From IMG/VR virus record IMGVR_UViG_3300044655_001269, positions 1 through 64,000 of that record: a DNA stretch of 64,000 nucleotides. The stretch is one strand, 5' to 3'. How positions within the stretch are numbered: the first letter of the stretch is position 1; every line of letters starts with the position of its first letter. This document shows positions 1 through 64,000 of the stretch, in pieces. Source of the DNA: a virus. A program made the position numbers and the translations under genes. The notes beneath the pieces are model-generated. The model saw only the letters and a list, made by a program, of their open reading frames with translations. It was not told where the DNA came from and ran no database searches.

Positions 1-17
1 ACTACGGAGTAAAAGAT

Positions 18-311
18 ATGAACATTGAAATCGCACCAAAAGAAACAGAGATTCAAGCCAACTGGTATGATGCCAGCCAATACTGCTTTTCGCTTAATAT
101 CAACGAGAAAACAGGATGGCGTTTACCAACCACAGACGAACTAACGCAGATTTATGAATCGGAAAATGAGTTTGAGGAAGATTACTACTGGTCATCTACT
201 GAGTATAATGATGTCAACGCATGGAGTAATCATATGTCAATCGGGATTCAGAGTTACTACGGTAAGAGTTACGGTGACGGATACGTCAGAGCAGTTAGAA
301 CCATCGATTAA
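18..311 (+). CDS. DUF1566-type small protein
   Basis: A 97-residue protein with the DUF1566 (Lcl C-terminal-like) signature: W-x-D-A near residue 17, a central GWRLPTTDEL motif near residues 34-43, a YWSSTEY motif and a terminal VRAVRT. In larger proteins this fold is related to C-type-lectin/formylglycine-enzyme-like modules; no catalytic role can be assigned here. It is preceded by the end of the class A leader (ACTACGGAGTAA), whose promoter lies left of the window. Four relatives sit at 53.2-55.7 kb, inside the broken terminase gene, so the phage carries a family of these. The start has GGAG 10 nt upstream. Confidence 0.8.
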   Translation: MNIEIAPKETEIQANWYDASQYCFSLNINEKTGWRLPTTDELTQIYESENEFEEDYYWSSTEYNDVNAWSNHMSIGIQSYYGKSYGDGYVRAVRTID

Positions 312-317
312 ATTTCT

Positions 318-340
318 GCGAGTGCCGATAGGCACGAGCC
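318..340 (+). repeat. GCGAG/CGAGC hairpin, copy 1
   Basis: GCGAG, then the stem TGCC-GATA-GGCA, then CGAGCC. The flanks can pair as G-C, C-G, G.A, A.G, G-C, i.e. a tandem G.A step below a variable stem capped by a GNNA loop. It lies just after the stop of the first gene. Confidence 0.6.
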
Positions 341-360
341 AGTACGAAGAAAAAAAATAG

Positions 361-389
361 TTGACAAACTTAGCGAGTAGTAATATACT
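361..389 (+). promoter_or_regulatory. early promoter for gene 427
   Basis: TTGACA, 17-bp spacer, TATACT. A 10-bp dyad (GCGAGTAGTA/TACTACTCGC) is centred just before the -10. Transcription should begin near ACCTTAAC. Confidence 0.85.
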
Positions 390-426
390 ACTCGCACCTT
401 AACAAAGCACTACGGAGTAATAGACA

Positions 427-678
427 ATGACTACAGAATTTAAAACTTGGATGCGAGTTTGTTCAATCACTGGTGAAGGTATGAACGCAGGATGGGTTAC
501 CAGCGAGGCAGACCAATACTTTAAGAATATCAAAGATGCAGTTGAATGGAGTATTGCGGCTGGATATGCCAGTTACGAAGATGCTTACGCGGATGACGCG
601 ATTTACTGGACTGATTGGGCAGATTCTGACGATGAACCACAAGCAGTAGAATTTAACGGTAAAATGTACCACGAATAG
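427..678 (+). CDS. small acidic protein, unknown
   Basis: An 83-residue acidic, tryptophan- and tyrosine-rich protein (WTDWADSDDEP near residues 59-69) with no recognised domain or signal peptide. It has its own promoter and a class A leader (GCACTACGGAGTAATAGACA) with GGAG placed 10 nt before ATG, so it is a one-gene unit. The next promoter begins 3 nt after its stop. The composition suits a small soluble host-takeover protein, which is inference only. Confidence 0.75.
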   Translation: MTTEFKTWMRVCSITGEGMNAGWVTSEADQYFKNIKDAVEWSIAAGYASYEDAYADDAIYWTDWADSDDEPQAVEFNGKMYHE

Positions 679-681
679 AAC

Positions 682-710
682 TTGACAAACCTAGCGAGTA
701 GTTATATACT
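682..710 (+). promoter_or_regulatory. early promoter for gene 747
   Basis: TTGACA, 17 bp, TATACT, with a 9-bp dyad GCGAGTAGT/ACTACTCGC across the -10. Confidence 0.85.
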
Positions 711-746
711 ACTCGCACCTTAACAAAGCACTACGGAGTAAAGACA

Positions 747-986
747 ATGAGCGAACAATACCAAACAATCACCTTAACAGAAACCAACTTAAACCGTTTG
801 TCTAGTATCTTAGACTACTTGCTAGAATCTGAGGCAGATAGTTTCGAGGAGTACATGGTAGAACACTTTGACAATGACTTCTCGATTGATGACGAGGAGG
901 CTTTTGAAATCGCACTAAAAGATGATAGAGTCCACCATATCTTTAAAACGGCAGAGTTACTAGCCAGAGCATACGAAGACCAATAA
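747..986 (+). CDS. small acidic protein, unknown
   Basis: A 79-residue acidic protein, probably helical. It starts with MSEQYQTITLTETNLNRL and closely resembles the product at 7789 in layout (ITLTE, then NRL/ERI, then an acidic middle, then a final ALLARAYE/AKRALDEQ helix), so the two look like divergent paralogues. The leader is class A with GGAG 10 nt before ATG. The 12-mer CTAAAAGATAAT follows the stop and abuts the next promoter. Confidence 0.75.
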   Translation: MSEQYQTITLTETNLNRLSSILDYLLESEADSFEEYMVEHFDNDFSIDDEEAFEIALKDDRVHHIFKTAELLARAYEDQ

Positions 987-1001
987 CCTAAAAGATAATA
1001 C

Positions 1002-1030
1002 TTGACAAGGTGATAGTTATCAACTAAACT
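1002..1030 (+). promoter_or_regulatory. early promoter for genes 1067 and 1321
   Basis: TTGACA, 17 bp, TAAACT, with a 10-bp dyad GGTGATAGTT/AACTATCACC. Confidence 0.85.
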
Positions 1031-1066
1031 ATCACCACCTTAACAAAGCACTACGGAGTAAACACA

Positions 1067-1264
1067 ATGACAATCAAAGAACTAATTACAGTATTATCCA
1101 CATTCGATGCAGACTTACCAGTAGTGGTATCAGTTGCATACGCAGATGAACAATTCACAATAGATAAAAATCGTGTTGGATTGGCATGGATTGATAATGG
1201 TGACGATATTTCCACCCAATGCGTAACATTAGAAATTGATGCAGATAACGATTGTATCATCTAA
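1067..1264 (+). CDS. small protein, unknown
   Basis: A 65-residue protein beginning MTIKELITVLSTFDADLPVVV. This pattern (helix, then D-x-D-L-P-V-V-V strand) is common in small phage proteins of unknown function. No cysteine pair or membrane segment is present. It has a class A leader. Without a terminator it is followed by a strong hairpin (1276-1300) and a second gene, so the two probably form one transcript. Confidence 0.75.
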   Translation: MTIKELITVLSTFDADLPVVVSVAYADEQFTIDKNRVGLAWIDNGDDISTQCVTLEIDADNDCII

Positions 1265-1275
1265 ACAACATACAT

Positions 1276-1300
1276 GGCTCGCGAGCGCAACGCGCGAGCC
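1276..1300 (+). repeat. GCGAG/CGAGC hairpin, copy 2
   Basis: GGCTCGCG...CGCGAGCC is a perfect 8-bp stem and also contains the GCGAG-CGCAACGCG-CGAGCC pattern. It precedes the promoterless gene at 1321. Confidence 0.65.
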
Positions 1301-1320
1301 TAACCTAAGAGGCACTACCA

Positions 1321-1482
1321 ATGAACATAAATGAAATCAAAAACCAAATCAGTGAAATGACATACGATGAACTGGAACTCAAGTTTGAGTTGTATTCAGA
1401 ATTAGAATCAAGAGATGCTTTTACTGAAGTTATGCAAGAGTTACTAGCCATTGAATTAGACCGCAGAGAATCTGAAGACTAA
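1321..1482 (+). CDS. small helical protein, unknown
   Basis: A 53-residue protein, rich in Glu and Leu and predicted all-helical (MNINEIKNQISEMTYDELEL...). It is too short for default gene callers but is preceded by the class B leader AAGAGGCACTACCA, with AGAGG spaced 9 nt from ATG. No promoter of its own is seen, so it should be read from the promoter at 1002. Its stop TAA is the TAA inside the repeat CTAAAAGATAA. Confidence 0.75.
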   Translation: MNINEIKNQISEMTYDELELKFELYSELESRDAFTEVMQELLAIELDRRESED

Positions 1483-1490
1483 AAGATAAC

Positions 1491-1519
1491 TTGACAAGGT
1501 GATAGTTTCCAATTAAACT
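1491..1519 (+). promoter_or_regulatory. early promoter for genes 1555-1779
   Basis: TTGACA, 17 bp, TAAACT, with a 10-bp dyad GGTGATAGTT/AACTATCACC. It starts 8 nt after the previous stop. Confidence 0.85.
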
Positions 1520-1554
1520 ATCACCACCTTAACAAGCACTACGGAGTAAATGAA

Positions 1555-1776
1555 ATGTATAAAGTCGAATTTGATAGTATCACAGGTTACAAAGTTGCCA
1601 TATACTTCAATAACAATCTAACAGTTAACACATCAGAAAAAACAGACTATAACGGTAAAGTGGTAGGTACTGAGGTTTATGTCATGGACGGAAATCACAA
1701 TAACGGTGGTTGGAGAGTAGACCACACCTACGAAGAAGTTATCTCACTAATCGATGCGGCAATCAAAGGTAATTAA
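1555..1776 (+). CDS. small protein, unknown
   Basis: A 73-residue protein, beta-rich in its first half (MYKVEFDSITGYKVAIYFNN) with a helical C-terminus (YEEVISLIDAAIKG). No domain recognised. Class A leader with GGAG 9 nt before ATG. The next gene starts 2 nt after the stop, indicating a two-gene operon with translational coupling. Confidence 0.75.
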   Translation: MYKVEFDSITGYKVAIYFNNNLTVNTSEKTDYNGKVVGTEVYVMDGNHNNGGWRVDHTYEEVISLIDAAIKGN

Positions 1777-1778
1777 TC

Positions 1779-2231
1779 ATGAAAAACATATACTGGAACA
1801 ACCTAGGCAAAATGCAAAACGAATATAACGCATTAAAAGAAATCGTACCAAAAGCAGGTAATGCTGGAACGGTAGAGGGTGAGATGATGAGAGCAATTGG
1901 CAGAGTATACTATGATTACTATCAAAACGGTTTAAAATCTAACACCAGTGGCGCGGTAAACTTCTTGTTTGATTGCGACATTAAATATTCAGTAGGCTTG
2001 GCAGATGTGTTATTCGACATAAAGTTAGAATGCAATACAGGTACCGTCACTGGGCAGAACTTAGACAAGCCAATGGAAAGACTGGTTGATAGAGTTACAA
2101 GCTATGTAGCGGCAAAGAAAGGCAATTATACACCAAGTGATGTAGACATGGAACAGTTTGCAGATAATGACTTTAATGAACTCGATTTTATCGATGACTT
2201 TGAAGAAGAATTCATGCCGGAATTTTACTAA
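1779..2231 (+). CDS. phage protein, unknown
   Basis: A 150-residue protein with a strongly acidic tail (about 20 Asp/Glu in the last 40 residues, ending DDFEEEFMPEFY). The middle has alternating strands and helices. It shares a transcript with gene 1555 (2-nt gap). The acidic tail could be a DNA-mimic or protein-docking tail; that is speculation. Confidence 0.75.
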   Translation: MKNIYWNNLGKMQNEYNALKEIVPKAGNAGTVEGEMMRAIGRVYYDYYQNGLKSNTSGAVNFLFDCDIKYSVGLADVLFDIKLECNTGTVTGQNLDKPMERLVDRVTSYVAAKKGNYTPSDVDMEQFADNDFNELDFIDDFEEEFMPEFY

Positions 2232-2238
2232 CGAGTTG

Positions 2239-2268
2239 TTGACAAATGCAGGTATTTTAGGGTAAGAT
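2239..2268 (+). promoter_or_regulatory. early promoter for genes 2296-2749
   Basis: TTGACA, 18 bp, TAAGAT, with a 9-bp dyad TGCAGGTAT/ATACCTGCA. The leader is shortened to AACTTAACAGAGGATA, without GCACTAC. Confidence 0.75.
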
Positions 2269-2295
2269 ACCTGCAACTTAACAGAGGATAGCGAC

Positions 2296-2484
2296 ATGGA
2301 CACAATAGAACAAACCTTAGCAACCCATACAGGAGTGGCTAAGTCCCAAGTAAGAAAGTTAACACCAGTAAGTTACTTTATCGATGAATGGGTTAAAACA
2401 ACTTCACTGAATAACCAAGAATTCAAAGCAACCTTTGCACAAAACTTAGTTGGCACAATAGCAACCATAGAGAAAAGACAATGA
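2296..2484 (+). CDS. small protein, unknown
   Basis: A 62-residue protein (MDTIEQTLATHTGVAKSQVR...), mostly helical with a basic patch. Its ribosome site is AGAGGATA, one of the few early leaders lacking GCACTAC. Its stop overlaps the ATG of the next gene by 4 nt (ATGA), which implies translational coupling to the secreted protein at 2481. Confidence 0.7.
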   Translation: MDTIEQTLATHTGVAKSQVRKLTPVSYFIDEWVKTTSLNNQEFKATFAQNLVGTIATIEKRQ

Positions 2485-2747
2485 AGAAATTACTACTAGC
2501 ACTAGCCATTTTTACCACCAATGCACACGCGGTTATTGATGTACCAGACTTCCCAGACGAAACAGGATTCTATGACCATGTACATTGCAGTGGCGAAACC
2601 TTGTATCAGATTTGCCCAGATAAGTTTACGGTAGAGTATGTTATCATTAACCATAAACAAATTCACTTACCAAGAACTGATACGAAAGCTAAACAGATGC
2701 CATTAACACCAGACATTGACCTTAAACACAACTATAGAGTACAGTAA
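2481..2747 (+). CDS. secreted or periplasmic small protein
   Basis: An 88-residue protein with a clear signal peptide: two Lys, a hydrophobic core (LLLALAIFTT) and an AHA cleavage site before VID near residue 18. The mature part of about 70 residues has two Cys (C36 and C44) that could form a disulfide. It would act in the host periplasm. No known fold is recognised. It overlaps its upstream neighbour by 4 nt. Confidence 0.75.
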   Translation: MKKLLLALAIFTTNAHAVIDVPDFPDETGFYDHVHCSGETLYQICPDKFTVEYVIINHKQIHLPRTDTKAKQMPLTPDIDLKHNYRVQ

Positions 2748-2748
2748 C

Positions 2749-2904
2749 ATGAACTTTGATGCAAATGAAGTAGACTTGATTAAAACTGCCTTAGAATACA
2801 TTATTGAGTTTGGATATGAGTTTTCAGAAGAAGATGACAGCGAACGCCAAGACATGAGAACCTTGTTACAGAAAGTTGTTGACAGCAGTTCGATTATCTT
2901 TTAG
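2749..2904 (+). CDS. small acidic protein, unknown
   Basis: A 51-residue acidic protein starting MNFDANEVDLIKTALEYIIE, two predicted helices. The start chosen is the ATG 1 nt after the previous stop; a longer frame from 2716 would overlap the preceding gene. Its last codons and TAG stop coincide with the spacer and -10 (TAGAAT) of the next promoter. Confidence 0.65.
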   Translation: MNFDANEVDLIKTALEYIIEFGYEFSEEDDSERQDMRTLLQKVVDSSSIIF

Positions 2905-2907
2905 AAT
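2879..2907 (+). promoter_or_regulatory. early promoter inside end of gene 2749
   Basis: TTGACA, 17 bp, TAGAAT. The spacer contains TTATCTTTTAG (2894-2904). It serves the membrane protein gene at 2937. Confidence 0.7.
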
Positions 2908-2936
2908 AGCCACAACTTAACAAAGAGGCACTACAG

Positions 2937-3185
2937 ATGGCAACTTACGAACAGAAACCAAGATTAGTAGAAGTATCAGATAACTTTAGGGGATTAAGAG
3001 CATTTGTTAGTGGTATTGCGATTGGCGCGTTGATTGCGGGTATTGCGGTATTCACCCACTTCCAAAAAGACATTGCAACTAACTACTGCAAGATTTACTT
3101 TACAAACATAGGTGGGTTTGTATTCCATAAGAATCGAATCTACCACTTAGACGGTATGCAAGACTTAATGGATAGTAAGAAATAA
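2937..3185 (+). CDS. small single-pass membrane protein
   Basis: An 82-residue protein with one transmembrane segment near residues 22-41 (FVSGIAIGALIAGIAVFTHF), a basic N-terminal side and a C-terminal domain of about 40 residues. It probably sits in the host inner membrane. The leader is class B (AAGAGGCACTACAG), with AGAGG 9 nt before ATG. Function unknown. Confidence 0.75.
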   Translation: MATYEQKPRLVEVSDNFRGLRAFVSGIAIGALIAGIAVFTHFQKDIATNYCKIYFTNIGGFVFHKNRIYHLDGMQDLMDSKK

Positions 3186-3186
3186 G

Positions 3187-3215
3187 TTGACAACCTAAAA
3201 GATAATTGATACCAT
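3187..3215 (+). promoter_or_regulatory. early promoter for genes 3250-3963
   Basis: TTGACA, 17 bp, TACCAT (weak). The spacer contains CTAAAAGATAAT (3195-3206). No dyad is visible, unlike most neighbours. Confidence 0.6.
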
Positions 3216-3249
3216 AGACCCACCTTAACAGCACTACGGAGTAAACGAG

Positions 3250-3609
3250 ATGAAACAATATGTAGTTGAATTACAAGAGTTATACGAAGGCGAATACTTA
3301 GATGCAATCATATTTGAATGTATGGCAGATGATGCAGACCATGCAGAAGAACAAGCCAGAGATGCTTACTTTGGTTGCGAAATTTTAGAAGTTAAACAAA
3401 CCAGAACAAGAGAACAACTTAATGCGTTAATCGAACAAGCATTCATAATTGTAAAAGATGACGTTGATTATGTGATTGATGGCTTATCACCAGAGGATAA
3501 GATGATTCATGTACATACAGTTGATGATGGCGAACAATACATACTCTCATACGATGAGATTACAGACGAAGATTTAATCTACGGATTACAGATACTTAAC
3601 CCAGCTTAA
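3250..3609 (+). CDS. phage protein, unknown
   Basis: A 119-residue acidic protein with mixed alpha/beta pattern; the N-terminal part (MKQYVVELQELYEGEYLDAIIFECMADDADHAE split into strand-helix) resembles small phage proteins that process an amino-acid-rich surface but no family is identified. Class A leader. It is followed by a GCGAA/TGAGC hairpin and the next gene without a new promoter. Confidence 0.75.
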   Translation: MKQYVVELQELYEGEYLDAIIFECMADDADHAEEQARDAYFGCEILEVKQTRTREQLNALIEQAFIIVKDDVDYVIDGLSPEDKMIHVHTVDDGEQYILSYDEITDEDLIYGLQILNPA

Positions 3610-3631
3610 CTAACAACTTCACCGTTAACGT

Positions 3632-3653
3632 GCGAACCGCGTTAGCGGTGAGC
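3632..3653 (+). repeat. GCGAG/CGAGC hairpin, copy 3 (co-varied)
   Basis: GCGAA-CCGC-GTTA-GCGG-TGAGC. The outer G-C pair of other copies is replaced by A-T while both G.A mismatches stay, a compensatory change that supports the structure. Confidence 0.65.
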
Positions 3654-3670
3654 TAACAAGGAACGATAAC

Positions 3671-3970
3671 ATGAAGTTTGAAGAAGTAGTAACAAGTCCA
3701 ATGGCGGATTTGTTCCAAGAATACGTTGATAACCATACCAGTGAAACAACCTTTAAGGCGTTGTTGACTGATAATACAGACAGAACCCACTTGTTTATTG
3801 GCGAGGATGTTATCATCATCCCAGCCGCTAAACAAAGAATTTTCGAAGGTAACTTTGGTTTAAAGTACATGAACGCAAAGCATAAGGTACAGATTGGTAA
3901 CTGGCTTATCTATAAAGCCACTGACGAAACCGTAGCAGATATAATCGCAAGAGAGGTAGAAAATGCCTAG
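3671..3970 (+). CDS. phage protein, unknown
   Basis: A 99-residue protein, no membrane segment or cysteines. Its ribosome site is AAGGAACG after the hairpin, not the shared leader. It overlaps gene 3963 by 8 nt, so the two are translationally coupled. Function unknown. Confidence 0.75.
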   Translation: MKFEEVVTSPMADLFQEYVDNHTSETTFKALLTDNTDRTHLFIGEDVIIIPAAKQRIFEGNFGLKYMNAKHKVQIGNWLIYKATDETVADIIAREVENA

Positions 3971-4466
3971 TAGTACAGTTGCATGGGTAAGAGAAGGCGG
4001 TGTCGTTGAATCCGTCTATATCCACGAGGGAAGTCTAAAAGAGGTTGGACGTTATCTTTTAGCCAACATCGACCAAAGTAACATCTCTAAATTGATGTTG
4101 ATTGGAGATAGAGCAGAAATAACGGATGATACTGGTGACCTAGATGAAAGTGAGATACACAAGACACTCAATCATCTTTTAGATGAAACTAATGCTGATT
4201 ATATCTTTATCTATAATCGAATTGGTTTTTGGGAAGTTGCCACTCGTTCGGATAAAACATTGCATAACCTTGAAACGGTACTATTGCAATTAAGCCAAGA
4301 GAACGAGTTTACAACTAAACAAACCGAAGTTGAAATGATTGATGTTGAACAACTCAAGGCAGAAATCATTGATGAACTTATGGAAATCCTACCAGACGTT
4401 ATCTTAGATAAGTTTGATGAACGGATGTATACCATCTTTGGTATCAAGCCAGCAACAAGACACTAA
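3963..4466 (+). CDS. phage protein related to the product at 9305
   Basis: A 167-residue protein whose start (MPSSTVAWVREGGVVESVYIH) matches the pattern of the product at 9305 (MATRSTIAMVLPNGTIQSIY): S-T-x-A-W/M-V, then a turn, then V/I-x-S-I/V-Y-x-H. The C-terminal 60 residues are an extra helical, possibly coiled-coil region (MIDVEQLKAEIIDELMEILP). This is a widespread phage family of unknown function. Overlaps gene 3671. Confidence 0.75.
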   Translation: MPSSTVAWVREGGVVESVYIHEGSLKEVGRYLLANIDQSNISKLMLIGDRAEITDDTGDLDESEIHKTLNHLLDETNADYIFIYNRIGFWEVATRSDKTLHNLETVLLQLSQENEFTTKQTEVEMIDVEQLKAEIIDELMEILPDVILDKFDERMYTIFGIKPATRH

Positions 4467-4471
4467 CAGTT

Positions 4472-4492
4472 TACCCGCTGTGCAGGCGGGTA
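4472..4492 (+). repeat. ACCCGCTG hairpin, copy 1
   Basis: TACCCGC/GCGGGTA, 7 bp, loop TGTGCAG, followed by ACACCTACGCACACGAGG before the next start. Related elements occur near 10140, 14282, 14750, 16237 and 17095. Confidence 0.6.
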
Positions 4493-4515
4493 CACCTACG
4501 CACACGAGGCACTCT

Positions 4516-4692
4516 ATGACAAATTTAAGTAAAGCGATGACTTCAATCGCAACAGGTATGGCACTAGGTTCGATTGGTGACTTAGGTTTAATGACTAGCC
4601 AGTGGTTAACGGCAATTATTGCAATAGCAGTTGGCTTTGGGTTAATCTGTTTCGGTTTTGTTTTATTAGGTACACAGTCATGCGTAAAATAG
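4516..4692 (+). CDS. small hydrophobic membrane protein
   Basis: A 58-residue protein with a strong transmembrane segment near residues 31-51 (LTAIIAIAVGFGLICFGFVLL) and a moderately hydrophobic N-terminal helix. The ATG at 4516 was chosen because it follows the class B-like leader CGAGGCACTCT; upstream ATGs lie inside gene 3963. Its end overlaps the lipoprotein gene at 4680 by 13 nt. A small membrane protein overlapping a lipoprotein resembles lysis cassettes, but identity as a holin or spanin is unproven. Confidence 0.65.
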   Translation: MTNLSKAMTSIATGMALGSIGDLGLMTSQWLTAIIAIAVGFGLICFGFVLLGTQSCVK

Positions 4693-4880
4693 CCTATATA
4701 CTTTTAGTTTCTTTGTATGGTTGCCAAATGCCACCAACAGTAATGATGCCACCACCATACGAAGAACACAGGTCACCACAGTATCTATTACAGCAATACG
4801 CACCACTCAATGGCGCGGCATTAAGAGTATGCTGTGGGCATTTACGGCATTGTTTGCCGCATCAAAGTGATAGGTGCTAA
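4680..4880 (+). CDS. putative small lipoprotein
   Basis: A 66-residue protein with a lipoprotein signal: MRKIAYILLVSLYGC, lipobox LYGC with Cys15, followed by a Pro/Met-rich stretch. The Pro-rich mature part of about 50 residues is like outer-membrane spanins (o-spanins), which are often encoded overlapping an inner-membrane partner, here gene 4516. The assignment is tentative because the membrane partner lacks a clear periplasmic coiled coil. Confidence 0.55.
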   Translation: MRKIAYILLVSLYGCQMPPTVMMPPPYEEHRSPQYLLQQYAPLNGAALRVCCGHLRHCLPHQSDRC

Positions 4881-4881
4881 T

Positions 4882-5145
4882 ATGAACATAAACCCAATAT
4901 CCATTGCTGGTAGTTTTACCAGACACGAAAGTGACTTAGCGCACGTGGCTAAAGCACTAAAAGATAATTTAGACAATAGTATCTTACTAGGTAAAACTCA
5001 AGTGAACAAGGTACACCACCTAGAAGAAGTTGCCAATAAGGTTATACTTGATTCACAAAATACAGATCCTTTTTGGATTAACTCGATTGGTAATCTAGCT
5101 GATATGAGTAGACATAACTACGTTTTTGTTGGTAAAGTTGTTTAA
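4882..5145 (+). CDS. phage protein, unknown
   Basis: An 87-residue soluble protein beginning MNINPISIAGSFTRHESD. The start is the ATG just after the stop of 4680 (an upstream ATG at 4834 lies inside the lipoprotein gene). The segment ALKDNLDNS uses the repeat CTAAAAGATAAT as codons for LKDN. Function unknown. Confidence 0.6.
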   Translation: MNINPISIAGSFTRHESDLAHVAKALKDNLDNSILLGKTQVNKVHHLEEVANKVILDSQNTDPFWINSIGNLADMSRHNYVFVGKVV

Positions 5146-5153
5146 GAAAAAGG

Positions 5154-5182
5154 TTGACAATGGGTACATTCTAAAAGATAAT
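5154..5182 (+). promoter_or_regulatory. promoter of a structured RNA
   Basis: TTGACA, 17 bp, GATAAT, where the -10 is the end of CTAAAAGATAAT. The 12-mer forms the loop of a 9-bp dyad GGGTACATT/AATGTACCC. No gene follows; the transcript would be the RNA at 5189-5338. Confidence 0.75.
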
Positions 5183-5188
5183 GTACCC

Positions 5189-5338
5189 AACTTAGCGAGT
5201 GCCGATAGGCACGAGCCTAAGAGCTATCAGTAAGTGGGTCTGCGGGTGTCCTCAAGCACCCAATACAAGGCTTGAGCCAGTACATTTTTCGTTAATACGT
5301 TAAATCTTAATAATGGTAGACTTACTTACTGATAGTTG
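5189..5338 (+). ncRNA. candidate structured RNA with H-type pseudoknot
   Basis: No reading frame fills the space between 5146 and 5414, yet it has its own promoter. The RNA begins with a GCGAG/CGAGC hairpin (5195-5217). A perfect 12-bp stem then pairs 5224-5235 with 5324-5335. Inside it, GGGTG (5244-5248) pairs with CACCC (5257-5261) and CTCAAG (5251-5256) with CTTGAG (5271-5276); this interleaved order is an H-type pseudoknot. There is no obvious U-tract terminator. The architecture suits a ligand-binding or protein-binding RNA, but no known class is recognised. Confidence 0.6.
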
Positions 5339-5349
5339 AAAAAAAAGAG

Positions 5350-5378
5350 TTGACAACAGGGTACAGAATAACTATACT
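5350..5378 (+). promoter_or_regulatory. early promoter for gene 5415
   Basis: TTGACA, 17 bp, TATACT, with an 8-bp dyad (one mismatch) GGGTACAG/CTATACCC. Confidence 0.85.
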
Positions 5379-5414
5379 ATACCCACCTTAACAAAGCACT
5401 ACGGAGTAAAGACA

Positions 5415-5915
5415 ATGGGTTGGTTATCTTTTAGAAACACTGGCAAACAAGCAGTAGTTAGACAAATTAAATTAGACTATGATGCAATAACTCAATGGTC
5501 GTTGGTTGGCAATAACCTATGGGGTTTGTACACAGTATCACAAAAAGACGTTGATTATAATCCTAACAATGTGTTAGGTCAAAAGGTTATTCTGTTATTC
5601 AGACTTGAATACTTTAAAAACGATAAAGGTTATGGTTATAAAGATATGTGTGAAAGTATGCACCCTTATCAATATAACTGCCCTTTGAAGTTTTTAAAAG
5701 AGGCAACAGTTACTTGCCAAGAGTGGCGCGATGAAGTAGTTAAGTTTCACGAAAGTAACCGTAACTTACGCAAACAGGTTGCTAACTTAATGATTGATGA
5801 CATTATTCAATTAAAGCATTCAAGAATCAAAGAAGTCAAAATTGTATCGGTTAAACCACTTCTAGGTGCTTATGCTGGTGTGGTTTATAAGATACCTAAA
5901 AACATGATTGCATAA
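5415..5915 (+). CDS. DUF6927-like protein
   Basis: A 166-residue protein. It starts MGW and contains GYGYKDMCESMHPYQYNC near residues 74-91, then a C-P-x-x-F-L segment. This matches my recollection of the DUF6927 family (F-G-Y-K-D-M-x-E-S-M-x-P followed by C-P-x-x-I-L), found in phages and plasmids; its function is unknown. A basic helical region follows (ESNRNLRKQVANL). Class A leader with GGAG 10 nt before ATG. WLSFRN near the start encodes one copy of the dispersed repeat on the opposite strand. Confidence 0.75.
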   Translation: MGWLSFRNTGKQAVVRQIKLDYDAITQWSLVGNNLWGLYTVSQKDVDYNPNNVLGQKVILLFRLEYFKNDKGYGYKDMCESMHPYQYNCPLKFLKEATVTCQEWRDEVVKFHESNRNLRKQVANLMIDDIIQLKHSRIKEVKIVSVKPLLGAYAGVVYKIPKNMIA

Positions 5916-5920
5916 AACAG

Positions 5921-5949
5921 TTGACAACTAAAGCGAGTAGTAATATACT
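5921..5949 (+). promoter_or_regulatory. early promoter for gene 5986
   Basis: TTGACA, 17 bp, TATACT, with a 10-bp dyad GCGAGTAGTA/TACTACTCGC as at 361. Confidence 0.85.
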
Positions 5950-5985
5950 ACTCGCACCTTAACAAAGCACTACGGAGTAACAACT

Positions 5986-6189
5986 ATGTTTATCAAAGCA
6001 ACTAAAACAGAAAAACTACGCGGTTCAACTGCAACGCATGAAACATTAGTAATACTAAACACGGCACTCATTAAGTTCATAAGCCTGTCATCTAAAAATT
6101 CAACATTGGTAGTTTATGATAACGATATTGGATTTGAAGTAATGATTCCATACCAAGAATTTTTAGATTTGTTAACCGAAAAAAACTAA
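5986..6189 (+). CDS. small protein, unknown
   Basis: A 67-residue protein with alternating beta strands (ETLVILNTALIKFISLSSKN) suggesting a small barrel. Class A leader. The TAA stop is supplied by CTAAAAGATAAT. Function unknown. Confidence 0.7.
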   Translation: MFIKATKTEKLRGSTATHETLVILNTALIKFISLSSKNSTLVVYDNDIGFEVMIPYQEFLDLLTEKN

Positions 6190-6199
6190 AAGATAATCG

Positions 6200-6228
6200 T
6201 TGACAACTGGGTACAGAACAACTATACT
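6200..6228 (+). promoter_or_regulatory. early promoter for gene 6265
   Basis: TTGACA, 17 bp, TATACT, dyad GGGTACAG/CTGTACCC. Confidence 0.85.
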
Positions 6229-6264
6229 GTACCCACCTTAACAAAGCACTACGGAGTAATAGAC

Positions 6265-6489
6265 ATGACTACAAAAGAAAAAGCAATTAAAATAGCAATT
6301 AACACATTCTTATCTGAATATGATAATGATGCCGTTAAAACGTATGAAATGTTATCAAATGAATTAGCAGATAGTTTTGACTGTATTGATTATGCTACGA
6401 TATGGGAAAAATTTGAAGATGATACTATCAGTGAAGTGGTGGAATATATGGATAATTTAATTGATTCAATAGTCAAAGCGTTTGACTAA
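6265..6489 (+). CDS. small acidic protein, unknown
   Basis: A 74-residue acidic, helical protein (MTTKEKAIKIAINTFLSEYD...). Class A leader with GGAG 9 nt before ATG. The stop TAA lies in the following CTAAAAGATAAT. Function unknown. Confidence 0.7.
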   Translation: MTTKEKAIKIAINTFLSEYDNDAVKTYEMLSNELADSFDCIDYATIWEKFEDDTISEVVEYMDNLIDSIVKAFD

Positions 6490-6499
6490 AAGATAATGC

Positions 6500-6528
6500 T
6501 TGACTTTGGGTACATCATCTTTTAGAAT
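6500..6528 (+). promoter_or_regulatory. early promoter for gene 6565
   Basis: TTGACT, 17 bp, TAGAAT, dyad GGGTACAT/ATGTACCC with CATCTTTTAGA as the loop. Confidence 0.85.
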
Positions 6529-6564
6529 GTACCCACCTTAACAAAGCACTACGGAGTAAAGACC

Positions 6565-6768
6565 ATGTTAGACACAAACGCACAAGGTGATGTGATTGAA
6601 AACTACGGTTTGATTACGCTAAACCATTCTTATTGGGAATGTGAATGTAATGACAATTATGTTAGACCGAAATCTCAATTAGCGTGTAGCAAATGCGATG
6701 CAAATCATGAGGACTGCGCAGACGCATACGAAGAAACCGTACAACGAGAAATATATAAAACGATTTAA
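6565..6768 (+). CDS. small Cys-rich, zinc-ribbon-like protein
   Basis: A 67-residue protein with C-E-C (residues 28 and 30), C-S-K-C (45 and 48) and C54, spaced like a small zinc ribbon. Such proteins often act as nucleic-acid or protein adaptors in phages. Class A leader. The metal-binding reading is inference from cysteine spacing. Confidence 0.7.
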   Translation: MLDTNAQGDVIENYGLITLNHSYWECECNDNYVRPKSQLACSKCDANHEDCADAYEETVQREIYKTI

Positions 6769-6771
6769 TGC

Positions 6772-6800
6772 TTGACAATGGGTACATCATCTTTTAGAAT
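6772..6800 (+). promoter_or_regulatory. early promoter for gene 6835
   Basis: TTGACA, 17 bp, TAGAAT, dyad GGGTACAT/ATGTACCC. Confidence 0.85.
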
Positions 6801-6834
6801 GTACCCACCTTAACAAAACAAAGAGGCACTACAA

Positions 6835-7008
6835 ATGAAAACAGTAAAAGTAACATTCTTGTTAACAGTAAACGATGACCACAAACTAGACTACTGGTTA
6901 CCCGAAGAAATCAACGAAAGATTAACTGGTGATGAAGAAATCTTAGATTATACGATTGAAACAGTCCCAGACGATGTAGAAAGAATTATCACACACGAAG
7001 AATATTAA
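6835..7008 (+). CDS. small acidic protein, unknown
   Basis: A 57-residue acidic protein (MKTVKVTFLLTVNDDHKL..., ending THEEY), a beta strand followed by acidic helices. It has its own promoter and a class B leader (AAGAGGCACTACAA) with AGAGG 9 nt before ATG, which is why it is called although short. Confidence 0.75.
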   Translation: MKTVKVTFLLTVNDDHKLDYWLPEEINERLTGDEEILDYTIETVPDDVERIITHEEY

Positions 7009-7010
7009 AG

Positions 7011-7039
7011 TTGACAAGGTGGTTCTTATATGAGATACT
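7011..7039 (+). promoter_or_regulatory. early promoter for gene 7076
   Basis: TTGACA, 17 bp, GATACT, dyad GTGGTTCT/AGAGCCAC with one G.T. Confidence 0.8.
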
Positions 7040-7075
7040 AGAGCCACTTTAACAAAGCACTACGGAGAATAGAAA

Positions 7076-7258
7076 ATGATTACAATTAAAAACATAGACT
7101 GGGCGTTACTAAGAGAACAAAAAGAATGGTTACTGAACAATGGTTCAGACCACGCAATGGGTTTGGCACACTTCTTAGACTTCATTCAAGATGATGCAGT
7201 AGCCAATCAAGGCTTTAGTATCGATGAAGTGTTTGGTGATTATTTACTAGAAGACTAA
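7076..7258 (+). CDS. small acidic protein, unknown
   Basis: A 60-residue protein (MITIKNIDWALLREQKEWLL...), helical and acidic. The leader is GCACTACGGAGAATAGAAA with GGAG 9 nt before ATG. The stop lies in CTAAAAGATAAT. Function unknown. Confidence 0.7.
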   Translation: MITIKNIDWALLREQKEWLLNNGSDHAMGLAHFLDFIQDDAVANQGFSIDEVFGDYLLED

Positions 7259-7268
7259 AAGATAATGC

Positions 7269-7297
7269 TTGACTTTGGGTACATTCGCCTTTACAAT
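7269..7297 (+). promoter_or_regulatory. early promoter for gene 7334
   Basis: TTGACT, 17 bp, TACAAT, 9-bp dyad GGGTACATT/AATGTACCC. Confidence 0.85.
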
Positions 7298-7333
7298 GTA
7301 CCCACCTTAACAAAGCACTACGGAGTAAAGACA

Positions 7334-7717
7334 ATGGCATACATTAGCAAAGAACAAAAAGAGTTGAAAGCAGTAAGATTAAGAGCATTAGCAAAAGAAT
7401 ACGGTATCAAAGCAACTGTGGCGCGTAAACATTGCTACACCATCGTTCTTAATATACAAGGTGGTAAAATCGACTTCTATGGCGCGTTAAAAGAAGTAGA
7501 CAGTAACTACAGCAAAGATTATATACAAGTCAATCCTTATTGGTTAGACGACCAGTTTAACAAAGGCGTTGCACACGAGTTCTTGACTAAAGCACTTGAA
7601 ATCATGAATGAAGGCAACTATGATAATAGTGACATTATGACAGATTATCACGATAGAGGCTGGTATGTTGACATCAATGTTGGACAGTGGAACAAAGCAT
7701 ACGCATTAGCGGCTTAA
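7334..7717 (+). CDS. phage protein, unknown
   Basis: A 127-residue protein starting MAYISKEQKELKAVRLRALA, with a basic N-terminal helix that could contact nucleic acid, then an alpha/beta domain ending in aromatic residues (GWYVDINVGQW). The start follows the class A leader; an upstream in-frame start at 7265 lies in the promoter and is rejected. Similar MAYISKEQK proteins occur in many phages without known function. Confidence 0.75.
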   Translation: MAYISKEQKELKAVRLRALAKEYGIKATVARKHCYTIVLNIQGGKIDFYGALKEVDSNYSKDYIQVNPYWLDDQFNKGVAHEFLTKALEIMNEGNYDNSDIMTDYHDRGWYVDINVGQWNKAYALAA

Positions 7718-7725
7718 TATATAAC

Positions 7726-7754
7726 TTGACAATGTGGTGATTATCTTTTAGACT
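7726..7754 (+). promoter_or_regulatory. early promoter for gene 7789
   Basis: TTGACA, 17 bp, TAGACT, dyad GTGGTGAT/ATCACCAC with TTATCTTTTAG in the loop. Confidence 0.85.
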
Positions 7755-7788
7755 ATCACCACCTTAACAAAGCAAAGAGGCACTACAA

Positions 7789-8034
7789 ATGAAAATCTAT
7801 ACAATAACATTAACAGAAAATGCAGTAGAAAGAATATTTGACCTTATCAGTCATGTTAGAGGCACAGAGTATCTAGCATTCATTGATGAAACTGTAACTG
7901 AATTGGAAATACCTTTGAATGCTGATGACAATGAACGTGTTGAACAAGCATTGAATGATACTGAATTTAGCCACCCTTACTTATGGGCAGTAATTGCAAA
8001 ACGTGCATTAGATGAACAATTAACAAACCAATAA
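7789..8034 (+). CDS. small acidic protein, paralogue of gene 747
   Basis: An 81-residue acidic protein (MKIYTITLTENAVERIFDLI...) sharing with the product of 747 the ITLTE opening, an acidic centre and a final helix (AVIAKRALDEQ). Class B leader (AAGAGGCACTACAA). Function unknown; duplication is inferred from the shared pattern only. Confidence 0.75.
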   Translation: MKIYTITLTENAVERIFDLISHVRGTEYLAFIDETVTELEIPLNADDNERVEQALNDTEFSHPYLWAVIAKRALDEQLTNQ

Positions 8035-8074
8035 AACACTCACTGCCAAGGACGGCAACCCTAAAAGATAATGC

Positions 8075-8103
8075 TTGACAATATTGCAATTATCTTTTAG
8101 AAT
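8075..8103 (+). promoter_or_regulatory. promoter of tRNA-Met and hairpin-RNA transcript
   Basis: TTGACA, 17 bp, TAGAAT, flanked by CTAAAAGATAAT (8061) and containing ATTATCTTTTAG (8089). It reads into tRNA-Met, a 46-codon gene and the antisense hairpins. Confidence 0.8.
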
Positions 8104-8110
8104 ATACAAA

Positions 8111-8187
8111 TGCCATTATAGCATAACGGTTAATGCCGCGTACTCATAATGCGTAAGATCGGGGTTCGAATCCCTGTAATGGCACCA
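8111..8187 (+). tRNA. tRNA-Met (CAT)
   Basis: A full cloverleaf: acceptor TGCCATT/AATGGCA, anticodon loop CTCATAA (anticodon CAT), T-arm with GGTTCGAATCCC, and an encoded CCA. The anticodon stem has two G.T pairs. CAT could also be lysidine-modified and read Ile AUA; the first pair T-A is unlike an initiator. The tRNA starts about 8 nt after the -10, so it is the 5' end of its transcript. Confidence 0.9.
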
Positions 8188-8208
8188 ACTAACATAAAGG
8201 TAAAGACA

Positions 8209-8349
8209 ATGACAGCAAAAAGCAAATTAAAGATAAGACAAGCAAAACGTGAACAATTCGTTGAAGACTACATAAGATACTTTCTATCCACTGGCATTGC
8301 GTTGAATAGAACCCAGTCAAAGAAAGTAATCAAACAGTTTTACTCTTAA
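8209..8349 (+). CDS. small basic protein, unknown
   Basis: A 46-residue, strongly basic protein (MTAKSKLKIRQAKREQFVED..., about 12 Lys/Arg), predicted helical and possibly nucleic-acid binding. It follows the tRNA with ribosome site AAAGGTAAAG and precedes the antisense-loop RNA in the same transcript. The second such RNA (13.6 kb) also follows a small basic protein gene. Confidence 0.65.
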   Translation: MTAKSKLKIRQAKREQFVEDYIRYFLSTGIALNRTQSKKVIKQFYS

Positions 8350-8361
8350 GGGAGAAAGAAC

Positions 8362-8496
8362 ATGAACCAGATAATTCGTTGTGTTAAGGTAGTACCCGTC
8401 AATACAGGAGTAGTGCCTTGTATTGGCAACCCAGATAGATTAGCAGGAGTAGTGCCTTGCGGATCTATCACCCAAAGGAGGCTAGTATCGGAGTAG
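8362..8496 (+). CDS. possible 44-residue peptide over the hairpin RNA
   Basis: An ATG behind a good site (AAGGGAGAAAGAAC) opens 44 codons with repeated GVVPC segments, ending at TAG in the third hairpin loop. The repeats arise because the RNA motif GGAGTAGTGCCTTG is read in the same frame twice. The palindromic stems explain the sequence better than coding constraint, so this may be a leader peptide or not translated at all. Confidence 0.3.
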   Translation: MNQIIRCVKVVPVNTGVVPCIGNPDRLAGVVPCGSITQRRLVSE

Positions 8497-8560
8497 TGCC
8501 TGATATTAGCACCTGATGTACTCTCACCTCGCCCAGTTCTTGTAGCTGGGCATTTTTTTG
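8395..8560 (+). ncRNA. antisense-loop RNA, locus 1 (three hairpins)
   Basis: Three successive hairpins with unrelated stems present the same apex: GG-AGTAGTG-CC with a bulged T on the 3' side. They lie at 8400-8425 (CAATACA/TGTATTG), 8434-8469 (GATAGAT/ATCTATC plus GCA/TGC) and 8481-8510 (GCTAGTATC/GATATTAGC). The common string GTAGTGCCT is the exact complement of AGGCACTAC, the class B translation leader, and GTAGTGC complements GCACTAC in class A leaders. An intrinsic terminator follows. I infer a trans-acting regulator or sponge for early mRNAs. Confidence 0.7.
8531..8559 (+). terminator. intrinsic terminator
   Basis: GCCCAG-TTCTTGTAG-CTGGGC followed by ATTTTTTTG. It ends the tRNA-Met/hairpin-RNA transcript. 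Confidence 0.85.
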
Positions 8561-8573
8561 TCTAGGAGATTAT

Positions 8574-9236
8574 ATGAAGATAACAGAAAAGAAACAATAC
8601 TGCTACGATATGTTAAATTCCAAGGTCGAATTGGATACTAACTGGTTAATACAAGAAGTGTTTAGTAACCATGAAAATTGGGACTTAAAATGCGGAGATG
8701 GTGTGTCGCATATATCAATAGCCAAATCACCAAACCATCCGACTAAATGTTTTTATATCCATCGTGTTGACGGTACGTTTACTGATATAGGAATAGGTGC
8801 GGCATTATCACCACCAAAGCCATATCAGAAAATTGCAATGGCTTGCAGAACCGCAATACTTCCTAGTATAGACCTATTCCGAGAAACCGTTAATTATGGT
8901 AAACAACAATGTACAATAACCAATACCGTGTTAACACGGGATAATTCACACATAGACCATCATACACCACAGTTTAACGAGATAGTCAAAGATTGGATAG
9001 CTAACGCATCATTTACTTACGATGACCTTGTGTTTATTGTCGATAAAGCCATTGATAAAAACGTCGATAACAGTAGTATAACATCATTCACTAATCAAGA
9101 ATTAGCAAATGATTTTAGAAAGTATCATGATTCCGTTGCAGTTCTTAGGTGTATAACTGGTAAAGAGAATCTCAGACGCGAGAAAACAACTGCATTAGCT
9201 GACCATTTTACTATTCTTAAAAATAGTAAAAGATAA
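8574..9236 (+). CDS. DUF3223 (DCL)-like protein
   Basis: A 220-residue protein. The N-terminal part (MLNSKVEL near 13-20; GVSHISIAKS; KCFYIHRVDGTFTDIG near 58-73) matches the DUF3223 pattern in which G-I-x-x-F/I-x-V is followed by C-F-x-I-x-R-x-D-G-x-x-x-D. The second half has the family's R-x-T-V...C-x-I-T-N region and an HIDHHTPQF motif near residues 126-134, which resembles a histidine metal site, so an HNH-like nuclease role is possible but unproven. It follows the terminator at 8531 with ribosome site AGGAGATTAT. It ends in SKR-stop encoded by GTAAAAGATAAT. Confidence 0.65.
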   Translation: MKITEKKQYCYDMLNSKVELDTNWLIQEVFSNHENWDLKCGDGVSHISIAKSPNHPTKCFYIHRVDGTFTDIGIGAALSPPKPYQKIAMACRTAILPSIDLFRETVNYGKQQCTITNTVLTRDNSHIDHHTPQFNEIVKDWIANASFTYDDLVFIVDKAIDKNVDNSSITSFTNQELANDFRKYHDSVAVLRCITGKENLRREKTTALADHFTILKNSKR

Positions 9237-9239
9237 TAG

Positions 9240-9268
9240 TTGACAACTGGGTATAGTTCAACTATACT
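9240..9268 (+). promoter_or_regulatory. early promoter for gene 9305
   Basis: TTGACA, 17 bp, TATACT, dyad GGGTATAG/CTATACCC. Confidence 0.85.
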
Positions 9269-9304
9269 ATACCCACCTTAACAAAGCACTACGGAGTAAT
9301 TAAA

Positions 9305-9718
9305 ATGGCAACAAGAAGCACAATCGCAATGGTATTACCAAACGGAACAATTCAATCAATTTACTGCCACTGGGACGGCTACCTAGACGGGGTAGGTCAA
9401 ACCTTAGCAGAACACTACAACAAAAGAAAAACAATCCAACTACTTGCCAATGGTGACGTTAGTTCACTAAAAGATTTCGTAGGACATAAGCATGACTTCA
9501 ACCGTTCAGTTAAAGTCAAAAGCACCACGTTCTATGGACGTGATAGAGGCGAAACTGGCATTGAAAGTCGTAACCATGCCAATGTAGATGAATGGCTTAG
9601 ATTCCGTGATGGTGGCGAATACTTCTACCTGCTACAAGGCAAACAATGGTGGTATTGCAACTGCTATGATGTAACAGAACTAACACCAATAGTTATTGGA
9701 TTATTAACAAAAGACTAA
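9305..9718 (+). CDS. conserved phage protein (MATRSTIAM family)
   Basis: A 137-residue protein of a widespread phage family of unknown function, recognised by its start MATRSTIAMVLPNGTIQSIY and the following CHWDGYLDGVGQTLAEHY. The central and C-terminal parts carry many aromatics (KQWWYCNCYDV). Class A leader. A divergent relative is encoded at 3963. Confidence 0.8.
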   Translation: MATRSTIAMVLPNGTIQSIYCHWDGYLDGVGQTLAEHYNKRKTIQLLANGDVSSLKDFVGHKHDFNRSVKVKSTTFYGRDRGETGIESRNHANVDEWLRFRDGGEYFYLLQGKQWWYCNCYDVTELTPIVIGLLTKD

Positions 9719-9728
9719 AAGATAATAG

Positions 9729-9757
9729 TTGACAACTGGGTATAGTTCAACTATACT
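9729..9757 (+). promoter_or_regulatory. early promoter for gene 9793
   Basis: TTGACA, 17 bp, TATACT, dyad GGGTATAG/CTATACCC; nearly identical to the promoter at 9240. Confidence 0.85.
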
Positions 9758-9792
9758 ATACCCACCTTAACAAGCACTACGGAGTAAACAAC

Positions 9793-10104
9793 ATGAAAGC
9801 ATACCTAGACCAACTCGTAATGGTGAACGTATTAGACTATAACCGTTCAGAATGGCAAGATGATATATCTTACTACCAAATCAACAAAGGTTTTCAAATC
9901 GCAGTAGTTAAAAATGACAAACAACACACAGTTGATAAGTTTCAGTTTGATTACGAAACAGACGTTGTAACTGTACAAACAACGTCAGAAGTCGATAATG
10001 GCGAATGGGACGGTGAATGGTACTTGGAATTTGACGACATAACACCAGACCAACTTATCATTGAACGAGTAACCAGAGTTACCCTAGAAGAACTACAAGG
10101 GTAA
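9793..10104 (+). CDS. phage protein, unknown
   Basis: A 103-residue acidic protein rich in beta strands, ending in a short helix (VTLEELQG). Class A leader with an AACAAG variant. Its stop lies in the first base pairs of a 16-bp hairpin (10103-10143). Function unknown. Confidence 0.75.
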   Translation: MKAYLDQLVMVNVLDYNRSEWQDDISYYQINKGFQIAVVKNDKQHTVDKFQFDYETDVVTVQTTSEVDNGEWDGEWYLEFDDITPDQLIIERVTRVTLEELQG

Positions 10105-10143
10105 AGTGGCTAAAAGATAACTCAATCATCTTTTAGCCACTTT
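10103..10143 (+). terminator. 16-bp hairpin built from an inverted pair of the 12-mer
   Basis: AAAGTGGCTAAAAGAT pairs perfectly with ATCTTTTAGCCACTTT around a 9-nt loop. It could end or stabilise the transcript. No U-tract follows; ACCCGCTGTGA does. The stem core is one copy of the dispersed repeat in each orientation. Confidence 0.55.
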
Positions 10144-10189
10144 ACCCGCTGTGACATAACACACCTATACGTACACGAGAGAGCAACCA

Positions 10190-10399
10190 ATGGAAAACGC
10201 ACCCGAACTAGCCGCCACTATCATTTTTGCATTGATAATGCTATCTATATTCGCAACAGTGCTAACCTTATTCATTAAGGTTGCTTTCTGGTTTGTTATG
10301 GTCGGATTGCTTATCTTTGGTACGGTCGGAATCATTGGCAGTGGTGGCGCGGGATACCTAGTCATGTTAGCTGTCGGATATTACCTGTTCAAAAGATAA
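10190..10399 (+). CDS. small membrane protein, two or three segments
   Basis: A 69-residue, very hydrophobic protein with segments near residues 8-28 (LAATIIFALIMLSIFATVLT), 30-46 and 52-65, ending in LFKR. It lacks a promoter of its own and follows the ACCCGCTG element (TACCCGCTGTGACATAACAC). It probably inserts in the host inner membrane. Function unknown; its size and hydropathy would also fit a holin-like protein. Confidence 0.65.
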   Translation: MENAPELAATIIFALIMLSIFATVLTLFIKVAFWFVMVGLLIFGTVGIIGSGGAGYLVMLAVGYYLFKR

Positions 10400-10403
10400 C
10401 ACA

Positions 10404-10535
10404 ATGAAAACAATAATTGCAATACAATCAATCATCATAATAACACTTTTAGCCATGTTGACAATGACAGTCGAGTATGATAACATTCTTCTCGAACCTG
10501 TTAACTTAAACGGGATAATGATTTACCCAACATAG
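10404..10535 (+). CDS. small single-pass membrane protein
   Basis: A 43-residue protein: MKTIIAIQSIIIITLLAMLT forms an N-terminal anchor, followed by about 22 polar residues. It starts 4 nt after the previous stop, within the same transcript. Too short for standard gene callers, it is supported by tight spacing and a plausible topology. Confidence 0.55.
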   Translation: MKTIIAIQSIIIITLLAMLTMTVEYDNILLEPVNLNGIMIYPT

Positions 10536-10544
10536 AGGCAACCC

Positions 10545-10733
10545 ATGTGTAGAAGAACCGATGGACTAACCCAGTTTGAAGTCTACTTCGAGAAGTACGA
10601 TTACAACTTCACTAAACGTACCATTACCCAGTATGATTATATTACTATATCAGATGAAGACAATGCAAGAAAGATGGCTCATTATAAACACGGTAGTGCG
10701 ATTAACATAATCCATGTTAAACCAGCAGACTAA
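10545..10733 (+). CDS. small basic protein, unknown
   Basis: A 62-residue basic protein (MCRRTDGLTQFEVYFEKYDY...) with a beta-strand pattern and a central acidic helix. Ribosome site AGAGGCAACCC. It belongs to the operon starting upstream of 10190. Function unknown. Confidence 0.65.
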   Translation: MCRRTDGLTQFEVYFEKYDYNFTKRTITQYDYITISDEDNARKMAHYKHGSAINIIHVKPAD

Positions 10734-10745
10734 AGATTATATTAT

Positions 10746-10765
10746 GCGAGCGCGTTAGCGCGAGC
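10746..10765 (+). repeat. GCGAG/CGAGC hairpin, copy 4
   Basis: GCGAG-CGC-GTTA-GCG-CGAGC, 17 nt before the ATG of gene 10782, which has its own AAAGGAGAA site. Confidence 0.6.
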
Positions 10766-10781
10766 TGTAAAAGGAGAAACC

Positions 10782-11027
10782 ATGAACGTACTAGATCGCA
10801 TGAAAACAGACATCAACTCAGTGATAGGCTTAACACTTAGCCTAGACTTAGGAGGTTCAAAGCCTATCATTGGCGAAGTAGTCAATACCAAGCAAAGCGA
10901 ATGGAATAACCTCATAGACGGTGTAATGACTACGTGGTACTCGTATTCAGTATCTTTTGGCGACTGTTGTTATTATCCTGTAGATTGTTTAACGAAAGTT
11001 GTTGACAATGTAGGCATAAACGATTAA
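10782..11027 (+). CDS. phage protein, unknown
   Basis: An 81-residue protein with a beta-rich, glycine-containing core (GLTLSLDLGGSKPIIGEVVN). It has a strong ribosome site (AAAGGAGAAACC) behind a GCGAG hairpin. Its 3' end contains the next promoter (TTGACA at 11002). Function unknown. Confidence 0.7.
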   Translation: MNVLDRMKTDINSVIGLTLSLDLGGSKPIIGEVVNTKQSEWNNLIDGVMTTWYSYSVSFGDCCYYPVDCLTKVVDNVGIND

Positions 11028-11030
11028 ACT
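11002..11030 (+). promoter_or_regulatory. early promoter for gene 11067
   Basis: TTGACA, 17 bp, TAAACT, inside the end of gene 10782. No dyad. Confidence 0.75.
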
Positions 11031-11066
11031 ATACCCACCTTAACAAAGCACTACGGAGATACAAAG

Positions 11067-11261
11067 ATGAGCGCATTAACTACACCAGAACAAATCAACA
11101 GATTCCAGTTATTAACCTTGAAATCAGCACTTGGATTAGAAATCAAAGGATTGAAAGGTCGTGGAAAATCAGCAAACACAGTAGCTTGCCAGCTACTAGG
11201 ATTACCAAAAGGCACGAAGAAAACAATTACATACGCATACTTAGTGCAAGCAATAGGATAA
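11067..11261 (+). CDS. small basic protein, unknown
   Basis: A 64-residue basic protein (MSALTTPEQINRFQLLTLKS...GLKGRGKSANTVACQLLGLP). This pattern is recurrent in many phages, without known function; the helix-turn-like GRGKSANTVACQLLG could bind DNA. Leader GCACTACGGAGATACAAAG. Confidence 0.75.
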   Translation: MSALTTPEQINRFQLLTLKSALGLEIKGLKGRGKSANTVACQLLGLPKGTKKTITYAYLVQAIG

Positions 11262-11267
11262 AAAGAG

Positions 11268-11296
11268 TTGACAACTGGGTACATTGAGAATACAAT
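11268..11296 (+). promoter_or_regulatory. early promoter for gene 11333
   Basis: TTGACA, 17 bp, TACAAT, 9-bp dyad GGGTACATT/AATGTACCC. Confidence 0.85.
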
Positions 11297-11332
11297 GTAC
11301 CCACCTTAACAAAGCACTACAGGACAAACAAA

Positions 11333-11521
11333 ATGATTATCTTACTCGTATCACTTTACTTCACACCAGTTGACATGAACAACGATACACCAACTAAGGT
11401 GGCGCGTAACTTCACAACCACTGCTGAATGCGAATCCTACAAAGCACAAATTACACCAGCATTAAACCACGCATTAGAAGAAGGTTTAATCGGATACGCG
11501 GCAACCTGCCAATCAAAATAA
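11333..11521 (+). CDS. small protein, possible exported peptide
   Basis: A 62-residue protein with a short hydrophobic start (MIILLVSLYFTPV) and two Cys (C30 and C59) that could be bonded outside the cytoplasm. The hydrophobic stretch is short for a signal peptide, so export is uncertain. Leader class C, GCACTACAGGA. Confidence 0.65.
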   Translation: MIILLVSLYFTPVDMNNDTPTKVARNFTTTAECESYKAQITPALNHALEEGLIGYAATCQSK

Positions 11522-11524
11522 TAG

Positions 11525-11553
11525 TTGACAACTGGGTACAGAACAACTATACT
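11525..11553 (+). promoter_or_regulatory. early promoter for gene 11588
   Basis: TTGACA, 17 bp, TATACT, dyad GGGTACAG/CTGTACCC. Confidence 0.85.
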
Positions 11554-11587
11554 GTACCCACTTTAACAAAACCAAGAGGCACTACAA

Positions 11588-11746
11588 ATGAAAGAACTAT
11601 TCCCATATCAATTTAACTTCATCGGTATGTACGGTACAGAAGAAACTATCGTTATCAACGCGCAATCATCGACCAAAGCAAACGAGTTATTCGAGCAGTT
11701 CTTCCCATACGCAACCGAAGTAGAATTAGTTAAAGACTTCGCATAA
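11588..11746 (+). CDS. small protein, unknown
   Basis: A 52-residue protein (MKELFPYQFNFIGMYGTEET...), a short strand-helix-strand unit with acidic C-terminus. Own promoter and class B leader (CAAGAGGCACTACAA) justify the call despite its length. Function unknown. Confidence 0.7.
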   Translation: MKELFPYQFNFIGMYGTEETIVINAQSSTKANELFEQFFPYATEVELVKDFA

Positions 11747-11753
11747 AAAAGAT

Positions 11754-11783
11754 TTGACAACTGGGTACATTCGCCTTTATAAT
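11754..11783 (+). promoter_or_regulatory. early promoter for gene 11814
   Basis: TTGACA, 18 bp, TATAAT, 9-bp dyad GGGTACATT/AATGTACCC. Confidence 0.85.
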
Positions 11784-11813
11784 GTACCCACCTTAACCAA
11801 AAAGAGAAAAACA

Positions 11814-12032
11814 ATGAAAGAAATCATAACATCAATCATCTTATCAGTAATCACCTTAGCAAGTGCTTACTTTATCTATAGAGCAGTAGAACCAACAGTA
11901 GGCTATCAAGTAGGTTTCTGCAAAACTCTGTATAAAGGCAATAACGATAAGATAAACCAATGCCTAGACAACTATGACGAAATGCACAACCGTACTGGCA
12001 TCTATGACGAAAATGGCAAACCAGTACAATAA
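11814..12032 (+). CDS. small membrane-anchored protein
   Basis: A 72-residue protein with an N-terminal membrane segment (ITSIILSVITLASAYFIY, residues 4-21) and an outside domain with two Cys (C35, C49). The ATG follows AAAGAGAAAAAC; the leader lacks GCACTAC. Function unknown. Confidence 0.7.
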   Translation: MKEIITSIILSVITLASAYFIYRAVEPTVGYQVGFCKTLYKGNNDKINQCLDNYDEMHNRTGIYDENGKPVQ

Positions 12033-12037
12033 AACAG

Positions 12038-12066
12038 TTGACAATGAAGTAATTATCTTTTAGAAT
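12038..12066 (+). promoter_or_regulatory. early promoter for gene 12100
   Basis: TTGACA, 17 bp, TAGAAT, spacer containing ATTATCTTTTAG. Dyad weak. Confidence 0.8.
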
Positions 12067-12099
12067 ATAACCACCTTAACAAAGCACTGGAGTATTACA

Positions 12100-12276
12100 A
12101 TGAGCATCTATCAAGAAAATGGCTACCAAAACCGCAAAGACTACTTGAATAACCTAGCAGATGACTTTGGCATCGACCGCGAAACAGTCTTCTTCTACGC
12201 AAGTACACTCGGCCCAGATGAAGACTTTGACGGCTTAGTTACAAACCTTGAAGACTTAATGCTAGAAGACCACTAA
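12100..12276 (+). CDS. small acidic protein, unknown
   Basis: A 58-residue acidic protein (MSIYQENGYQNRKDYLNNLA...), predicted all-helical. The leader is a variant with GCACTGGAG (the ACG of GCACTACGGAG is missing), so it lacks the full antisense target. Function unknown. Confidence 0.7.
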   Translation: MSIYQENGYQNRKDYLNNLADDFGIDRETVFFYASTLGPDEDFDGLVTNLEDLMLEDH

Positions 12277-12283
12277 AAAACAA

Positions 12284-12312
12284 TTGACAAATCTCGCGGG
12301 TAGGCATATACT
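12284..12312 (+). promoter_or_regulatory. early promoter for gene 12348
   Basis: TTGACA, 17 bp, TATACT, dyad GCGGGTAG/CTACCCGC. Confidence 0.85.
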
Positions 12313-12347
12313 ACCCGCACCTTAACAAAACCAAGAGGCACTACCAA

Positions 12348-12506
12348 ATGAATATTGAACAATTAAGAGACGAATTAGTCGATGATGCACTAGATACCTG
12401 TTTAGAAGACGTTGGATACTTGAAAAGCATTTTACAAAGTTACTTTGCCATCGAAACCGAAGACCGTATCATACAACTACATAACGAAGCATTTGGCGAT
12501 AGATAA
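12348..12506 (+). CDS. small acidic protein, unknown
   Basis: A 52-residue acidic helical protein (MNIEQLRDELVDDALDTCLE...). Own promoter and class B leader (CAAGAGGCACTACCAA). Function unknown. Confidence 0.7.
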   Translation: MNIEQLRDELVDDALDTCLEDVGYLKSILQSYFAIETEDRIIQLHNEAFGDR

Positions 12507-12532
12507 CTAAAAGATAACTCAATGCAAGGCTT

Positions 12533-12552
12533 GCGAGCGCAAAGCGCGAGCC
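12533..12552 (+). repeat. GCGAG/CGAGC hairpin, copy 5
   Basis: GCGAG-CGC-AAA-GCG-CGAGCC, extended by CAAGGC/GCCTTG-type flanks, 20 nt before the ATG of gene 12573. Confidence 0.6.
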
Positions 12553-12572
12553 TTGTAATCAAGAGAACGACC

Positions 12573-13184
12573 ATGAGAATAAAAGACTTAACAGAAATGT
12601 CAATAGCAGCATACGGTGAATGGGACGCGGATTTAGCCTATACAGATATTACAATGGGATATATGAAAAACAAATACACCCACGTCGGTACTATCCATGC
12701 GGCAGACCAAGACTTTCATATCTACAAATTAAGCAACTTCTTTGAATATGTCATCGGTTTCGTAGCAGATACCTACGACATTAACCACGAAGACATAAGA
12801 ACCAAGTTTAAAGTATCTGCTGAAATGAGCCTTGAAAAAATGCAAGACTTTGAACATTATAGTAACATACTAAGCGTTAAAGCCGTCAAGGTGGTCAGTA
12901 AATTGCGAAGTCGTGGTATCGCACCAGAAATCTATAAATTCTTCATTAACGCAGGTTATACGCTAATGGGTGGCGAAGAACAATACTACGGTGCAAGATT
13001 ACTATGGAAGAAGTTTAGCAACTCACCAATTTACCAAGTAGACATTGTAGACATTGCAACTAACACCATACTAGAAACCAATGTTAAATTACACCACGGT
13101 GAAGAAGACTACGACTTCGACCAAAGAGTTTGGGCTTATACCCCAGAAAAGAAAGACATTAGATTGATTCTAACTAAAAGATAA
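12573..13184 (+). CDS. phage protein, unknown
   Basis: A 203-residue protein with mixed alpha/beta content; no recognised motif. The ATG follows AAGAGAACGACC, and upstream in-frame codons run through the hairpin and are rejected. The last codons (TKR-stop) are supplied by the repeat CTAAAAGATAAT. It has no promoter of its own and is read through from 12284. Confidence 0.75.
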   Translation: MRIKDLTEMSIAAYGEWDADLAYTDITMGYMKNKYTHVGTIHAADQDFHIYKLSNFFEYVIGFVADTYDINHEDIRTKFKVSAEMSLEKMQDFEHYSNILSVKAVKVVSKLRSRGIAPEIYKFFINAGYTLMGGEEQYYGARLLWKKFSNSPIYQVDIVDIATNTILETNVKLHHGEEDYDFDQRVWAYTPEKKDIRLILTKR

Positions 13185-13187
13185 TAC

Positions 13188-13216
13188 TTGACAGTGCGTT
13201 AATTATCTTTTAGAAT
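13188..13216 (+). promoter_or_regulatory. early promoter for genes 13250 and 13514
   Basis: TTGACA, 17 bp, TAGAAT, spacer with ATTATCTTTTAG. Short dyad GTGC/GCAC. Confidence 0.8.
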
Positions 13217-13249
13217 AGCACCACCTTAACAAAACAAGAGGCACTACCC

Positions 13250-13438
13250 ATGAGTAACTACAGTCCAATTACCATTGATATGTACGAAGTCCTAACCCTA
13301 GAAGGTAGAATGAGATTACTTGACTATGTAGTAAGAGATTTAGAACAATACAGCGAAAGTTTAGAATACCAATTAGAACTAGATAACCTACAAGACGATT
13401 TAAAACCAGTAGTAAACCAGTTATTAAAACAGTTATAA
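13250..13438 (+). CDS. small acidic protein, unknown
   Basis: A 62-residue acidic, leucine-rich helical protein (possible coiled coil SLEYQLELDNLQDDLKP). Class B leader (CAAGAGGCACTACCC). Followed by a GCGAG hairpin and the small gene at 13514. Confidence 0.7.
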   Translation: MSNYSPITIDMYEVLTLEGRMRLLDYVVRDLEQYSESLEYQLELDNLQDDLKPVVNQLLKQL

Positions 13439-13459
13439 ACAAATAGGTATGTTAGGCTC

Positions 13460-13479
13460 GCGAGCGCAACGCGCGAGCC
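13460..13479 (+). repeat. GCGAG/CGAGC hairpin, copy 6
   Basis: GGCTCGCG...CGCGAGCC 8-bp stem containing GCGAG-CGCAACGCG-CGAGCC, identical in core to copy 2. Confidence 0.65.
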
Positions 13480-13513
13480 TTGTACACCCCTTAAAACACA
13501 AATAGGCACTACC

Positions 13514-13642
13514 ATGAACAAACAACCTAAACCAAAAGAAACAGTCAAAGACCTAGCCAAACAGCTCGGATTCGACAACAAAACAATCCAGCTACTAAGC
13601 GCGGCAACCATTGGCAAAACAAATCCAAAATTCAAAGTGTAG
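13514..13642 (+). CDS. small basic protein, unknown
   Basis: A 42-residue basic protein (MNKQPKPKETVKDLAKQLGF...) whose middle resembles a short helix-turn-helix (VKDLAKQLGFDNKTIQLLS). The leader is AATAGGCACTACC. Its GTG-TAG end forms the string GTAGTGC, the same antisense sequence as in the hairpins downstream. It precedes the second antisense RNA just as gene 8209 precedes the first. Confidence 0.65.
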   Translation: MNKQPKPKETVKDLAKQLGFDNKTIQLLSAATIGKTNPKFKV

Positions 13643-13768
13643 TGCAAATCCACTGGGCATGGAAACCTAACCAACGCCCAGTAACAAGGTGGTCAATGCG
13701 GGAGTAGTGACCCTAGTATACCACCACTGAAACAACCTAACAGAAGTAGTGCTCTGTTAGGTTTTTCT
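13639..13768 (+). ncRNA. antisense-loop RNA, locus 2
   Basis: After GTAGTGC (13639-13645) come three hairpins. The first is 13652-13682 (ACTGGGC/GCCCAGT). The second is 13688-13725 (GGTGGT/ACCACC with apex GGG-AGTAGTGA-CCC). The third is 13734-13763, a perfect 11-bp stem AACCTAACAGA/TCTGTTAGGTT with loop AGTAGTGC followed by TTTC and TTTTTC. The last is both an intrinsic terminator and an antisense loop: GTAGTGCT complements AGCACTAC, present in every class A leader. I infer the same regulatory role as locus 1. Confidence 0.7.
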
Positions 13769-13769
13769 T
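13734..13769 (+). terminator. intrinsic terminator with antisense loop
   Basis: An 11-bp perfect stem followed by a T-rich tract (GTTTTTCTTTTTC). It ends the transcript from 13188. Confidence 0.85.
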
Positions 13770-13786
13770 TTTCTAAAAGATAATGC

Positions 13787-13815
13787 TTGACAACGAATCA
13801 ATTTACGATTAAACT
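13787..13815 (+). promoter_or_regulatory. early promoter for gene 13852
   Basis: TTGACA, 17 bp, TAAACT, preceded by CTAAAAGATAAT. No dyad. Confidence 0.75.
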
Positions 13816-13851
13816 ATACCCAACTTAACAAGCACTACCGGAGCAAAAACC

Positions 13852-14274
13852 ATGAAAGCATACGAAGTAATCGACACAAGCACAATCCCAACTGGCGCGT
13901 TATTCATTAGCATCAAAGACAATCAAGTCAATGCACACTATGGCGAAACTTGGATTATCGGTGATGACGTGTTCAGTATGTCAAGTTCAACTTATCTAGG
14001 CGAATCATTCACACCTGTAACCAAACCAACAGTCATCGAATTGCCATTGACACTAAATGAAATAACCGACAAAGCACCACCACTATGGGCAAGCTACCTA
14101 ACCGTATCTGGTAGCGGTAACGTAACCTACTGGGAGTACGAACCAACCAAAGAATCTAACACTGATGACTACGATTCTTACTTCTATGATTGCCATGTAC
14201 TAAACGAATCAGTAGGTAAAACTAAACTACCTTACTTCTACCAAAATTGCTACCATATCCACGATTTACTGTAG
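13852..14274 (+). CDS. phage protein, unknown
   Basis: A 140-residue beta-rich protein with a Thr/Ser-rich middle and C-terminal Tyr/Cys-rich segment. The leader is GCACTACCGGAGCAAA. Followed by an ACCCGC hairpin. Function unknown. Confidence 0.75.
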   Translation: MKAYEVIDTSTIPTGALFISIKDNQVNAHYGETWIIGDDVFSMSSSTYLGESFTPVTKPTVIELPLTLNEITDKAPPLWASYLTVSGSGNVTYWEYEPTKESNTDDYDSYFYDCHVLNESVGKTKLPYFYQNCYHIHDLL

Positions 14275-14281
14275 AATTCAC

Positions 14282-14319
14282 ATTACCCGCTGTGAGTACA
14301 CACCACTCACGCGGGTAAT
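14282..14319 (+). terminator. ACCCGCTG hairpin, copy 3
   Basis: ATTACCCGC/GCGGGTAAT with an inner GTGAGT/ACTCAC stem. A probable transcript end or stabiliser after gene 13852; TTATACAT follows. Confidence 0.55.
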
Positions 14320-14344
14320 TATACATACATACACATATAACCCA

Positions 14345-14364
14345 GCGAGCGCAACGCGCGAGCC
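14345..14364 (+). repeat. GCGAG/CGAGC hairpin, copy 7
   Basis: GCGAG-CGC-AAC-GCG-CGAGCC, 17 nt before the ATG of gene 14382. Confidence 0.6.
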
Positions 14365-14381
14365 ATAACAAAAGGATCCTT

Positions 14382-14540
14382 ATGCTACTACCAGTTACCA
14401 ACGAACAACACGAAACGATCTATATTAACACAAAATACATCGTTTCACTTAAACCACTGGAAAACGGCACGGTCATTAACCTAATCACCGAAACCTTAAC
14501 AGTCCACGAAACCATCGACCATATCAAAATATCATGCTAA
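14382..14540 (+). CDS. small FlbD-like protein, unknown
   Basis: A 52-residue protein (MLLPVTNEQHETIYINTKYI...) with the strand pattern of small FlbD-like proteins (I-x-x-N-x-x-x-I-x-x-x-x-P...T-V-x-E-T-I-D-x-I). No experiment-backed function. Ribosome site AAAGGATCCTT. It overlaps the lipoprotein gene by 7 nt. Confidence 0.6.
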   Translation: MLLPVTNEQHETIYINTKYIVSLKPLENGTVINLITETLTVHETIDHIKISC

Positions 14541-14746
14541 AATATATCTTAATCTTATTGCTCACTGGGTGTACTGCTGGGCCTGTCTATGAGGCAACCT
14601 ATCCAATCTATGAAACAGACACCACCTACATTCCGGGCCATCCAGTATACCTCAAAGAGTATAACTACGTCCCACATTATCGCTATGGCGACTATCGCAG
14701 AGGATACTACGATAAAAGACGCTACGCAAGACGCCACAGATACTGA
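14534..14746 (+). CDS. small Tyr/Arg-rich lipoprotein
   Basis: A 70-residue protein with lipoprotein signal MLKYILILLLTGC (lipobox LTGC, Cys13). The mature part is rich in Tyr, Pro and, at the end, Arg (YRRGYYDKRRYARRHRY). It is predicted to be anchored in the outer membrane and to bind envelope polymers or nucleic acid; this is inference. Overlaps gene 14382. Confidence 0.7.
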   Translation: MLKYILILLLTGCTAGPVYEATYPIYETDTTYIPGHPVYLKEYNYVPHYRYGDYRRGYYDKRRYARRHRY

Positions 14747-14768
14747 GTACCCGCTGTGAGTACCCACG

Positions 14769-14806
14769 CCTATACGTGCATTATACATATATACGCACGT
14801 ATAGGC
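14769..14806 (+). repeat. 12-bp hairpin after ACCCGCTG element, copy 4
   Basis: GCCTATACGTGC pairs with GCACGTATAGGC around an AT-rich loop, after TACCCGCTGTGAGTACC. It may end the lipoprotein transcript. Confidence 0.5.
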
Positions 14807-14816
14807 AAAAATAAAG

Positions 14817-14845
14817 TTGACAATGGGTACATTTGCCTTTAGAAT
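14817..14845 (+). promoter_or_regulatory. early promoter for gene 14884
   Basis: TTGACA, 17 bp, TAGAAT, 9-bp dyad GGGTACATT/AATGTACCC. Confidence 0.85.
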
Positions 14846-14883
14846 GTACCCACCTTAACAAAAGCACTACAGGAAACAACGCT

Positions 14884-15087
14884 ATGTCAAACTACATCAC
14901 AGTTACTAAAAAACCTAACTTCAAAACACAACACCCAATCGATGCACTTGCGGCAGTCTGCCTACAAGTCTGCGGTGGTGGCTATACAGCAAGCCAAACA
15001 GCACAAGCAATGCAATTACAAAGCAAAGTACGCACTGCTGGCAAAGCTACCAAAAACGGAATCACTATTGCCTTATCTTTTTCTTGA
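14884..15087 (+). CDS. small protein, unknown
   Basis: A 67-residue protein (MSNYITVTKKPNFKTQHPID...), Gln/Ala-rich in the middle with two Cys. Class C leader GCACTACAGGA. The start at 14884 follows that leader; an upstream frame through the promoter is rejected. Its last codons contain the next -35. Confidence 0.65.
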   Translation: MSNYITVTKKPNFKTQHPIDALAAVCLQVCGGGYTASQTAQAMQLQSKVRTAGKATKNGITIALSFS

Positions 15088-15112
15088 CATTAGGTCAGAT
15101 ATCTTTTAGACT
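15084..15112 (+). promoter_or_regulatory. early promoter for gene 15152
   Basis: TTGACA, 17 bp, TAGACT, spacer with ATATCTTTTAG. Confidence 0.75.
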
Positions 15113-15151
15113 ATTGCCAACTTAAACAAAAGCACTACAGGAATTAAGACA

Positions 15152-15409
15152 ATGAAAAAAGATTATAAACCATGCAAAATCGTTTCAGATAAAACCACTG
15201 GCAACAAATACATTTATCTGATTACTGACAATAAATCAATGCCAGACACGCTTGACGGCTTAATCGCATTACCAGATTCATTCAAAGTGACACTATACGT
15301 CGAACCCATTCTGAAACAGTTGAAAAAACTAGGTTACACAGTAAAAGGCAGTCGTTTCCTGTCACAAAAAACAGGCAACGTGGAAACTGAATTGTTTATC
15401 GCAATTTAA
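15152..15409 (+). CDS. small basic protein, unknown
   Basis: An 85-residue basic protein, strand-rich at the start and with a helix (PILKQLKKLGYTVKGSR) followed by a strand. Class C leader. Function unknown. Confidence 0.7.
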   Translation: MKKDYKPCKIVSDKTTGNKYIYLITDNKSMPDTLDGLIALPDSFKVTLYVEPILKQLKKLGYTVKGSRFLSQKTGNVETELFIAI

Positions 15410-15411
15410 AC

Positions 15412-15440
15412 TTGACAATGGGTATATTATCTTTTAGACT
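15412..15440 (+). promoter_or_regulatory. early promoter for gene 15479
   Basis: TTGACA, 17 bp, TAGACT, spacer with TTATCTTTTAG; near-dyad GGGTATA/TATAACC. Confidence 0.8.
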
Positions 15441-15478
15441 ATAACCTCACTAAACAACAGCACTACAGGAAATTTAAA

Positions 15479-15826
15479 ATGACTACTACAACTTTAGACT
15501 TAACTGCAATCCACACACAAGCAACATTAGCCGCTGAAACTGCGGCACGCGAATACTTTATCAATAAACTAGGTGGTGTTGATAAATTCGCCTGCGGTTT
15601 CGCTTGGGTTCGCATTGAACAACGCATTCGTGCCAATAGCAAACTAGGTAAACAACTTGAAAGTCTAGGATTCGATAAAGGTTATACTTCAAAATGCTTT
15701 GAGTTATGGAATCCTAGCAGACTTCACGTTCAAAACGTGGATACACTCGAAGCAGGCGCACAAGCATACGCAAAAGTCCTACGCGATAACGGCATCGAAG
15801 CCTATGCTTGCAGTAGACTAGATTAA
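15479..15826 (+). CDS. phage protein, unknown
   Basis: A 115-residue alpha/beta protein with W-V-R-I-E-Q-R-I-R near residue 43 and a C-terminal helix (AGAQAYAKVLRDNGIEAYACS). Recurrent in phages without function. Class C leader. Confidence 0.7.
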   Translation: MTTTTLDLTAIHTQATLAAETAAREYFINKLGGVDKFACGFAWVRIEQRIRANSKLGKQLESLGFDKGYTSKCFELWNPSRLHVQNVDTLEAGAQAYAKVLRDNGIEAYACSRLD

Positions 15827-15834
15827 AAATAAAT

Positions 15835-15863
15835 TTGACAGTGAGGTTATAATCCATTAGACT
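15835..15863 (+). promoter_or_regulatory. early promoter for gene 15900
   Basis: TTGACA, 17 bp, TAGACT, with an 11-bp dyad GTGAGGTTATA/TATAACCTCAC, the longest in the set. Confidence 0.85.
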
Positions 15864-15899
15864 ATAACCTCACTAAACAAGCACTACAGGAAACAAACA

Positions 15900-16202
15900 A
15901 TGAAAGCATTAAAATCATTTACTACAGGTAGAACATACGATGCAGCTCAAGTCCTAGAGTTTGCCATTCTAGCATCAATTCCAGATACTAATGGATTTTA
16001 TGATAACGTCATCGTGTTTAATGACGCATCACGTCACATAACAGGCGTTTCACGCATTTTCAATATCGATGCTACCTTAACAGGTAATGACGTATTAGCG
16101 GCTTATGATGCTGGTAATTATACAGGTATATCAACAGACGAGTTTAATCATTGCTTATCTGACGATAGATACGCATATACAAAAGCAAAGTCAATGATTT
16201 AA
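15900..16202 (+). CDS. phage protein, unknown
   Basis: A 100-residue protein starting MKALKSFTTGRTYDAAQVLE, alternating strands and helices. Class C leader. Followed by a 10-bp hairpin and an ACCCGCTG element. Function unknown. Confidence 0.7.
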   Translation: MKALKSFTTGRTYDAAQVLEFAILASIPDTNGFYDNVIVFNDASRHITGVSRIFNIDATLTGNDVLAAYDAGNYTGISTDEFNHCLSDDRYAYTKAKSMI

Positions 16203-16210
16203 TCTTAGAT

Positions 16211-16237
16211 AACTGGCAGGCACACCACCTGCCAGTT
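16211..16237 (+). terminator. 10-bp hairpin followed by ACCCGCTG
   Basis: AACTGGCAGG/CCTGCCAGTT with 7-nt loop, followed by ACCCGCTGAAAGC. Likely the 3' end of the 15900 transcript, although there is no U-tract. Confidence 0.5.
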
Positions 16238-16283
16238 ACCCGCTGAAAGCATACACGTCTATACGCGTATATGAATTTAGATG

Positions 16284-16312
16284 TTGACATTAGGTACATT
16301 ATCTTTTAGAAT
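16284..16312 (+). promoter_or_regulatory. early promoter for gene 16347
   Basis: TTGACA, 17 bp, TAGAAT, spacer with TTATCTTTTAG. Confidence 0.8.
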
Positions 16313-16346
16313 ATACCCACCTTAACAGCACTACGGAGTAAACATC

Positions 16347-16640
16347 ATGGCAACATCAAAAACAGTGAAAGCAGTACGCGCATTTGGTGGCTCAAACACT
16401 TTTGGCGTAAACGTAGAAGTCGCGCTATCTGCTACAGGCGCATGGTTTCAACGTGCCTATGCCTACAATGGTTATGCGAAAGCATGGACAAAATGGCAAG
16501 CATTCGAGCCTGTATGGTCTACGACCATTACCAATGCCTACAGTGGCGAAGTATCAGAACGTGAAGAGCCTGCCCTGCAATATGGGTGGTCTGTCCTAAG
16601 CGAATACAAGGACGTTCCACGCTATCGCCTACCAGCGTAA
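16347..16640 (+). CDS. phage protein, unknown
   Basis: A 97-residue protein, Trp/Tyr-rich (WTKWQAFEPVW), strand-rich. The leader is GCACTACGGAGTAAACATC. Function unknown. Confidence 0.7.
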   Translation: MATSKTVKAVRAFGGSNTFGVNVEVALSATGAWFQRAYAYNGYAKAWTKWQAFEPVWSTTITNAYSGEVSEREEPALQYGWSVLSEYKDVPRYRLPA

Positions 16641-16646
16641 AAAGAT

Positions 16647-16674
16647 TTGACAAGGTGTGTAATTCGTGTAGAAT
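16647..16674 (+). promoter_or_regulatory. early promoter for gene 16729
   Basis: TTGACA, 16 bp, TAGAAT; short dyad GGTG/CACC. The downstream leader differs from the common form (CAAGTCAAACGGCTTG is a hairpin). Confidence 0.7.
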
Positions 16675-16728
16675 ATGCACCAAGTCAAACGGCTTGCTCT
16701 TTTCACTACACTTTATAGGATTCATACC

Positions 16729-17049
16729 ATGAACGCGAATAATCAAAACTTAACCTACGTTGTAAACTTTGTTGTAGAAGTACCTGCTGATTTATGGGAC
16801 AATGTAGAATTGTCTTTTAATCTAGGCGATTGGTCGTTCTATGATGCTGATGCAATCAGTGAAACAGACGGTATCGTAACCGCGTCAATCAAACTCGAAT
16901 CATCGTCATTTTGGTCGAATGTAGAACGTGCTAAAGCCGCTTATGACGATGCCAGCGAATCCTTTGCTAATCCTAGCATTGCGTTTGGTGATTACAAGGC
17001 AATCGAAACAAAATCAGAATTGTACACAATACGCGAGTACGGTATCTAA
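16729..17049 (+). CDS. phage protein, unknown
   Basis: A 106-residue acidic protein starting MNANNQNLTYVVNFVVEVPA, beta strands then a long helix (NVERAKAAYDDASESF). The ATG follows TATAGGATTCATACC; the upstream in-frame ATG at 16675 falls at the transcription start and is rejected. Function unknown. Confidence 0.7.
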   Translation: MNANNQNLTYVVNFVVEVPADLWDNVELSFNLGDWSFYDADAISETDGIVTASIKLESSSFWSNVERAKAAYDDASESFANPSIAFGDYKAIETKSELYTIREYGI

Positions 17050-17065
17050 GCTCGAACGAGCTGTG

Positions 17066-17095
17066 ACGGGCGTTAAATCAGCATAAAACGCCCGT
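17066..17095 (+). terminator. 9-bp hairpin followed by ACCCGCTG
   Basis: ACGGGCGTT/AACGCCCGT, then TACCCGCTGTAATG and CCTATACGCGTATA, the same arrangement as at 16211. Confidence 0.5.
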
Positions 17096-17151
17096 TACCC
17101 GCTGTAATGATATACGCCTATACGCGTATAATGCGTTATGCAAAAATAAAT

Positions 17152-17180
17152 TTGACATGGTAGCAACAAACCGTTAAACT
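17152..17180 (+). promoter_or_regulatory. early promoter for gene 17218
   Basis: TTGACA, 17 bp, TAAACT. No dyad. Confidence 0.75.
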
Positions 17181-17217
17181 ATACCCACCTTAACAAAAGC
17201 ACTACAGGATTCAAACC

Positions 17218-17952
17218 ATGTTTAATTATTCATTTACAGCGGTATCACAAAATTCAAAAACAGGTAACATTGCAGTTACTAGCACGTCAAGTGATTCATG
17301 CCCTACTTCATGCCCTTTCATTAAAACCGTTATCGTAGACGCGGTTAAAATGCAATTAAACGGGTGTTATGCTGATTATAGCTATACTGGTATAGCATGG
17401 CGTAAATTGGATAAAAAAGGCTTAGACTTTAAAGCCTTGTTATCTAACATTCGTCATATGGATAAAGGCGCAAAATTGCGTATAAATGTTATGGGTGATT
17501 TACCGCACGAAAATCAAGTAATTGACACAACAAAATTGAATCAATTAGCCGATACCGTAGCCGTTAGAAAACTAAACACAATTCTTTACAGTCATCATGA
17601 TTTAACCATTGAAAGCAATTTAATTGCTTTTCAATCAGCATTTAAACAAGGTTTACACGTCAATGCTTCATGTGAAAGCATTGAACAAGCAAAAACGGCT
17701 TTAGATAATGGCATTAACGCGGTTTTAGTTATGCCATTGAATAGCCCTAAAGTACAAAAGATTGATGACGTTAAAGTCGTGCAATGCCCTAATGAATATA
17801 ATGAAAAAATACAGTGCATTAACTGTATGTTATGCGCAAAGGATAGAACGCAAAACCGCGTCATTATTGGATTTACAGCGCATGGAACGGGCAAAACGAA
17901 AGTATCTAAAGCCGTAATTGATGCTAATAGAAAATATCAAACTAAAGCCTAA
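17218..17952 (+). CDS. Gp88/DUF7227-like cysteine protein
   Basis: A 244-residue protein with a cysteine pattern like the phage Gp88 group: SCPTSCPF near residues 27-34 and CINCMLCAK near 200-208. An alpha/beta region between them has barrel-like spacing (LRINVMGDLPHE; LNTILYSHHDL; LHVNASCESIEQA). This suggests a metal or Fe-S-dependent fold related to the 397-residue Gp88-like protein at 20693, whose function is unknown. Class C leader (GCACTACAGGA). Confidence 0.65.
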   Translation: MFNYSFTAVSQNSKTGNIAVTSTSSDSCPTSCPFIKTVIVDAVKMQLNGCYADYSYTGIAWRKLDKKGLDFKALLSNIRHMDKGAKLRINVMGDLPHENQVIDTTKLNQLADTVAVRKLNTILYSHHDLTIESNLIAFQSAFKQGLHVNASCESIEQAKTALDNGINAVLVMPLNSPKVQKIDDVKVVQCPNEYNEKIQCINCMLCAKDRTQNRVIIGFTAHGTGKTKVSKAVIDANRKYQTKA

Positions 17953-18005
17953 ACCGCGTGAATACTGGTATTCAATGGATTGAATACCAGCTCGCTCAAA
18001 ATAAT

Positions 18006-18033
18006 TTGACATTGCCGTGAATTGCTGTAGAAT
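18006..18033 (+). promoter_or_regulatory. early promoter for gene 18101
   Basis: TTGACA, 16 bp, TAGAAT. The leader contains AGTTAAGCAAAACGCTTAACG, a hairpin, rather than GCACTAC. Confidence 0.7.
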
Positions 18034-18100
18034 ATGCCACAAGTTAAGCAAAACGCTTAACGGGCAAAATCACTTAATCACTAAAAATAGGTAACTTATC

Positions 18101-18667
18101 ATGAAAGCAATCATCGAAACAGTAAAATCTTTAATCGCTAATGGTAGCACGTTTGCTAGCATTGAATACACTACGCAAGTTAAAACTAGTGCTAAATTCA
18201 AAGATATTAAAATCATGAAACAGTCTAAAGCCAATGTAACGCTATTCGGTACACTCAAAGATTTTGAAGTTTATCAACGTGCCGTGATTAAATCAGCAAA
18301 CAAAATTGACGGGCAATCAATCAATAATTTTGAAGTAAGCGATACATATTTTGAACATGATAAAACTTGCTTTTCAATCGTTAATCATAAAACTAATGGC
18401 ACGGCTTACCTGTACGCTATCTTTAACAATGCCAGTAAATCAGTCTATACAATAGACGGTATTGAAGTGGATAAAATCACGGTATCACAATACTTAACAA
18501 ACAGTGAAAAAGATAAACTGTTAGGCGATAATTCAATAGTCTACAATAAAACCAATGACGTTATTCATTCTACCATTGTTCGTACTATCAAAATCGAAAA
18601 CATTACAGCGATTAAAGCAAACAAAATGACGTTAGAATTGAACGCTAAAACCGCGTTACACGCCTAA
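18101..18667 (+). CDS. phage protein, unknown
   Basis: A 188-residue Lys/Asn-rich protein. The first part (MKAIIETVKSLIANGSTFAS...VKTSAKFKD) has a helix-strand pattern; later segments are beta-rich. It is the last gene of the early plus-strand array and is followed by more than 1 kb without a convincing gene. Function unknown. Confidence 0.75.
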   Translation: MKAIIETVKSLIANGSTFASIEYTTQVKTSAKFKDIKIMKQSKANVTLFGTLKDFEVYQRAVIKSANKIDGQSINNFEVSDTYFEHDKTCFSIVNHKTNGTAYLYAIFNNASKSVYTIDGIEVDKITVSQYLTNSEKDKLLGDNSIVYNKTNDVIHSTIVRTIKIENITAIKANKMTLELNAKTALHA

Positions 18668-18954
18668 ACCGCATAGACTGATAGACTGGTATTACTTATC
18701 AGTCTATCACGCCTTAAACGGCAATTATGAACGATTTAAGCCTATACATTAAAACGGTATAGGCTACCAGTTAAAACAGATAACCACTAAAGGGTTAAAC
18801 TCATAGACTTGACATAATGTCAAGTCTTTTTTATTGTAGAATATACTTGACAAGCACGGCAAAACGTGGTAGCAGGTCGTTCGGGCGAAAAAGGGCTATC
18901 ACAGCTCGCGCAAAATGTCAAGCACTTTCGACTCGAAAATAAAAGAAAAAAAGG

Positions 18955-18984
18955 TTGACAAGGTGCAAAAAGGTGTGGTATAAT
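18955..18984 (+). promoter_or_regulatory. strong promoter of a short RNA
   Basis: TTGACA, 18 bp, TATAAT, the only full-consensus pair in the junction region. No gene follows within 700 bp. Confidence 0.75.
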
Positions 18985-18990
18985 ATACGG

Positions 18991-19058
18991 GTGTATATAC
19001 GGAGGCGGGGGTTGGAAAAGGGTACCCCCTATTTCATAAGTACCTCCCCTGTATTTTT
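18991..19058 (+). ncRNA. candidate small hairpin RNA
   Basis: Directly behind the promoter at 18955, GGGGGT/ACCCCC forms an inner stem and ATAC-GGAGG pairs with CCTCC-(3-nt bulge)-GTAT as outer stem, ending in TTTTTTA. The product would be about 65 nt with an intrinsic terminator. The GGAGG lies in a stem, so it might titrate ribosomes when open; this is speculation. Confidence 0.5.
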
Positions 19059-19122
19059 TACGCGGCTCGATTTTTGAGAAACCGTACCCTTTTTCGGGCC
19101 TGAACCCTAAAAGATAATTAAC

Positions 19123-19158
19123 CTACTATAGACTCTACTATAGACTCTACTATAGACC
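19123..19158 (+). repeat. three tandem 12-bp repeats
   Basis: CTACTATAGACT repeated three times (last unit ends ACC). It lies between two copies of CTAAAAGATAAT (19107 and 19163). Confidence 0.8.
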
Positions 19159-19702
19159 TATCCTAAAAGATAATTAACCCACAATACCCGACCCCTGGCC
19201 CTTACAACCCTAGGCTTTACAATAGTTCTACAATAAATCTACAATAAATCAATTATCTTTTAGAATACAGAACCGCTGAGGCCTGAACCTTCTATACCCA
19301 ATTGAATCAGACCCTGCCAACTGCTCTTGACAGTGTCGAGGGTGAACTTTACCATAAACTCTACAATCGACTTCACGGTAAACAATATAGAGTACCCTTA
19401 GTGGGTTTTGCATATTGGAGACCGTGGAAACCAATGCACTCTACTGTAGAATCGATTCTGAAAAATTCTGGCCGCCCAGAAAATGCAGAGGCTGTACCTT
19501 TTACCATAAACTAGATTGGGCACGGCCTGAACCGCGCAGCATTATCTTTTAGGCCGTTCACGGCCGTGAAAATCAGAACAGCTGAGGCCTGAACCCTGCC
19601 AATTGTCCGCCGGGATTGTGATGAAAAATAGAATTTTATCGTGTTTTAGGGTAGTAGGAGCGTGTTCATAAATACGACATAATTACAAACGAGAGAATAA
19701 GA

Positions 19703-20464
19703 ATGATACATTATCATGGTACCCCAGTTGGAGGTAGCAGGCAGGATGTTGCTAGGTTTTTAGTAGGACGACATGCGTTGATCCCATTTGGTCGTCAGGA
19801 CGATGTAGGACCGGTGTTAGAGTTTTGTCAGACGTTTTGTTTAGACAACGGTGCATTTTCCCATTGGAAGAAGGGATCTGGTAGAATAGATTTTGATGCT
19901 TATTTGAATTGGGTACATACGTTGTATCGCCACCCTGGATTTGATTGGGCATTGATTCCAGATATCATTGATGGGACTGAGGCTGACAACAAAGCCTGGG
20001 TATTACAATGGATTAGAACGGGGACAAGGGCAAAGGGTGTTCCAGTTTGGCATTTGCATGAATCTTTAGAATATCTTGAGTGGTTAGTTGAGAATTTTGA
20101 GATTGTTGCATTGGGAAGTTCTGGTGAGTATGCCACTCCAAATACTGATAAGTGGTGGGACAGAATGGATGAAGCGATGGCGGTTGCTTGTGATTCTCAA
20201 GGTAGGCCTAGGTGTAAACTGCATGGTTTGCGAATGTTAAATACGGCAGTGTTTACCAAATTACCGTTATCGTCAGCTGACAGTACAAACGCTGCAGTGA
20301 ACGCTGGGAGTTTGTCAAGGTTTGGTATGTACAAACCAGCGACGTCAGCACAGCGTGCTGCTGTGATAGCCGATAGGATCGAATCGCACAATAGTTCTGC
20401 AGTTTGGACAGGAGCGGTTGGCGCGACAGGAAACATGTTTGCAAACTTATTCACTATAGTTTGA
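19703..20464 (+). CDS. TGT-superfamily protein, DpdA-like
   Basis: A 253-residue protein with the spacing of phage proteins related to tRNA-guanine transglycosylase. It has CLDNGAFSHWKK (46-57), an ALIPDIID strand (83-90), PVWHLHESLEYLEWL (114-128), VALGSSGEYA (135-144) and KLHGLRML followed by LSSADSTNA (about 171-197), where the Asp would be the catalytic candidate. Such DpdA-like enzymes insert 7-deazaguanine bases into phage DNA to evade host nucleases. No preQ0 synthesis genes are in the window, so the substrate is unknown. A late-type TAAATA lies 34 bp upstream. Confidence 0.55.
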   Translation: MIHYHGTPVGGSRQDVARFLVGRHALIPFGRQDDVGPVLEFCQTFCLDNGAFSHWKKGSGRIDFDAYLNWVHTLYRHPGFDWALIPDIIDGTEADNKAWVLQWIRTGTRAKGVPVWHLHESLEYLEWLVENFEIVALGSSGEYATPNTDKWWDRMDEAMAVACDSQGRPRCKLHGLRMLNTAVFTKLPLSSADSTNAAVNAGSLSRFGMYKPATSAQRAAVIADRIESHNSSAVWTGAVGATGNMFANLFTIV

Positions 20465-20561
20465 TTATCGTTATACGGTAGATACGGTTGTAGGAGCATG
20501 CTGGATGCTCATCTTTTAGTGTGCGTGGTGAAACAAGAAGAAAATACGGTGGAATTTAAAA

Positions 20562-20604
20562 GGGGGACTCGTCCCCCCTGCTGTTGCACAGGACTGCCGT
20601 CCTG
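20562..20604. terminator. paired hairpins between converging genes
   Basis: GGGGGAC/GTCCCCC (20562-20577) and CAGGAC-TGCC-GTCCTG (20589-20604) lie between the plus gene at 19703 and the minus-strand operon, so they probably stop transcription from both sides. Confidence 0.65.
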
Positions 20605-20610
20605 CGCATA

Positions 20611-20691
20611 TTAGACTGCTTTTTGACCAAATAATATCATGAACCAAACCACTGCTACTATCAGGAAGGTCTTGAATTGTTCGTCTGTCAT
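20611..20691 (-). CDS. 26-residue membrane peptide
   Basis: ATG at 20691 lies 1 nt after the Gp88-like stop and opens 26 codons: MTDEQFKTF, then a hydrophobic stretch LIVAVVWFMILFG, then QKAV. It looks like a single-pass membrane peptide coupled to the upstream gene. It is short, and the evidence is the position and topology only. Confidence 0.45.
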   Translation of the reverse strand: MTDEQFKTFLIVAVVWFMILFGQKAV

Positions 20692-20692
20692 A

Positions 20693-21886
20693 TTAATGAA
20701 TGAGAAGATATGAATCGATAACATCTCTGCGATTTGCTGCTCTGTCACCTGCACCAGCTTGAACAATTACTCGCCATTTGGGTTCTGTACCTTTTGGGAT
20801 TTTGAGCATTTCATCATAGGAAATAATTGTATCTACATCAACGTTGAATCTTTTTGCCAATCTTTGTTTTAGCATATCCCAAGCAGCTGGTGATCTTAGT
20901 TGTGTTCTGTGTAGATTATCTTTAACTAATTTACCTTCATTATCTTTTAGTACTAGATCATCAAAAACATCTTTTGGAATAACCCTAGCGTGTTTGATGT
21001 GGTTACCTGCATCAATGTGTTTTTGAACTAATTCAGTAGATTTGTTAGCTGCACCATCACTGAAGTTGATGATGAAGTTATCAGGTGTATCTGAACTTGT
21101 TGCTACATTAGCTGATTTAGTATAAGCATAGAATTCAATGTTTGGAAATTGTTTTGCTAAATCAACTGCACGTTGGAAGTAATCCATACTGAAGAAGTCA
21201 CCAGAATCATGCCATCTTACAATAATCTGTAGCTTCTTGGTAACTCTACCAGTACCAAGTGATGCTAAGTCTCTTGCTATTCTAGCAAAATAGCCATCTG
21301 GATCATTAACTAAGAAGTTGAGTGTTTTAGCTGCATTCATACTACTAGCTGGGAATTGAACATATCCACCCTTTCTTGCAAAGCAATACTTCTGACAAAC
21401 ACCTGCAGCTGGACATGTATTCACTTCTACGAATTCATGTGTTTGTTCATCAACTACAATACCACTAAGTGCAGGTAGTGTAATATCATATAACTTTTCT
21501 TGACCTTTAATGATACTCGATTTCATCTTAGCATTTGAACTGATGAGTTGTCTAGGTCTAGTCATGATTTGTTGTGCTAGATCATTAAGATCCCATCTAT
21601 CATTTGGGTCATCACTTTTAGTAGCAACCAAGTTACTCCGATGAATGATTGGTTTCTTTTTATCTGTTAGTGTTTTGTTTCTATTGTGGATTCTATTAAG
21701 TCTACCTTGCATTACATCGGTTGGGATGGTTTTAGTTCTTGCATCACCAATTTTCAATGCTTCATCGACGTCATCTTCCGGTGCATCTGGAATAGCACCA
21801 TATGATTTTGTAACTGGAAAACCACCCAAGGTTCTTTCAGTTAATTTGGGTTTTGCGTCTTCTAGTAGCAAATCACTCATTCTCAT
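20693..21886 (-). CDS. Gp88-like protein
   Basis: A 397-residue protein of the mycobacteriophage Gp88-like family, widespread in phages and of unknown function. Key features are a CPAAGVCQKYCFARKGG cluster near residues 158-174, the segment WHDSGDFF near 226-233 and FYAYTKS near 252-258. The cysteines suggest an Fe-S or metal site. It starts at the ATG behind TGGAGAATTTACA, and its start overlaps the nucleotidyltransferase stop by 4 nt. It is the last long gene of this minus-strand operon. Confidence 0.75.
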   Translation of the reverse strand: MRMSDLLLEDAKPKLTERTLGGFPVTKSYGAIPDAPEDDVDEALKIGDARTKTIPTDVMQGRLNRIHNRNKTLTDKKKPIIHRSNLVATKSDDPNDRWDLNDLAQQIMTRPRQLISSNAKMKSSIIKGQEKLYDITLPALSGIVVDEQTHEFVEVNTCPAAGVCQKYCFARKGGYVQFPASSMNAAKTLNFLVNDPDGYFARIARDLASLGTGRVTKKLQIIVRWHDSGDFFSMDYFQRAVDLAKQFPNIEFYAYTKSANVATSSDTPDNFIINFSDGAANKSTELVQKHIDAGNHIKHARVIPKDVFDDLVLKDNEGKLVKDNLHRTQLRSPAAWDMLKQRLAKRFNVDVDTIISYDEMLKIPKGTEPKWRVIVQAGAGDRAANRRDVIDSYLLIH

Positions 21887-22569
21887 TGTAAATTCTCCAA
21901 ACTAAGTTCTTTATCTACTAACTCGTGAATCTTTGTGGTAAGTTCTTCGATCATACCTGTATTTCTTAGTATCTTGAAAACTAAGTTTTCAGTTGACCAT
22001 TCGCCTGCTCTTTCTAATCCAGCCTTACGCATCTGTACAACTTTCTCTTTGATAGACTTTAGTTTTTCTAAGTCGTTTTCCATAAGAGCTTCTTCGATTC
22101 GTTCTACGATGTTATCTTTTTTGGCATGAACTGCCGCATCATCAATTGCAGGTTTTTGTTTCATTGGTTCAACTACCCATTCATCTTCTAATATAGAATA
22201 CACACCGGTTGAGTAATGAACTTCTGCATTACCTTGAACATAAACTTCGACAGGGATGCCTTTGATTGTAATATTATGTTGATCACCCCAAACAGCTTTC
22301 TTGGCATTAAAGAGTTCTCTATCTTGTTCACTCGCAACGCCACTGATGATAAGATGTAAGTCGATATCAGAATGGGCATTCCAGGTGAAGTTGGCATTAG
22401 AGCCAGTGATAGTTAAATCGATGATGTTCAATTTTACACCAATGAACTCATAGAAAGCATCGGCAATATCGATTAACTTATCTTTGATAACTGGATGTAA
22501 GTTACCGTCTTGGTCCCATAGTTTTGGGTTTAAGTTTTTGTTTACTGTTACTATTAATGGATCTTTCAT
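21883..22569 (-). CDS. nucleotidyltransferase
   Basis: A 228-residue protein with the polymerase-beta-like nucleotidyltransferase signature: GSNANFTWNAHSDIDLHLI near residues 52-70, where the two Asp of SDIDLHL bind the catalytic metals, and a third carboxylate in IPVEVYV near 105. The C-terminal half is helical. T4-like phages encode similar proteins of unknown target. It overlaps the Gp88-like gene by 4 nt and follows gene 22572 by 2 nt. Confidence 0.75.
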   Translation of the reverse strand: MKDPLIVTVNKNLNPKLWDQDGNLHPVIKDKLIDIADAFYEFIGVKLNIIDLTITGSNANFTWNAHSDIDLHLIISGVASEQDRELFNAKKAVWGDQHNITIKGIPVEVYVQGNAEVHYSTGVYSILEDEWVVEPMKQKPAIDDAAVHAKKDNIVERIEEALMENDLEKLKSIKEKVVQMRKAGLERAGEWSTENLVFKILRNTGMIEELTTKIHELVDKELSLENLQ

Positions 22570-22571
22570 CT

Positions 22572-22937
22572 TTAAACACCGTACTTATTCTTCTTTGTTT
22601 TTGCCACTGGACTGAACTTGTCCGTATCTGGTCTTTCTTCACTACGATTTTTCGTAATGCGTTTTATTTTACCTGCATTTGATTGTTTAGCTGCAAAGTT
22701 AACCATCTCCAATTCTTCATCAGTATACGTACTGATTAATGGATCACCAGCGATATCATTTGTAGCCTTTGTGGGATACTCAGGAGCTCCTGCTAATGCC
22801 AATCCCATGCGATAATGCTTGTACGCATCACCACCATTGTTATTCGCTGCTGGAGTCGTTACAGCACCTTTGAGACTAGCTTTTGCATTTTTACTCAGTG
22901 GTGTGCTTGCTTCACTTAGGATTTCATGGATTCTCAT
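22572..22937 (-). CDS. phage protein, unknown
   Basis: A 121-residue protein beginning MRIHEILSEASTPLSKNAKA, a start shared in style with several other genes here (MRITDIIGES at 42173, MRMSDLLLED at 20693). The rest is polar and probably disordered, with a basic C-terminus. A common N-terminal signal or binding tag is possible. Overlaps the Ntn hydrolase gene by 4 nt. Confidence 0.65.
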   Translation of the reverse strand: MRIHEILSEASTPLSKNAKASLKGAVTTPAANNNGGDAYKHYRMGLALAGAPEYPTKATNDIAGDPLISTYTDEELEMVNFAAKQSNAGKIKRITKNRSEERPDTDKFSPVAKTKKNKYGV

Positions 22938-23845
22938 TCTTCTTTTCCTAATACGGTATGTTTTAAATCATAGTCAAATGGTGGGTCGTTATTGGGATCA
23001 TTATCTTTTAGATTATCGTATAGTACACGATTACTTAGTAATTCTACCCAAGTGCGTTGGTCAGGTCTATTCAATTCCCAGAAGTTAAACTCCATGTTAC
23101 TTTGTACTGGACGTACAAACATGGTTTGTTCTTTGGGAATAATCATAATCTGACTAGTGGTACGCATCTTCTTGTCTTCAGTTGACGTTCTCAATGCGTT
23201 CATTTGACCATCATGGGTAAAGTCTTTAGTTAACCCATTTAAGATTTCTATTGGAGTTTTAGCTGTTAATGTTACGATCTCTGCAATGAGTTTACGGCAT
23301 TCACTTGAGATTCTGCTTTTAGTTTGTGATTCATTAACACCACGTTGATAACCAGCATCTGGTAACCAGACACCGTGATTAGTTCTAACCACGGTTTGGT
23401 CTTTTGGAATCTCTTTAATGACGTGCCTGAACTTCTCTGCTTTATAACCACCTTTCTCCCAAGCACCTTCTAAAAGATAACAGGTCTCTTGGTTGAAAAT
23501 GATAGTAGAACCAGTGAGTTTCAACTCGATAAGTTCCTTAGCTACGTCGTGTACGTTTGTTAACTCAAGTGCTTTCTTAATCTTAGCACCGTCTTTAGAT
23601 GGTGTTCTAGTACGGATTTCAATTTCCTTTTCGTCATCTAATACCATAAGACTAGCACTCAATACACCAATACCGTGAGAGTTCATCCCTTCACAATATT
23701 GCGTGACGTTATCCCAGAAGTAAAGAATCTCAACCCCTTTAGCAAGTTTCTTTTTGAAAGAAATTTCGGGTATGTAATTACGATCTCGGTTCTTAAAAGC
23801 AACCCAGCCGTGAGTTTCAAAATGTTTGGCTATAACTATACACAT
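22934..23845 (-). CDS. C45-like Ntn hydrolase
   Basis: A 303-residue protein with Cys2 directly after the start Met (MCIVIAKHF), followed by VAFKNRDRNY near residues 15-24 and NSHGIGVLSA near 55-64. This fits the N-terminal-nucleophile hydrolases of the peptidase C45/acyltransferase group, where Met removal exposes catalytic Cys. The substrate, an amide, is unknown. Its start lacks a Shine-Dalgarno site and sits 5 nt after GGCTAAATA, suggesting a leaderless late transcript. Confidence 0.7.
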   Translation of the reverse strand: MCIVIAKHFETHGWVAFKNRDRNYIPEISFKKKLAKGVEILYFWDNVTQYCEGMNSHGIGVLSASLMVLDDEKEIEIRTRTPSKDGAKIKKALELTNVHDVAKELIELKLTGSTIIFNQETCYLLEGAWEKGGYKAEKFRHVIKEIPKDQTVVRTNHGVWLPDAGYQRGVNESQTKSRISSECRKLIAEIVTLTAKTPIEILNGLTKDFTHDGQMNALRTSTEDKKMRTTSQIMIIPKEQTMFVRPVQSNMEFNFWELNRPDQRTWVELLSNRVLYDNLKDNDPNNDPPFDYDLKHTVLGKEE

Positions 23846-23863
23846 GAAACTATTTAGCCGAGA

Positions 23864-24100
23864 TTATGCCCACAATAACATATAGGTATTTGCCGTGGTT
23901 TTGTTATAAAACTCAGCAACTAACTTAACCTCATTACCAACCATCTCTAGTACCATTTGGCAAGTTGATAGTGGTTGCTCTTCCAGCCATTTGATTTGGT
24001 CACTACCAACGGCTTTGTGTACATTAGGCCAATCGATATCTATATTATCTTTTGGTTCTTCTGTCCACTTAAACAAGGTTTTCTTAAACTCAATATTCAT
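23864..24100 (-). CDS. small protein downstream of helicase
   Basis: A 78-residue acidic protein (MNIEFKKTLFKWTEEPKDNI...). Overlaps the end of the gp41-like helicase gene by 11 nt, so it is the third gene of the primase-helicase operon. Function unknown. Confidence 0.7.
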   Translation of the reverse strand: MNIEFKKTLFKWTEEPKDNIDIDWPNVHKAVGSDQIKWLEEQPLSTCQMVLEMVGNEVKLVAEFYNKTTANTYMLLWA

Positions 24101-25514
24101 CTTCTTCTGTCCCTAGGTTGTTAATAATAGAACGTAGTTTAGTTGACCCAACTTCAGTTCCTTTGCTGCTGATTACGGTTACTGGAATCGCATTCGCATT
24201 TTCCAAACTTGTTTTACGTTTGATGTTGTCGAGTAATGACTCCGTAGAACTGGAAATTCGAATACCACTCGCTTCTTGTTCTGCTTCTGGTACATCTGAT
24301 ACCCGTAAACTTTCAATATTGAAATCTAAGTCTATCTTTTGACCAACACCACTCGAGTTACGAGTTTTCATGAATTGTAGTTGATACCTACCACGCTCTC
24401 TCATTGCTCTCGATGTGAAGATACCGAATACGTTATCAGCTGTTTGAATCTTACTGATACCACCGGAGATGTGACTATGATCAAACTCAACTTCTTCAAC
24501 ACTTGTACGATTTAACTGCGATGCGACTAGTGCAACTACTTGTTTTTCAACGGCTAAATTTCTAATTTCTTCGGCAACATACTTATCCTTGATGAACAAG
24601 TTTTCTGCAGAAATCTTCTTACCGATTGGCATTAACAAGTCCATGTAGTCAATTACAACAACGTCTGCGCGTAATCCAGTTTTAACTTCATACTCTTTTA
24701 GATAGCTACGAATATCATTAACTGTTTTTCCACTAGGGATATATTTGATTTGCAATGAACCAGATTTCTTACCAATCATCTTAACTTTCATCTCAACATC
24801 ATCTAATTGCTTGAATACATCTCTAGTGCCAATACCAGTAAGCATTGAATCAATACGCATACCGACTAACGGTTCGCTTAACTCCATGGTAATGTATATA
24901 ACATTCAACCCTGCCATTGAAAAGTTCAAACTCAAGTTAGCAAGAAAAATCGATTTTCCACCCCCTGATTGCGCACAGAAGACTTCTAATTCACCTCTAT
25001 TGAAACCACCATACAGCATCCTATCAAGCGAATCCCAACCAGTAGACACTTGGCCATTCTTATCTTTTAGTCCCATCAACCGAGTTCTCGGGTCTTCGTA
25101 ATAATCAATACCCATATCACGTGCTAAACCAATCTGTACTGCTTCTTTGATAAGTGCTTCTACTGAACCATAATCATGTTGGTCTAAAAGATCAGCTGAA
25201 GCAATGATCGCACGTTCCAATGACTTATGTCGTATGAATTGTTCGAACTCATCAATTAACCATGCGGTATGACCTTCTTTTAGTTCACTTGGTGGTTTTA
25301 AATTAGCACGGCATGAAGTATTAACCATATTGTAATCTGGTAACACGGTATAACCTTTTACATATTCTAGGATGAATTCTGCAGCTGGTTGTAGTTTTTT
25401 ATCAAATAATGAATGGTCAAAAATGCTTTGGCAACGTACAAATGTTTCTGCATCAGATAACATTAGTTCTAGGTACATTTTCTGTACATCATAATCATAG
25501 TTCTTAATTGCCAT
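24090..25514 (-). CDS. 41: replicative DNA helicase, gp41/DnaB type
   Basis: A 474-residue hexameric helicase of the DnaB/T4 gp41 family; it unwinds DNA ahead of the lagging-strand machinery and works with primase. An N-terminal helical domain precedes the RecA-like core. Visible motifs are Walker A (CAQSGGGKSIFL near 180-191), a Walker B strand VVVIDYMDLL near 289-298, and a Q-rich ASQLNRTSVEE segment near 334 with an R-rich GRYQLQFMKTRNSSG near 375-389. Its start overlaps the primase gene by 11 nt. Unlike UvsX, UvsW and terminase here, it has no intein. Confidence 0.9.
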   Translation of the reverse strand: MAIKNYDYDVQKMYLELMLSDAETFVRCQSIFDHSLFDKKLQPAAEFILEYVKGYTVLPDYNMVNTSCRANLKPPSELKEGHTAWLIDEFEQFIRHKSLERAIIASADLLDQHDYGSVEALIKEAVQIGLARDMGIDYYEDPRTRLMGLKDKNGQVSTGWDSLDRMLYGGFNRGELEVFCAQSGGGKSIFLANLSLNFSMAGLNVIYITMELSEPLVGMRIDSMLTGIGTRDVFKQLDDVEMKVKMIGKKSGSLQIKYIPSGKTVNDIRSYLKEYEVKTGLRADVVVIDYMDLLMPIGKKISAENLFIKDKYVAEEIRNLAVEKQVVALVASQLNRTSVEEVEFDHSHISGGISKIQTADNVFGIFTSRAMRERGRYQLQFMKTRNSSGVGQKIDLDFNIESLRVSDVPEAEQEASGIRISSSTESLLDNIKRKTSLENANAIPVTVISSKGTEVGSTKLRSIINNLGTEEDEY

Positions 25515-26517
25515 GCAAACTCCGTATTTGTTGTTCTAAATGTTTCATTTTAATTCGAATTGTTGCTTCGTGTCTTTCAGCTGTTTTAATAACGTCAACT
25601 ATAACAAACAACTTACCATAACGCAATACTGCATCTGCACAATCCTTTACATCCGGTTCCCATGTAGGAAATGCAACAGACCAACCGTACTCAATGGCTC
25701 GTTTAATAACTGCCAAGCCAGCCATGTCTTGGTCTGGTATCACGATGACTTCTTTACCTAACCGATTAATCATACGTGCTTGTTGATCTGCAATGTTATT
25801 TGTTAGTAACGCGACACCATTGATACTAAGTGCATCAAATGGTCCTTCTGTTACCAACACATACCGATTCAATGGATCTTGTGCATCCAAATTGAACACG
25901 AAATGAGGGTGTTGTTCAGATAGATACTTAGGTCTATTGTTGGTAATACGTCGTGCTGTATACCCAACGATTTTGGTATTATACCAGAATGGTAAGATAA
26001 GTCTATCAAAAAATGCAGGATTTGGACTCCAGTAGAACGTATCGCTCATTGGATCTAGTCCACGAGATAGCACGTATTCCACTACACCTAAAAGATGATT
26101 GGATCTACTGTCATCTAAATCTGGAATAGCAATCCATTCAGTTAACGGAAGAGAACCTTCTGGTAAGTCTTTTTCAGAAAAGGTAACTAAGCTGTTCTCA
26201 TCTGGTTCATAGTCGGGCGATTCTGCTTTGAGAGATTCAAATACAATTCGTTTGATTTCGGCGTCACTTGCTCCTAGCCAAGCGCACAGGCGTTTCATGT
26301 TATCGGATATAGGACGGCCTGGTTGCCACCCTGCAGTGAATTTGCAATTAAAGCAATTGAACACAATTCCTGGACCTAGCATAACTCCAGCGCGTTTACG
26401 AGTATCTCGGTTGTGACCAAGATGCTGGCAGCAAGGGCAGTTGAAACTCTGCCATTTGCTAGCGCTGGATTTAAGTGGTGGAAGTAGTTCTCTAAAGGTA
26501 TCTATTACGTAGTTCAT
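25504..26517 (-). CDS. 61: DNA primase, gp61 type
   Basis: A 337-residue primase: an N-terminal zinc-binding domain with CPCCQHLGHN near 28-37 and CFNCKF near 54-59, then a TOPRIM-like core with VTEGPFDALSI near 221-231 and VIVIPDQDMAG near 257-267, providing the metal-binding Glu and Asp-x-Asp. It makes RNA primers for lagging-strand synthesis with the helicase it overlaps. A promoter with TTGACA and TATCAT lies just upstream (26524-26552). Confidence 0.85.
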   Translation of the reverse strand: MNYVIDTFRELLPPLKSSASKWQSFNCPCCQHLGHNRDTRKRAGVMLGPGIVFNCFNCKFTAGWQPGRPISDNMKRLCAWLGASDAEIKRIVFESLKAESPDYEPDENSLVTFSEKDLPEGSLPLTEWIAIPDLDDSRSNHLLGVVEYVLSRGLDPMSDTFYWSPNPAFFDRLILPFWYNTKIVGYTARRITNNRPKYLSEQHPHFVFNLDAQDPLNRYVLVTEGPFDALSINGVALLTNNIADQQARMINRLGKEVIVIPDQDMAGLAVIKRAIEYGWSVAFPTWEPDVKDCADAVLRYGKLFVIVDVIKTAERHEATIRIKMKHLEQQIRSLHGN

Positions 26518-26523
26518 GGTTAG

Positions 26524-26552
26524 ATGATACTACACGTACAGCACCTTGTCAA
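26524..26552 (-). promoter_or_regulatory. minus-strand promoter for primase-helicase operon
   Basis: On the minus strand TTGACA (26552-26547), 17 bp, TATCAT (26529-26524), overlapping the end of gene 26530. Confidence 0.75.
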
Positions 26553-27336
26553 GAGTTCCAGTGGTTGGGATATGTTTAATTCTAAACCAAGACCATTTAC
26601 CTACGATATTTTTGTAGACATCTAAGGTTGGGTCTATGTCGGTGATATCAACCCATTTGCAAGGTGTACCGCCTTGTTGTTCAATACTGCCCTGAATGGT
26701 TACTGTTCCAGTATAATTGGTGAAATAGAACTGGAATGTATGTAGGCTTTGTGGTGTTGATTCACTTGGTTGTGCATCGATAATACTACTAACGAAGAAT
26801 TTTGGATCTAATGAGCCAGTAGTAATTGGATTATTATAGTTGAACTTATCAACAACCAATGCTGGTTTTACTTCGCCAAGCGCATCGCCTGCGATTTCAA
26901 TCGTGCCTTTAACACCATATTGTGCATCCATATACATCGGTTTCTTGGTCGTGACAACGTATTCGGTACTATCAATCGTTTCACGAAATTCCTGGAATAC
27001 GGTGTAATTGTAATACCCATTTTCTAGGTCAAGTAAGTCTGTACGGTTAATGGTAACCGTTACTCTGCCTTTAGCAGCATTTATCGTGTCGCAATCACGT
27101 TGAAGAACGACTTTACCCGTTCTTGAAATTAAGTTAAATACAAGCACCGATTGGGATATATCGGTAGCTTTCTGATCAGCGTTGCGAACTTGTAGATCAA
27201 TCTTGTTGTCTACACTTTGATATATTTTTAGATTTCGGTTATACACTCTGCGATACCTCTCTGTTGACCAAGTGCTTGACGAATCTGTGAATACGTCAAT
27301 TTTGTTTGCTAGTAAATATAATGAATTAGATTGCAT
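26530..27336 (-). CDS. putative virion structural protein
   Basis: A 268-residue beta-rich protein with repeated Y-x-Y/T-V-F strands and a fibronectin- or BppU-like pattern in the first half (DLQVRNADQKATDISQSVLV, VTINRTDLLDLENGYYNYTV). The C-terminal part resembles a second sandwich. Proteins like this occur as neck or baseplate components of T4-like marine phages. Late-type ATAAATAC lies 18 nt before the ATG. Function not proven. Confidence 0.6.
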   Translation of the reverse strand: MQSNSLYLLANKIDVFTDSSSTWSTERYRRVYNRNLKIYQSVDNKIDLQVRNADQKATDISQSVLVFNLISRTGKVVLQRDCDTINAAKGRVTVTINRTDLLDLENGYYNYTVFQEFRETIDSTEYVVTTKKPMYMDAQYGVKGTIEIAGDALGEVKPALVVDKFNYNNPITTGSLDPKFFVSSIIDAQPSESTPQSLHTFQFYFTNYTGTVTIQGSIEQQGGTPCKWVDITDIDPTLDVYKNIVGKWSWFRIKHIPTTGTLDKVLYV

Positions 27337-27359
27337 TTTAAAGGACCTTTAACGTATTT

Positions 27360-27734
27360 ATGATATTAACCGACAACATCCAAGAGAACTTTCCATTCTT
27401 AACCGTGATCACGCACGTTAAGAACGAGTACGTTGGAATTATTATTAACCAAGATAACGTGATCACCAGTATGTATGACTACGGGTCGATACGTACTGAT
27501 GCAGAAAAGGCGAAGTTTATTGAGCTTGGTGAGGTATGGTGGTGGGAGTCGAATAGACAAATCCCTATTAGTATATTCTTGGGTTCGGAAATTGAAGAAT
27601 TTCAGTATGCCATCAAGAACTTTACTACTAAGGATGTTGTCGTGGAATTTGGTCCAGTAACTAAATTATCTGATATCATCACAAAACGAGTAAAAAGAAA
27701 GTCTATAACCTTAATAAGAAAACTACCTAAGTAG
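27360..27734 (+). CDS. phage protein, unknown
   Basis: A 124-residue plus-strand protein amid minus-strand genes. It has alternating strands (FPFLTVITHVKNEYVGIIIN) and a WWWES motif near residue 60. It begins 24 nt from the start of the divergent gene at 27336 and converges on 27723 with a 12-nt overlap. Function unknown. Confidence 0.65.
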   Translation: MILTDNIQENFPFLTVITHVKNEYVGIIINQDNVITSMYDYGSIRTDAEKAKFIELGEVWWWESNRQIPISIFLGSEIEEFQYAIKNFTTKDVVVEFGPVTKLSDIITKRVKRKSITLIRKLPK

Positions 27735-28289
27735 CTGGTTACATATAAAGTTCATTTGCACAACAATAGCCGTTGCATACGCTATACCATGTGAATGTTT
27801 AAAAGCGTAACCAGTTTCAGTACCAGTATCTTTCCAAACCTCTTGCATAATAGCATTCCAATCTTTACCAACCAAGTATCTTTTAGCCGGTCTAATCAAT
27901 GCAAGGACAGCTGCCAGCTGTTCTATTGAGGTTGGTTTCATTGCTCGTAGTAAATCACCATGATCTGCTACGTGATAAAGATTACTGATAAAGATATCGT
28001 CTTCAAGTAATTCCCACATGGGTTCTGTATTCATTAACTCGATGAGTTCTTGTTCCGAAGTAATCCCATTGTAAATCCCAACATTCAAGAAGTCGATTTT
28101 AAAGTAATCGGTTGCTTCTTTGTATTGAACACTACAAAGATTGGTAGGTGCATCTACTGGTACTTCATGTAGATACACTCCTGAGTTATGCTTAACGAGT
28201 TTACCATTATCAAGTCTACTTGCTCTTATGTGTTTAAAAAGAGCAAGTGCTTTTTCACGGTCTTGAAAATCGATATCAATGTCCATCAT
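27723..28289 (-). CDS. DnaE-like short protein
   Basis: A 188-residue protein beginning MMDIDIDFQDREKALALF. The DIDIDF-x-x-R motif is the catalytic Asp-x-Asp signature of the bacterial DNA polymerase III alpha subunit, and KHSHGIAYATAIVVQMNF near 164-181 resembles the SHAVAYA helix of the same enzyme. Only these two blocks are present; the rest of the 1,100-residue polymerase is absent. Cognate proteins occur in some T4-like phages, and a polymerase activity cannot be assumed. Overlaps gene 28286 by 4 nt. Confidence 0.6.
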   Translation of the reverse strand: MMDIDIDFQDREKALALFKHIRASRLDNGKLVKHNSGVYLHEVPVDAPTNLCSVQYKEATDYFKIDFLNVGIYNGITSEQELIELMNTEPMWELLEDDIFISNLYHVADHGDLLRAMKPTSIEQLAAVLALIRPAKRYLVGKDWNAIMQEVWKDTGTETGYAFKHSHGIAYATAIVVQMNFICNQLLR

Positions 28290-29002
28290 CTCAATTTTGC
28301 CTCTTTGATAACTTCTTTGATAAAGACAACATCGGCAGGCAACTCTTTGAATCTTCTCAACCAGAAATTAGGATCAATAACGACACTAATGATATCCAGT
28401 TGTTCATCTGTTAACCTGCCAACCATTTCTTTACCAGCGTTGCAATTAAGAATAACCCATGGTGAAATAAACCCTTCTAATATGTCATGGGTTGCTCGGT
28501 TGTTATTAACATACTTGAAGTAATGTTCCCATGGCGTTTTGTTTAGGTCACCCCATGCCATCATTGTTTTAATAGTACGTTCTAATGCACTATCGGCTGG
28601 TTCAATCTTAATCAACTCGGAAACATACTTTTCATACAAGTCATCTCTACACCACTTATCTAACCTAGTACCACTCTTTATAACATAGTCAATGAATCGT
28701 TCTGGGTAGATAGGTGATGAGTTAATCATGAAACTACCAAACTTAACAAATGCTGTATAGTAAGGACCGTTAGCAAAATCTTCGTAGGTTGGTTTTGCTG
28801 AATTTGGCATTGTTAGTTCATAAAAACGTACATATGCACTGTATGCAATCTTTACATTCTTGTCATCACGTGCGAAGTGTCTGCGTTTCTTCTCACATAC
28901 GTGAACTTGAAATGTAGATGCCCTAACGAATCCTTTGCCACAGAACTCGCAATTAAAATTTAAGGGCACTTGCTTTTTTTCTATCCCATCCAAGACATTC
29001 AC
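28286..29002 (-). CDS. zinc-finger protein, unknown
   Basis: A 238-residue protein with an N-terminal C2H2-type finger (NCEFCGKGFVRASTFQVHVC, near residues 17-36). The remaining 200 residues are helical with several Trp. Similar finger-plus-helical proteins occur in T4-like phages next to replication genes. It overlaps the likely clamp-loader subunit by 50 nt. Confidence 0.65.
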   Translation of the reverse strand: MNVLDGIEKKQVPLNFNCEFCGKGFVRASTFQVHVCEKKRRHFARDDKNVKIAYSAYVRFYELTMPNSAKPTYEDFANGPYYTAFVKFGSFMINSSPIYPERFIDYVIKSGTRLDKWCRDDLYEKYVSELIKIEPADSALERTIKTMMAWGDLNKTPWEHYFKYVNNNRATHDILEGFISPWVILNCNAGKEMVGRLTDEQLDIISVVIDPNFWLRRFKELPADVVFIKEVIKEAKLR

Positions 29003-29429
29003 AGTATTCTCTAACCTCTTTATCAGTTGTAATGTTCGCTAACGCGGTGATATCATCCATCTTCATGTTTGGGAAAAGTTCCGCAAGGAACTTTTCCTTC
29101 TTGGTAGATGTTTTCTCGACTTTAATCCATTTATGATTCTGGATTGTTTCATTGTCATATGAACAAGCACATGCCAATTGCCAAGTCAGTTTAGGATGTT
29201 TACCCATTATAGCATAAAGATTCTTATTGTAAATCTCATTTGTTGCTAAAAGATAATGCTCCACAACTTCCCTATCTTTACTAACAACACTACTTAAGAA
29301 GCGATTCATTACAAAAAGAGAAACTGACTTTTGTTCTTCTTCTGTAAACTCTTCCCATGCTTCTTTTGCGTTAAGATCGGTGGCTGCTAGTACTTCTTTA
29401 ATATCAACTTTCTTTGCTTTAGTTGCCAT
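28953..29429 (-). CDS. likely clamp-loader small subunit, gp62-like
   Basis: A 158-residue protein with SLFVMNRFLSS near residues 37-47, then NEIYNKNLYAIMGKHPKLTW near 64-83. This fits the short phage clamp-loader A subunits (gp62 group, Phage_clamp_A), which recognise F-V-x-N-R-x-L-S followed by helices. T4 gp62 partners gp44 to load the gp45 clamp; those genes are not in the window. The ATG at 29429 is chosen because AGGA lies 7 nt upstream, rather than the ATG at 29435. Confidence 0.5.
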   Translation of the reverse strand: MATKAKKVDIKEVLAATDLNAKEAWEEFTEEEQKSVSLFVMNRFLSSVVSKDREVVEHYLLATNEIYNKNLYAIMGKHPKLTWQLACACSYDNETIQNHKWIKVEKTSTKKEKFLAELFPNMKMDDITALANITTDKEVREYCECLGWDRKKASALKF

Positions 29430-29772
29430 GTACATATCCTACAGATTCGCGTTCAATATCGGTATGATCGAACTCTGCCCAGTATAACTCAAAAGCAACT
29501 GTATCTTCAACCGCTTCGAACTGATGATATTCACCGGGTGCTACTTTAGTATACTGACCTGCAGTTAATACAGTGGTATCCACTAGGTCGTAGTTGTTCT
29601 TCCAAACACGGATTATCATCTTACCAGATTCAACAAAGAACCCATTCCACTTGTATTTGTGCTTATGTTTAGAACAAGTACCACCAGCAATAGCTTGTAT
29701 ACGATGGAATTCAAGTACTCCATTTGCTTCTAGTAGCTCGGTTTGACCCCATACTTTACCTGCGATTATCAT
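29419..29772 (-). CDS. cupin-fold protein
   Basis: A 117-residue single-domain cupin: HKHKYKWNGFFVESGKMII near residues 36-54 is cupin motif 1 (H-x-H...E...G) and PGEYHQFEAVEDTVAF near 78-93 is motif 2 with its His. It could bind a metal or a sugar; its enzyme role is unknown. A similar cupin is fused to the cytidylyltransferase at 41439, which may hint at sugar-related work. Confidence 0.75.
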   Translation of the reverse strand: MIIAGKVWGQTELLEANGVLEFHRIQAIAGGTCSKHKHKYKWNGFFVESGKMIIRVWKNNYDLVDTTVLTAGQYTKVAPGEYHQFEAVEDTVAFELYWAEFDHTDIERESVGYVHGN

Positions 29773-29983
29773 TATTAGTTCCTATATCAAAATGTTTACG
29801 TGAAATCCAATGTTCGATTGTTATATCTTCGTTGAATACCTTTACTTTTCTTCGACCACGATATGCCAATTCTAACCATATATGATCGTCACTTTTGGCA
29901 CATCGACGTGGAAGCCAAGATAACTTTAACTCCCACGTCATCAATTCGAAGAATTGCGTGAATGTATTATATCGATATGCCAT
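29756..29983 (-). CDS. small basic protein, unknown
   Basis: A 75-residue basic, Trp-rich protein (MAYRYNTFTQFFELMTWELK...), overlapping the cupin gene by 17 nt. No motif recognised. Confidence 0.65.
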   Translation of the reverse strand: MAYRYNTFTQFFELMTWELKLSWLPRRCAKSDDHIWLELAYRGRRKVKVFNEDITIEHWISRKHFDIGTNNDNRR

Positions 29984-29989
29984 ACAACG

Positions 29990-30496
29990 TCACATGATCT
30001 GGTCGATTTTCAAAGATTCGCATTGTTTAGTTACGTCTTTAATGAAAAAGACGCATCTTGGATTCTCGTCATCACCTAATGGGACTGATAAGTAATGTCC
30101 ATTTCTCAACTTAGGAAAGAACCATTTGACATCTTGGAAGATATTTGCAATTTTAATCTCAGAGAATTCAGCACCAAAGCCAGTCATTGGGTTGAAAGTA
30201 AATGCTTCAAACTTACGTTGATTCAAGCTAGTCAATGGGATTGCTTCTGGATCTAATCCACACTCTTGATCACCCACTAGGATATGCCAATCAAGTGGCA
30301 TTTGTATAGTGTAGCTATCGATTTTAAGTTGAATAGCTGGACTATTAAATGATTCCATGAAAATCAATGGATGGAAAAAGAAGTCTGGGTTTTCTGAGTT
30401 TGAATTATCTAATACACTATAACGGATATCTTCTTCAATCACGTCAGGTAAATCATTCAAGTTATAAGACTTATTGTTCAATGTTAAAATTCGCAT
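29990..30496 (-). CDS. conserved T4-like phage protein, unknown
   Basis: A 168-residue protein with LKIDSYTIQMPLDWHILVGD near residues 57-76 and PLTSLNQRKFEAFTFNPMTG near 87-106, patterns that recur in T4-like phages in proteins of unknown function. A promoter (TTGACA, 17 bp, TACAAT) lies between it and uvsW, so it heads a new transcript. Confidence 0.7.
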   Translation of the reverse strand: MRILTLNNKSYNLNDLPDVIEEDIRYSVLDNSNSENPDFFFHPLIFMESFNSPAIQLKIDSYTIQMPLDWHILVGDQECGLDPEAIPLTSLNQRKFEAFTFNPMTGFGAEFSEIKIANIFQDVKWFFPKLRNGHYLSVPLGDDENPRCVFFIKDVTKQCESLKIDQIM

Positions 30497-30528
30497 GTGG
30501 GTCCTTGATTAATAATGTTTAATATCCA

Positions 30529-30557
30529 ATTGTACAACTTTAGTGGTGATTTGTCAA
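30529..30557 (-). promoter_or_regulatory. minus-strand promoter downstream of uvsW
   Basis: On the minus strand TTGACA (30557-30552), 17 bp, TACAAT (30534-30529), 33 nt before the ATG of gene 29990-30496. Confidence 0.75.
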
Positions 30558-32672
30558 TTACAGATTTACTTTAGTAACGGTGAATGGGTATTGAGCCTCT
30601 TTGTAATACCGTTTACGTTCAGTCAAATGTTTTTTAGCATACTTACACGCACTGGTGATGTCATACACGTCAACATAATCTTTGTCATCTGCTTTACGAA
30701 TACCACGACCAATAGACTGAATAACACGTGTAAAACTCTTACCTGGTTCTACTAAAACTAGGTTAAAGATACGTGGTAAGTTAATACCGGTACTGGCTAC
30801 ACCAAACGTTGCGATAATAACTTTATCATCACTTGTTTTGATTTCATCGTATTCAGTTTTACGGTTTTTAGACTTAACACTACCATTAATGAATGTGCTG
30901 TTGGGGATCAAATCAGTTAACACCTTACCAGTTTCAATTCTGTTAACAAGAACTAATGTGTTACCAGTAGCCGTCATTTCAACGATTTTACTTGCCATCC
31001 AAGTAAGTCTACGTGTATCAGTTACCAAAAAATCATACTCCGCTTGGTAGTTTTTAAATGATTGCACATCATTGGTTTGTAGAATATTGATATGCAAGTC
31101 AGCAAGAATACCTAGATCCTGTAAATCTTTAGCTGTAACAGTATTAATAACGGAACCAAGACTCGCAAGAATCCCTTGGAATTCATGTGGTTCTTTTGGT
31201 ACGGTACCAGTTAATCCCCATCTAATAGGACAGTGCTTGAAGTTCTGGGTAAGGAGTTTGGTTAGAATTGAAGCGGAGGCTGCGTGACACTCGTCCACGA
31301 TAACCGCAGTTACCCCATCAATAAACTCAGCAAGTGATAAAATCGCTTGGTCTGGGTCTTTCTTATCGAGTGCTTCTAAACTTTGCCATGTACAAATGGT
31401 GTGGGTTTTGCCAAGTTCTTTTCTATCACCGTAATAAACACCAACATCAAGTCCTACGTTTTTGTAATCTTCTTCGGTTTGTAGTACCAAATCTTTACTA
31501 GGTACAATAACCATAGAACGACCATAAGGTTCACATAACTGACTTAGGGTAGCCGTTGTGATTGTGTTATGTGTTACGATGAAATCATCTGTTACATATA
31601 GATGTTCTGGACTATCAATCATAATACACTTAACTGGTTCATTGGAAACCAATTTGATGTCACTGATTTGTAGTTTTAAATCCGGTACAGGTAGAGTCGC
31701 ATCAACTGTATACTTACCATCATTATAAGCTAATCGAGCCAAACCACCAATACTTCTAACAAGTTGCTGGAATCCCTCTGCTTCCGATTTAAATGCAGTC
31801 ACTAACGGTGTGCCAAGAAGTTTGTTAAGTTGTTCAATTAGATGCAACCGCATCGATAAATCAACAGGATTCGATGCAGCTTGGTGATCCATTGTAACCA
31901 TTGGAATGCTTAATGCAGATGTCCCACCAAGTAGAACAATAAGACTTTCAGTGGTTACATGACTCCAAGCTGAATTGACAAATACCTTCCAAATATGATC
32001 ACCACAAGCACGAGTAGTTCTACCATCTTCAAATGTTAACGCATAAACGTCTTTGTTACCAGGCTCGAATACATCAAGTACTGCAACTGATTCACCAGTC
32101 GGTGTTAATACTTGGTCACCTACTTGAATATCACCTATTGGTCTAAAACCAGTTGGTGTCAATACGTTACAGGTTAATGGTTGACACTTACCCGCACCTG
32201 TTGATATGGATTGAAGTGACTGTGGATTTTGCAAGTACATGTTAACTGCATGTGCTTGGTCCTCACGTAGCATAATAGGTTCACCAGCATATCGATGGCC
32301 TTCTGGCCAAACTTTACCTTGGTCTGCCCAATATGATTCAGTTATCGGATCGAATTTCAAATCAATTGGTTTTCTTTTATCTTCAATCTCGATTTCATAT
32401 CCATCATTTTGAATAATAGGTAATATGACATCTAAATGGGCTAAGAACCCAGTACCACCGATACTAAAAAATGTTTTAGTACCATCCCAGCGACCAAGTT
32501 TATAGGCTGGCATATGACGAGCATAAGGCAATTCATATTTCAATTTACTAACTAGTTTACGACGGGTTTCAACCGCTAACCCATCTATTTGGATGTTTAC
32601 TTCATCCTTAATTATTAATTTACAGTTTGACAAGGTTCTTACTCCAGTGGTGGATTGTTGGTTTGTATTCAC
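30558..32672 (-). CDS. uvsW: UvsW-type DNA helicase with in-frame intein
   Basis: A 704-residue precursor. Extein motifs of a superfamily 2 helicase are STGAGK|T (Walker A), VDECHAAS (motif II, near 458-465), GLTGT (motif III) and SIGRGIRK (motif VI). T4 UvsW unwinds branched DNA and R-loops during recombination and the switch to late replication. A 207-residue intein splits Walker A after Gly-Lys; spliced product is about 497 residues, close to T4 UvsW. The GTG start at 32672 lacks a ribosome site; a TTG at 32633 with GGAG 8 nt upstream is a good alternative. The start overlaps gene 32620. Confidence 0.85.
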   Translation of the reverse strand: MNTNQQSTTGVRTLSNCKLIIKDEVNIQIDGLAVETRRKLVSKLKYELPYARHMPAYKLGRWDGTKTFFSIGGTGFLAHLDVILPIIQNDGYEIEIEDKRKPIDLKFDPITESYWADQGKVWPEGHRYAGEPIMLREDQAHAVNMYLQNPQSLQSISTGAGKCQPLTCNVLTPTGFRPIGDIQVGDQVLTPTGESVAVLDVFEPGNKDVYALTFEDGRTTRACGDHIWKVFVNSAWSHVTTESLIVLLGGTSALSIPMVTMDHQAASNPVDLSMRLHLIEQLNKLLGTPLVTAFKSEAEGFQQLVRSIGGLARLAYNDGKYTVDATLPVPDLKLQISDIKLVSNEPVKCIMIDSPEHLYVTDDFIVTHNTITTATLSQLCEPYGRSMVIVPSKDLVLQTEEDYKNVGLDVGVYYGDRKELGKTHTICTWQSLEALDKKDPDQAILSLAEFIDGVTAVIVDECHAASASILTKLLTQNFKHCPIRWGLTGTVPKEPHEFQGILASLGSVINTVTAKDLQDLGILADLHINILQTNDVQSFKNYQAEYDFLVTDTRRLTWMASKIVEMTATGNTLVLVNRIETGKVLTDLIPNSTFINGSVKSKNRKTEYDEIKTSDDKVIIATFGVASTGINLPRIFNLVLVEPGKSFTRVIQSIGRGIRKADDKDYVDVYDITSACKYAKKHLTERKRYYKEAQYPFTVTKVNL
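31566..32186 (-). other. intein in UvsW Walker A (class 3-like, no endonuclease)
   Basis: Residues 163-369 (207 aa) of the precursor. It begins Cys (CQPLTCNVLTPTGF) and ends VTHN before Thr+1. The residues that define class 3 inteins are visible: Trp two after the block B His (GDHIWKV), Cys in block F (VKCIMIDSPEHLYV) and Thr before the terminal His-Asn. Block C-E endonuclease motifs are absent, so it is a mini-intein with a helical spacer. Class 3 inteins are known mainly from phage proteins. Confidence 0.8.
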
Positions 32673-33747
32673 TTAAATGTATAACGCAAGGATGCGAATC
32701 CAGCCATTCTCGGGTTACTACATTTGTTGACGGGTATATGTTGTTTGTAACTAGCATCATAACATTTTCTGATTGATCTATCAACCAATTATTTGGTCTG
32801 TAGATACTTATTATGATTTTTCCAGCACGTACATTCTTATTCAACCCATATTCAATGACTATATCATTGAGTGGATTGTTACCTTTTACCGCAGACCCAT
32901 ACTTAACCTCGTCCATTGAAATAGGTGAGCGTTTAACTGCTTCGATGAAATCTTGTAACCAATAATAATTGTTGCTTGCTCTATCTAGTACAATACACAC
33001 TTTACCTTGTATATGGTGGCAAAGTATCAAGAATCTATCGATATCTGTTAACCAAAAAGCATTTTCAGGTAATGAAGCGATGCGTTCTACTAAGTTTCTT
33101 GGTCTACCAGCATACAAATATCCCATGTGTTTCGCTAAGAATAGGTCTTGAAGTCTATTACCGGTTTTGTGTGAATCAAACCAAGTATCGGTTTCTTCGG
33201 TTGAGTTAACCAAATATACTTGCTTATCGATAACCACACTATGCGGAGATGCTTGCTTTTCTTCAGCTAGGCAATCTTCGGTTTCAAACGCAATAGTTTC
33301 AAATGACGGGTCTATTTCAAAACCATGTCTTAATGCAAAATCGTATAACTGTATGACATTAATATCAAATAGACTACCGGTGCGATATCGTAACTCGGAA
33401 TTCCAACTAGTAGATTCATCATCAAATTCAGATTCGAAGTTGGCTTTGATACTAAACGGAAATTGTATATGTACTCGATTATCTGTAATCCAGACCCGTT
33501 TACCGGTATCTATTTGTCTAAAAGATAATTTCCAACTAGGGTTGTCAAGTACCGGAGATAAGTCAACTGGTACTTGATGCTTGTGACTAGACATTATGGA
33601 TAACAAATAACCGGCTTGTTTGTCGGTGAATTGTTTACCATCTTGACACATTGTTTTAAATTGTTTAGCTGCGGTTGCAACTGATGGATCAAACTTCTCA
33701 ACTAATCCATAGAATAAGGGGTACACGTCTTCAATATAAGGTATCAT
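32620..33747 (-). CDS. phage protein, unknown
   Basis: A 375-residue protein with a Ring-like start (CQDGKQFTDKQAGYLLSIM, near 33-51) and an alpha/beta remainder resembling nucleic-acid remodelling accessory proteins. It overlaps uvsW by 53 nt and the glycan gene 33744 by 4 nt, so it sits in the uvsW operon. No reliable family assignment. Confidence 0.65.
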   Translation of the reverse strand: MIPYIEDVYPLFYGLVEKFDPSVATAAKQFKTMCQDGKQFTDKQAGYLLSIMSSHKHQVPVDLSPVLDNPSWKLSFRQIDTGKRVWITDNRVHIQFPFSIKANFESEFDDESTSWNSELRYRTGSLFDINVIQLYDFALRHGFEIDPSFETIAFETEDCLAEEKQASPHSVVIDKQVYLVNSTEETDTWFDSHKTGNRLQDLFLAKHMGYLYAGRPRNLVERIASLPENAFWLTDIDRFLILCHHIQGKVCIVLDRASNNYYWLQDFIEAVKRSPISMDEVKYGSAVKGNNPLNDIVIEYGLNKNVRAGKIIISIYRPNNWLIDQSENVMMLVTNNIYPSTNVVTREWLDSHPCVIHLSEYKPTIHHWSKNLVKL

Positions 33748-34568
33748 ATAAGTAGTCTTTTTAAAGGTAGGCCAGTGGCAATTTCATCTAAAGTCCATTC
33801 TGTATGTGTTAATTTTAAAAACCAATCTTCTCTATCGGGTAATACTGGGTTGTGTATCGTTTTCATCGGTGAACTTACTGGGTATGCCAGACTAGTACTA
33901 TCACAAATAACAGGTGTTCCATGAATAGCGGCTTGTATAGAAGGACCACTATTGTGGTTAACTACACAATGATAATTGTAATCTATATCGTAGCTATCGT
34001 AAGTTCCAGTAACTCGGTTTGGACGTTCACAGTGAACATCTTTTCTAATTGGTACACATATAATTGACCTAGGATGCGGTCTTACTACTACAGTTCTATC
34101 GGTATATTGTCTGATTACTGTAATGGTTTGTTCAATCCAATCGTTGGTTGGTATTTGATGTTGCCATTGTAAACTATCTTGATGTTGCAATGCAAGTAGA
34201 ATTTCAGGTTTTCTGGTTGCATTATCTTTTAGTGCCAGTCCTAACTTAGCTGGTCTGTTTTCATCCAAATCAGTTTCATGGCCGTAGAACCCTAGCGCAT
34301 TCATGTGATTCAGCGAAACTTTCCATGTAGTTCCACGTATTAGGCTTCCAATTTCTAGTATGACAATTGGTTTATTGGTAACTTTAGCTGATTCATATAT
34401 TCCAGCATTCGGAGCCATTCTGCCTTTCCATAGAACTGACCAGATAACATCAACATCGGAATCTTCGTCTACTACGCTATGGCCTAATACCAGTAATCCT
34501 TGTTCAAACGCATCGAATACTGGACCGCTATTCATTGCACCGAACTCTCTATATAACCGAAATCGCAT
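33744..34568 (-). CDS. KpsS-like glycan protein, paralogue 1
   Basis: A 274-residue protein with the layout of capsule-polysaccharide synthesis proteins (KpsC/KpsS-like): a strand followed by VVVRPHPRS near 160, then CVVNHNSGPSIQAAIHGTPV near 201-220. It is one of five related proteins in this island (33744, 37261, 38093, 39007, 39990). The ATG at 34568 is chosen because GAGG lies 6 nt upstream; a GTG four codons earlier is less likely. Substrate unknown; it may modify host or virion glycans. Confidence 0.65.
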   Translation of the reverse strand: MRFRLYREFGAMNSGPVFDAFEQGLLVLGHSVVDEDSDVDVIWSVLWKGRMAPNAGIYESAKVTNKPIVILEIGSLIRGTTWKVSLNHMNALGFYGHETDLDENRPAKLGLALKDNATRKPEILLALQHQDSLQWQHQIPTNDWIEQTITVIRQYTDRTVVVRPHPRSIICVPIRKDVHCERPNRVTGTYDSYDIDYNYHCVVNHNSGPSIQAAIHGTPVICDSTSLAYPVSSPMKTIHNPVLPDREDWFLKLTHTEWTLDEIATGLPLKRLLI

Positions 34569-34609
34569 TGTAAACCTCACTAAATAGTTATTTAACGAAT
34601 AGAGAAAAT

Positions 34610-35413
34610 ATGAAAGTCACTGTAGTAACAACATTTAATCAAAAAGGTTTGACCACGTATGCTCAACGAATGATCGATTCATTCAACGAGAACTGGCCTA
34701 AAGAGGTCACTTTACAACTATACCCAGAGAATTGCAAGCCTAATATTGATCATGTTGATAATGCCAGTTTATTCAACTTAGTAAATGTACCAGAGTTAAT
34801 GGCATTTAAAGACAAGTGGAAAGATATTCCAATGGCTACTGGCTGGTGTGAAGATTCAACACAGAAGCACCCCGATAAAACACAAAAGGTTGGTTTCAAA
34901 TGGGATGCAGTTCGCTTCGCTCACAAGGTTTACAGTATATTTCACTGTGCAAGTCGTTCTAAAGCAGACCTATTGATTTGGATGGATGCTGACACGATTT
35001 GTCATAGTCCAATTACGATGGCTGAAATCGAAAGATTATGTCCACCTAATAAAGATATTTGTTTCTTAGGTCGTAAAGGAAAGTACACCGAATGCGGTTT
35101 ATATGCTATGAATTTAAAGAGTGAAAAGGTTCGTAAATTCTTAGCTAAGTTCCAACGTTATTATGATGATGCTGAGAATGGTATTTTCACATTAGAAGAA
35201 TGGCATGATAGTTATGTATTCGATGCAGTTAGAAAGCTATTTGACTTGAATGAATTAGATTGGAGTAGTCATTTGGTTGCTGGTGAAGGTCATCCATTGA
35301 TTAACAGTGAATGGGGTGCTTACTTAGACCACTTGAAAGGTGATAGAAAGCAAGCAGCCCGTAGCAAATTATCTGATTTGAAAGTACCAAGAAACGAGGC
35401 CTACTGGCAATGA
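34610..35413 (+). CDS. glycosyltransferase, GT-A type
   Basis: A 267-residue protein with LLIWMDADT near residues 120-128, where Asp-x-Asp coordinates the nucleotide-sugar metal, and a GEGHPLINSEWGAYLDH segment near 224-240. The N-terminus (MKVTVVTTFNQKGLTTYAQR) forms the first Rossmann-like strand. It begins a five-gene plus-strand glycan operon whose genes overlap or abut. The sugar and acceptor are unknown. Confidence 0.75.
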   Translation: MKVTVVTTFNQKGLTTYAQRMIDSFNENWPKEVTLQLYPENCKPNIDHVDNASLFNLVNVPELMAFKDKWKDIPMATGWCEDSTQKHPDKTQKVGFKWDAVRFAHKVYSIFHCASRSKADLLIWMDADTICHSPITMAEIERLCPPNKDICFLGRKGKYTECGLYAMNLKSEKVRKFLAKFQRYYDDAENGIFTLEEWHDSYVFDAVRKLFDLNELDWSSHLVAGEGHPLINSEWGAYLDHLKGDRKQAARSKLSDLKVPRNEAYWQ

Positions 35414-36084
35414 ACAACTATATCATCCATCTATCAAAGATTCCAGCTTCTTTGGAAACAGCTACTAACCTAAAAGATAATTTAGAATCTTTTGGAGCAA
35501 CAGTTGAACTATTCGAAGGTACTTATGGTAATGATGCGGTATTGCAAATGGAACAAGAAGGAAGAACTTTACACCCATTTGGTATTAAAGGCCCGATAGA
35601 TACAGCTGATGTAGATTCCAAAGCAGTTTCTAAAATGAGTTCACCTGGTGTCAAAGGCTGTTTCTTCAGTCATTATAACCTATGGAAGAAGTGCGTTGAG
35701 TTGGATGAACCCATTATCATATGGGAAGATGATATTGTATTAACCAGAGAGTTTATCCCAGTAGAATGGGATGATGTACTTGTAGTTGCATTGGGACATC
35801 CAGCGAAAAGTGAACGGTATATCAATTATCTTTTAGATCCAACCAGTGAACCTGCAGCTTCTGAGTACAGGAATTCGTCAATGCCCGGTTGCTGTGGATA
35901 TGCTATCAAACCACATGCTGCTAAGAAACTAATTGAAACATATGCGAATACATTCCTGCCAGCAGATAACGCGATTAACCAGTATCATGTTAAAATTCAA
36001 ATACACAATTACATAATGGGTACTGCCCTCACAAAGAAAGATGGAAAGAAAAGCCTAACACGAACCAATTTTTGGAGCAAATAA
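35410..36084 (+). CDS. glycosyltransferase family 25-like
   Basis: A 224-residue protein with the GT25 pattern: an opening strand IIHLSKIPAS, a later GCFFSHYNLWKKCVE near 78-92, IIWEDDIVL near 98-106 (the EDD metal motif) and GCCGYAIKPHAAKKLI near 160-175. GT25 enzymes add sugars, often galactose, to lipooligosaccharide. Overlaps 34610 by 4 nt. NYLLD encodes the dispersed repeat on the opposite strand. Confidence 0.8.
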   Translation: MNNYIIHLSKIPASLETATNLKDNLESFGATVELFEGTYGNDAVLQMEQEGRTLHPFGIKGPIDTADVDSKAVSKMSSPGVKGCFFSHYNLWKKCVELDEPIIIWEDDIVLTREFIPVEWDDVLVVALGHPAKSERYINYLLDPTSEPAASEYRNSSMPGCCGYAIKPHAAKKLIETYANTFLPADNAINQYHVKIQIHNYIMGTALTKKDGKKSLTRTNFWSK

Positions 36085-36618
36085 ATGTCACATAAAGAAC
36101 AGTTACACTTTGTAGCTACCGTTAAAGAGAAATACCCATTGAAATTTAGAAATGCAAAAGTACTAGAAGTTGGTAGTTTAGACATCAATGGTTCTGTTAG
36201 GCAATTTTTCACAAACTGTACGTACATCGGAATTGATGTCGGTGAAGGTGCTGGCGTAGATGTAGTAGCAGAAGGTCAAGATTACAATGGTAAAGTCAAT
36301 TCGTTTGATACTATTATTTCATGCGAATGTTTTGAACACAATCCACATTGGGTTGATACTTTCAAAAACATGATTAGAATGACCAAGAAAGGTGGGTTGA
36401 TTATTATGACCTGTGCAACCACTGGTCGAAAAGAACATGGAACTACACGAACCAGTGCAGCTGATAGCCCATTAACTGTTGGTAAAGGTTGGGATTACTA
36501 CAAGAATCTAACCGAAGAAGATTTTAGAAATGAAATCGACTTTTCCAAGTTTTCTACCTTTGAATTTTCTACAAACCCAAAATCAAAAGACTTGTATTTC
36601 TTTGGTATCAAGAAGTGA
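36085..36618 (+). CDS. class I SAM-dependent methyltransferase
   Basis: A 177-residue protein with motif I VLEVGSLDINGSV near residues 22-34, an acidic strand YIGIDVGEGAGVDVV near 44-58 that binds SAM ribose, and FDTIISCECFEH near 70-81. It is followed by MTKKGGLIIMTCAT. It probably methylates a sugar intermediate made by its neighbours. It begins right after gene 35410 and overlaps 36615 by 4 nt (GTGA). Confidence 0.8.
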   Translation: MSHKEQLHFVATVKEKYPLKFRNAKVLEVGSLDINGSVRQFFTNCTYIGIDVGEGAGVDVVAEGQDYNGKVNSFDTIISCECFEHNPHWVDTFKNMIRMTKKGGLIIMTCATTGRKEHGTTRTSAADSPLTVGKGWDYYKNLTEEDFRNEIDFSKFSTFEFSTNPKSKDLYFFGIKK

Positions 36619-37283
36619 TAAGCATACTAACACCAAGCCGTAGTAGACCTACATTAGCAAAACGTATGATGCAGTCTGCGTTTAACGCACCAGGTTGTAT
36701 CATCGATATCAAATTCTTTTTGAATTCAGATGACCCAATGCTGTCTGATTACTTGGAATTCTTAGATGAATCGCAATACATAATTGGACCAAATCAAAGT
36801 ACTTGTTATAGCTGGAACTTAATGGCTGAACAAGCAACCTACGACATTTTGTTTTTAGTTGGTGATGATGCACAGTTTGGTTGTGATAATTGGGGTGTTA
36901 AAGTGTTAAACGTATTTGACCAATACCCAGATAAAATAGCATGTGTTTACCCAAGAGCACCATCAGTTAGTAAGAAAAAGAATCCGCATTTCTGCTTACA
37001 TAAGAATTGGATTAAAGCCCTTGGTTTCTTCTTACCACCACACTTTTACCATTGGTATGTTGATACTTGGATTGCCGAAGTCGCAAGAGGCGTTGGTAGA
37101 TTTCACTTAATTCCAGACTTTGAAATGCCAATCGAGAACGTAGGAGATGGCGTTTCTAAAAGTTATCATCATTCATGGATGAAAGAACGGGATGCTTGGA
37201 TGTGGGGAATAACAGCTAGATACAGACAAGCTGACATTAAAAGACTTCAGGAATTCATTGATGAAGAAAATCGCACAAATTAA
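36615..37283 (+). CDS. glycosyltransferase, GT2-like
   Basis: A 222-residue protein starting with GTG, overlapping the methyltransferase stop. It has ISILTPSRSRPTLAKRMMQS at the N-terminus (GT-A donor fold) and ILFLVGDDAQFG near 78-89, where GDD is the metal-binding motif. HFYHWYVDTWIAE near 141-153 may contact the acceptor. The end overlaps gene 37261. Confidence 0.7.
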   Translation: MISILTPSRSRPTLAKRMMQSAFNAPGCIIDIKFFLNSDDPMLSDYLEFLDESQYIIGPNQSTCYSWNLMAEQATYDILFLVGDDAQFGCDNWGVKVLNVFDQYPDKIACVYPRAPSVSKKKNPHFCLHKNWIKALGFFLPPHFYHWYVDTWIAEVARGVGRFHLIPDFEMPIENVGDGVSKSYHHSWMKERDAWMWGITARYRQADIKRLQEFIDEENRTN

Positions 37284-38100
37284 AGCAGGATTCCTAGAAG
37301 AACCAATAGTAGATGGTTGGAAACATTACCTAGACAAACTGATTATAGTAGACTCTATAGAGGATGCCGATCCAGAAATACCAATGATATTACCAGCAAA
37401 TCCGATTGGTGATACTCAACGTTGGATGCGTGCCGGTAATCCATATTTTGCATTAAATCGACCTTATATTGGTTCTTGGTCAGCAGCTAAAAGATTTGCA
37501 GCTAGAGTATCAGTTAACTCATTTGCATGCACTAAACTTGGTGATATGCCATTTAGTCGTTGGAATACTACAAGATTAGAAAAGCAACCTTGGAAAGTCT
37601 CCGAAGTTAAAAACGTATTGATTGCAACTTCAAACAAAAGTCAAGGCGCATTCACTAACGTATCTCAACAAGATTGGGCTGAAGATATCAAATCGCAATT
37701 AGAAGGTGCTAATGTCAAAATCCGGTATAAATCTGGTAAGAAGTCATCTCAACATAATGGTGATATCTCAAGAGGTGTTACTGGTTTATTTGGTGATGAC
37801 GGTGAATTTGAGTGGGCTGATTTAGTAATTAGTTACAGTTCTGCTATTACCTGCGAAGCCTTTTGGTTCGGTAAGAAAGCAATAAGTCTAGGAGTATGTC
37901 CTACATGGGTTGCATGTGATAATCATTTATCTAACTGGAATGTACCAACCAAACCAATTAATAGAGATATTTGGCATGAACATATGGCTTGGGTTCAATT
38001 CAATATCGATGAATGGGAATCAGGTACTGCACAAGAAATGACAGTACACTATCAAGGTTGGCCAACTGAAGTGCCACATACTAACAACAATTTCAAATAA
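37261..38100 (+). CDS. KpsS-like glycan protein, paralogue 2
   Basis: A 279-residue protein resembling its four paralogues in its second half (DLVISYSSAITCEAFWFGKK near 189-208). The RPHP-type motif is replaced by KIRYKSGKK, so this copy may have diverged. It is the only copy on the plus strand. The ATG at 37261 overlaps the previous gene by 23 nt; its end overlaps the converging gene 38093 by 8 nt. Confidence 0.6.
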   Translation: MKKIAQIKAGFLEEPIVDGWKHYLDKLIIVDSIEDADPEIPMILPANPIGDTQRWMRAGNPYFALNRPYIGSWSAAKRFAARVSVNSFACTKLGDMPFSRWNTTRLEKQPWKVSEVKNVLIATSNKSQGAFTNVSQQDWAEDIKSQLEGANVKIRYKSGKKSSQHNGDISRGVTGLFGDDGEFEWADLVISYSSAITCEAFWFGKKAISLGVCPTWVACDNHLSNWNVPTKPINRDIWHEHMAWVQFNIDEWESGTAQEMTVHYQGWPTEVPHTNNNFK

Positions 38101-39010
38101 AACTTCTCATATGAGCCCAACATTCACCAGACTTTAACTCATCAAAGTTCCAGTGAAACATCGCTAACCGTTCAACCCATTGCTGCCTATCTGGTAGTAA
38201 TGGGTTTTCTATATCAGACAAACTCAAGTTTGCTACTTCTCTACATTGACTTTTATCTGGGTCGGTAACAAAGATCGGGTATCCCTCAATAGCAGCACCA
38301 ACTACCGGACTAGAATTGCAATTCACCACTGCCCAACAGTTGATTAAATCATCTTTTAGATTTGCATTTCTACTAATAGTCAACCCACGCAACTTATTAG
38401 TTGCATTTGTAGAATTAAGCAACTCTTTTGTTGCTTTATCACCCGGGTGTGGTCTAATAACAATTGGCCTATCTGAATACTTTCTCAATTCGTTTATAGT
38501 TGAAATAACCCAATCTTGAACATCTGCACTACCCATACTCCAACCACCATTTCGTTGCATGCAAATCAAAATGTGATTACCAGTTGTTCTATTATCTTTT
38601 AGACTCAAGTTTAAGTTTTTACTTAACCGCTGCCATCTAGTAGGATCTATTTTAGAATCGCAGTAGATTCCTGTATTTGGAAATATACCGTTAAAACTAT
38701 ATCTCAAATAATGCAATGGATTAGTAGTGTCGTTATAAAGAAACAAGTTACTATCAACCGCAACCGCATACTTACCAGATTTGATTTGTTCTTCAACTAC
38801 GGTGTTTCGCAATCTCAAATGTGGTCGTTTTATATCATTACTAACCCAACCTTGTATAACTCCAACATCAGTTGGTTGATGAGTTAAATCATTTACATCA
38901 ATTACCGTATCACCATTACGAGCAACACCAGTAGCAAAGTGATTTAACAAATCAACCTTCTCTTGGTTTTTTGCATTCGGTACTGACCTATGATAGATTG
39001 CTACTTTCAC
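38093..39010 (-). CDS. KpsS-like glycan protein, paralogue 3
   Basis: A 305-residue protein with YSDRPIVIRPHPGDKA near residues 192-207 and AVVNCNSSPVVGAAIEGYPI near 231-250, the same two blocks as paralogue 1. It is the last gene of a minus-strand operon of six overlapping genes (42856 to 38093). SLKDNRTT encodes the dispersed repeat. Confidence 0.65.
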   Translation of the reverse strand: MKVAIYHRSVPNAKNQEKVDLLNHFATGVARNGDTVIDVNDLTHQPTDVGVIQGWVSNDIKRPHLRLRNTVVEEQIKSGKYAVAVDSNLFLYNDTTNPLHYLRYSFNGIFPNTGIYCDSKIDPTRWQRLSKNLNLSLKDNRTTGNHILICMQRNGGWSMGSADVQDWVISTINELRKYSDRPIVIRPHPGDKATKELLNSTNATNKLRGLTISRNANLKDDLINCWAVVNCNSSPVVGAAIEGYPIFVTDPDKSQCREVANLSLSDIENPLLPDRQQWVERLAMFHWNFDELKSGECWAHMRSFI

Positions 39011-39993
39011 AATTCACCGATCAGTGGCAATAAATGCTGCCAAACTTTAGATTCAATCATCTCAGATTCAGACCATTGACTATTTGCTAATTGATTAACC
39101 CATCTCTTTAGTTCAAATGTACCAATCTTCTTAGGATTCAGCAAGTCACTAATACGATGACTTGAAATTGGATATCCCATGTTTCCTTCGTCCATTGCAA
39201 TAACGGGAACTCCTGCCAACACTGAATCAATTGCGGATCCGCTTGTATACGTAATACAAACTCCAGCACCAGATAACTCCTCCTGTAAACTTCGATCTAA
39301 TCCATTAGACCAATTTATATTTTGGTAATTCTTGAATAACACATCTCCAATTTCACCATAAAACTCAGCACGCCCTTTAGCACTCATTGCTGGATGAAAT
39401 CGAACTACGATTGGTCTATTGGTTATTTCTCTTATAGATGCCAATGTTTCCAATAGCCACTCACTCATCTTTTGGCCTCGTAGACTTGCATCGCCTGGTA
39501 ATTGCAGCAACACCAAGATATTACCTATCGAATGATCTTTCCAACCAGCAAATTCTGGAATATCCAAATACTGTTTCATATCAGCTAACCGAGTTTTATC
39601 AATCAAATCACCATAGAATATACCATCATTATTCATAAACCCATTAATACCAACTCGATAATATTGATGTTTACTTCCTTCTACAATAGTTCTACCTAAC
39701 AGCGGAGTTTCAATGTAAATTACTTGATCAGCTTTCTTCTGAATACTTTGACGTGTAATGTGGTGTTCAGCTGACCTAGGTTTAACCGTACCAAACTGCA
39801 CAGCAATATCACACGATTCTATTTCATTATCGTAACTCAACCGTAAATCAATACCATGCTGTCGCTTCAACATACGCTGTGAAGTAACCTCAAATAACTG
39901 AAAATAATACCGTTCAATCCCTTCATAGAATGAACGCAACACATTACGTTCGGTATTATTTGCACCAGATGCAATACTAACTAATATCTTCAT
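39007..39993 (-). CDS. KpsS-like glycan protein, paralogue 4
   Basis: A 328-residue protein with NRPIVVRFHPAMSA near 195-208 and VCITYTSGSAIDSVLAGVPV near 245-264. The overall layout matches the other members. Overlaps both neighbours by 4 nt. Confidence 0.65.
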   Translation of the reverse strand: MKILVSIASGANNTERNVLRSFYEGIERYYFQLFEVTSQRMLKRQHGIDLRLSYDNEIESCDIAVQFGTVKPRSAEHHITRQSIQKKADQVIYIETPLLGRTIVEGSKHQYYRVGINGFMNNDGIFYGDLIDKTRLADMKQYLDIPEFAGWKDHSIGNILVLLQLPGDASLRGQKMSEWLLETLASIREITNRPIVVRFHPAMSAKGRAEFYGEIGDVLFKNYQNINWSNGLDRSLQEELSGAGVCITYTSGSAIDSVLAGVPVIAMDEGNMGYPISSHRISDLLNPKKIGTFELKRWVNQLANSQWSESEMIESKVWQHLLPLIGEL

Positions 39994-40772
39994 ATACCTA
40001 AAATTCGTAAAGCTGAACCATCTTTTAGTTCAGTGACGTGAAATTGACCATAGGCTAAGTGGCAAGCCCATGCGTAACGTTCATCCATAGTTGGATAATA
40101 AGGTGTTTCTATTTTGCTTAAATCTTGTAATGAAACTGGACTAGCTGCATTGTTCACTAAGGTAAATGTCGGTATTCCATACATAATTGCTTCAGTGGCT
40201 GCTACGCTATTAAACGTAACTAATGCAAACGTATCTGATAACGCTTCTTGTAAAGTATTTGTTATTCTCTCACTGCGTAATTTTGCTCTATCACGAACAA
40301 TCACTGGTCTATCTGTATGTTGTTTAATAGTAGCAACGGTTTCAGCAATCCAAGTATCTTTATCGACACCATAAAACTTACAAGGCTTTTCATCCGGTGC
40401 AGCAACTAGTATATTTCTACCAGTATTTCGCCAATTAGAAAGTGACAATCCTAGTTTCAACCATCGATCCGCAGGTCTTTCAACTACAGCACCATGTTGC
40501 AAATCATTCTTTACAATTCTATGATATAACTTATTACCCAATGGATTCTTATTGCACTTACCATTCCCAAAATATCCACTATCTATGTAGTAGAAATCGC
40601 GACTATCCGCCCAACAACGTTTGATAAGTTTATGTTTGAGAATACCTCTGAGTACAAGAGGGTCTGTACTAGCATCGTAATCAAAAACATTATATCCAAC
40701 CACATCATGATTATGGCTAGTCGCAAGCATACCCACGTACTCATCTTGAAGATTCTTACTAAGAAATTGCAT
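39990..40772 (-). CDS. KpsS-like glycan protein, paralogue 5
   Basis: A 260-residue protein with TDRPVIVRDRAKLRSER near 150-166 (the His-Pro of RPHP is lost) and ALVTFNSVAATEAIMYGIPT near 182-201. Overlaps the GT gene at 40759 by 14 nt. Confidence 0.65.
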   Translation of the reverse strand: MQFLSKNLQDEYVGMLATSHNHDVVGYNVFDYDASTDPLVLRGILKHKLIKRCWADSRDFYYIDSGYFGNGKCNKNPLGNKLYHRIVKNDLQHGAVVERPADRWLKLGLSLSNWRNTGRNILVAAPDEKPCKFYGVDKDTWIAETVATIKQHTDRPVIVRDRAKLRSERITNTLQEALSDTFALVTFNSVAATEAIMYGIPTFTLVNNAASPVSLQDLSKIETPYYPTMDERYAWACHLAYGQFHVTELKDGSALRILGI

Positions 40773-41442
40773 TTACTTGAGTCGAGTAGTTTGTTAACAT
40801 TCTTTCTCTGTGCCATTCGTCTGCCATTGGAGTTAGTGCAAAATCATGGAAACAAGGAGTTCCAAGTGTATAGTGTAGAAGTTTAGCATCAGGATTAGCA
40901 CCAAATTCATCAGGTAACCAATTCCATTCAACTGGCAATTCACCAATCAAATCATCAGTTAACCAAGTAAAACGATGTAAAAATGCACCAGAGGAGGCTT
41001 GTATTAAACCAGAGGTTAACTGTCTATTAGCTGGATGTGCACAATTCCACAGCACTACACTAGACCAATTCTTACGTGGATAATTTTGATTAACTGAACC
41101 CAAGTACTTGGTGGTCATCTTAGTTTCATAATTATGATGAACACATTGAACTGCTTTTGTCGGATCTCGCATATCCCAGAGTTTAGTAATATCTTCACGT
41201 AGTAACATATCACCATCGATAAAGATTGCCCAACCTTCATAATTCATTAAACTAGGAACCAAGAATCGACTATAAATGAATTGGTTACTACCATCGTCGT
41301 GCGTTTCTGCATAATCTTTTAGATTATCCAAAGCCAATGGAACTAATGCTACTGGCTTTGAACTATGTCTAATAACACTATTAGCACAAACATGATAAGC
41401 TATTGCTTCTCGTGGGTCATACCCAATGAATACTGTGATCAT
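40759..41442 (-). CDS. glycosyltransferase, GT8-like
   Basis: A 227-residue protein starting MITVFIGYDPREAIAYHVCA, with WAIFIDGDMLLREDITKLW near residues 72-90 (the D-x-D metal site as DGD). GPT-like ends (PDAKLLHYTLGTPCFHDF) carry the HY pair typical of GT8-type retaining enzymes. Overlaps both neighbours. Probably adds sugar to a phage- or host-derived glycan. Confidence 0.75.
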   Translation of the reverse strand: MITVFIGYDPREAIAYHVCANSVIRHSSKPVALVPLALDNLKDYAETHDDGSNQFIYSRFLVPSLMNYEGWAIFIDGDMLLREDITKLWDMRDPTKAVQCVHHNYETKMTTKYLGSVNQNYPRKNWSSVVLWNCAHPANRQLTSGLIQASSGAFLHRFTWLTDDLIGELPVEWNWLPDEFGANPDAKLLHYTLGTPCFHDFALTPMADEWHRERMLTNYSTQVNAIS

Positions 41443-42176
41443 TTTCTTTCAATATCCTCTTCAACACAACTTTCACCGTATTGTATTTCAATTATTCTTA
41501 GTGGTCTATCTGTGATATTACTCAATTGATGCCAAGTATGCTCAGGTACGTGATATTCATCATGTGTAACTAATGTAGAAATCGAATCAGAACTAGTAAC
41601 AGTTGCCGTGCCTTCAGCTACCATCCAATACTCAGACCGAGATTCATGTCGTTGCATTGATAATGATGACTGGGGATTTACTGTTAATTCTTTAACTTTT
41701 ATTCCAGGAACATCATGCAATACTCGATAATAACCCCATACACGATTAGTCTTAGGTGATTTCCACTCAGTTAATATCCATGAACTTGAATTCTTTTTAT
41801 TAGTACCACCAACACCAAATGCAAATTCTACATTCCTAACTGACATCTCTGGGATATTACTAGCCGTTCTATCACCACCGTTAGCAAAGATATACCGGTT
41901 ATCTGGGTATAAAGTTTTGACTCGATTAATAGCATCAATCGCATCACCATTCGTATCATCAAATACAATACAATCATCAACCATCTTTAAGTTCTGAATG
42001 ATAGATACCCGCTCGTCAAGTGGCATGAAAGCCTGGCCTTTCTTACGAACAAGCCATTCATCACTATTCACACCAACAACAAGTATATCACCCAAAGTCT
42101 TAGCAGCCTTCAAGTATTCTATATGACCAGAATGAATCGGATCAAATCCACCAGTTACTATTACTATTGTATTCAT
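41439..42176 (-). CDS. cytidylyltransferase-cupin fusion
   Basis: A 245-residue two-domain protein. Residues 1-135 are a cytidylyltransferase of the RfaE/TagD type with GGFDPIHSGHIEYLKAA near 9-25 (the H-x-G-H nucleotide-binding motif). Residues 145-240 form a cupin like the mannose-6-phosphate isomerase type II domain (SLSMQRHESRSEYWMVAEGT, then EYHVPEHTWHQLSN). It could activate a sugar phosphate and isomerise or bind the sugar. The pairing in one chain is unusual. Confidence 0.75.
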   Translation of the reverse strand: MNTIVIVTGGFDPIHSGHIEYLKAAKTLGDILVVGVNSDEWLVRKKGQAFMPLDERVSIIQNLKMVDDCIVFDDTNGDAIDAINRVKTLYPDNRYIFANGGDRTASNIPEMSVRNVEFAFGVGGTNKKNSSSWILTEWKSPKTNRVWGYYRVLHDVPGIKVKELTVNPQSSLSMQRHESRSEYWMVAEGTATVTSSDSISTLVTHDEYHVPEHTWHQLSNITDRPLRIIEIQYGESCVEEDIERK

Positions 42177-42856
42177 CGATAATGTGCCGCGTGAACTGCA
42201 TCAGTATAACCAACATCAATTACAACAGGTTTACCATTAAATAAACCCCAGTTGGCTGTTCTTACAAAATCCCATAAACCTACATCAAAATTAACTGCAA
42301 GTTCAGTTAATGCCTGTGCATATTCTTCACACAACTCAACATCTTCGTCTGTGTACTTAAATCTATCTGATTTCAACTCACGAATAACTTCTTCGTGACT
42401 TAAGGTTCCACCTTTCTTACCAGTACTAGCAAATGCCATAGCAACCAATAAACGTAAAGTACCACATTTCATTAAATTGCACAATTGTTTTTCAGTAGCT
42501 TTCTGTGCTTTTTCTGTATGAATCCAAACCGGTTCATCATGCTCTTCATCATAATCGATAATTGGGATAGTAATTCCCAAATCTTGCACATAACCATCAT
42601 CTAGTATTTCTGCTTCTTCTTTGTTCTGTGCCATTCCTTTTACATTATGCGCAACTTTAAGAACAGTTGGTCTACCTTCGTATTCAATATCAAAAGCAGT
42701 TCTCGATGATCCCTTGCCCATCTTTTGGGCACGTGCGACCGCATATTCAATTCTTTTCTTGTATGATGTTTGTGGCGTGTATACCGATTTATCCCAATCT
42801 GGTGGGAGTGGTGCTTCATCGATTGCTGATTCGCCGATGATGTCTGTTATTCTCAT
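42173..42856 (-). CDS. protein-kinase-like fold protein
   Basis: A 227-residue protein with kinase-like elements: GKGSSRTAFDIEY near residues 47-59 (glycine-rich loop), PTVLKVAHN near 63-71 (Lys), WDFVRTANWGLFNGKPVVID near 198-217 where ANWG and the final Asp mimic the catalytic and metal-binding segments. Common in phages, with unknown targets. First gene of the six-gene minus-strand glycan operon; AATAAATATAGG lies upstream. Confidence 0.6.
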   Translation of the reverse strand: MRITDIIGESAIDEAPLPPDWDKSVYTPQTSYKKRIEYAVARAQKMGKGSSRTAFDIEYEGRPTVLKVAHNVKGMAQNKEEAEILDDGYVQDLGITIPIIDYDEEHDEPVWIHTEKAQKATEKQLCNLMKCGTLRLLVAMAFASTGKKGGTLSHEEVIRELKSDRFKYTDEDVELCEEYAQALTELAVNFDVGLWDFVRTANWGLFNGKPVVIDVGYTDAVHAAHYR

Positions 42857-42905
42857 GGATTTAACCTCTTAGTTTTCCTATATTTATTGTAATTTTGAGA
42901 TAACA

Positions 42906-42928
42906 AAAAGCCCACTCGAGAGTGGGCT
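42906..42928 (-). terminator. terminator after UvsY-like gene
   Basis: GCCCACTC/GAGTGGGC stem; on the minus strand it is followed by TTTTTG. It separates the recombination operon from the glycan operon. Confidence 0.8.
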
Positions 42929-42967
42929 TCCGTGTCAATGGTGGATACAAAGTGTATCAATTATCTT

Positions 42968-43426
42968 TTAGATAGACGCATCATCCAATCCAGCAGTTCT
43001 TAACTTAACGATATTGGATAACTGCCATTGCTTAATATCCAATCCTTTGATAACACCAAGATACTGGTTTCTGAGTAAGGCAACGTCATTGATTAATATC
43101 TCAAAATCAACTACGTCTTGTTCTCCATCTACATATCTATCACAATCCCTACTACTCAAAGAACGTTGATATGTTTCAAGATACTTTTGGAAATGTTGAC
43201 TTTTCATCTGCTTCAAACAAATGTTCAAGTATTCCAATATAGCCTCAATCTCTTGTAACTGGCAAAAACGTGTTTCAACAATCCCTGGCATTGCAGCTGC
43301 CGCACGTTCAATACTACCAGAAATCTTAACGTCTACCTTGGCAGAACCTAATTCTGACCGATAATGGGCAATTGCGTGTGGAACATTCGTTATATCCCGT
43401 GAAACCTTATCATACCAGTTTGTCAT
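42968..43426 (-). CDS. UvsY-like recombination mediator (tentative)
   Basis: A 152-residue helical protein, with ETRFCQLQEIEAILEYLNIC near residues 51-70 and LLRNQYLGVIKGLDIKQWQL near 117-136. Small helical proteins of this pattern sit next to uvsX in T4-like phages and are proposed UvsY-like mediators that load UvsX on gp32-covered single strands. The position between the small acidic gene 43435 and the end of the uvsX transcript supports this, but I see no T4 UvsY sequence match. Confidence 0.5.
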   Translation of the reverse strand: MTNWYDKVSRDITNVPHAIAHYRSELGSAKVDVKISGSIERAAAAMPGIVETRFCQLQEIEAILEYLNICLKQMKSQHFQKYLETYQRSLSSRDCDRYVDGEQDVVDFEILINDVALLRNQYLGVIKGLDIKQWQLSNIVKLRTAGLDDASI

Positions 43427-43434
43427 TTTTCACC

Positions 43435-43650
43435 TTATTCGTCGTCGTAATCGTCGTCTTCGTCATCCATAACTGCTTCTAATGCAAAGTCTAAGTATGG
43501 GTCTACACCTACTAAACTTTCTAACATCGTTTCTTTAATCCCGTGGTCTTGTAATACATTTACATACTCAACTGCCGCGTTCTTGCGTTGTCTTTCCGAT
43601 AAGTGTTCAACTAATACAGTCCAAATGTCAGTGATTAATGCTTCTTTCAT
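43435..43650 (-). CDS. small acidic protein
   Basis: A 71-residue protein ending in a very acidic tail (DDEDDDYDDE). It lies 8 nt upstream of the UvsY-like gene. The acidic tail could mimic single-stranded DNA or bind a recombination protein; unproven. AAGGAGAAAAC precedes its ATG. Confidence 0.7.
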   Translation of the reverse strand: MKEALITDIWTVLVEHLSERQRKNAAVEYVNVLQDHGIKETMLESLVGVDPYLDFALEAVMDDEDDDYDDE

Positions 43651-43705
43651 GGGTTGTTTTCTCCTTAATTAAAAATGTTAACTGACCTTATGTATCATTT
43701 TGGAA

Positions 43706-43733
43706 AACCCGCCTTATAGAAAGACGGGTTTTT
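43706..43733 (-). terminator. terminator after uvsX
   Basis: AAAACCCG...CGGGTTTT hairpin with T/A tracts on both sides, so it can act bidirectionally. It lies 8 nt past the uvsX stop. Confidence 0.8.
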
Positions 43734-43741
43734 GGGATGAT

Positions 43742-45238
43742 TTAATCTAGTTCCTCTTCACTTTGATCATCATCAAGTTCTGAAGCAACTTCAACTGCTT
43801 GTACTTTTTTCTGGAATTCAGAAATAACCAAATCTAAGATACCGTTCTCATTCTTATTCCATTCTTTACGGAAATACTTATGAATACCACCGTTAGTGTC
43901 AATATAAACGTATCGGTTGCCTTCTTTAGTGATCAGTTTTTTGCCTTCTAACAGGCTAAACATACCACTATACAAACTCATACCTTCTGTATACGGGATT
44001 TGAACTTCAATATCAGTGAATGGTTGTGCGTATCGAGTCTTCATGATTTTACAACCCGCTCGAATACCATGAACGGTTGACGTTTTATTACCGTCTTCAT
44101 CCTCTTTTAGTTTCAACTTTTTCATTGCAACTACGATACTAGAAGCATAAATTGCGCCAGCGCCACCCGATATTTTTGGATCAGGGTTGTATGGGTCTTG
44201 AGAGTCATATGTGTGGTTTGTACATACCATACCAATGTTATAATTACCAAACATATTAACACAATTGCGAACCAATGCCATCAAAGCCTTTGGCTTACGT
44301 CCCATGTCTCCTTTTAAATCACCACTTTCAAACTGATTAACATCCACTGGGGTTAATAGCATACCCAATGAATCCACCACAAATAGAACCTTCGGTCTAT
44401 CAGCTTCATCCATTGATTTTATCTCTTTCATGAATTCATTGATAGTTCTAGCAACATCGTCGATCATTGACATACCAAGTCGCATCAATTTATCTGGGCT
44501 AGTATCAACACCGAGTGCCTGCAACCAAGCCTCGTCAAGCGCATTCTCACTGTCAATCAAAACAACGAAGATACCTTGTTCCTGTGCATTTTTAACAATG
44601 TTGCCAGAACAAATATAAGACTTACCACTATTATGACTCGAGAATCCATCACTCCAGTAACGGTGGTTTTGGTGTAACACCTCGAAATCGTAACACTCAG
44701 CATCTGCCAAATATTCTTTACTGGTGATTTCTTCGGCACCATCAACAGTCATAACTGAATCACCAATGGTTAATTCACCAGCAGTAACCCATTCACCATC
44801 TTCTAGTTGATATAAGTGATTAGTTGCAGATTCTGCACTTCTAGTAGCAGTTGTAATCTTAACAATTGACAATGAACCTTTATCAAACCATTGACCAACT
44901 AATTGGTAGTCGTCTGGTGTTGAAATTTTTAATTTTTCAACAGCTGAATCATGAACCAATTCACGAAGTTTAGAAACAGTTACAGTTTCATTAAACCCAA
45001 CCTCGTTAATAGTGTATTTGACATCGACCTTAGCCAATGCAGGTAAACACCCTGATTCCCCGGCGAAGACTGTAACCTTACCTAATGGAATACCTTTATT
45101 GAAATCACCACTAATCAAATAGTTAAGTGCATAATTACCACAACTAATCCAATCAGTTGGGTCATTGAAACCAACACCAAGACCTTCAATAGACTTGGTT
45201 AATGTTTTACGAAATTTACTTACGTCAAATGCTTTCAT
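43742..45238 (-). CDS. uvsX: UvsX recombinase (RecA family) with intein
   Basis: A 498-residue precursor. The extein is a RecA/UvsX recombinase: Walker A GESG|SGKS, VLFVVDSLGML (Walker B), CTNHTY and ISGGAGAIYASS. It forms filaments on single-stranded DNA and drives strand exchange in phage recombination and replication. A 140-residue intein interrupts Walker A. The spliced protein is about 358 residues. The ATG at 45238 is chosen because AGAGGAGAGG ends 6 nt before it; an upstream in-frame start at 45289 lies near gp32. Next gene upstream is gp32, 65 nt away. Confidence 0.9.
   Translation of the reverse strand: MKAFDVSKFRKTLTKSIEGLGVGFNDPTDWISCGNYALNYLISGDFNKGIPLGKVTVFAGESGCLPALAKVDVKYTINEVGFNETVTVSKLRELVHDSAVEKLKISTPDDYQLVGQWFDKGSLSIVKITTATRSAESATNHLYQLEDGEWVTAGELTIGDSVMTVDGAEEITSKEYLADAECYDFEVLHQNHRYWSDGFSSHNSGKSYICSGNIVKNAQEQGIFVVLIDSENALDEAWLQALGVDTSPDKLMRLGMSMIDDVARTINEFMKEIKSMDEADRPKVLFVVDSLGMLLTPVDVNQFESGDLKGDMGRKPKALMALVRNCVNMFGNYNIGMVCTNHTYDSQDPYNPDPKISGGAGAIYASSIVVAMKKLKLKEDEDGNKTSTVHGIRAGCKIMKTRYAQPFTDIEVQIPYTEGMSLYSGMFSLLEGKKLITKEGNRYVYIDTNGGIHKYFRKEWNKNENGILDLVISEFQKKVQAVEVASELDDDQSEEELD
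44630..45049 (-). other. mini-intein in UvsX Walker A
   Basis: 140 residues, from Cys (CLPALAKVDVKYTINEVGF) to FSSHN, with Ser+1. Block F reads YDFEVLHQNHRYW. No Trp follows the block B His (ATNHLYQL), so it is a class 1-type intein, unlike that of UvsW. No endonuclease domain is present. It lies exactly between GESG and SGKS. Confidence 0.85.
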
Positions 45239-45302
45239 TACCTCTCCTCTATAAACGAAAAAAGGGTGTGCAGGACCTATCCTACACACCCAATACTACT
45301 GA

Positions 45303-46325
45303 TTAAGCCGTTTGACGGTCACGAATCATTTTAAGAATGTCTTGTGCACGACTTGCGCCTTCACCAGTCGTTTCAGGTGCAACCGCTGGTGCAGCATAAG
45401 AAGCCGCAGCAGGAGTTTCCCATGGTAAATCATCAGCAGATGATAAAGGAGCAGAAACAACTGGGTCAGCAACTAACGCAGCTACTGGAGCAGCCGGTGC
45501 AGCAACTACACGAGATTCAGTAGTAGGTGCTTGAATGCCATTTGGACGATAGTATTGACCCCATCTTTCAACATCATAGGCTTCACCATCAACCGATGCT
45601 TCAAACATTTCTTTGATAACTTTCAACTCAACTTCACCAGGACGTTTAGGTAAGAAGTCAGCTAAGTTGAATAACCCATGGTCAGCAATTGCTTGCAATT
45701 CTTCTTCATTTAAAGCACGTTCACGACGGCTCCATTTAGAAGTTGAGTAATCAGCAAATCCACCTTTTGAGGTTTTGCAAATACGGAAGTCAAGACCACG
45801 TAAGTAATCAGTTGGTAATTCATCCAACTCTGGATCTAATAAGGCAGATTTAATCAAACCAAAGATTTGTGGACTGATAATGAATCTACGGATTTTGTTT
45901 TCAGGTGGGTTGTCTTCTTTCAAGCCATCTTCAACAACAAAACCTTGTGCTAAGAATGTACGTTTTTTCCAATACTTACGACCCATTTCTTCCAAAGATT
46001 TGTCTTTGAACCAACCACGAACCTCGGTTAAAATTGGGCAGTATGCTTTTGCATCATACATTTCAATACATGGAACTTGAACAACAACTGGACGTGAATC
46101 TGCCTCGCCTTTAATGCCAGCGAAGGGAAGTCTAATCATTTGTTTTTCAACCCAGAAGAAATCATTGGTTGTGTCTGCATCCGGTAAGAATCGGATTGTT
46201 GTTTCATTGCCGTCAGCAATGTTCCAGTGTGGATAGATAACGCTTGGTTCGCCATTAGAACCACTGTTAGATTGGTTGTTTTGTGATGCTTGAAGTTTTG
46301 CGCGGATTTCAGCTAAAGATGCCAT
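45303..46325 (-). CDS. 32: single-strand DNA-binding protein gp32
   Basis: A 340-residue gp32-type single-strand binding protein. The N-terminus (MASLAEIRAKLQ) is the cooperativity region, the core begins YPHWNIADGNETTIRFLPD near 31-49, and PCIEMYDAKAYCPI near 86-99 is the area of the zinc site in T4 gp32. The C-terminal 90 residues are Ala/Pro-rich with acidic stretches for partner binding. It protects single strands in replication and recombination. The ATG follows AGGAATACACAA, behind tandem promoters and a leader hairpin. Confidence 0.85.
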   Translation of the reverse strand: MASLAEIRAKLQASQNNQSNSGSNGEPSVIYPHWNIADGNETTIRFLPDADTTNDFFWVEKQMIRLPFAGIKGEADSRPVVVQVPCIEMYDAKAYCPILTEVRGWFKDKSLEEMGRKYWKKRTFLAQGFVVEDGLKEDNPPENKIRRFIISPQIFGLIKSALLDPELDELPTDYLRGLDFRICKTSKGGFADYSTSKWSRRERALNEEELQAIADHGLFNLADFLPKRPGEVELKVIKEMFEASVDGEAYDVERWGQYYRPNGIQAPTTESRVVAAPAAPVAALVADPVVSAPLSSADDLPWETPAAASYAAPAVAPETTGEGASRAQDILKMIRDRQTA

Positions 46326-46431
46326 TTGTGTATTCCTATAAAAAGTAAAAGTTTGTACTGCTCTTGTGAATTGTAACGCTGTTGTAAGTATATCTAAATC
46401 ATAATGCCGTCCTAGGTTGCTTTTGAAAGTT

Positions 46432-46454
46432 TGGGCTAAGGGTTTCTTAGCCCA
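46432..46454 (-). promoter_or_regulatory. 5' hairpin of gp32 mRNA
   Basis: TGGGCTAAG/CTTAGCCCA, 9 bp with loop AAACC, at the very 5' end of the minus-strand transcript predicted from the promoter at 46463. T4 gene 32 mRNA is controlled through a structured 5' operator, so a regulatory or stabilising role is plausible. Confidence 0.6.
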
Positions 46455-46462
46455 GTTTGTTA

Positions 46463-46491
46463 AGTATATAGTGTTTGTTCGGTGTTGTCAA
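46463..46491 (-). promoter_or_regulatory. proximal gp32 promoter
   Basis: On the minus strand TTGACA (46491-46486), 17 bp, TATACT (46468-46463). Confidence 0.85.
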
Positions 46492-46532
46492 TCTTTATTT
46501 CTGTTTAACTTGAGACTTGACGTCATTTGTTA

Positions 46533-46561
46533 AGTATAGTTGTTTTGTTTTAGTATGTCAA
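46533..46561 (-). promoter_or_regulatory. distal gp32 promoter
   Basis: On the minus strand TTGACA (46561-46556), 17 bp, TATACT (46538-46533). It shares the flanks AAATAAAGA and TTAACAAA with the proximal promoter, so one is a duplicate of the other. Confidence 0.85.
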
Positions 46562-46716
46562 TCTTTATTTTCCATCATTGAAATATCGTAAGTCTGTAAT
46601 CTCGCTATTAGGGAACTTTTTTCAAATATGGGTTAATTATCTTTTAGTATGCTTATTGTACGACTCAAACCAGTTACCTATTGATTAGCTTTAGGGAACT
46701 ATTATCTTTTAGTATT

Positions 46717-46791
46717 TGGCTCCATCGGATGGACTCGAACCACCGGCATGAAAATTAACAGTTTTCCGTTCTACCGCTGAACTACGATGGA
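46717..46791 (-). tRNA. tRNA-Asn (GTT)
   Basis: Full cloverleaf on the minus strand: acceptor TCCATCG/CGATGGA, anticodon loop CTGTTAA (GTT), T-arm GGTGG-TTCGAGT-CCATC and encoded CCA. TTATCTTTTAG lies just downstream. Confidence 0.9.
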
Positions 46792-46819
46792 TTAATGTAT
46801 TGTAAGTCATTGATTTATA

Positions 46820-46895
46820 TGGAGCCGGAGACACGGATCGAACGCGCGACAAACTACGTACTAAGCAGTTGCTCTACCAACTGAGCTACACCGGC
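46820..46895 (-). tRNA. tRNA-Thr (AGT)
   Basis: Full cloverleaf on the minus strand: acceptor GCCGGTG with one T.T mismatch, D-arm GCTC-AGTTGGTA-GAGC, anticodon loop TTAGTAC, T-loop TTCGATC and encoded CCA. The anticodon reads AGT, which is unusual because A34 is rare in bacterial tRNAs apart from tRNA-Arg(ACG). Confidence 0.85.
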
Positions 46896-47054
46896 ACTTC
46901 ATATATTGTATTTATCTAAAAGATAATGAAAACCACTTTGAGTAAATCATCTTTTAGACTAAGTATTTAGCTAAATGCTAAGAAAAACCGTTCATAAATA
47001 TGGTTGTGTATGGGGCCATACACAACCGATTAACTCAACCTATTTAATAATATT

Positions 47055-48056
47055 ATGACTTATAAATGTAAAATTTGCGGTAAAGAATTCGATAACAGTC
47101 GTTCACTAGATGCGCATTACCACGTTCATGGTGGTGTTGATGGTGATAAAGATTCCACCAAATGCTCCTGTATTTATTCCAAGAAAGTTGTACTAGTTTC
47201 GTACCTTGAGACCCACATATCAAAACTTTCAAACTGTATATGCTGCGGTAAGAAAACTAGTACCAGTTTCAACAAATACTGCTCATCTAGTTGCGCGGCC
47301 ACCGTTAATAACAAATTCCGCACTCCTAGAAACTCAGTTGGTATTGAAACGAGTTCGTCGTTAAAGGACAATTACTCAACAAATCCGCACGGACCGTATA
47401 CCCTAGTATCGCAGTGCAAAGTATGCGGTAAATGGTTTCCTAAGACTGGAAAACGGTTAACTTGTTCTGATACTTGTGCAAAAACAGCTATGGGTGTGAG
47501 ATTGCCAGAAAGTGATAGTACTGCAAAAAGTAGTAATACCACCAAAACTAAAAAATCTTCATATAATCGTCCAACTAAACCACCATATTCTAAGGTGTCG
47601 CAATGTAAAGAATGTGGTAAATGGTTTCACAATACGACCGAGAGATCCACGTGTTCTACTAAATGCGCTAGAGCGATTATATCAAGAACTGCAACTAATA
47701 ATCCAAACTTCGGTGGTAATCAAAATAACCACGCGTATGGTTGGTATGATTCACCATTTGCCGGTCGTGTTTGGTTAGAATCCTCTTACGAGTATCGAGT
47801 TGCCAAAGATTTGGATGATCATGGTATTCCGTGGATCAGACCACCTTACATGCATTACGTCCTTAATGGATTGAAGAAAAAGTATTTTGCTGACTTTTAC
47901 TTACCCGATCAAGATATCTACTTAGACCCAAAGAATGATTGGATTATACCTAAAGATATCCCGAAAATCAATCAAGCTATGCTGTATAATAATGTTATCA
48001 TTCATATCTTGACTAAGGATCAACTTTCTTGGGCAGCTATTCAAGAACTGCTCTAA
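47055..48056 (+). CDS. free-standing zinc-finger nuclease, likely homing endonuclease
   Basis: A 333-residue plus-strand protein among minus-strand genes. The first 200 residues hold several Cys-rich fingers: a C2H2 finger CKICGKEF...HYHVHG (5-27), then repeated C-x2-C-G-K-W-F units (119-126; 185-192). The C-terminal 110 residues resemble a PD-(D/E)xK-type nuclease: LESSYEYRVAKDLDDHGIPW and YFADFYLPDQDIYLDPKN supply Glu, Asp and Lys. Free-standing homing endonucleases in phages have this make-up and often sit next to tRNAs. Late-type TTTAATA lies upstream. Confidence 0.65.
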   Translation: MTYKCKICGKEFDNSRSLDAHYHVHGGVDGDKDSTKCSCIYSKKVVLVSYLETHISKLSNCICCGKKTSTSFNKYCSSSCAATVNNKFRTPRNSVGIETSSSLKDNYSTNPHGPYTLVSQCKVCGKWFPKTGKRLTCSDTCAKTAMGVRLPESDSTAKSSNTTKTKKSSYNRPTKPPYSKVSQCKECGKWFHNTTERSTCSTKCARAIISRTATNNPNFGGNQNNHAYGWYDSPFAGRVWLESSYEYRVAKDLDDHGIPWIRPPYMHYVLNGLKKKYFADFYLPDQDIYLDPKNDWIIPKDIPKINQAMLYNNVIIHILTKDQLSWAAIQELL

Positions 48057-48102
48057 AAGATAAGCATCCAGCATGCACCGGTCTAACCAATCGGTGCATC
48101 AA

Positions 48103-48417
48103 TTAATCATCAAATCGATTCTCAACGAAATTAACCAACTCACATAGCATGAACGAACCACCACATTCCCAAAACTCTAGGATAGCAGATCGATTTTTAA
48201 CTAAGAAATCGGCTAACTTACCTTCTACATCTGAAAATGGGTATTCAATCCGTATATTATTGTCATCAATTAAGTACTGAACTGCACATGAACGACCTGC
48301 TATTTTACTTGAGATGTACAACTTACCAGAACCGATTTGAAACATGACGAATTCGATCTGTGGTAAATCCCATTCATCTTCGGGTGGATCTAAATTGAAT
48401 ATTTCAGTTAAGGTCAT
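48103..48417 (-). CDS. phage protein, unknown
   Basis: A 104-residue acidic protein (MTLTEIFNLDPPEDEWDLPQ...). The ATG at 48417 is chosen because GGAG lies 8 nt upstream and the promoter -10 at 48441-48446 would put the RNA start downstream of the longer frame. It has Cys residues near the end (ECGGSFMLC). Function unknown. Confidence 0.65.
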   Translation of the reverse strand: MTLTEIFNLDPPEDEWDLPQIEFVMFQIGSGKLYISSKIAGRSCAVQYLIDDNNIRIEYPFSDVEGKLADFLVKNRSAILEFWECGGSFMLCELVNFVENRFDD

Positions 48418-48440
48418 AGTAGCTCTCCAAGTACCCTCTA

Positions 48441-48469
48441 ATCTTATCAACCAAAGGGTACAAAGTCAA
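48441..48469 (-). promoter_or_regulatory. minus-strand promoter with early-type dyad
   Basis: On the minus strand TTGACT (48469-48464), 17 bp, TAAGAT (48446-48441), with dyad GTACCCT/AGGGTAC around the -10. Same design as the early plus-strand promoters. Confidence 0.7.
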
Positions 48470-48473
48470 CCTT

Positions 48474-50192
48474 TTAAATTCCAGCTAACTGTTTAAAGCG
48501 AGCGATTTCAGAAGATTCTTCAGGGGCAGCGTGGATACCAACACTAGCTTGTTCAGGAGCCATACGTTCAATTAGTTTCTTAACTGCATTAGCTGCTGAT
48601 TCACCGAACTTCTTACCAACCATGATGGTTACTTTTTCTGGACCTAATGGGAATTTGTTTTCCATGTGGTCGTAGAAAGATTTAACGTATTCGAATAGTT
48701 CATTCATATCTACGTTGCTGTGTCCACGTTCTTCTTTATCGGAATCACCGCATTCAGAGGCTACGTCTTCTTTCTCAAGTTTTTCAACTTCAGTTTCACC
48801 GGTATCTGAATGTTCCGAGTCATGACCATGTTCCCAATCGATTTGGTCAACTACTTCAGGTGCATGTTGTTGCAAGAAAGATTGAATCAAAGGAATCACG
48901 CATTTTTCAGGATCTTCGTTTGCAGATTTAACGATTGCTCTATTCAAAGCGGGTTCATCAATAATACCTTTTAGGCTTTCAATGGCATTCAACCCATCGA
49001 CACCAGCAGGTAAAGGTTCTTTAACTAAGTCTTGTAGTTCAGCAATAGCAGACTTTTGATTTTCTGGGTCTGTGCTAACAATAGCATCTTCTTCACCTAA
49101 GTTCATAGCCCATTGTTCAAATTTAGACATTGGGTCAATAACCGAGATTTCTTCAGAAACAGGTTCATCTGAAGAAGTCATACTAACAATATCAGAATAC
49201 TCAATGCCGTTTTCTTGCATCAATCTATAGATAACAGGGAACACGGATGCGATATCTTCTTTGAAGTTACGTACAGTGAACTTATCTTTATATTCTTCAA
49301 CTACAGATTGCGGCATTTCCATTGGTGCGGCAGCTTTGAAGTTTTCTTTGTATGATTCGTAGTGGTGTTGTTTTGCCAATTTGTGTAAAGTTTCGCGTAA
49401 GTGGTCCAATTGGGCAGTACTACGTTCTACCATATTATTAGTATCTGAATTCATCAAATCGTTTCTAACAACATAGTTACCAAAACTTTTCAACTGTGCA
49501 ATTTCTTCACTCATACCAGTAATAGATTTACCAAGATCATCATAAGGCAACCCACCATTAGCAACATGGCGTTGCATAGCTCTAGCACCAGCCAAGTGTT
49601 TGAATGGGTATTTGAATCTTTCACCATCACTATTCTCTACGAATAGGGCTGAGATGTTGCGTGAACGAGACCCAGGTGCCATATCATCATTCAAGGTTTT
49701 ACTGTGCTTGATAATTAATCGTGTATCCATCAACTTCTGATAGCTTACGTTTTTAGTACCATAAAGGTTACTTTCACTCATTATACTTTCTCCAATTGGT
49801 GCTGGTGTTGCAGATTTTGCATTTTGGCTCAAGAACGAATAGTCTCTTTGATCTAGGTTGTCTTTGGCAATGTCTCTAGGATCGAAGTTTAACAGCCTGC
49901 GTTTTGCAAATATCCTTAACTCCTTTAAAAACCCATACCAGTTGTTCTTTTGATTTGTATCCATGGTTTCGGTAATTCCATGTGAGAAATATACCTTCAT
50001 GGAATTCTGTTCAGCCAAACTAATACTCACATGACCAATAGCGGTTTCACCTTCCATATAATCAAAATCGAAGAAACGTGCATCCTCTGGGATAATAGTT
50101 ATCTCACCAGATTCCGTTCCTAATTTTAGACCAGAGAATCTGCTTCGTATTTTGTAAAATAAATCTGTTGCAATGTTATTTCGTGTATCCAT
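48474..50192 (-). CDS. large phage protein, probably virion-associated
   Basis: A 572-residue protein with an alpha/beta N-terminal domain (SGEITIIPEDARFFDFDYME), long helical segments (residues 190-330) and an acidic linker (SEHSDTGETEVEKLEKEDV) before a helical C-terminus. Similar large proteins occur in head or structural gene clusters of T4-like phages. GGCTAAATA lies 6 nt before the ATG and no ribosome site is seen, as for three other late genes here. Confidence 0.6.
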   Translation of the reverse strand: MDTRNNIATDLFYKIRSRFSGLKLGTESGEITIIPEDARFFDFDYMEGETAIGHVSISLAEQNSMKVYFSHGITETMDTNQKNNWYGFLKELRIFAKRRLLNFDPRDIAKDNLDQRDYSFLSQNAKSATPAPIGESIMSESNLYGTKNVSYQKLMDTRLIIKHSKTLNDDMAPGSRSRNISALFVENSDGERFKYPFKHLAGARAMQRHVANGGLPYDDLGKSITGMSEEIAQLKSFGNYVVRNDLMNSDTNNMVERSTAQLDHLRETLHKLAKQHHYESYKENFKAAAPMEMPQSVVEEYKDKFTVRNFKEDIASVFPVIYRLMQENGIEYSDIVSMTSSDEPVSEEISVIDPMSKFEQWAMNLGEEDAIVSTDPENQKSAIAELQDLVKEPLPAGVDGLNAIESLKGIIDEPALNRAIVKSANEDPEKCVIPLIQSFLQQHAPEVVDQIDWEHGHDSEHSDTGETEVEKLEKEDVASECGDSDKEERGHSNVDMNELFEYVKSFYDHMENKFPLGPEKVTIMVGKKFGESAANAVKKLIERMAPEQASVGIHAAPEESSEIARFKQLAGI

Positions 50193-50206
50193 AATCGGTA
50201 TTTAGC

Positions 50207-50614
50207 CTATTCTGTGGGACTTTGGTCATTCAGTTGACTGATGCCTTCTAGTCGTTTTATGTCTTCGTCAGTTAATCCCTCTAATCCAAAGACCTTTCTT
50301 GGGTTAATATAAGGTACGATTCGCTGACTGATGATATTTACTTGGATGTTTTCACCCATGATTTCATGATTGATCTTTGAGTTATATGCTACAAACGCAT
50401 AAGTACCATCACCGTAAAATCCAACTTCCAACTCTAAGAAATCATTCAACCAAGTAAGTCTTATTTCACCATCAAACTGAACTTCTACAGTTGGTTGTTT
50501 AGTACCAGGTAGCAATTGCTGTAGGAATACAATTGCATCGTCTATGGAATTTTCATTCAACTTGTCGTGTTCTTCGTATTTCAAGTTGTGTATTTCGTCT
50601 ATTGTTTCTCTCAT
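50207..50614 (-). CDS. phage protein, unknown
   Basis: A 135-residue protein with a helical, acidic start (MRETIDEIHNLKYEEHDKLN) and a beta-rich middle (IRLTWLNDFLELEVGFYGDG). Ends 14 nt before the 572-residue gene. Ribosome site AAGGACAACCA. Function unknown. Confidence 0.65.
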   Translation of the reverse strand: MRETIDEIHNLKYEEHDKLNENSIDDAIVFLQQLLPGTKQPTVEVQFDGEIRLTWLNDFLELEVGFYGDGTYAFVAYNSKINHEIMGENIQVNIISQRIVPYINPRKVFGLEGLTDEDIKRLEGISQLNDQSPTE

Positions 50615-50633
50615 TGGTTGTCCTTTTTGTTAT

Positions 50634-50694
50634 AGCTAAAAGATAATGGTTCATGGTTTATGGTTGGTCTCATGGGGTCAATTATCTTTTAGCT
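50634..50694. repeat. inverted pair of the dispersed repeat
   Basis: AGCTAAAAGATAAT (50634-50647) and ATTATCTTTTAGCT (50681-50694) are perfect 14-bp inverted copies 33 bp apart. A third copy follows at 50714. The spacer is GT-rich and non-coding. Confidence 0.75.
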
Positions 50695-50720
50695 TATGAT
50701 ACGTGGGTTTCGATTATCTT

Positions 50721-52121
50721 TTAGAATCCACTACTAATAAAGATAGGTAATGGCATCTGATCTTCTGTCAATTTCTCAGACATCTTATCATATATAGATG
50801 GATCCCAATCAGATAATACGGTTGCCATTCTTATAATAAGAAGAACAGCAGAAATCAAGTCATCATGCTCACCTGATTTAGCACCAAACCCAACACCTCT
50901 CGATATGTAAGTTTTCAATTCAGATACCAAAACTTTAGAGTTAATCGTCATCTTACCAGTTTCTAATAGGTTTTTAAACTGACTACATGCAGTAACTTTT
51001 GTTCTATGTGTAGTGTTAAACCCTTTACGGAACTTTCTGATATGACCTTTCTTGATAGGTTCTGAAAGGAATAACCCACGGAAATTCTCTTCACCGATAC
51101 TCTCGATAACGATCAAGGCTGCTTCACCTAGTGTATTATTCTCCATACTATAATAAGTAGTAGGTGCAAATCCACCTTTTTCAATTCCACGGTCATGTAT
51201 ATATGCTAATATATCTCTTAGATGTCTGATTTGTGTTTGCACGGGTGTAGTGTTATGTCGCCATTCACCAACTTGATCCATACTTGGCATTTCAAATACT
51301 TGCATAGCTGCGTAGTCACCACCAGTACCTAAACTTGGATCTAGCGATACTAGATAGGTTGCTAGTGGATTTATTTCTTTATACCAACGCATTTGTCCCA
51401 TTGTTAAAATTGGATCTACGCCCTTTAATTCTGCCAGTTTTGTTGCATTGATCAAGGTTTCGTCATTAATTAAGAACTCGCACTCGAACTCCCTACGAAA
51501 TTTTTCTGAATTTATCTTCGCCCGTTCGGTTGTCGCCCATTTGTCATCTCTATCAGGGTGTTCTCTCCAATGAGCGAAAAATGGATAAAATCCATTAATA
51601 CCAACTTTCTGTTCGATACCATTATTATCGAATTTCTTATTGGCATCATGCCAAATCAACGCAAATTGATCCTCGTCACTATTTGGTGTTGAGGTCAAGA
51701 TACAACGTCCACCAGTAGATAACGTTGGTGATAACGCAGTCCAGAATTCTTTTGCTTTTTCGGGCGGACTCACAAAACTGAACTCATCGCAATTTTTTGT
51801 TATAAAACAATGATTTACGATAAACCTGTGATTTTCTTCATGGACTTCTACAATATCATACACATCGGTTAATTGATCAAACTCAATTGATTCAATTTCG
51901 ACTAATCCATTCACTGTATCAATAGAATCACCAACTGATAATTCTTTAACCTTGGTTCTAACCCCGTTAATATAGAAATAATGCAATGCCGTTGCTGAAA
52001 CGGCATCACCTGTAACTAACGTTATTTTGAATGTTTCTTTGTTTGGAGTTATTCTTACTCCGTTAAAATCTCTCCAGCCAACTGGAGTAAGTATTTCGTA
52101 TGCGCTGTTTTCAACAAACAT
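50721..52121 (-). CDS. 17: large terminase C-part with C-terminal half of split intein
   Basis: A 466-residue precursor. Residues 1-110 are an intein C-half (see 51792-52121); the extein then begins CDEFSFVSPPEKAKEFW (Walker B DE) and continues through ATPase motif III-like TSTPNSDEDQ to an RNase H-like nuclease with YLVSLDPSLGTGGDYAAM, YYSMENN and a HDDLISA end, which cuts concatemers during head filling. The ATG at 52121 is chosen over 52160 because AGAAGGA lies 7 nt upstream. The upstream nuclease gene overlaps it by 67 nt. Complete terminase requires trans-splicing to the product at 55699. Confidence 0.85.
   Translation of the reverse strand: MFVENSAYEILTPVGWRDFNGVRITPNKETFKITLVTGDAVSATALHYFYINGVRTKVKELSVGDSIDTVNGLVEIESIEFDQLTDVYDIVEVHEENHRFIVNHCFITKNCDEFSFVSPPEKAKEFWTALSPTLSTGGRCILTSTPNSDEDQFALIWHDANKKFDNNGIEQKVGINGFYPFFAHWREHPDRDDKWATTERAKINSEKFRREFECEFLINDETLINATKLAELKGVDPILTMGQMRWYKEINPLATYLVSLDPSLGTGGDYAAMQVFEMPSMDQVGEWRHNTTPVQTQIRHLRDILAYIHDRGIEKGGFAPTTYYSMENNTLGEAALIVIESIGEENFRGLFLSEPIKKGHIRKFRKGFNTTHRTKVTACSQFKNLLETGKMTINSKVLVSELKTYISRGVGFGAKSGEHDDLISAVLLIIRMATVLSDWDPSIYDKMSEKLTEDQMPLPIFISSGF
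51792..52121 (-). other. C-half of atypically split intein
   Basis: 110 residues, from Met-Phe-Val-Glu-Asn to FITKN, with Cys+1. It holds block B (SATALHYFYIN) and block F/G (YDIVEVHEENHRFIVNHCF). The usual His before Asn is Lys. A long C-half that includes block B is the reverse of classic split inteins and matches what I recall of the AceL-TerL intein from Ace Lake phage terminases, which has a 25-residue N-half and an about 104-residue C-half starting Met-Phe. Confidence 0.8.
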
Positions 52122-53041
52122 AATATTCCTTCTACGTCTTCTTTTACTGTGTCTTCCCATACATAATATGTTGGGACTCGATGCATCCTATACAAAGCAC
52201 GGGCTTTATTGTAATCATATGCGAGAACTTCTTCTGCCGATTTTTCTCCAAAACAGGGTTTCCAATTATTCCATTTTTCATCATCCCATGCAGGATTTGA
52301 ATGGTAAGCATTCGACTGGTATTCAATAGCGATGTTATACTTTTTTATAGTTAAATCGAATGAATATCGATTTTTCGACACTGAATCATTTATTCCAAAT
52401 TCATGTGTATCGAAATAATGTGGAATCTTGTGATCGTTTAGATAATCTAAAATTGGTTTTAAACACTTTTTGGATACTTTACTAGCTCTACCGCATCCGC
52501 TAACCATAGTAGTATTCAGAGTTTCTCGACGTTTTAAGTGTGCATTCTCTTCGACTGTCAACCCATTTTCCAAAACTGTAGTCACGCGACCATGTGCTTG
52601 CCTTTGATACCCATTTCTACCATTCTCATCTACCGTACTCAAGTGTGTTGCTTTAGTTTTTTTACCTTTTTTATCATAACCAGTTTCACCATTCTCATCT
52701 GGCGTCGCCAAGGTTTCTCTTGCTTTTTGTTGACCCAATTCATACTTGGTTAATCCTGTTTCTGGATCAATCTCATTAATACCCTTTTTGATATTTTCAG
52801 ATCTAGCAGTGGTATCACGTTGAAAGTTTGGATATTTCTCTTCAAATTCTGCAACTGACATTAACAAATAACTTGTTATATACGTACTTTTCATTTGTCG
52901 CATTCTAATGCCGTGTACCGGACACGTGATATAGTCCACAAACTCAACCTTAGTTGGGTCATCGTACAAATCCGCACACGATCTTCTATTAGTTTTAATA
53001 CATGATTTTAGTTTAGTAGCAAATGATTTGATTTTAGCCAT
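52055..53041 (-). CDS. Vsr-like homing endonuclease in the split-intein gap
   Basis: A 328-residue protein. Its first part has several about 25-residue DNA-binding-like repeats with D-x-N-G-x-x-G-Y cores (TPDENGETGYDKK, TVDENGRNGYQR). The C-terminal 130 residues resemble a Vsr/EDxHD-type nuclease: SFDLTIKKYNIAIEYQSNAY, then WKPCFGEKSAEEVLAYDYNK and a RVPTYYVWED end. Nucleases of this type are known to sit between the halves of fractured genes with split inteins. The ATG follows AAGGTGAACTACT; the end overlaps the terminase C-part. Confidence 0.75.
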   Translation of the reverse strand: MAKIKSFATKLKSCIKTNRRSCADLYDDPTKVEFVDYITCPVHGIRMRQMKSTYITSYLLMSVAEFEEKYPNFQRDTTARSENIKKGINEIDPETGLTKYELGQQKARETLATPDENGETGYDKKGKKTKATHLSTVDENGRNGYQRQAHGRVTTVLENGLTVEENAHLKRRETLNTTMVSGCGRASKVSKKCLKPILDYLNDHKIPHYFDTHEFGINDSVSKNRYSFDLTIKKYNIAIEYQSNAYHSNPAWDDEKWNNWKPCFGEKSAEEVLAYDYNKARALYRMHRVPTYYVWEDTVKEDVEGILCLLKTAHTKYLLQLAGEILTE

Positions 53042-53113
53042 AGTAGTTCACCTTTTGAAATTAAATAAGTAAATTGAGTGTTACCTCTATTTAACATTTC
53101 TAAAAGATAATAG

Positions 53114-53142
53114 TTGCATCATACATACTGTTTTGATAAACT
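53114..53142 (+). promoter_or_regulatory. promoter for gene 53171
   Basis: TTGCAT, 17 bp, TAAACT, just after CTAAAAGATAAT at 53100. Confidence 0.6.
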
Positions 53143-53170
53143 ATGTGTACATTAACTCACGCAAATACCT

Positions 53171-53524
53171 ATGAAATTCGAAATAGCACCAAATAGAGCA
53201 GTAAAACAATTGAACCTAAGTGATGCAATACTGTACTGTTTCTCACTTAACATCGATGGTGTTACTGGTTGGAGATTACCAACCAATTCCGAACTGTCGT
53301 TAATCATACCACACCGTGTACCGTGGGATTGGTATTGGTTTGATCAAAATAAATTATCATCAGAAGAAGTGTCTAATATCCGTAAAGCGGTATTATGGCC
53401 AAGCGAATCTGCAATCTCATTGGTGTACTGTACATACGAAGACGGTTCACTACCAACTGTTAGTTACGAAGCATGGAATGTGGCCGAAGAAAATATGGTA
53501 ATTCCAGTAAGAGATATCCAATGA
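53171..53524 (+). CDS. DUF1566-type protein
   Basis: A 117-residue relative of the product at 18, with ALLYCFSLNIDG-like start (LYCFSLNIDGVTGWRLPTNS near 22-41) and a W-rich middle, ending VIPVRD. It is on the plus strand inside the terminase gap. Unlike the 18-311 copy, the W-S-S motif is replaced. Leader lacks GCACTAC. Confidence 0.7.
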   Translation: MKFEIAPNRAVKQLNLSDAILYCFSLNIDGVTGWRLPTNSELSLIIPHRVPWDWYWFDQNKLSSEEVSNIRKAVLWPSESAISLVYCTYEDGSLPTVSYEAWNVAEENMVIPVRDIQ

Positions 53525-53549
53525 TCTTAATTTTTCTACGAGACGTAGC

Positions 53550-53840
53550 ATGAAAATTGAAATAGCACCTATATCAACTGAAATAGAAGCCAATTGGGAG
53601 GATGCAAGATTGTATTGTTTTTCTCTTAATATTGATGGCAGAACTGGATGGCGGTTGCCCGCATTACATGAATTAAGTGAAATATTGAAGATTAACTCGG
53701 ATTTTAAGAGATCTTGGTATTGGTCTAATACTTGTTTTGAAAGAGATTATGCGATGTATCAATGCTTTGTTAGTGGTAAACATAGACCATGCCATAAAAT
53801 TAACATACAGTGTTATACTCGGGCTGTCAGGGATATCTAA
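53550..53840 (+). CDS. DUF1566-type protein
   Basis: A 96-residue relative with WEDARLYCFSLNIDGRTGWR near residues 16-35, SWYWSNTCF near 53-61 and a final YTRAVRDI. It is 29 nt after the previous gene and probably in the same operon; its ribosome site is weak. Its stop coincides with CTAAAAGATAAT. Confidence 0.75.
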   Translation: MKIEIAPISTEIEANWEDARLYCFSLNIDGRTGWRLPALHELSEILKINSDFKRSWYWSNTCFERDYAMYQCFVSGKHRPCHKINIQCYTRAVRDI

Positions 53841-53850
53841 AAGATAATAG

Positions 53851-53878
53851 TTGACACTATCCAAAATCCATGTACAAT
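53851..53878 (+). promoter_or_regulatory. promoter for gene 53908
   Basis: TTGACA, 16 bp, TACAAT, right after the repeat at 53837. Confidence 0.75.
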
Positions 53879-53907
53879 ACCCAGTATACAAACCAACTGG
53901 ATTAAAC

Positions 53908-54186
53908 ATGACACTAGAATTCTACGAAACCAAAGTAAGCATGGATTGGGATACTGCCAAATTTTACTGTTTTGCATTAAATGTAGATGGTAGAATTGGT
54001 TGGAGATTGCCAACTGAAGCAGAGTTTAGGGAGTTTAGAGCATTTACAGGAATTCACTGGTATTGGTCGAGTGAAGAGCGTGGTGATCGACATGCTAAAA
54101 GTTTATACCCATTTCCAGATCTTGTTGAACATGACACTGATTTGAAAAGTTGTAAATGGAGTGTGCTTGCTGTTCGTGATGCTTAA
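53908..54186 (+). CDS. DUF1566-type protein
   Basis: A 92-residue relative with WDTAKFYCFALNVDGRIGWR near residues 14-33 and HWYWSSEE near 51-58, ending LAVRDA. The ATG at 53908 lies downstream of the promoter at 53851; the longer frame from 53851 would start in the -35. Function unknown. Confidence 0.75.
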   Translation: MTLEFYETKVSMDWDTAKFYCFALNVDGRIGWRLPTEAEFREFRAFTGIHWYWSSEERGDRHAKSLYPFPDLVEHDTDLKSCKWSVLAVRDA

Positions 54187-54205
54187 AAGATAATCGAAAA
54201 AGCCC

Positions 54206-54234
54206 TTGACAACCCAATCCAAATAGATTACAAT
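54206..54234 (+). promoter_or_regulatory. distal promoter of structured RNA
   Basis: TTGACA, 17 bp, TACAAT, 20 nt after the stop of gene 53908. Confidence 0.75.
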
Positions 54235-54276
54235 TAACTATACTAAAGAATTACCCGAGATACCTTGAAAAATAGG

Positions 54277-54305
54277 TTGACAGTCACAATAATATAGGTT
54301 ATACT
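54277..54305 (+). promoter_or_regulatory. proximal promoter of structured RNA
   Basis: TTGACA, 17 bp, TATACT. No credible gene follows for about 1.1 kb. Confidence 0.8.
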
Positions 54306-54311
54306 TAATCA

Positions 54312-54905
54312 TACTCAAAAGCAGTTTACCGAGACCATCTCAAATCCATACCGACACCACGTCTATTATTCAATTATCTTTTAGAGACCATCTCAAATCA
54401 TTATCGACGCAAAGTCTACTTACACAAAAGCAATTACTCAATTATCTTTTAGGCACCCGCCAAACATGCTCGTCGAATTACTAGATCTAACATAGAAAGA
54501 CGAGAGAATTGCTAAGAAAGCCGTGCACAGGCGACCATTACGTGCCCTTAAACCTTGGACTACTTGATCACAAGGGATGGAAGTTCCGAAGTTAGCAACG
54601 GAGATATAACACACTACCCCACCAGATGAGTTATGGGATATGCCTTCATACAACCCATTTGTGTTATAGCGAAAAGATATACAAAGGCTAAAGATGGACT
54701 AAAAAGTCCACGTCGCATGAATGAGGTAGCAGTTGTTCATGTGGCCACCGTCAGATTAATAAGACTGAGCTCGAGGTACCGGCTGACCGCCTCTGTAACG
54801 CTCTACTGCTGCTGTGATGCGATACTTGTACGCAGAACTTTTCAATTACTTAAAACCCAATTGAGAATGCTTTGAATTAACCCGAGTTTTTCGGGTTAAG
54901 ATGTT
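54312..54905 (+). ncRNA. large structured RNA, about 590 nt
   Basis: Two promoters lead into about 590 bp without a credible gene but with dense helices and higher GC than its surroundings. Examples: AGCAATT-A-CTC (54429) with GAGAATTGCT (54504); CTCGTC (54469) with GACGAG (54499); TATAACACA (54605) with TGTGTTATA (54660); TGGACT-AAAA-AGTCCA (54695-54710); CATGAA (54716) with TTCATG (54736); and a final hairpin TTAACCCGA/TCGGGTTAA (54877-54899). Size and complexity recall the ornate phage RNAs ROOL and GOLLD, but I cannot claim sequence identity with either. Confidence 0.65.
54326..54452 (+). repeat. direct repeat in 5' part of structured RNA
   Basis: A unit of about 70 bp appears twice: GAGACCATCTCAAAT, then CGAC, GTCTA and TCAATTATCTTTTAG at matching spacing. 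Each unit ends in one copy of the dispersed 11-mer. Confidence 0.6.
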
Positions 54906-55403
54906 CCGCTCCACATACCGCAGTATTAAAAGCCTCTATAATGGATCTATTAATGATTCTATCTTAAATCTATAATTGTAGGAGCATATTAGATAATCCT
55001 AAAAGATAATGAATCCCTTATATCTTACCTGCTTAAGCCACGCGCACATACATTTTGAACCTAATAGATAATTTCCTTATAGCTGTTTCCATTCGCGCAC
55101 ATACCTTATAGCTTTTTACCAAATGAACACATACATTATAAACTCCATACGAACCCATACATTATAACTCTAAAAGATAATTACCTAATAACTTACATCA
55201 ATAAGATCATCTATAAGACCATTAATACAATCATCAATAAGAATATCATAACTAAAAGATAATAGATCAGTAATTCACATCATCTATAAGAACATCATAA
55301 CTATAAGACAATCATATTTTAGTATTATCTTTAATGGATAGTTACGTCTTTTAGTTTCATATTACATTGCGAGCGTAAGCGAGCCATAACTCAAATCAAT
55401 AGT
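54906..55403. other. AT-rich degenerate repeat region
   Basis: About 500 bp with no gene. It consists of short degenerate repeats: ACATACATTATAA-like units (55070-55165), CATCTATAAGA-like units (55195-55310), CGCGCACATAC twice, and three exact copies of CTAAAAGATAA (54999, 55170, 55252) plus decayed ones. It ends in a GCGAG/CGAGCC hairpin with a GTAA tetraloop (55369-55385) before gene 55404. Confidence 0.6.
55369..55385 (+). repeat. GCGAG/CGAGC hairpin, shortest copy
   Basis: GCGAG-C-GTAA-G-CGAGCC, one inner pair with a GNRA-type tetraloop, 18 nt before the ATG of gene 55404. Confidence 0.6.
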
Positions 55404-55709
55404 ATGAATATAGAAATAGCAGATCGAAATAAATGGATAAGTATTGATTGGTTTAATGCCAAGTTTTACTTATTTGGCATGGGTGCTGATTGGCGATTTC
55501 CTACAAGAGAGGAAATAGATTATATTCACCAATCAGCTACGGAACTATTCAGAACAATATCAAATGACCCAGTTAAACATCATATTGTTTGGCTTGGTAC
55601 TGAACTATCTGATGAAATTGCGTCTGCTTATTGGCATCAATACAAATCAATCGAACAAGTAAAAAAGAAATGTCCTTGTGTATTGATACCAGTGAGAACT
55701 AAGCAATAA
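55404..55709 (+). CDS. DUF1566-like protein, divergent
   Basis: A 101-residue protein with a shortened family pattern: WFNAKFYLFGMGADWRFPTR near residues 16-35 in place of CFSLN...GWRLPT, and a final VLIPVRT. Its end overlaps the terminase N-part by 11 nt on the opposite strand. No clear promoter. Confidence 0.65.
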   Translation: MNIEIADRNKWISIDWFNAKFYLFGMGADWRFPTREEIDYIHQSATELFRTISNDPVKHHIVWLGTELSDEIASAYWHQYKSIEQVKKKCPCVLIPVRTKQ

Positions 55710-57318
55710 CCTGTACCGCTGGGTCAAGTCGTTGATATAACGCAGCCAGTGTAATATCTTCTTCAACAAGGGTTTCCTTGTGTCTGATACGAACAGTAGT
55801 ATCGCCATCTAAGCAATAAATCAACGAAAGCGACTTACCTCGACCTGTATTTTCAGTAGTGGTAGTTGCTTGGATACGAGCACCATTATCAAATTCGATA
55901 GTATTCCTGTTATATGAATAAACACCGGCACGGATAAAGTCTGGTAAGTTCTCGTAGCCATATCGATATCGGTTCATAATATCTTGAGCACCAGCGTATT
56001 TGTGAGCAGCAATCAGTACTTGGGCTTCGGGTACAAACATGGTATACCAGAGTAAGAATCCACATGCACACGTAGTGTTATGTGTTGGTACTAGAGTTTT
56101 ACCCACTAGAAATAGATGTTTCTTATCTGCCACTTGTAAGCATCTAACTGGTACAGATTTTGATTTGGTGATATTTTTAATATACACCCGTTCATTATTT
56201 GGGAAGTGAGTACTTAATCGTGCTTTATCCAATTTTTCAGATAAGGTAAAGAGTTTCAGGTGTTTGGTTGAGAAAGTAAGGAAGTAATTGGTTTTAAACT
56301 TACAGACTTCGACTTTCAAATGTGTTTTAACTCCTAGTGTAGATAGGATAAATCGTACTTGTTCCGTTATCTTTTCGTTGTTATGTTTAAAGGTGCAGTA
56401 TCCTGTATCTGTTACACTACCGCACACGTCCATAATACCTTGAATAAGTTGTAAACGAGTTTCAGAATCATTGATTAACATATCATCTGGAAGGGTATTA
56501 TCTTTGTTTAGAACCGGTTTTACCATGAACTCTAGGTTATTAACTGAGTACATACCCAATCGTTTACTATGTCGTCTTAGGGTTAATTCTGACATGGTGA
56601 GTCCATGAGATTTGAACATCTCGTTGTATCTGGTATATTCATGGGTGTAACATCTTAATTGGTTTACTTCAGGGTCATTACCCATCCAAAGACCAACCAG
56701 ATATGGATCTAGTTTCATTGGTTTCTTTTCGAATTCAATGAGTTTGGTATGATCCATACTAATTTTAACATTAGCCGTTTTAAACTTGGTGAATCGTTTA
56801 ATTAAGTATTCTGTATTTTCGGTGATCAAGTCTTCGTAGCCTGGATCATACCAAGTCCATAGGTGATGAGCATCGGCAATGATTTTTTCGCCATGTGAAA
56901 ATTCGATAGTATAGCAAGTACGATTTTTCATGGTTTCGGTAATGAAAGTTACTTCAGTTGGTGTACCTTTAGGCGTATAGATAGTATCACCGACTTGGAT
57001 ATCACCCATTCGTTTGAATCCAGTTGGTGTTAAAATTGGAGTTTCATTGCAGATGGCTTTACCCATCTGACGTGGTAGCATAGCAATTGTATAAGTATTA
57101 TCATTATATGCTTGAATCAATCTTTCTTGATATTCGTATGGTTCAAATGGGATAGCACCTCTAGTTGGATGCTGGATTTTCAAGAAGTTTTTGCAGAAGT
57201 AAAGTGGACCAGTAACTGGATCCATACATTTCTCTAAGTGTTGTACTTGTTCAAGTGTGTATTGTTGTTTTTGATGTGCTCTTAAGATTTGAACGCCATC
57301 TAGGTTTCTGTTTGCCAT
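55699..57318 (-). CDS. 17: large terminase N-part with internal intein and split-intein N-half
   Basis: A 539-residue precursor. Extein 1-87 ends in MLPRQMGK (Walker A), extein 415-501 resumes with TTCACGFLLW and ends GRGKSLSLIY, where T4 gp17 continues into Walker B. A 327-residue intein (88-414) lies inside Walker A. The last 38 residues (502-539, CLDGDTTVRIRHKETL...) are the N-half of a split intein whose partner is at 51792-52121. After both reactions the joined exteins total about 530 residues, near the size of gp17. gp17 is the ATPase that packages DNA into heads. The ATG has AAGGAAATAACC upstream. Confidence 0.85.
   Translation of the reverse strand: MANRNLDGVQILRAHQKQQYTLEQVQHLEKCMDPVTGPLYFCKNFLKIQHPTRGAIPFEPYEYQERLIQAYNDNTYTIAMLPRQMGKAICNETPILTPTGFKRMGDIQVGDTIYTPKGTPTEVTFITETMKNRTCYTIEFSHGEKIIADAHHLWTWYDPGYEDLITENTEYLIKRFTKFKTANVKISMDHTKLIEFEKKPMKLDPYLVGLWMGNDPEVNQLRCYTHEYTRYNEMFKSHGLTMSELTLRRHSKRLGMYSVNNLEFMVKPVLNKDNTLPDDMLINDSETRLQLIQGIMDVCGSVTDTGYCTFKHNNEKITEQVRFILSTLGVKTHLKVEVCKFKTNYFLTFSTKHLKLFTLSEKLDKARLSTHFPNNERVYIKNITKSKSVPVRCLQVADKKHLFLVGKTLVPTHNTTCACGFLLWYTMFVPEAQVLIAAHKYAGAQDIMNRYRYGYENLPDFIRAGVYSYNRNTIEFDNGARIQATTTTENTGRGKSLSLIYCLDGDTTVRIRHKETLVEEDITLAALYQRLDPAVQVIA
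55702..55815 (-). other. N-half of atypically split intein
   Basis: 38 residues beginning CLDGDTTV (block A) and ending PAVQVIA at the stop codon. Block B is absent, being in the C-half 3.6 kb away. The site, between Tyr and Cys-Asp-Glu of Walker B, matches exactly the start of the C-part extein. Confidence 0.8.
56077..57057 (-). other. class 3-like intein in terminase Walker A, Ala1, decayed LAGLIDADG
   Basis: 327 residues starting Ala-Ile-Cys (not Cys1) and ending VPTHN before Thr+1. Class 3 markers are present: Trp two after the block B His (DAHHLWTW), Cys in block F (VRCLQVADKKHLFLV) and Thr before His-Asn. The insert holds two LAGLIDADG-like helices, YLVGLWMGND and LIQGIMDVCGSV, in which the catalytic Asp positions appear altered, so the endonuclease is probably inactive. 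Confidence 0.75.
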
Positions 57319-57415
57319 CTTTGGTTATTTCCTTATGTGGTTTAATTAGTTGTATTTACCCTAAAATATAATTGACTTATTGTTGATTATGTGCTAAAAA
57401 CCTATAATAGATGTT

Positions 57416-57438
57416 GCGAGCTCCGCTAGGAGCGAGCC
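57416..57438 (+). repeat. GCGAG/CGAGC hairpin
   Basis: GCGAG-CTCC-GCTA-GGAG-CGAGCC, 27 nt before the ATG of gene 57466. The inner stem has no sequence in common with other copies. Confidence 0.65.
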
Positions 57439-57465
57439 AATGTAAATACAAGAAAGGAGAAAGCT

Positions 57466-57630
57466 ATGACACAAGCAGAACAACAATTGACGGTTTATAA
57501 TCAATTCAAGATTGGGTATGAAAAACTACTAAGTGAACTAGGTGAATGCTACTATACTAAGAAGGCATTGGAAAACTTGAACCGCCAGTATGAAATCTAT
57601 AACATTTTAAACAGAAAAGGCACCGAGTAG
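57466..57630 (+). CDS. small plus-strand protein, unknown
   Basis: A 54-residue protein (MTQAEQQLTVYNQFKIGYEK...), Gln/Tyr/Leu-rich and helical. It has a strong ribosome site (AAAGGAGAAAGCT) and a GCGAG hairpin leader, and a terminator overlaps its stop. TATAAT at about 57396 could serve as -10. It lies between the packaging genes and the terminase on the opposite strand. Confidence 0.7.
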   Translation: MTQAEQQLTVYNQFKIGYEKLLSELGECYYTKKALENLNRQYEIYNILNRKGTE

Positions 57631-57642
57631 GTGCCTTTCTTT
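57616..57642. terminator. bidirectional terminator
   Basis: AAAGGCACC-GAGTA-GGTGCCTTT followed by CTTTT on the plus strand; also suits minus-strand genes ending at 57659. Confidence 0.85.
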
Positions 57643-57658
57643 TGGATTAATCTTTAGA

Positions 57659-58363
57659 TTAACGTGCTTTGATTTCAGCCAAACGTTGTTGTAAATCAAG
57701 TTTGATTGATTCCTTAAAGTCACGATCCTTCATAGCCATTGGGTTATCACCTTGCTTGTAACTATGTTTCACCATGTCTTTTTCTTTATCGATGCCATTG
57801 CTTTTACCAACTAACTTATCAGTATCAAAGGTTTTGGTATCTTTGTTTGAAGTATTGGCTGATTGGAAGCCACCATCTAAATCTTCTTCGGTTTCTTCTT
57901 CATCACCAAAGAATTTATCTTGAATTTCTGATCCGATTTTAGCACCAGTAGAAGCACCTGTTAGAGATTTAGTAGCCATTCCACCGGCAATACCGCCTGC
58001 GATAGAACCAGCCATTCCTTCATCTTCGTCATTATCTAAATCACCGTCTTCATCACCATCTAAATCTGCTGGTTCAGGCAGCATTTTAAGAGGTTCTGGG
58101 TGATTGTTAGAAATTGTTAAGATATTTGGATCTGCTGCTAAAGTAGGACCTTTGTCATCTTTAGGCATCATATCTGGGTTAACTTTAACCAGTAATCTCA
58201 TTAGGCTAGAGATATCATCTAAGCCATTTGCATTCAAGCTAACTGTCATTGTAGGTGGGTTGTGTGGAGTCATATCACCACCGCATTCACCAATTTTAAC
58301 TTCGCTTTCTGTTAAGGGTTTGCTTAACTCACCCATTTTTGCCACTAGGCTATGAAAATCCAT
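57659..58363 (-). CDS. acidic Gly-rich protein, probably virion-associated
   Basis: A 234-residue protein with a very acidic stretch (DLDGDEDGDLDNDEDEG, about 98-114) followed by a glycine-zipper-like segment GSIAGGIAGGMATKS (118-132) that could insert in a membrane or self-associate, then a charged C-terminus. The mix suggests a scaffold or injected protein. It is the last gene of the packaging operon. Confidence 0.6.
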   Translation of the reverse strand: MDFHSLVAKMGELSKPLTESEVKIGECGGDMTPHNPPTMTVSLNANGLDDISSLMRLLVKVNPDMMPKDDKGPTLAADPNILTISNNHPEPLKMLPEPADLDGDEDGDLDNDEDEGMAGSIAGGIAGGMATKSLTGASTGAKIGSEIQDKFFGDEEETEEDLDGGFQSANTSNKDTKTFDTDKLVGKSNGIDKEKDMVKHSYKQGDNPMAMKDRDFKESIKLDLQQRLAEIKAR

Positions 58364-58365
58364 GT

Positions 58366-58932
58366 TTAACTCCCTATGGCACTATTAAGGCCAGTCTTAT
58401 CTATTTTCTGTTTTGCGATCTTGTATTCGACGTTTTGACCCAATTCTTTCTTACGGTCTTTGGCTTGAGCAGCCAAACCTTTCAAGAAACCTTTGTTATA
58501 TTCTGGACCGTAGTGGTCTTTTTGATTGATAGCAGGGGCTTCTTTGTAATGTGGGTCTGATAATAACGCATGACCAGAAGGAACTTGTTCACCCACTGGG
58601 ATGTAATCAAGTGAAGGGTCTTCTGCGTTATGAACTCGAATAGACGATTCATCAACACCGGTTGCTTTTATACGTTGTGCGATTTCAGGTGGAATCACTG
58701 GATAATCACAAGTAATAGCAAACACATGAACTTCGCAATTTGCTTTATTTGGGAAGTCAATAGGTTGCTTTTGAATTGGTGTTGTCGTTGTTTTATCGAA
58801 ATGTAACACTTTGAATTGTTCTAGTTTAGATTTCAAGGTACCTTCAAATTCATCAGGTAACGGACCAGCAATCTTAACAACAAAGTTGTAGTCTTTTTTC
58901 GATTCTGCGAGATATTGATGTAGTGTTTTCAT
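58366..58932 (-). CDS. phage protein, unknown
   Basis: A 188-residue protein (MKTLHQYLAESKKDYNFVVK...) with an alpha/beta N-terminal part and a conserved-looking PVGEQVPSGHALLSDPHYKE segment. The second ATG (58932) is preferred because TAAATA then lies 5 nt upstream, as in other leaderless-looking late genes. Function unknown; recurrent next to terminase genes in related phages. Confidence 0.65.
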   Translation of the reverse strand: MKTLHQYLAESKKDYNFVVKIAGPLPDEFEGTLKSKLEQFKVLHFDKTTTTPIQKQPIDFPNKANCEVHVFAITCDYPVIPPEIAQRIKATGVDESSIRVHNAEDPSLDYIPVGEQVPSGHALLSDPHYKEAPAINQKDHYGPEYNKGFLKGLAAQAKDRKKELGQNVEYKIAKQKIDKTGLNSAIGS

Positions 58933-58940
58933 AATCATAT

Positions 58941-59408
58941 TTAGCTTTTACCAGAAAGTTTGGACATCAACTCGTTTCTATCTAGGGTAACATAAGCAGT
59001 GCCATCGATCATGTCATCATCTGGTGCTCTGTTTTCCATTTTAAGTTTCTTGAGTTGCATATCAACTGCTTTTAATTTCTTATCAATCTTAGCTGTGTTA
59101 GCTGAGATTGAGTGCCCTAACATACTACTTGCTACTTCAAAGATTCTGCTTGCATATCTGACTTCTACGTTCATACCCAAGTCCATTAGGTCATCGTATG
59201 CAGCTTCTGCTTTCTTTGCAAGTTTTTCAAGTTCTCTTTCACCTAAGTTTTCTAACTCACGAATTCTAGGTAATCCCTTAGCCATCTCGGTGATTTCATT
59301 ATAGCTTTGTTGAATACTAGCAACTTCAGCTTGTGTTTCTTCGTTTGACTTGATTTTCAGTGGTGCTTTTTCTTCGATATTAAGCAGAGTTTCAAGTTTT
59401 TTAGTCAT
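58941..59408 (-). CDS. likely small terminase subunit, gp16-like
   Basis: A 155-residue, mainly helical protein with a central AEAAYDDLMDLGMNVEVRYA (68-87) followed by SRIFEVASSMLGHSISANTA. Small terminases of T4-like phages are coiled-coil proteins of this size with an E-V-x-x-x-x-L pattern after an R-x-Y/A motif. Its position close to gp17 and gp4-like genes supports the call. It would form rings that regulate gp17. Confidence 0.55.
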   Translation of the reverse strand: MTKKLETLLNIEEKAPLKIKSNEETQAEVASIQQSYNEITEMAKGLPRIRELENLGERELEKLAKKAEAAYDDLMDLGMNVEVRYASRIFEVASSMLGHSISANTAKIDKKLKAVDMQLKKLKMENRAPDDDMIDGTAYVTLDRNELMSKLSGKS

Positions 59409-59851
59409 TACTTCTTTCCTGAATGAAAGATATCATTTTCGGTTACAACACGAAACGTGATATTCTTGTTATTACAATAAGCTCTAGCGGCTTCCCATTT
59501 AGCTAGGTTTTTAACATACTGTTGTTTGTTGTATTGACCTTTACCAACCTGTTCAACAAAGGTTTGGTTGGCTGGTTTTACTTCAATCAATTCAGCATGT
59601 GTTTTACCATTCTTATCTATGTATACAACGAAAAAGTCTGGAACATAAACTGTTTGTTTACCGGTAAATGGATTTCTATATGGGATTTTGATACTTTCAC
59701 TAGCCCAGTTTTGAACACTTTGGTGTTCATCGAGCATTTTCATGAATACAAATTCCCAGCTAGAACGAGCTAAAGGAGTAGAAGTCCCAATGTATTTGTC
59801 TGGGTTCTTCATCTCAAATTTACCTTGTGCGAACTTAGGTCCTCTTGCCAT
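59408..59851 (-). CDS. 4: head-completion nuclease, gp4-like
   Basis: A 147-residue protein with a TnsA/PD-(D/E)xK-like fold: RSSWEFVFMKMLDEH near residues 29-43, YVPDFFVVYIDKNG near 68-81 and AELIEVKPANQ near 85-95 (the E-x-K motif). T4 gp4 (gp50) closes the portal after packaging, and the fold predicts DNA binding or cutting. Overlaps the downstream gene by 1 nt and the upstream one by 1 nt. Confidence 0.8.
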   Translation of the reverse strand: MARGPKFAQGKFEMKNPDKYIGTSTPLARSSWEFVFMKMLDEHQSVQNWASESIKIPYRNPFTGKQTVYVPDFFVVYIDKNGKTHAELIEVKPANQTFVEQVGKGQYNKQQYVKNLAKWEAARAYCNNKNITFRVVTENDIFHSGKK

Positions 59852-60504
59852 TATGCTGCCACATTTCTGGTTATATACTGTGCATTGTATACTTGTTTAA
59901 ACCCTAGGGTTGAAGTTGGGCTTCTATCACTATTAAGAATACCACCAACTAAGGTACTTAATTGAAGTGAATGTGAAGTTGATTTAACTTCTAGTGCATA
60001 TATCTTGTCGGTATACCGTTTAAACAATCCTTTTTCGCCACCAGTAACAGTGATTACGTCTGTAGTAAAATCCTCACTTGGTTGATCTAGGGTAAACGTA
60101 AAGGTGATAACGTCTTCGGTAGCAGTTTGTGAGTTATTTGTAACCGAAACTTTACCACGAAATAACCTAGAATCGACTACTGCATTTACATTATCAACCG
60201 ATAAAGCAACTCGTTTTAAAGTATCTAATATCTTAAAGATGGGTGTTTGAGTGTTACCTTGAGTAATAACTAAATCGCCATTCGCAGATAGCGTGTAGAT
60301 ATAGCCTTTCTTTGCTTGTGTTAGTAATGCGTTTACTACTACAGAAGCAGCATCTTCTGCAAAACCATAGCTTTCGAAAAAACCAATCGCATATTCATAT
60401 TCATTGGCTGCAAATTCCAATGGGGTTGTACCGTAGTTATTGAATAGAACTTTGGTATAATTCGCACTATCTGTTGATGTACTGGTTGGTAAATTAGTTG
60501 TCAT
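59851..60504 (-). CDS. putative tail or neck structural protein
   Basis: A 217-residue protein with a helical N-terminal part (TPLEFAANEYEYAIGFFESY) and a beta-rich insertion (residues 110-180). It ends with LGFKQVYNAQYITRNV. Position between a tail-tube-like protein and gp4 suggests a neck, portal or tail-completion part. No named family assigned. Confidence 0.6.
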   Translation of the reverse strand: MTTNLPTSTSTDSANYTKVLFNNYGTTPLEFAANEYEYAIGFFESYGFAEDAASVVVNALLTQAKKGYIYTLSANGDLVITQGNTQTPIFKILDTLKRVALSVDNVNAVVDSRLFRGKVSVTNNSQTATEDVITFTFTLDQPSEDFTTDVITVTGGEKGLFKRYTDKIYALEVKSTSHSLQLSTLVGGILNSDRSPTSTLGFKQVYNAQYITRNVAA

Positions 60505-61583
60505 ATTTGACCACCATTTGGATTGTTTTTGTTTGCAACATTACGCATACCATAAACCACCCCGGTTGAAATTGGACCTGGTACGTTCATACCTATGTTA
60601 CCAGCTACTGCAGTACCAACCGCTTGTACACCGGCCTTCAATATGGTATCACCTATATTCATTTTTTTAACATTCCTTGACATATTATATCCAGTAACCG
60701 CAGTTTCGATAGCACCACCAAGTGTAAAGATATTCCCAGTAGCAACATTATCAAATATCGATTCCATACCAGCAAGTAAACCACCTGGACCACCTAGTGT
60801 ACTTGTACCACCACCAAGGACTGAAAGTGGTGATGGGATTAGATCATAATGTAGGGTAGCAAACCCTTTTGGGTTGTCTTGTGTTACAGTACCACCTGTA
60901 TAAACAACAGATTCGTATTCTAATTGCATTGTACTTTCTAAATGATCATTAGCAGAATGATCTAATGTACCATGTGCCCAGTACTTGATCCTTGGGTTTA
61001 TTAGAGTATAACCTAAGAATCTACCACGACTCATTGAGTAAATTGTAACTGACTTGAAAAATGGTACAGTTATGTTATTATCTAAACCGTATCGGTAATT
61101 TTGCATTGGCATAGCATGTGGGTCATACTTGGTCTCACTATATGCTGGATTTGAAGTTCCAGTATGTCTATCAGCAATGTAATACCCGTAATACTGAGCC
61201 CACATTGCATTAGTAATGCCGTCCGCATCATCATGTAATTTGATTGTTATTGGATCGTAATTATATCCAGTATAAACTACTTTTTTTCTATTATATTGAT
61301 TTTTAGTAACAGTATCAAATGTTACCTTTGGCATATCAGTCGATTTGACTAACATACCAACTTCACTAGCATGTTTGTTTGAAAATGCAGGAGCATCTAA
61401 CGCGTGTTTATCAATTTCAAACTTAACGTAAAAGGCAAATCGATGCCTTGGCGCAAGTCTAAATGTATCTGCTACAAATAAATTGGACGCGTGTCTCCAA
61501 TTGGCACAAATGCCTTTTGGTTGTGTTGCGCCTTGGACGAATCCGTTGGCAAAATCTGATAAGTATCTAGTAAATATTGACAT
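60501..61583 (-). CDS. tail-tube-like structural protein
   Basis: A 360-residue protein. Its middle holds tube-like patterns: FAFYVKFEIDKHALDAPAF, then NQYNRKKVVYTGYNYDPITI near 102-121 and MWAQYYGYYIADRH near 136-149. These recur in tail-tube and baseplate-tube proteins of T4-like phages (gp19, gp48, gp54). The C-terminal 90 residues are Gly-rich. Probably a tube initiator or cap; exact role unproven. GGCTAAATA lies 5 nt before the ATG. Confidence 0.6.
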   Translation of the reverse strand: MSIFTRYLSDFANGFVQGATQPKGICANWRHASNLFVADTFRLAPRHRFAFYVKFEIDKHALDAPAFSNKHASEVGMLVKSTDMPKVTFDTVTKNQYNRKKVVYTGYNYDPITIKLHDDADGITNAMWAQYYGYYIADRHTGTSNPAYSETKYDPHAMPMQNYRYGLDNNITVPFFKSVTIYSMSRGRFLGYTLINPRIKYWAHGTLDHSANDHLESTMQLEYESVVYTGGTVTQDNPKGFATLHYDLIPSPLSVLGGGTSTLGGPGGLLAGMESIFDNVATGNIFTLGGAIETAVTGYNMSRNVKKMNIGDTILKAGVQAVGTAVAGNIGMNVPGPISTGVVYGMRNVANKNNPNGGQI

Positions 61584-61617
61584 AACTGTATTTAGCCTAT
61601 ATTATAGGCGCAAAGTT

Positions 61618-61640
61618 GCGAGGCACGTTAGTGCCGAGCC
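61618..61640 (+). repeat. GCGAG/CGAGC hairpin in tail gene gap
   Basis: GCGAG-GCAC-GTTA-GTGC-CGAGCC on the plus strand between two minus-strand genes, with no plus-strand gene after it. It shows the element also occurs outside early plus-strand leaders. Confidence 0.6.
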
Positions 61641-61664
61641 ATTGCCAATTACCACATAAAGGAA

Positions 61665-61686
61665 AACCCGCATTTGCGGGTTTTCC
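61665..61686. terminator. bidirectional terminator after tail tube gene
   Basis: AAAACCCGC-ATTT-GCGGGTTTT. On the minus strand it ends transcription from the tail sheath and tube genes. Confidence 0.8.
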
Positions 61687-61711
61687 AGTAAAGCTAGTAG
61701 TAAAACTAAAT

Positions 61712-62374
61712 TTATTCCTGTTGTTCCGATGTGAGCTCTGTACCAGCACCGGTAGAAGCATTCGAAGAATAACTTCTTCCAACGTGAGCACCGATACCAC
61801 CATCGACAGAAATGTCGGTAGCACCTTCTTTCCACTGTTCCATGTTATCAAAACGAATTTTCATGGTTACTTCAACCGCATCAGATGATTTATATTCTAA
61901 ACCACCGTAATCTACATTTTGAATAAAGCAACCGTATAGAACAGTTGTTTCAAGAATTTGTGCTTCATACGCACCGTTACCGCCATCCAATACTTCGATA
62001 CGAGTAGTGAATTTGTAGTCGATACCGCTTCGTGCAGCCGCTTGTTCTTGGAAGTCAAATTGTTTCTGAACTTGTTGACCAACAAGAGCTTGTAAAATAC
62101 CACCAACATCATCACGTACCACTAATGTTACTGGTTCAAATGTTGGTTTACCTGATAAGTAAACTTTTGAGTTGTAAACGTCAAGAACAGTTTCTTCAAA
62201 AGCGAATGAAGGACGTGTAACGCTAACAACTTGTTTAGACACTTCTACTGAAGAGTCGATACCGAAACCGAGCATGTTGATTCTGAAACGGTACTTTTGT
62301 TTTGGCATCAACAGGGTCGTATTAGACCCTGAGAACGGTTTTACCGAAAAATTCTGTAAAGATGAAATTGACAT
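61712..62374 (-). CDS. 19: tail tube protein gp19
   Basis: A 220-residue gp19-type tail tube monomer. Features are KYRFRINMLGFGIDSS near 27-42, a long strand pattern VSVTRPSFAFEETVLDVYNS (50-69), GKPTFEPVTLVVRDDVGG near 75-92 and LYGCFIQNVDYGGLEYKSSD near 146-165. It stacks as hexameric rings inside the sheath. The ATG follows AGGAGAAATCTA and overlaps the sheath stop by 1 nt. Confidence 0.85.
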   Translation of the reverse strand: MSISSLQNFSVKPFSGSNTTLLMPKQKYRFRINMLGFGIDSSVEVSKQVVSVTRPSFAFEETVLDVYNSKVYLSGKPTFEPVTLVVRDDVGGILQALVGQQVQKQFDFQEQAAARSGIDYKFTTRIEVLDGGNGAYEAQILETTVLYGCFIQNVDYGGLEYKSSDAVEVTMKIRFDNMEQWKEGATDISVDGGIGAHVGRSYSSNASTGAGTELTSEQQE

Positions 62375-64000
62375 TAGATTTCTCCTGTGTTTTTAACACG
62401 TAATGGAATATAGATGAACTCAACTGCTTTGATTGGAACAATAGCAATATCCACCCACAATTCGTTACGGTCGATCCGTGATGGTGTGTTGTTTGAGGTG
62501 TCACAAACTACAACGTAGTCGGAAATAGCTCTTAAACCAACCAATTCTAATAACAAACTTTCACATGCTTGTTTGATTTCGTCACGGGTAATTCTGTCAT
62601 TTGGTTCAAAGATATAAGGACGAGCTAAACGATTTAATTGTGTACGTAAGTAAACAACCAAACGAGATACATTGATTCTATCCAATGCACTTGCGTTTTT
62701 CGCACGTGTTTTTTGACCAAAGTTAACATGACCAACACCAGTGAAGAATGTAATTGGGTTAACTTGTGCGTTGTAAAGCGTGTCACGTTGACCTTCGTTT
62801 AGTGCAACCGTTTGGAATTCACCAGTAGCTGCATCGATATAACCAACTGAAGAAGCGTTTGTGATACCGCCGCGACGAGTACCAGCTGGGGCAAACCAAG
62901 GATAAGAAACGTTATCGCTTAGAGTGATAGTTTTCAACATCATGTGACTTGAAGGAACTACAACACTTGCACCATCACGGTTAGTTGTATAACCAACTGG
63001 GTAGAATACTGATAAGTATTCGTCATAAGTTACCATGCCGTCATCACCGTTATTCAACACAGTTTTTTCATTGGTTGCCCAAGAAGTCAACGAAGTTGCA
63101 TCAGCAGGAAGTCTCAAAGGAACGTCACCAACGATAAATGAAGTTAAACCTCTTTCGATGTTTAAGTTAACCAATTCCATCATTACTTCTGGGTAACCAG
63201 GACATGCCATCAAGTTGAAGTTTCTACGTTCTGAATCACGTAATTCATCACTGTTTTGGATTGCTTTCGATAAGGCTTGAACAACAACACTACGTTGTGC
63301 TTTACGACCAAATGTACCAGAACCATCTTCGTGATTAACACTTGCTGTAACCCAACGATCTAATGCATATAATTCCATACTTTCACCAGATTGCCAGGTG
63401 TGACCTATTGGTGAGTTGTCTTTATCATAGCGTGGATTATCACCGCCAATTGTGAAGTAGTTTTTACGGAAACGTTTTACGTTACCACCACTTCTACGCA
63501 AGTTCCAAAGTAACATACCTTTTGGGTATAGGGCTGGATCTGGTGCATCTGGATCTAGGTAGTTGCTTAAAAGTAAGGTTTCAATTGAAGCTGGTGTATT
63601 ACCAGTAACACCTGAATCACCATAACGAGCATCAGCAAATAAGATACCTAATTCAGTTTCTTGATCAGTTACATCAACTTTTTCCCATTTTTCAGAAGCA
63701 ACACCGCCACCTAAGTTACTGTTGTAACGATAGATTACTGGGAAGTTTTCAGTATCTGCTGTTGAAATCCACAAATCACCAGTTTTGGTATCGATTGTAT
63801 ATGGATTTGAAGCAGAAACTGCAGGTGCAACTGTTTTTCTACTTGCATCGTAATAAGGAGCAGTTTCGCTTCTATAACCAACCCAAGTTTTACCGTTGTG
63901 AACCATGATATCAACTTCTTGAATTTCGTTGTTGTACCATAATTGTTGGTCAGCTGGAGCAGTTAATGGTTCTGTACTAGCAGCTGCAAAGTTTTTAGCC
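62374..64000 (-). CDS. 18: tail sheath protein gp18, 5' end outside the window
   Basis: At least 541 residues; the reading frame stays open to the window edge, with an internal ATG at 63906. The C-terminal part carries the conserved sheath pattern: KTRAKNASALDRINVSRLVV near the end, then RLARPYIFEPNDRITRDEIK, typical of gp18 domain IV, and SDYVVVCDTSNNTP. It forms the contractile sheath around the gp19 tube. Confidence 0.9.
   Translation of the reverse strand, partial: AKNFAAASTEPLTAPADQQLWYNNEIQEVDIMVHNGKTWVGYRSETAPYYDASRKTVAPAVSASNPYTIDTKTGDLWISTADTENFPVIYRYNSNLGGGVASEKWEKVDVTDQETELGILFADARYGDSGVTGNTPASIETLLLSNYLDPDAPDPALYPKGMLLWNLRRSGGNVKRFRKNYFTIGGDNPRYDKDNSPIGHTWQSGESMELYALDRWVTASVNHEDGSGTFGRKAQRSVVVQALSKAIQNSDELRDSERRNFNLMACPGYPEVMMELVNLNIERGLTSFIVGDVPLRLPADATSLTSWATNEKTVLNNGDDGMVTYDEYLSVFYPVGYTTNRDGASVVVPSSHMMLKTITLSDNVSYPWFAPAGTRRGGITNASSVGYIDAATGEFQTVALNEGQRDTLYNAQVNPITFFTGVGHVNFGQKTRAKNASALDRINVSRLVVYLRTQLNRLARPYIFEPNDRITRDEIKQACESLLLELVGLRAISDYVVVCDTSNNTPSRIDRNELWVDIAIVPIKAVEFIYIPLRVKNTGEI

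Follow-up and report, generated by a model that had tools for sequence, protein, structure and literature searches.

The window analyzed here, a 64,000-nucleotide stretch of viral DNA, is part of a 71.8-kb record that encodes a DnaB-type helicase, a T4-like terminase large subunit, a tail sheath, and UvsX, genes that mark the record as a fragment of a large myophage. The gene for the terminase large subunit is interrupted: its two ORFs are approximately 3.5 kb apart (50721-57318) and match the phrog_36964 profile at 20-522 and 522-871; the terminase insert contains, on the opposite strand, a Polynucleobacter-1 RNA (RF01718, 75 bits; 54520-54669). This RNA is listed for Burkholderiales and for fresh water and estuaries (PMC2864571), and the match together with its listed sources hints at a freshwater host. 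In bases 1-18000, which have the character of an early region, short genes are numerous, and most are preceded by a short leader and a TTGACA...TATAAT-like promoter of their own. Many of the early promoters (373-17200) carry a perfect palindrome across the -35/-10 spacer that varies from promoter to promoter (GCGAGTAGT..ACTACTCGC, GGTGATAG..CTATCACC, TGGGTACA..TGTACCCA, and GGTTATAA..TTATAACC), which we read as several operator types placed on one promoter design. Also in this region, at 10099-10147, the arms gggtaaagtggctaaaagat and atcttttagccactttaccc form an inverted repeat of 20 bp around a loop of 9 nt.

The word GCACTAC was found in 38 copies in the window compared to 5.3 expected; it is the top-enriched 7-mer upstream of the start codons and the commonest leader word. 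Thirty of the copies are leaders. In 22 of them, which make up class A, GCACTAC precedes GGAG or a similar word such as AGGA and then ATG, and in the other eight, class B, the leader is AGGCACTAC with ATG 1-6 nt later. The total is in agreement with the "some 30" early targets proposed by a first-pass annotation of this DNA. ORFs of 35-40 aa or more underlie the counts in this analysis, which therefore include spurious starts. A further hairpin, GGCTCGCG-AGCGCAACG-CGCGAGCC or a close variant of it, recurs at 1276-1300, 12525-12555, and 13454-13480, twice directly 5' of promoterless class B leaders, and is perhaps a processing or termination signal. The features of the early region are collected in Table 1.

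Table 1. Predicted elements of the two hairpin RNAs and the GCACTAC leader sites of the early region.
Feature	Position	Strand	Evidence or remark
Early-type promoter TTGACA-N17-TAGAAT	8075..8103	+	consensus match; G001 keeps it except for spacer changes; use inferred
tRNA-Met (cat), 5' part of putative hairpin transcript	8112..8187	+	ARAGORN, Rfam tRNA
Small ORF, 46 aa, between tRNA and hairpins	8209..8349	+	leader without GCACTAC; conserved in G001
44-aa ORF over hairpins 1 and 2 and part of 3	8362..8496	+	sequence
Hairpin 1, CAATACAGG-AGTAGTGC-CTTGTATTG	8400..8425	+	loop opening cost 0.57 kcal/mol
Hairpin 2, loop AGTAGTG, imperfect stem	8434..8469	+	loop opening cost 0.56 kcal/mol
Hairpin 3, GCTAGTATCGG-AGTAGTG-CCTGATATTAGC	8481..8510	+	best predicted site for 29/29 leaders tested
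Intrinsic terminator GCCCAGTT-CTTGT-AGCTGGGC-A-T7	8531..8558	+	identical in G001
Class B ORF, 42 aa, second RNA in its 3' region	13514..13642	+	
Second RNA site 1, unpaired GTAGTGC across stop codon of ORF 13514-13642	13639..13645	+	conserved in G001
Second RNA site 2, hairpin, apex GGG-AGTAGTGA-CCC	13688..13725	+	conserved in G001
Second RNA site 3, intrinsic terminator AACCTAACAGA-AGTAGTGC-TCTGTTAGGTT-TTTC, loop AGTAGTGC	13734..13775	+	conserved in G001
Class A leader GCACTAC, then GGAG, ATG	407..413	+	sequence
Class A leader motif	728..734	+	
Class A leader motif	1048..1054	+	
Class B leader AGGCACTAC	1310..1318	+	no promoter in upstream 55 nt
Class A leader motif	1536..1542	+	
Class B leader AGGCACTAC	2926..2934	+	
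Class A leader motif	3231..3237	+	
Class A leader motif	5396..5402	+	
Class A leader motif	5967..5973	+	
Class A leader motif	6246..6252	+	
Class A leader motif	6546..6552	+	
Class B leader	6824..6832	+	
Class A leader motif	7057..7063	+	
Class A leader motif	7315..7321	+	
Class B leader	7778..7786	+	
Class A leader motif	9286..9292	+	
Class A leader motif	9774..9780	+	
Class A leader motif	11048..11054	+	
Class A leader motif	11314..11320	+	
Class B leader	11577..11585	+	
Class B leader	12336..12344	+	
Class B leader	13239..13247	+	
Class B leader	13504..13512	+	no promoter in upstream 55 nt
Class A leader motif	13832..13838	+	
Class A leader motif	14864..14870	+	
Class A leader motif	15132..15138	+	
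Class A leader motif	15460..15466	+	
Class A leader motif	15881..15887	+	
Class A leader motif	16328..16334	+	
Class A leader motif	17199..17205	+	

Three hairpins at 8400-8510 carry loops (AGTAGTGC) that are antisense to GCACTAC. The 71.8-kb record contains the string GGAGTAGTGCC only at 8407, 8446, and 8490; this string is all that the hairpins have in common, and their stems otherwise differ. The RNA was predicted to fold into three stem-loops and the terminator at -68 kcal/mol, compared to -50.6 +/- 4.3 kcal/mol for shuffled sequences (z = -4.1). The fixed apex on unrelated stems described in the first-pass annotation was thus recovered, the stem of the second hairpin being imperfect, and the exact 9-nt complement to the class B leaders that it reported is present in all three hairpins. 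Its further proposal that the bulged T of GTAGTGCCT extends the duplex over the Shine-Dalgarno sequence was upheld only in part. The 7-nt GTAGTGC is freely accessible in the predicted structure (opening cost of ~0.5 kcal/mol). To include the bulged T in the duplex, the GG/CC stem has to be opened at a cost of ~5.4 kcal/mol. On these modeled energies, the 9-nt duplex with class B leaders is possible but not the default, and the 7-nt seed is the core of the interaction.

We infer that the promoter, tRNA-Met, 46-aa ORF, hairpins, and terminator form one transcription unit. The annotated co-transcription with tRNA-Met accordingly has a promoter, a tRNA gene, and a terminator in place, while co-transcription itself remains an inference. 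The whole block from the promoter and the tRNA through the hairpins to the terminator is conserved in a related phage genome, G001 (IMG/VR contig 3300044644_001125, 327 kb). The two sequences are nearly identical over ~8110-8570 through the terminator and unrelated past it, which marks the end of the hairpin unit. The gene 3' of the unit (8574-9236) has a DUF3223 domain, and a protein search with it returned no match; in G001 it is replaced by unrelated sequence, making the terminator an exchange boundary. Searches of Rfam (release 15, gathering score) gave no match at the hairpins in the window or at ten relative loci, and comparison of the locus DNA with cultured phages detected the tRNA only and with plasmids nothing.

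A second RNA with three antisense sites, at 13639, 13704, and 13746, had been overlooked in the first-pass annotation. Six of the eight plus-strand GTAGTG words in the early region fall in the two RNAs.

We analyzed the loop-leader complementarity by a de novo scan for enriched leader 7-mers whose reverse complement lies in hairpin loops. In the strand-aware scan of the window, GCACTAC ranked first, with four of eight reverse-complement sites in loops (p = 7e-4), and in a scan of the same type in G001 the corresponding count was four of six (p = 2.4e-4). No pair was flagged in the genomes G006, G014, G017, or G031, presumably because the reverse complements of a Shine-Dalgarno-like leader are common genome-wide, and the cultured jumbo phages PA5oct, XaC1, and RaK2 showed nothing outstanding given the number of words tested. 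The predicted net pairing energy of the window RNA was -7.5 kcal/mol with its own leaders and -3.5 kcal/mol with shuffled leaders, a control of the kind that the first-pass annotation had proposed; the values for minus-strand starts and for G017 leaders were -2.3 and -4.0 kcal/mol, respectively. Likewise, the G017 hairpin was predicted to pair at -9.7 kcal/mol with its own leaders and at -1.3 kcal/mol with the window leaders. As far as these models go, the pairing is specific to the cognate leader set. The match to class A leaders is 7 nt only, which is moderate for repression in trans without a chaperone.

The related genome G001 has the same leaders (40 or more) and carries both RNAs. Outside G001, the exact double-hairpin pattern was found in viral contigs only as tandem coding repeats, and the leader pattern was not found in GTDB genomes. 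Contigs sharing the terminase have comparable early regions without TTAACA..GCACTAC leaders, except for scattered single matches. Their leaders read AGGAGCGAAnATG, and their early strand carries hairpins with the apex CCG-ATTCGCTCC-CGG, which is antisense to GGAGCGA(A). In contigs with ATTCGCTCC hairpins, 247 of 759 GGAG...ATG leaders continue with CGA. A pattern scan for the ATTCGCTCC loop with a downstream T-run identified at least 66 distinct contexts. Most of these hairpins lie immediately past the stop codon of an early gene A (~101 aa), B (~91 aa), or C (a 295-aa AAA-type ATPase) and immediately ahead of a terminator, and sometimes the hairpin is the terminator itself. The leaders of genes A and B are mostly other words than GGAGCGA (AGAGGTAA and AAGGAAAC), so that their transcripts would largely escape their own RNA; gene C usually has a GGAGCGA leader and is thus not excluded from self-targeting. 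The G001 copy of gene C has no hairpin. Cultured phage records lack genes A and B; they often contain the ATPase gene C, in a more distant form. In one relative's phage contig (L355), a glutamine riboswitch aptamer (RF01739, 56 bits) was detected at 2266-2314 on the minus strand.

The stems of the ATTCGCTCC hairpins were assessed by several comparisons with shuffled or swapped sequences. Exchanging the flanks among 43 distinct hairpins weakened the predicted folding from -11.7 to -6.3 kcal/mol (0/2000 permutations). In 43 aligned gene-B hairpins, 87.4% of cells were paired (82% in the outer helix) versus 70.0 +/- 1.4 in shuffles, double-changed cells numbered 70 versus 24.7, and the covariation score was 0.395 versus 0.118 (0/500 shuffles in each case), the last being far above every slid register. 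The invariance of the core in this set follows from the way in which the set was selected; the covariation of the outer stem does not. Among loci that were retrieved by protein or whole genome and hence not picked by their loop, 44 of the 68 occurrences of ATTCGCTCC lay inside a stem of 3 bp, compared to 32 of 664 for shuffled 9-mers. The inner stems around the unchanged ATTCGCTCC include CCG/CGG, CTG/CAG, AGG/CCT, GTG/CAC, and GGA/TCT. Judged from these comparisons, the stems of the relatives are hypervariable but covarying.

A third pair consists of ACACTA(ACA) leaders and GGTAGTGT loops. At gene-C loci without GGAGCGA leaders, the hairpin apex is GGGTAGTGTCC and the leaders are ACACTA(ACA); these hairpins often adjoin a loop antisense to GGAGCAA or GGAGCGG, together with an unpaired TGTTAGTG. 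Among 77 sampled loci, 15 had a GGGTAGTGTCC-type hairpin, 42 had a ATTCGCTCC hairpin, and none had both. ACACTA preceded 66 of 560 starts in the GGGTAGTGTCC-type contigs and 30 of 1101 in the ATTCGCTCC contigs (Fisher 6e-13), whereas the respective counts for GGAGCGA were 5 of 560 and 115 of 1101 (Fisher 6e-16); rank tests per locus gave 3e-5 for ACACTA and 2e-7 for GGAGCGA. The ACACTA pair is 6 nt long, and ACACTA also precedes 5.4% of starts in contigs in which neither hairpin was detected. An intermediate, L482, has GCACTA leaders and a UAGUGU loop joined by a G.U pair, and the same intermolecular position is A-U in ACACTA/UAGUGU and G-C in the window. The GTAGTGC/GCACTAC pair of the window thus looks, from this series, like a variant of the ACACTA pair. 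Another conserved hairpin, AAGATGGG-ATGATTGCCTAGTAAACAACTCCG-CCCATCTT, with small variations, follows the ATPase gene in L506, L508, and L511, contigs that lack GGAGCGA leaders, and is possibly a further variant with its own target.

The first-pass annotation had named relatives in which loop and leader change independently as grounds for refuting its proposal. The opposite was found: G001 keeps both loop and leader, and related uncultured huge phages have a different leader with a matching different loop. On this comparative evidence, loop and leader covary intermolecularly; the contigs are related and the events few. The relatives are metagenomic contigs that are not independent, and the switches of loop and leader may number only two or three. 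With that reservation about the number of events, seed-target covariation between relatives satisfies a criterion of the antisense-loop (kissing) class, as do the stable stem-loop with a single-stranded loop seed and the exact complementarity of the seed to the ribosome-site region beyond chance.

Based on these results, we consider it likely that 8395-8560 and 13639-13775 are two copies of a phage regulatory RNA element antisense to ~30 early mRNAs and, as part of the same explanation and with the same degree of confidence, that uncultured huge phages of freshwater type carry a family of such pairs with at least three alleles, the pair in the window being one. Comparison of the genomes is the basis on which the hairpins can be called conserved, the loops accessible, the complementarity exact, and the differences of loop and leader joint. 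Several stem-loops and one unpaired site would display a fixed seed, AGUAGUGC, antisense to GCACUAC, the putative address beside the Shine-Dalgarno sequence of the early phage mRNAs. The RNA may be transcribed with the early genes and may pair in trans through loop-to-leader (kissing) contacts; the resulting duplex would block 30S binding and possibly be exposed to RNase III, and the accumulated RNA would lower the expression of the whole early set. A genome with several such RNAs, each bearing several loops, would supply a higher dose against the ~30 targets. Since loop and address differ together between lineages, the system looks like an RNA switch that turns down the early programme. The best reading is therefore of trans-acting antisense RNAs that mask early ribosome sites, as the first-pass annotation had suggested; the pairing is well supported, and the transcripts, their timing, and repression as opposed to activation or titration are only inferred. 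The ORF at 13514, which carries the second RNA, is itself a target-type gene, and this counts against the explanation.

The same pairing could have another outcome, in that the RNA protects or activates the early mRNAs, or that the leaders titrate an RNA whose target is a host mRNA or another phage RNA. Complementarity alone gives no sign of the effect, the hairpins are apparently made together with the early genes, and pairing of GCACTAC near the predicted 5' end of the leaders could shield them from decay. However, the duplexes would form on or beside the Shine-Dalgarno sequence (GGAGCGA itself, AGGCACTAC, or GCACTAC abutting GGAG), which normally blocks initiation, and the ratio of ~30 addressed leaders to a few hairpins suits control of a regulon better than sponging; we regard such an outcome as unlikely while keeping it in consideration. 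It is much less probable that GCACTAC and its reverse complement are protein sites, with the loop match reflecting opposite-strand copies. The fairly constant distance of the class A motif downstream of strong early promoters would fit a DNA- or protein-level signal of this kind, but the motif also stands beside start codons that have no promoter (1310, 13504, and an example in G001), its position relative to the promoter shifts between classes A and B, and the copies in the hairpins occupy loops flanked by covarying stems on the strand of the early RNA.

The hairpins contain GGA, and hairpin 1 reads ACAGGAGT, which is close to the CsrA consensus, so that a sponge titrating the host translational regulator CsrA/RsmA was weighed as well. 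This assignment has very little to recommend it, because half of the GGA is inside the stem, and the antisense complementarity is kept where the GGA is not, both in the ATTCGCTCC loops of the relatives and in the terminator loop of the second RNA (GAAGTAGTGC). The CsrB-type criterion of multiple apical GGA loops conserved among relatives is not met, the loops there being ATTCGCTCC. We find it scarcely credible that the hairpins arose incidentally from the coding of GVVPC repeats in a small protein. The ORF at 8362-8496 has a plausible start and covers hairpins 1 and 2, and exact copies of the repeat sequence elsewhere are tandem coding repeats; against this, hairpin 3 is not in its frame, each of the five differences from G001 alters an amino acid, and the hairpins of the relatives mostly follow a stop codon. 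Five sites are few, and on these differences the ORF is not evidently under protein selection and probably does not encode a conserved protein. Ribosomal RNA was rejected as a shared target: E. coli 23S rRNA holds AGGCACTAC (near 1528), but E. coli rRNA has no GGAGCGA.

Beyond antisense regulation in the window, the elements may represent an undescribed, widespread class of phage RNA, in which an invariant "key" loop on variable stems, located after early stop codons or in terminators, addresses the early regulon through a leader "lock". Key and lock would drift together, providing lineage-specific shut-off without cross-reaction to co-infecting relatives; the evidence leaves this generalization about evenly balanced. 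No description of such phage hairpin-leader RNAs was found within the open-licence literature. If the proposal is true, one RNA seed and one address for ~30 genes would add a new layer to phage development and give a simple case, found in nature, of seed-target co-evolution over a whole regulon. As lock and key are 7-9 nt long and differ between lineages, the idea is testable by reporters. The combination of a variable stem and an invariant loop antisense to the commonest leader word also provides a search rule for regulatory RNAs of uncultured phages.

Known means of early shut-off in phages comprise promoters, sigma factors, nucleases, and the T4 RegA protein. Among phage antisense RNAs, c4 maintains immunity against an antirepressor operon and, unlike the window RNA, is not addressed to ~30 separately transcribed early genes. 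The systems nearest by mechanism or role are c4, RegA, RNAIII, and LhrC, which we cite as analogies without claiming homology; no Rfam match to LhrC, RNAIII, or c4 was obtained at the hairpins, the presence of these models in Rfam being unchecked. The c4 RNA of phages P1 and P7 is phage-encoded and has its target-pairing sequences in loops (reviewed in PMC12197685), as do the hairpins described here. T4 RegA competes with ribosomes at ~30 mRNA initiation sites, early and middle (PMC3014915), and is thus similar in role, one phage regulator acting on ~30 mRNAs; however, RegA is a protein with degenerate AU-rich sites, whereas the proposed regulator of the window is an RNA. A search with the RegA family (PF01818) in G001, G006, G014, G017, G031, and PA5oct gave no match, and the control search was also silent. 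In RNAIII of Staphylococcus aureus, conserved hairpin loops serve for more than one mRNA, making contact through the loops and forming duplexes at ribosome sites (PMC2837412), although RNAIII is one long host RNA with generic C-rich loops and the phage elements are small cassettes with variable stems. The LhrC sRNAs of Listeria can pair with ribosome sites through any of three redundant sites, one of them a terminator loop (PMC4132741), and the RNA at 13639-13775 has the same three kinds of site. In contrast to the phage RNA, LhrC is bacterial and CU-rich and pairs with the G-rich Shine-Dalgarno region (PMC4132741), whereas the phage seed matches a dedicated early-gene address that differs together with the seed between lineages.
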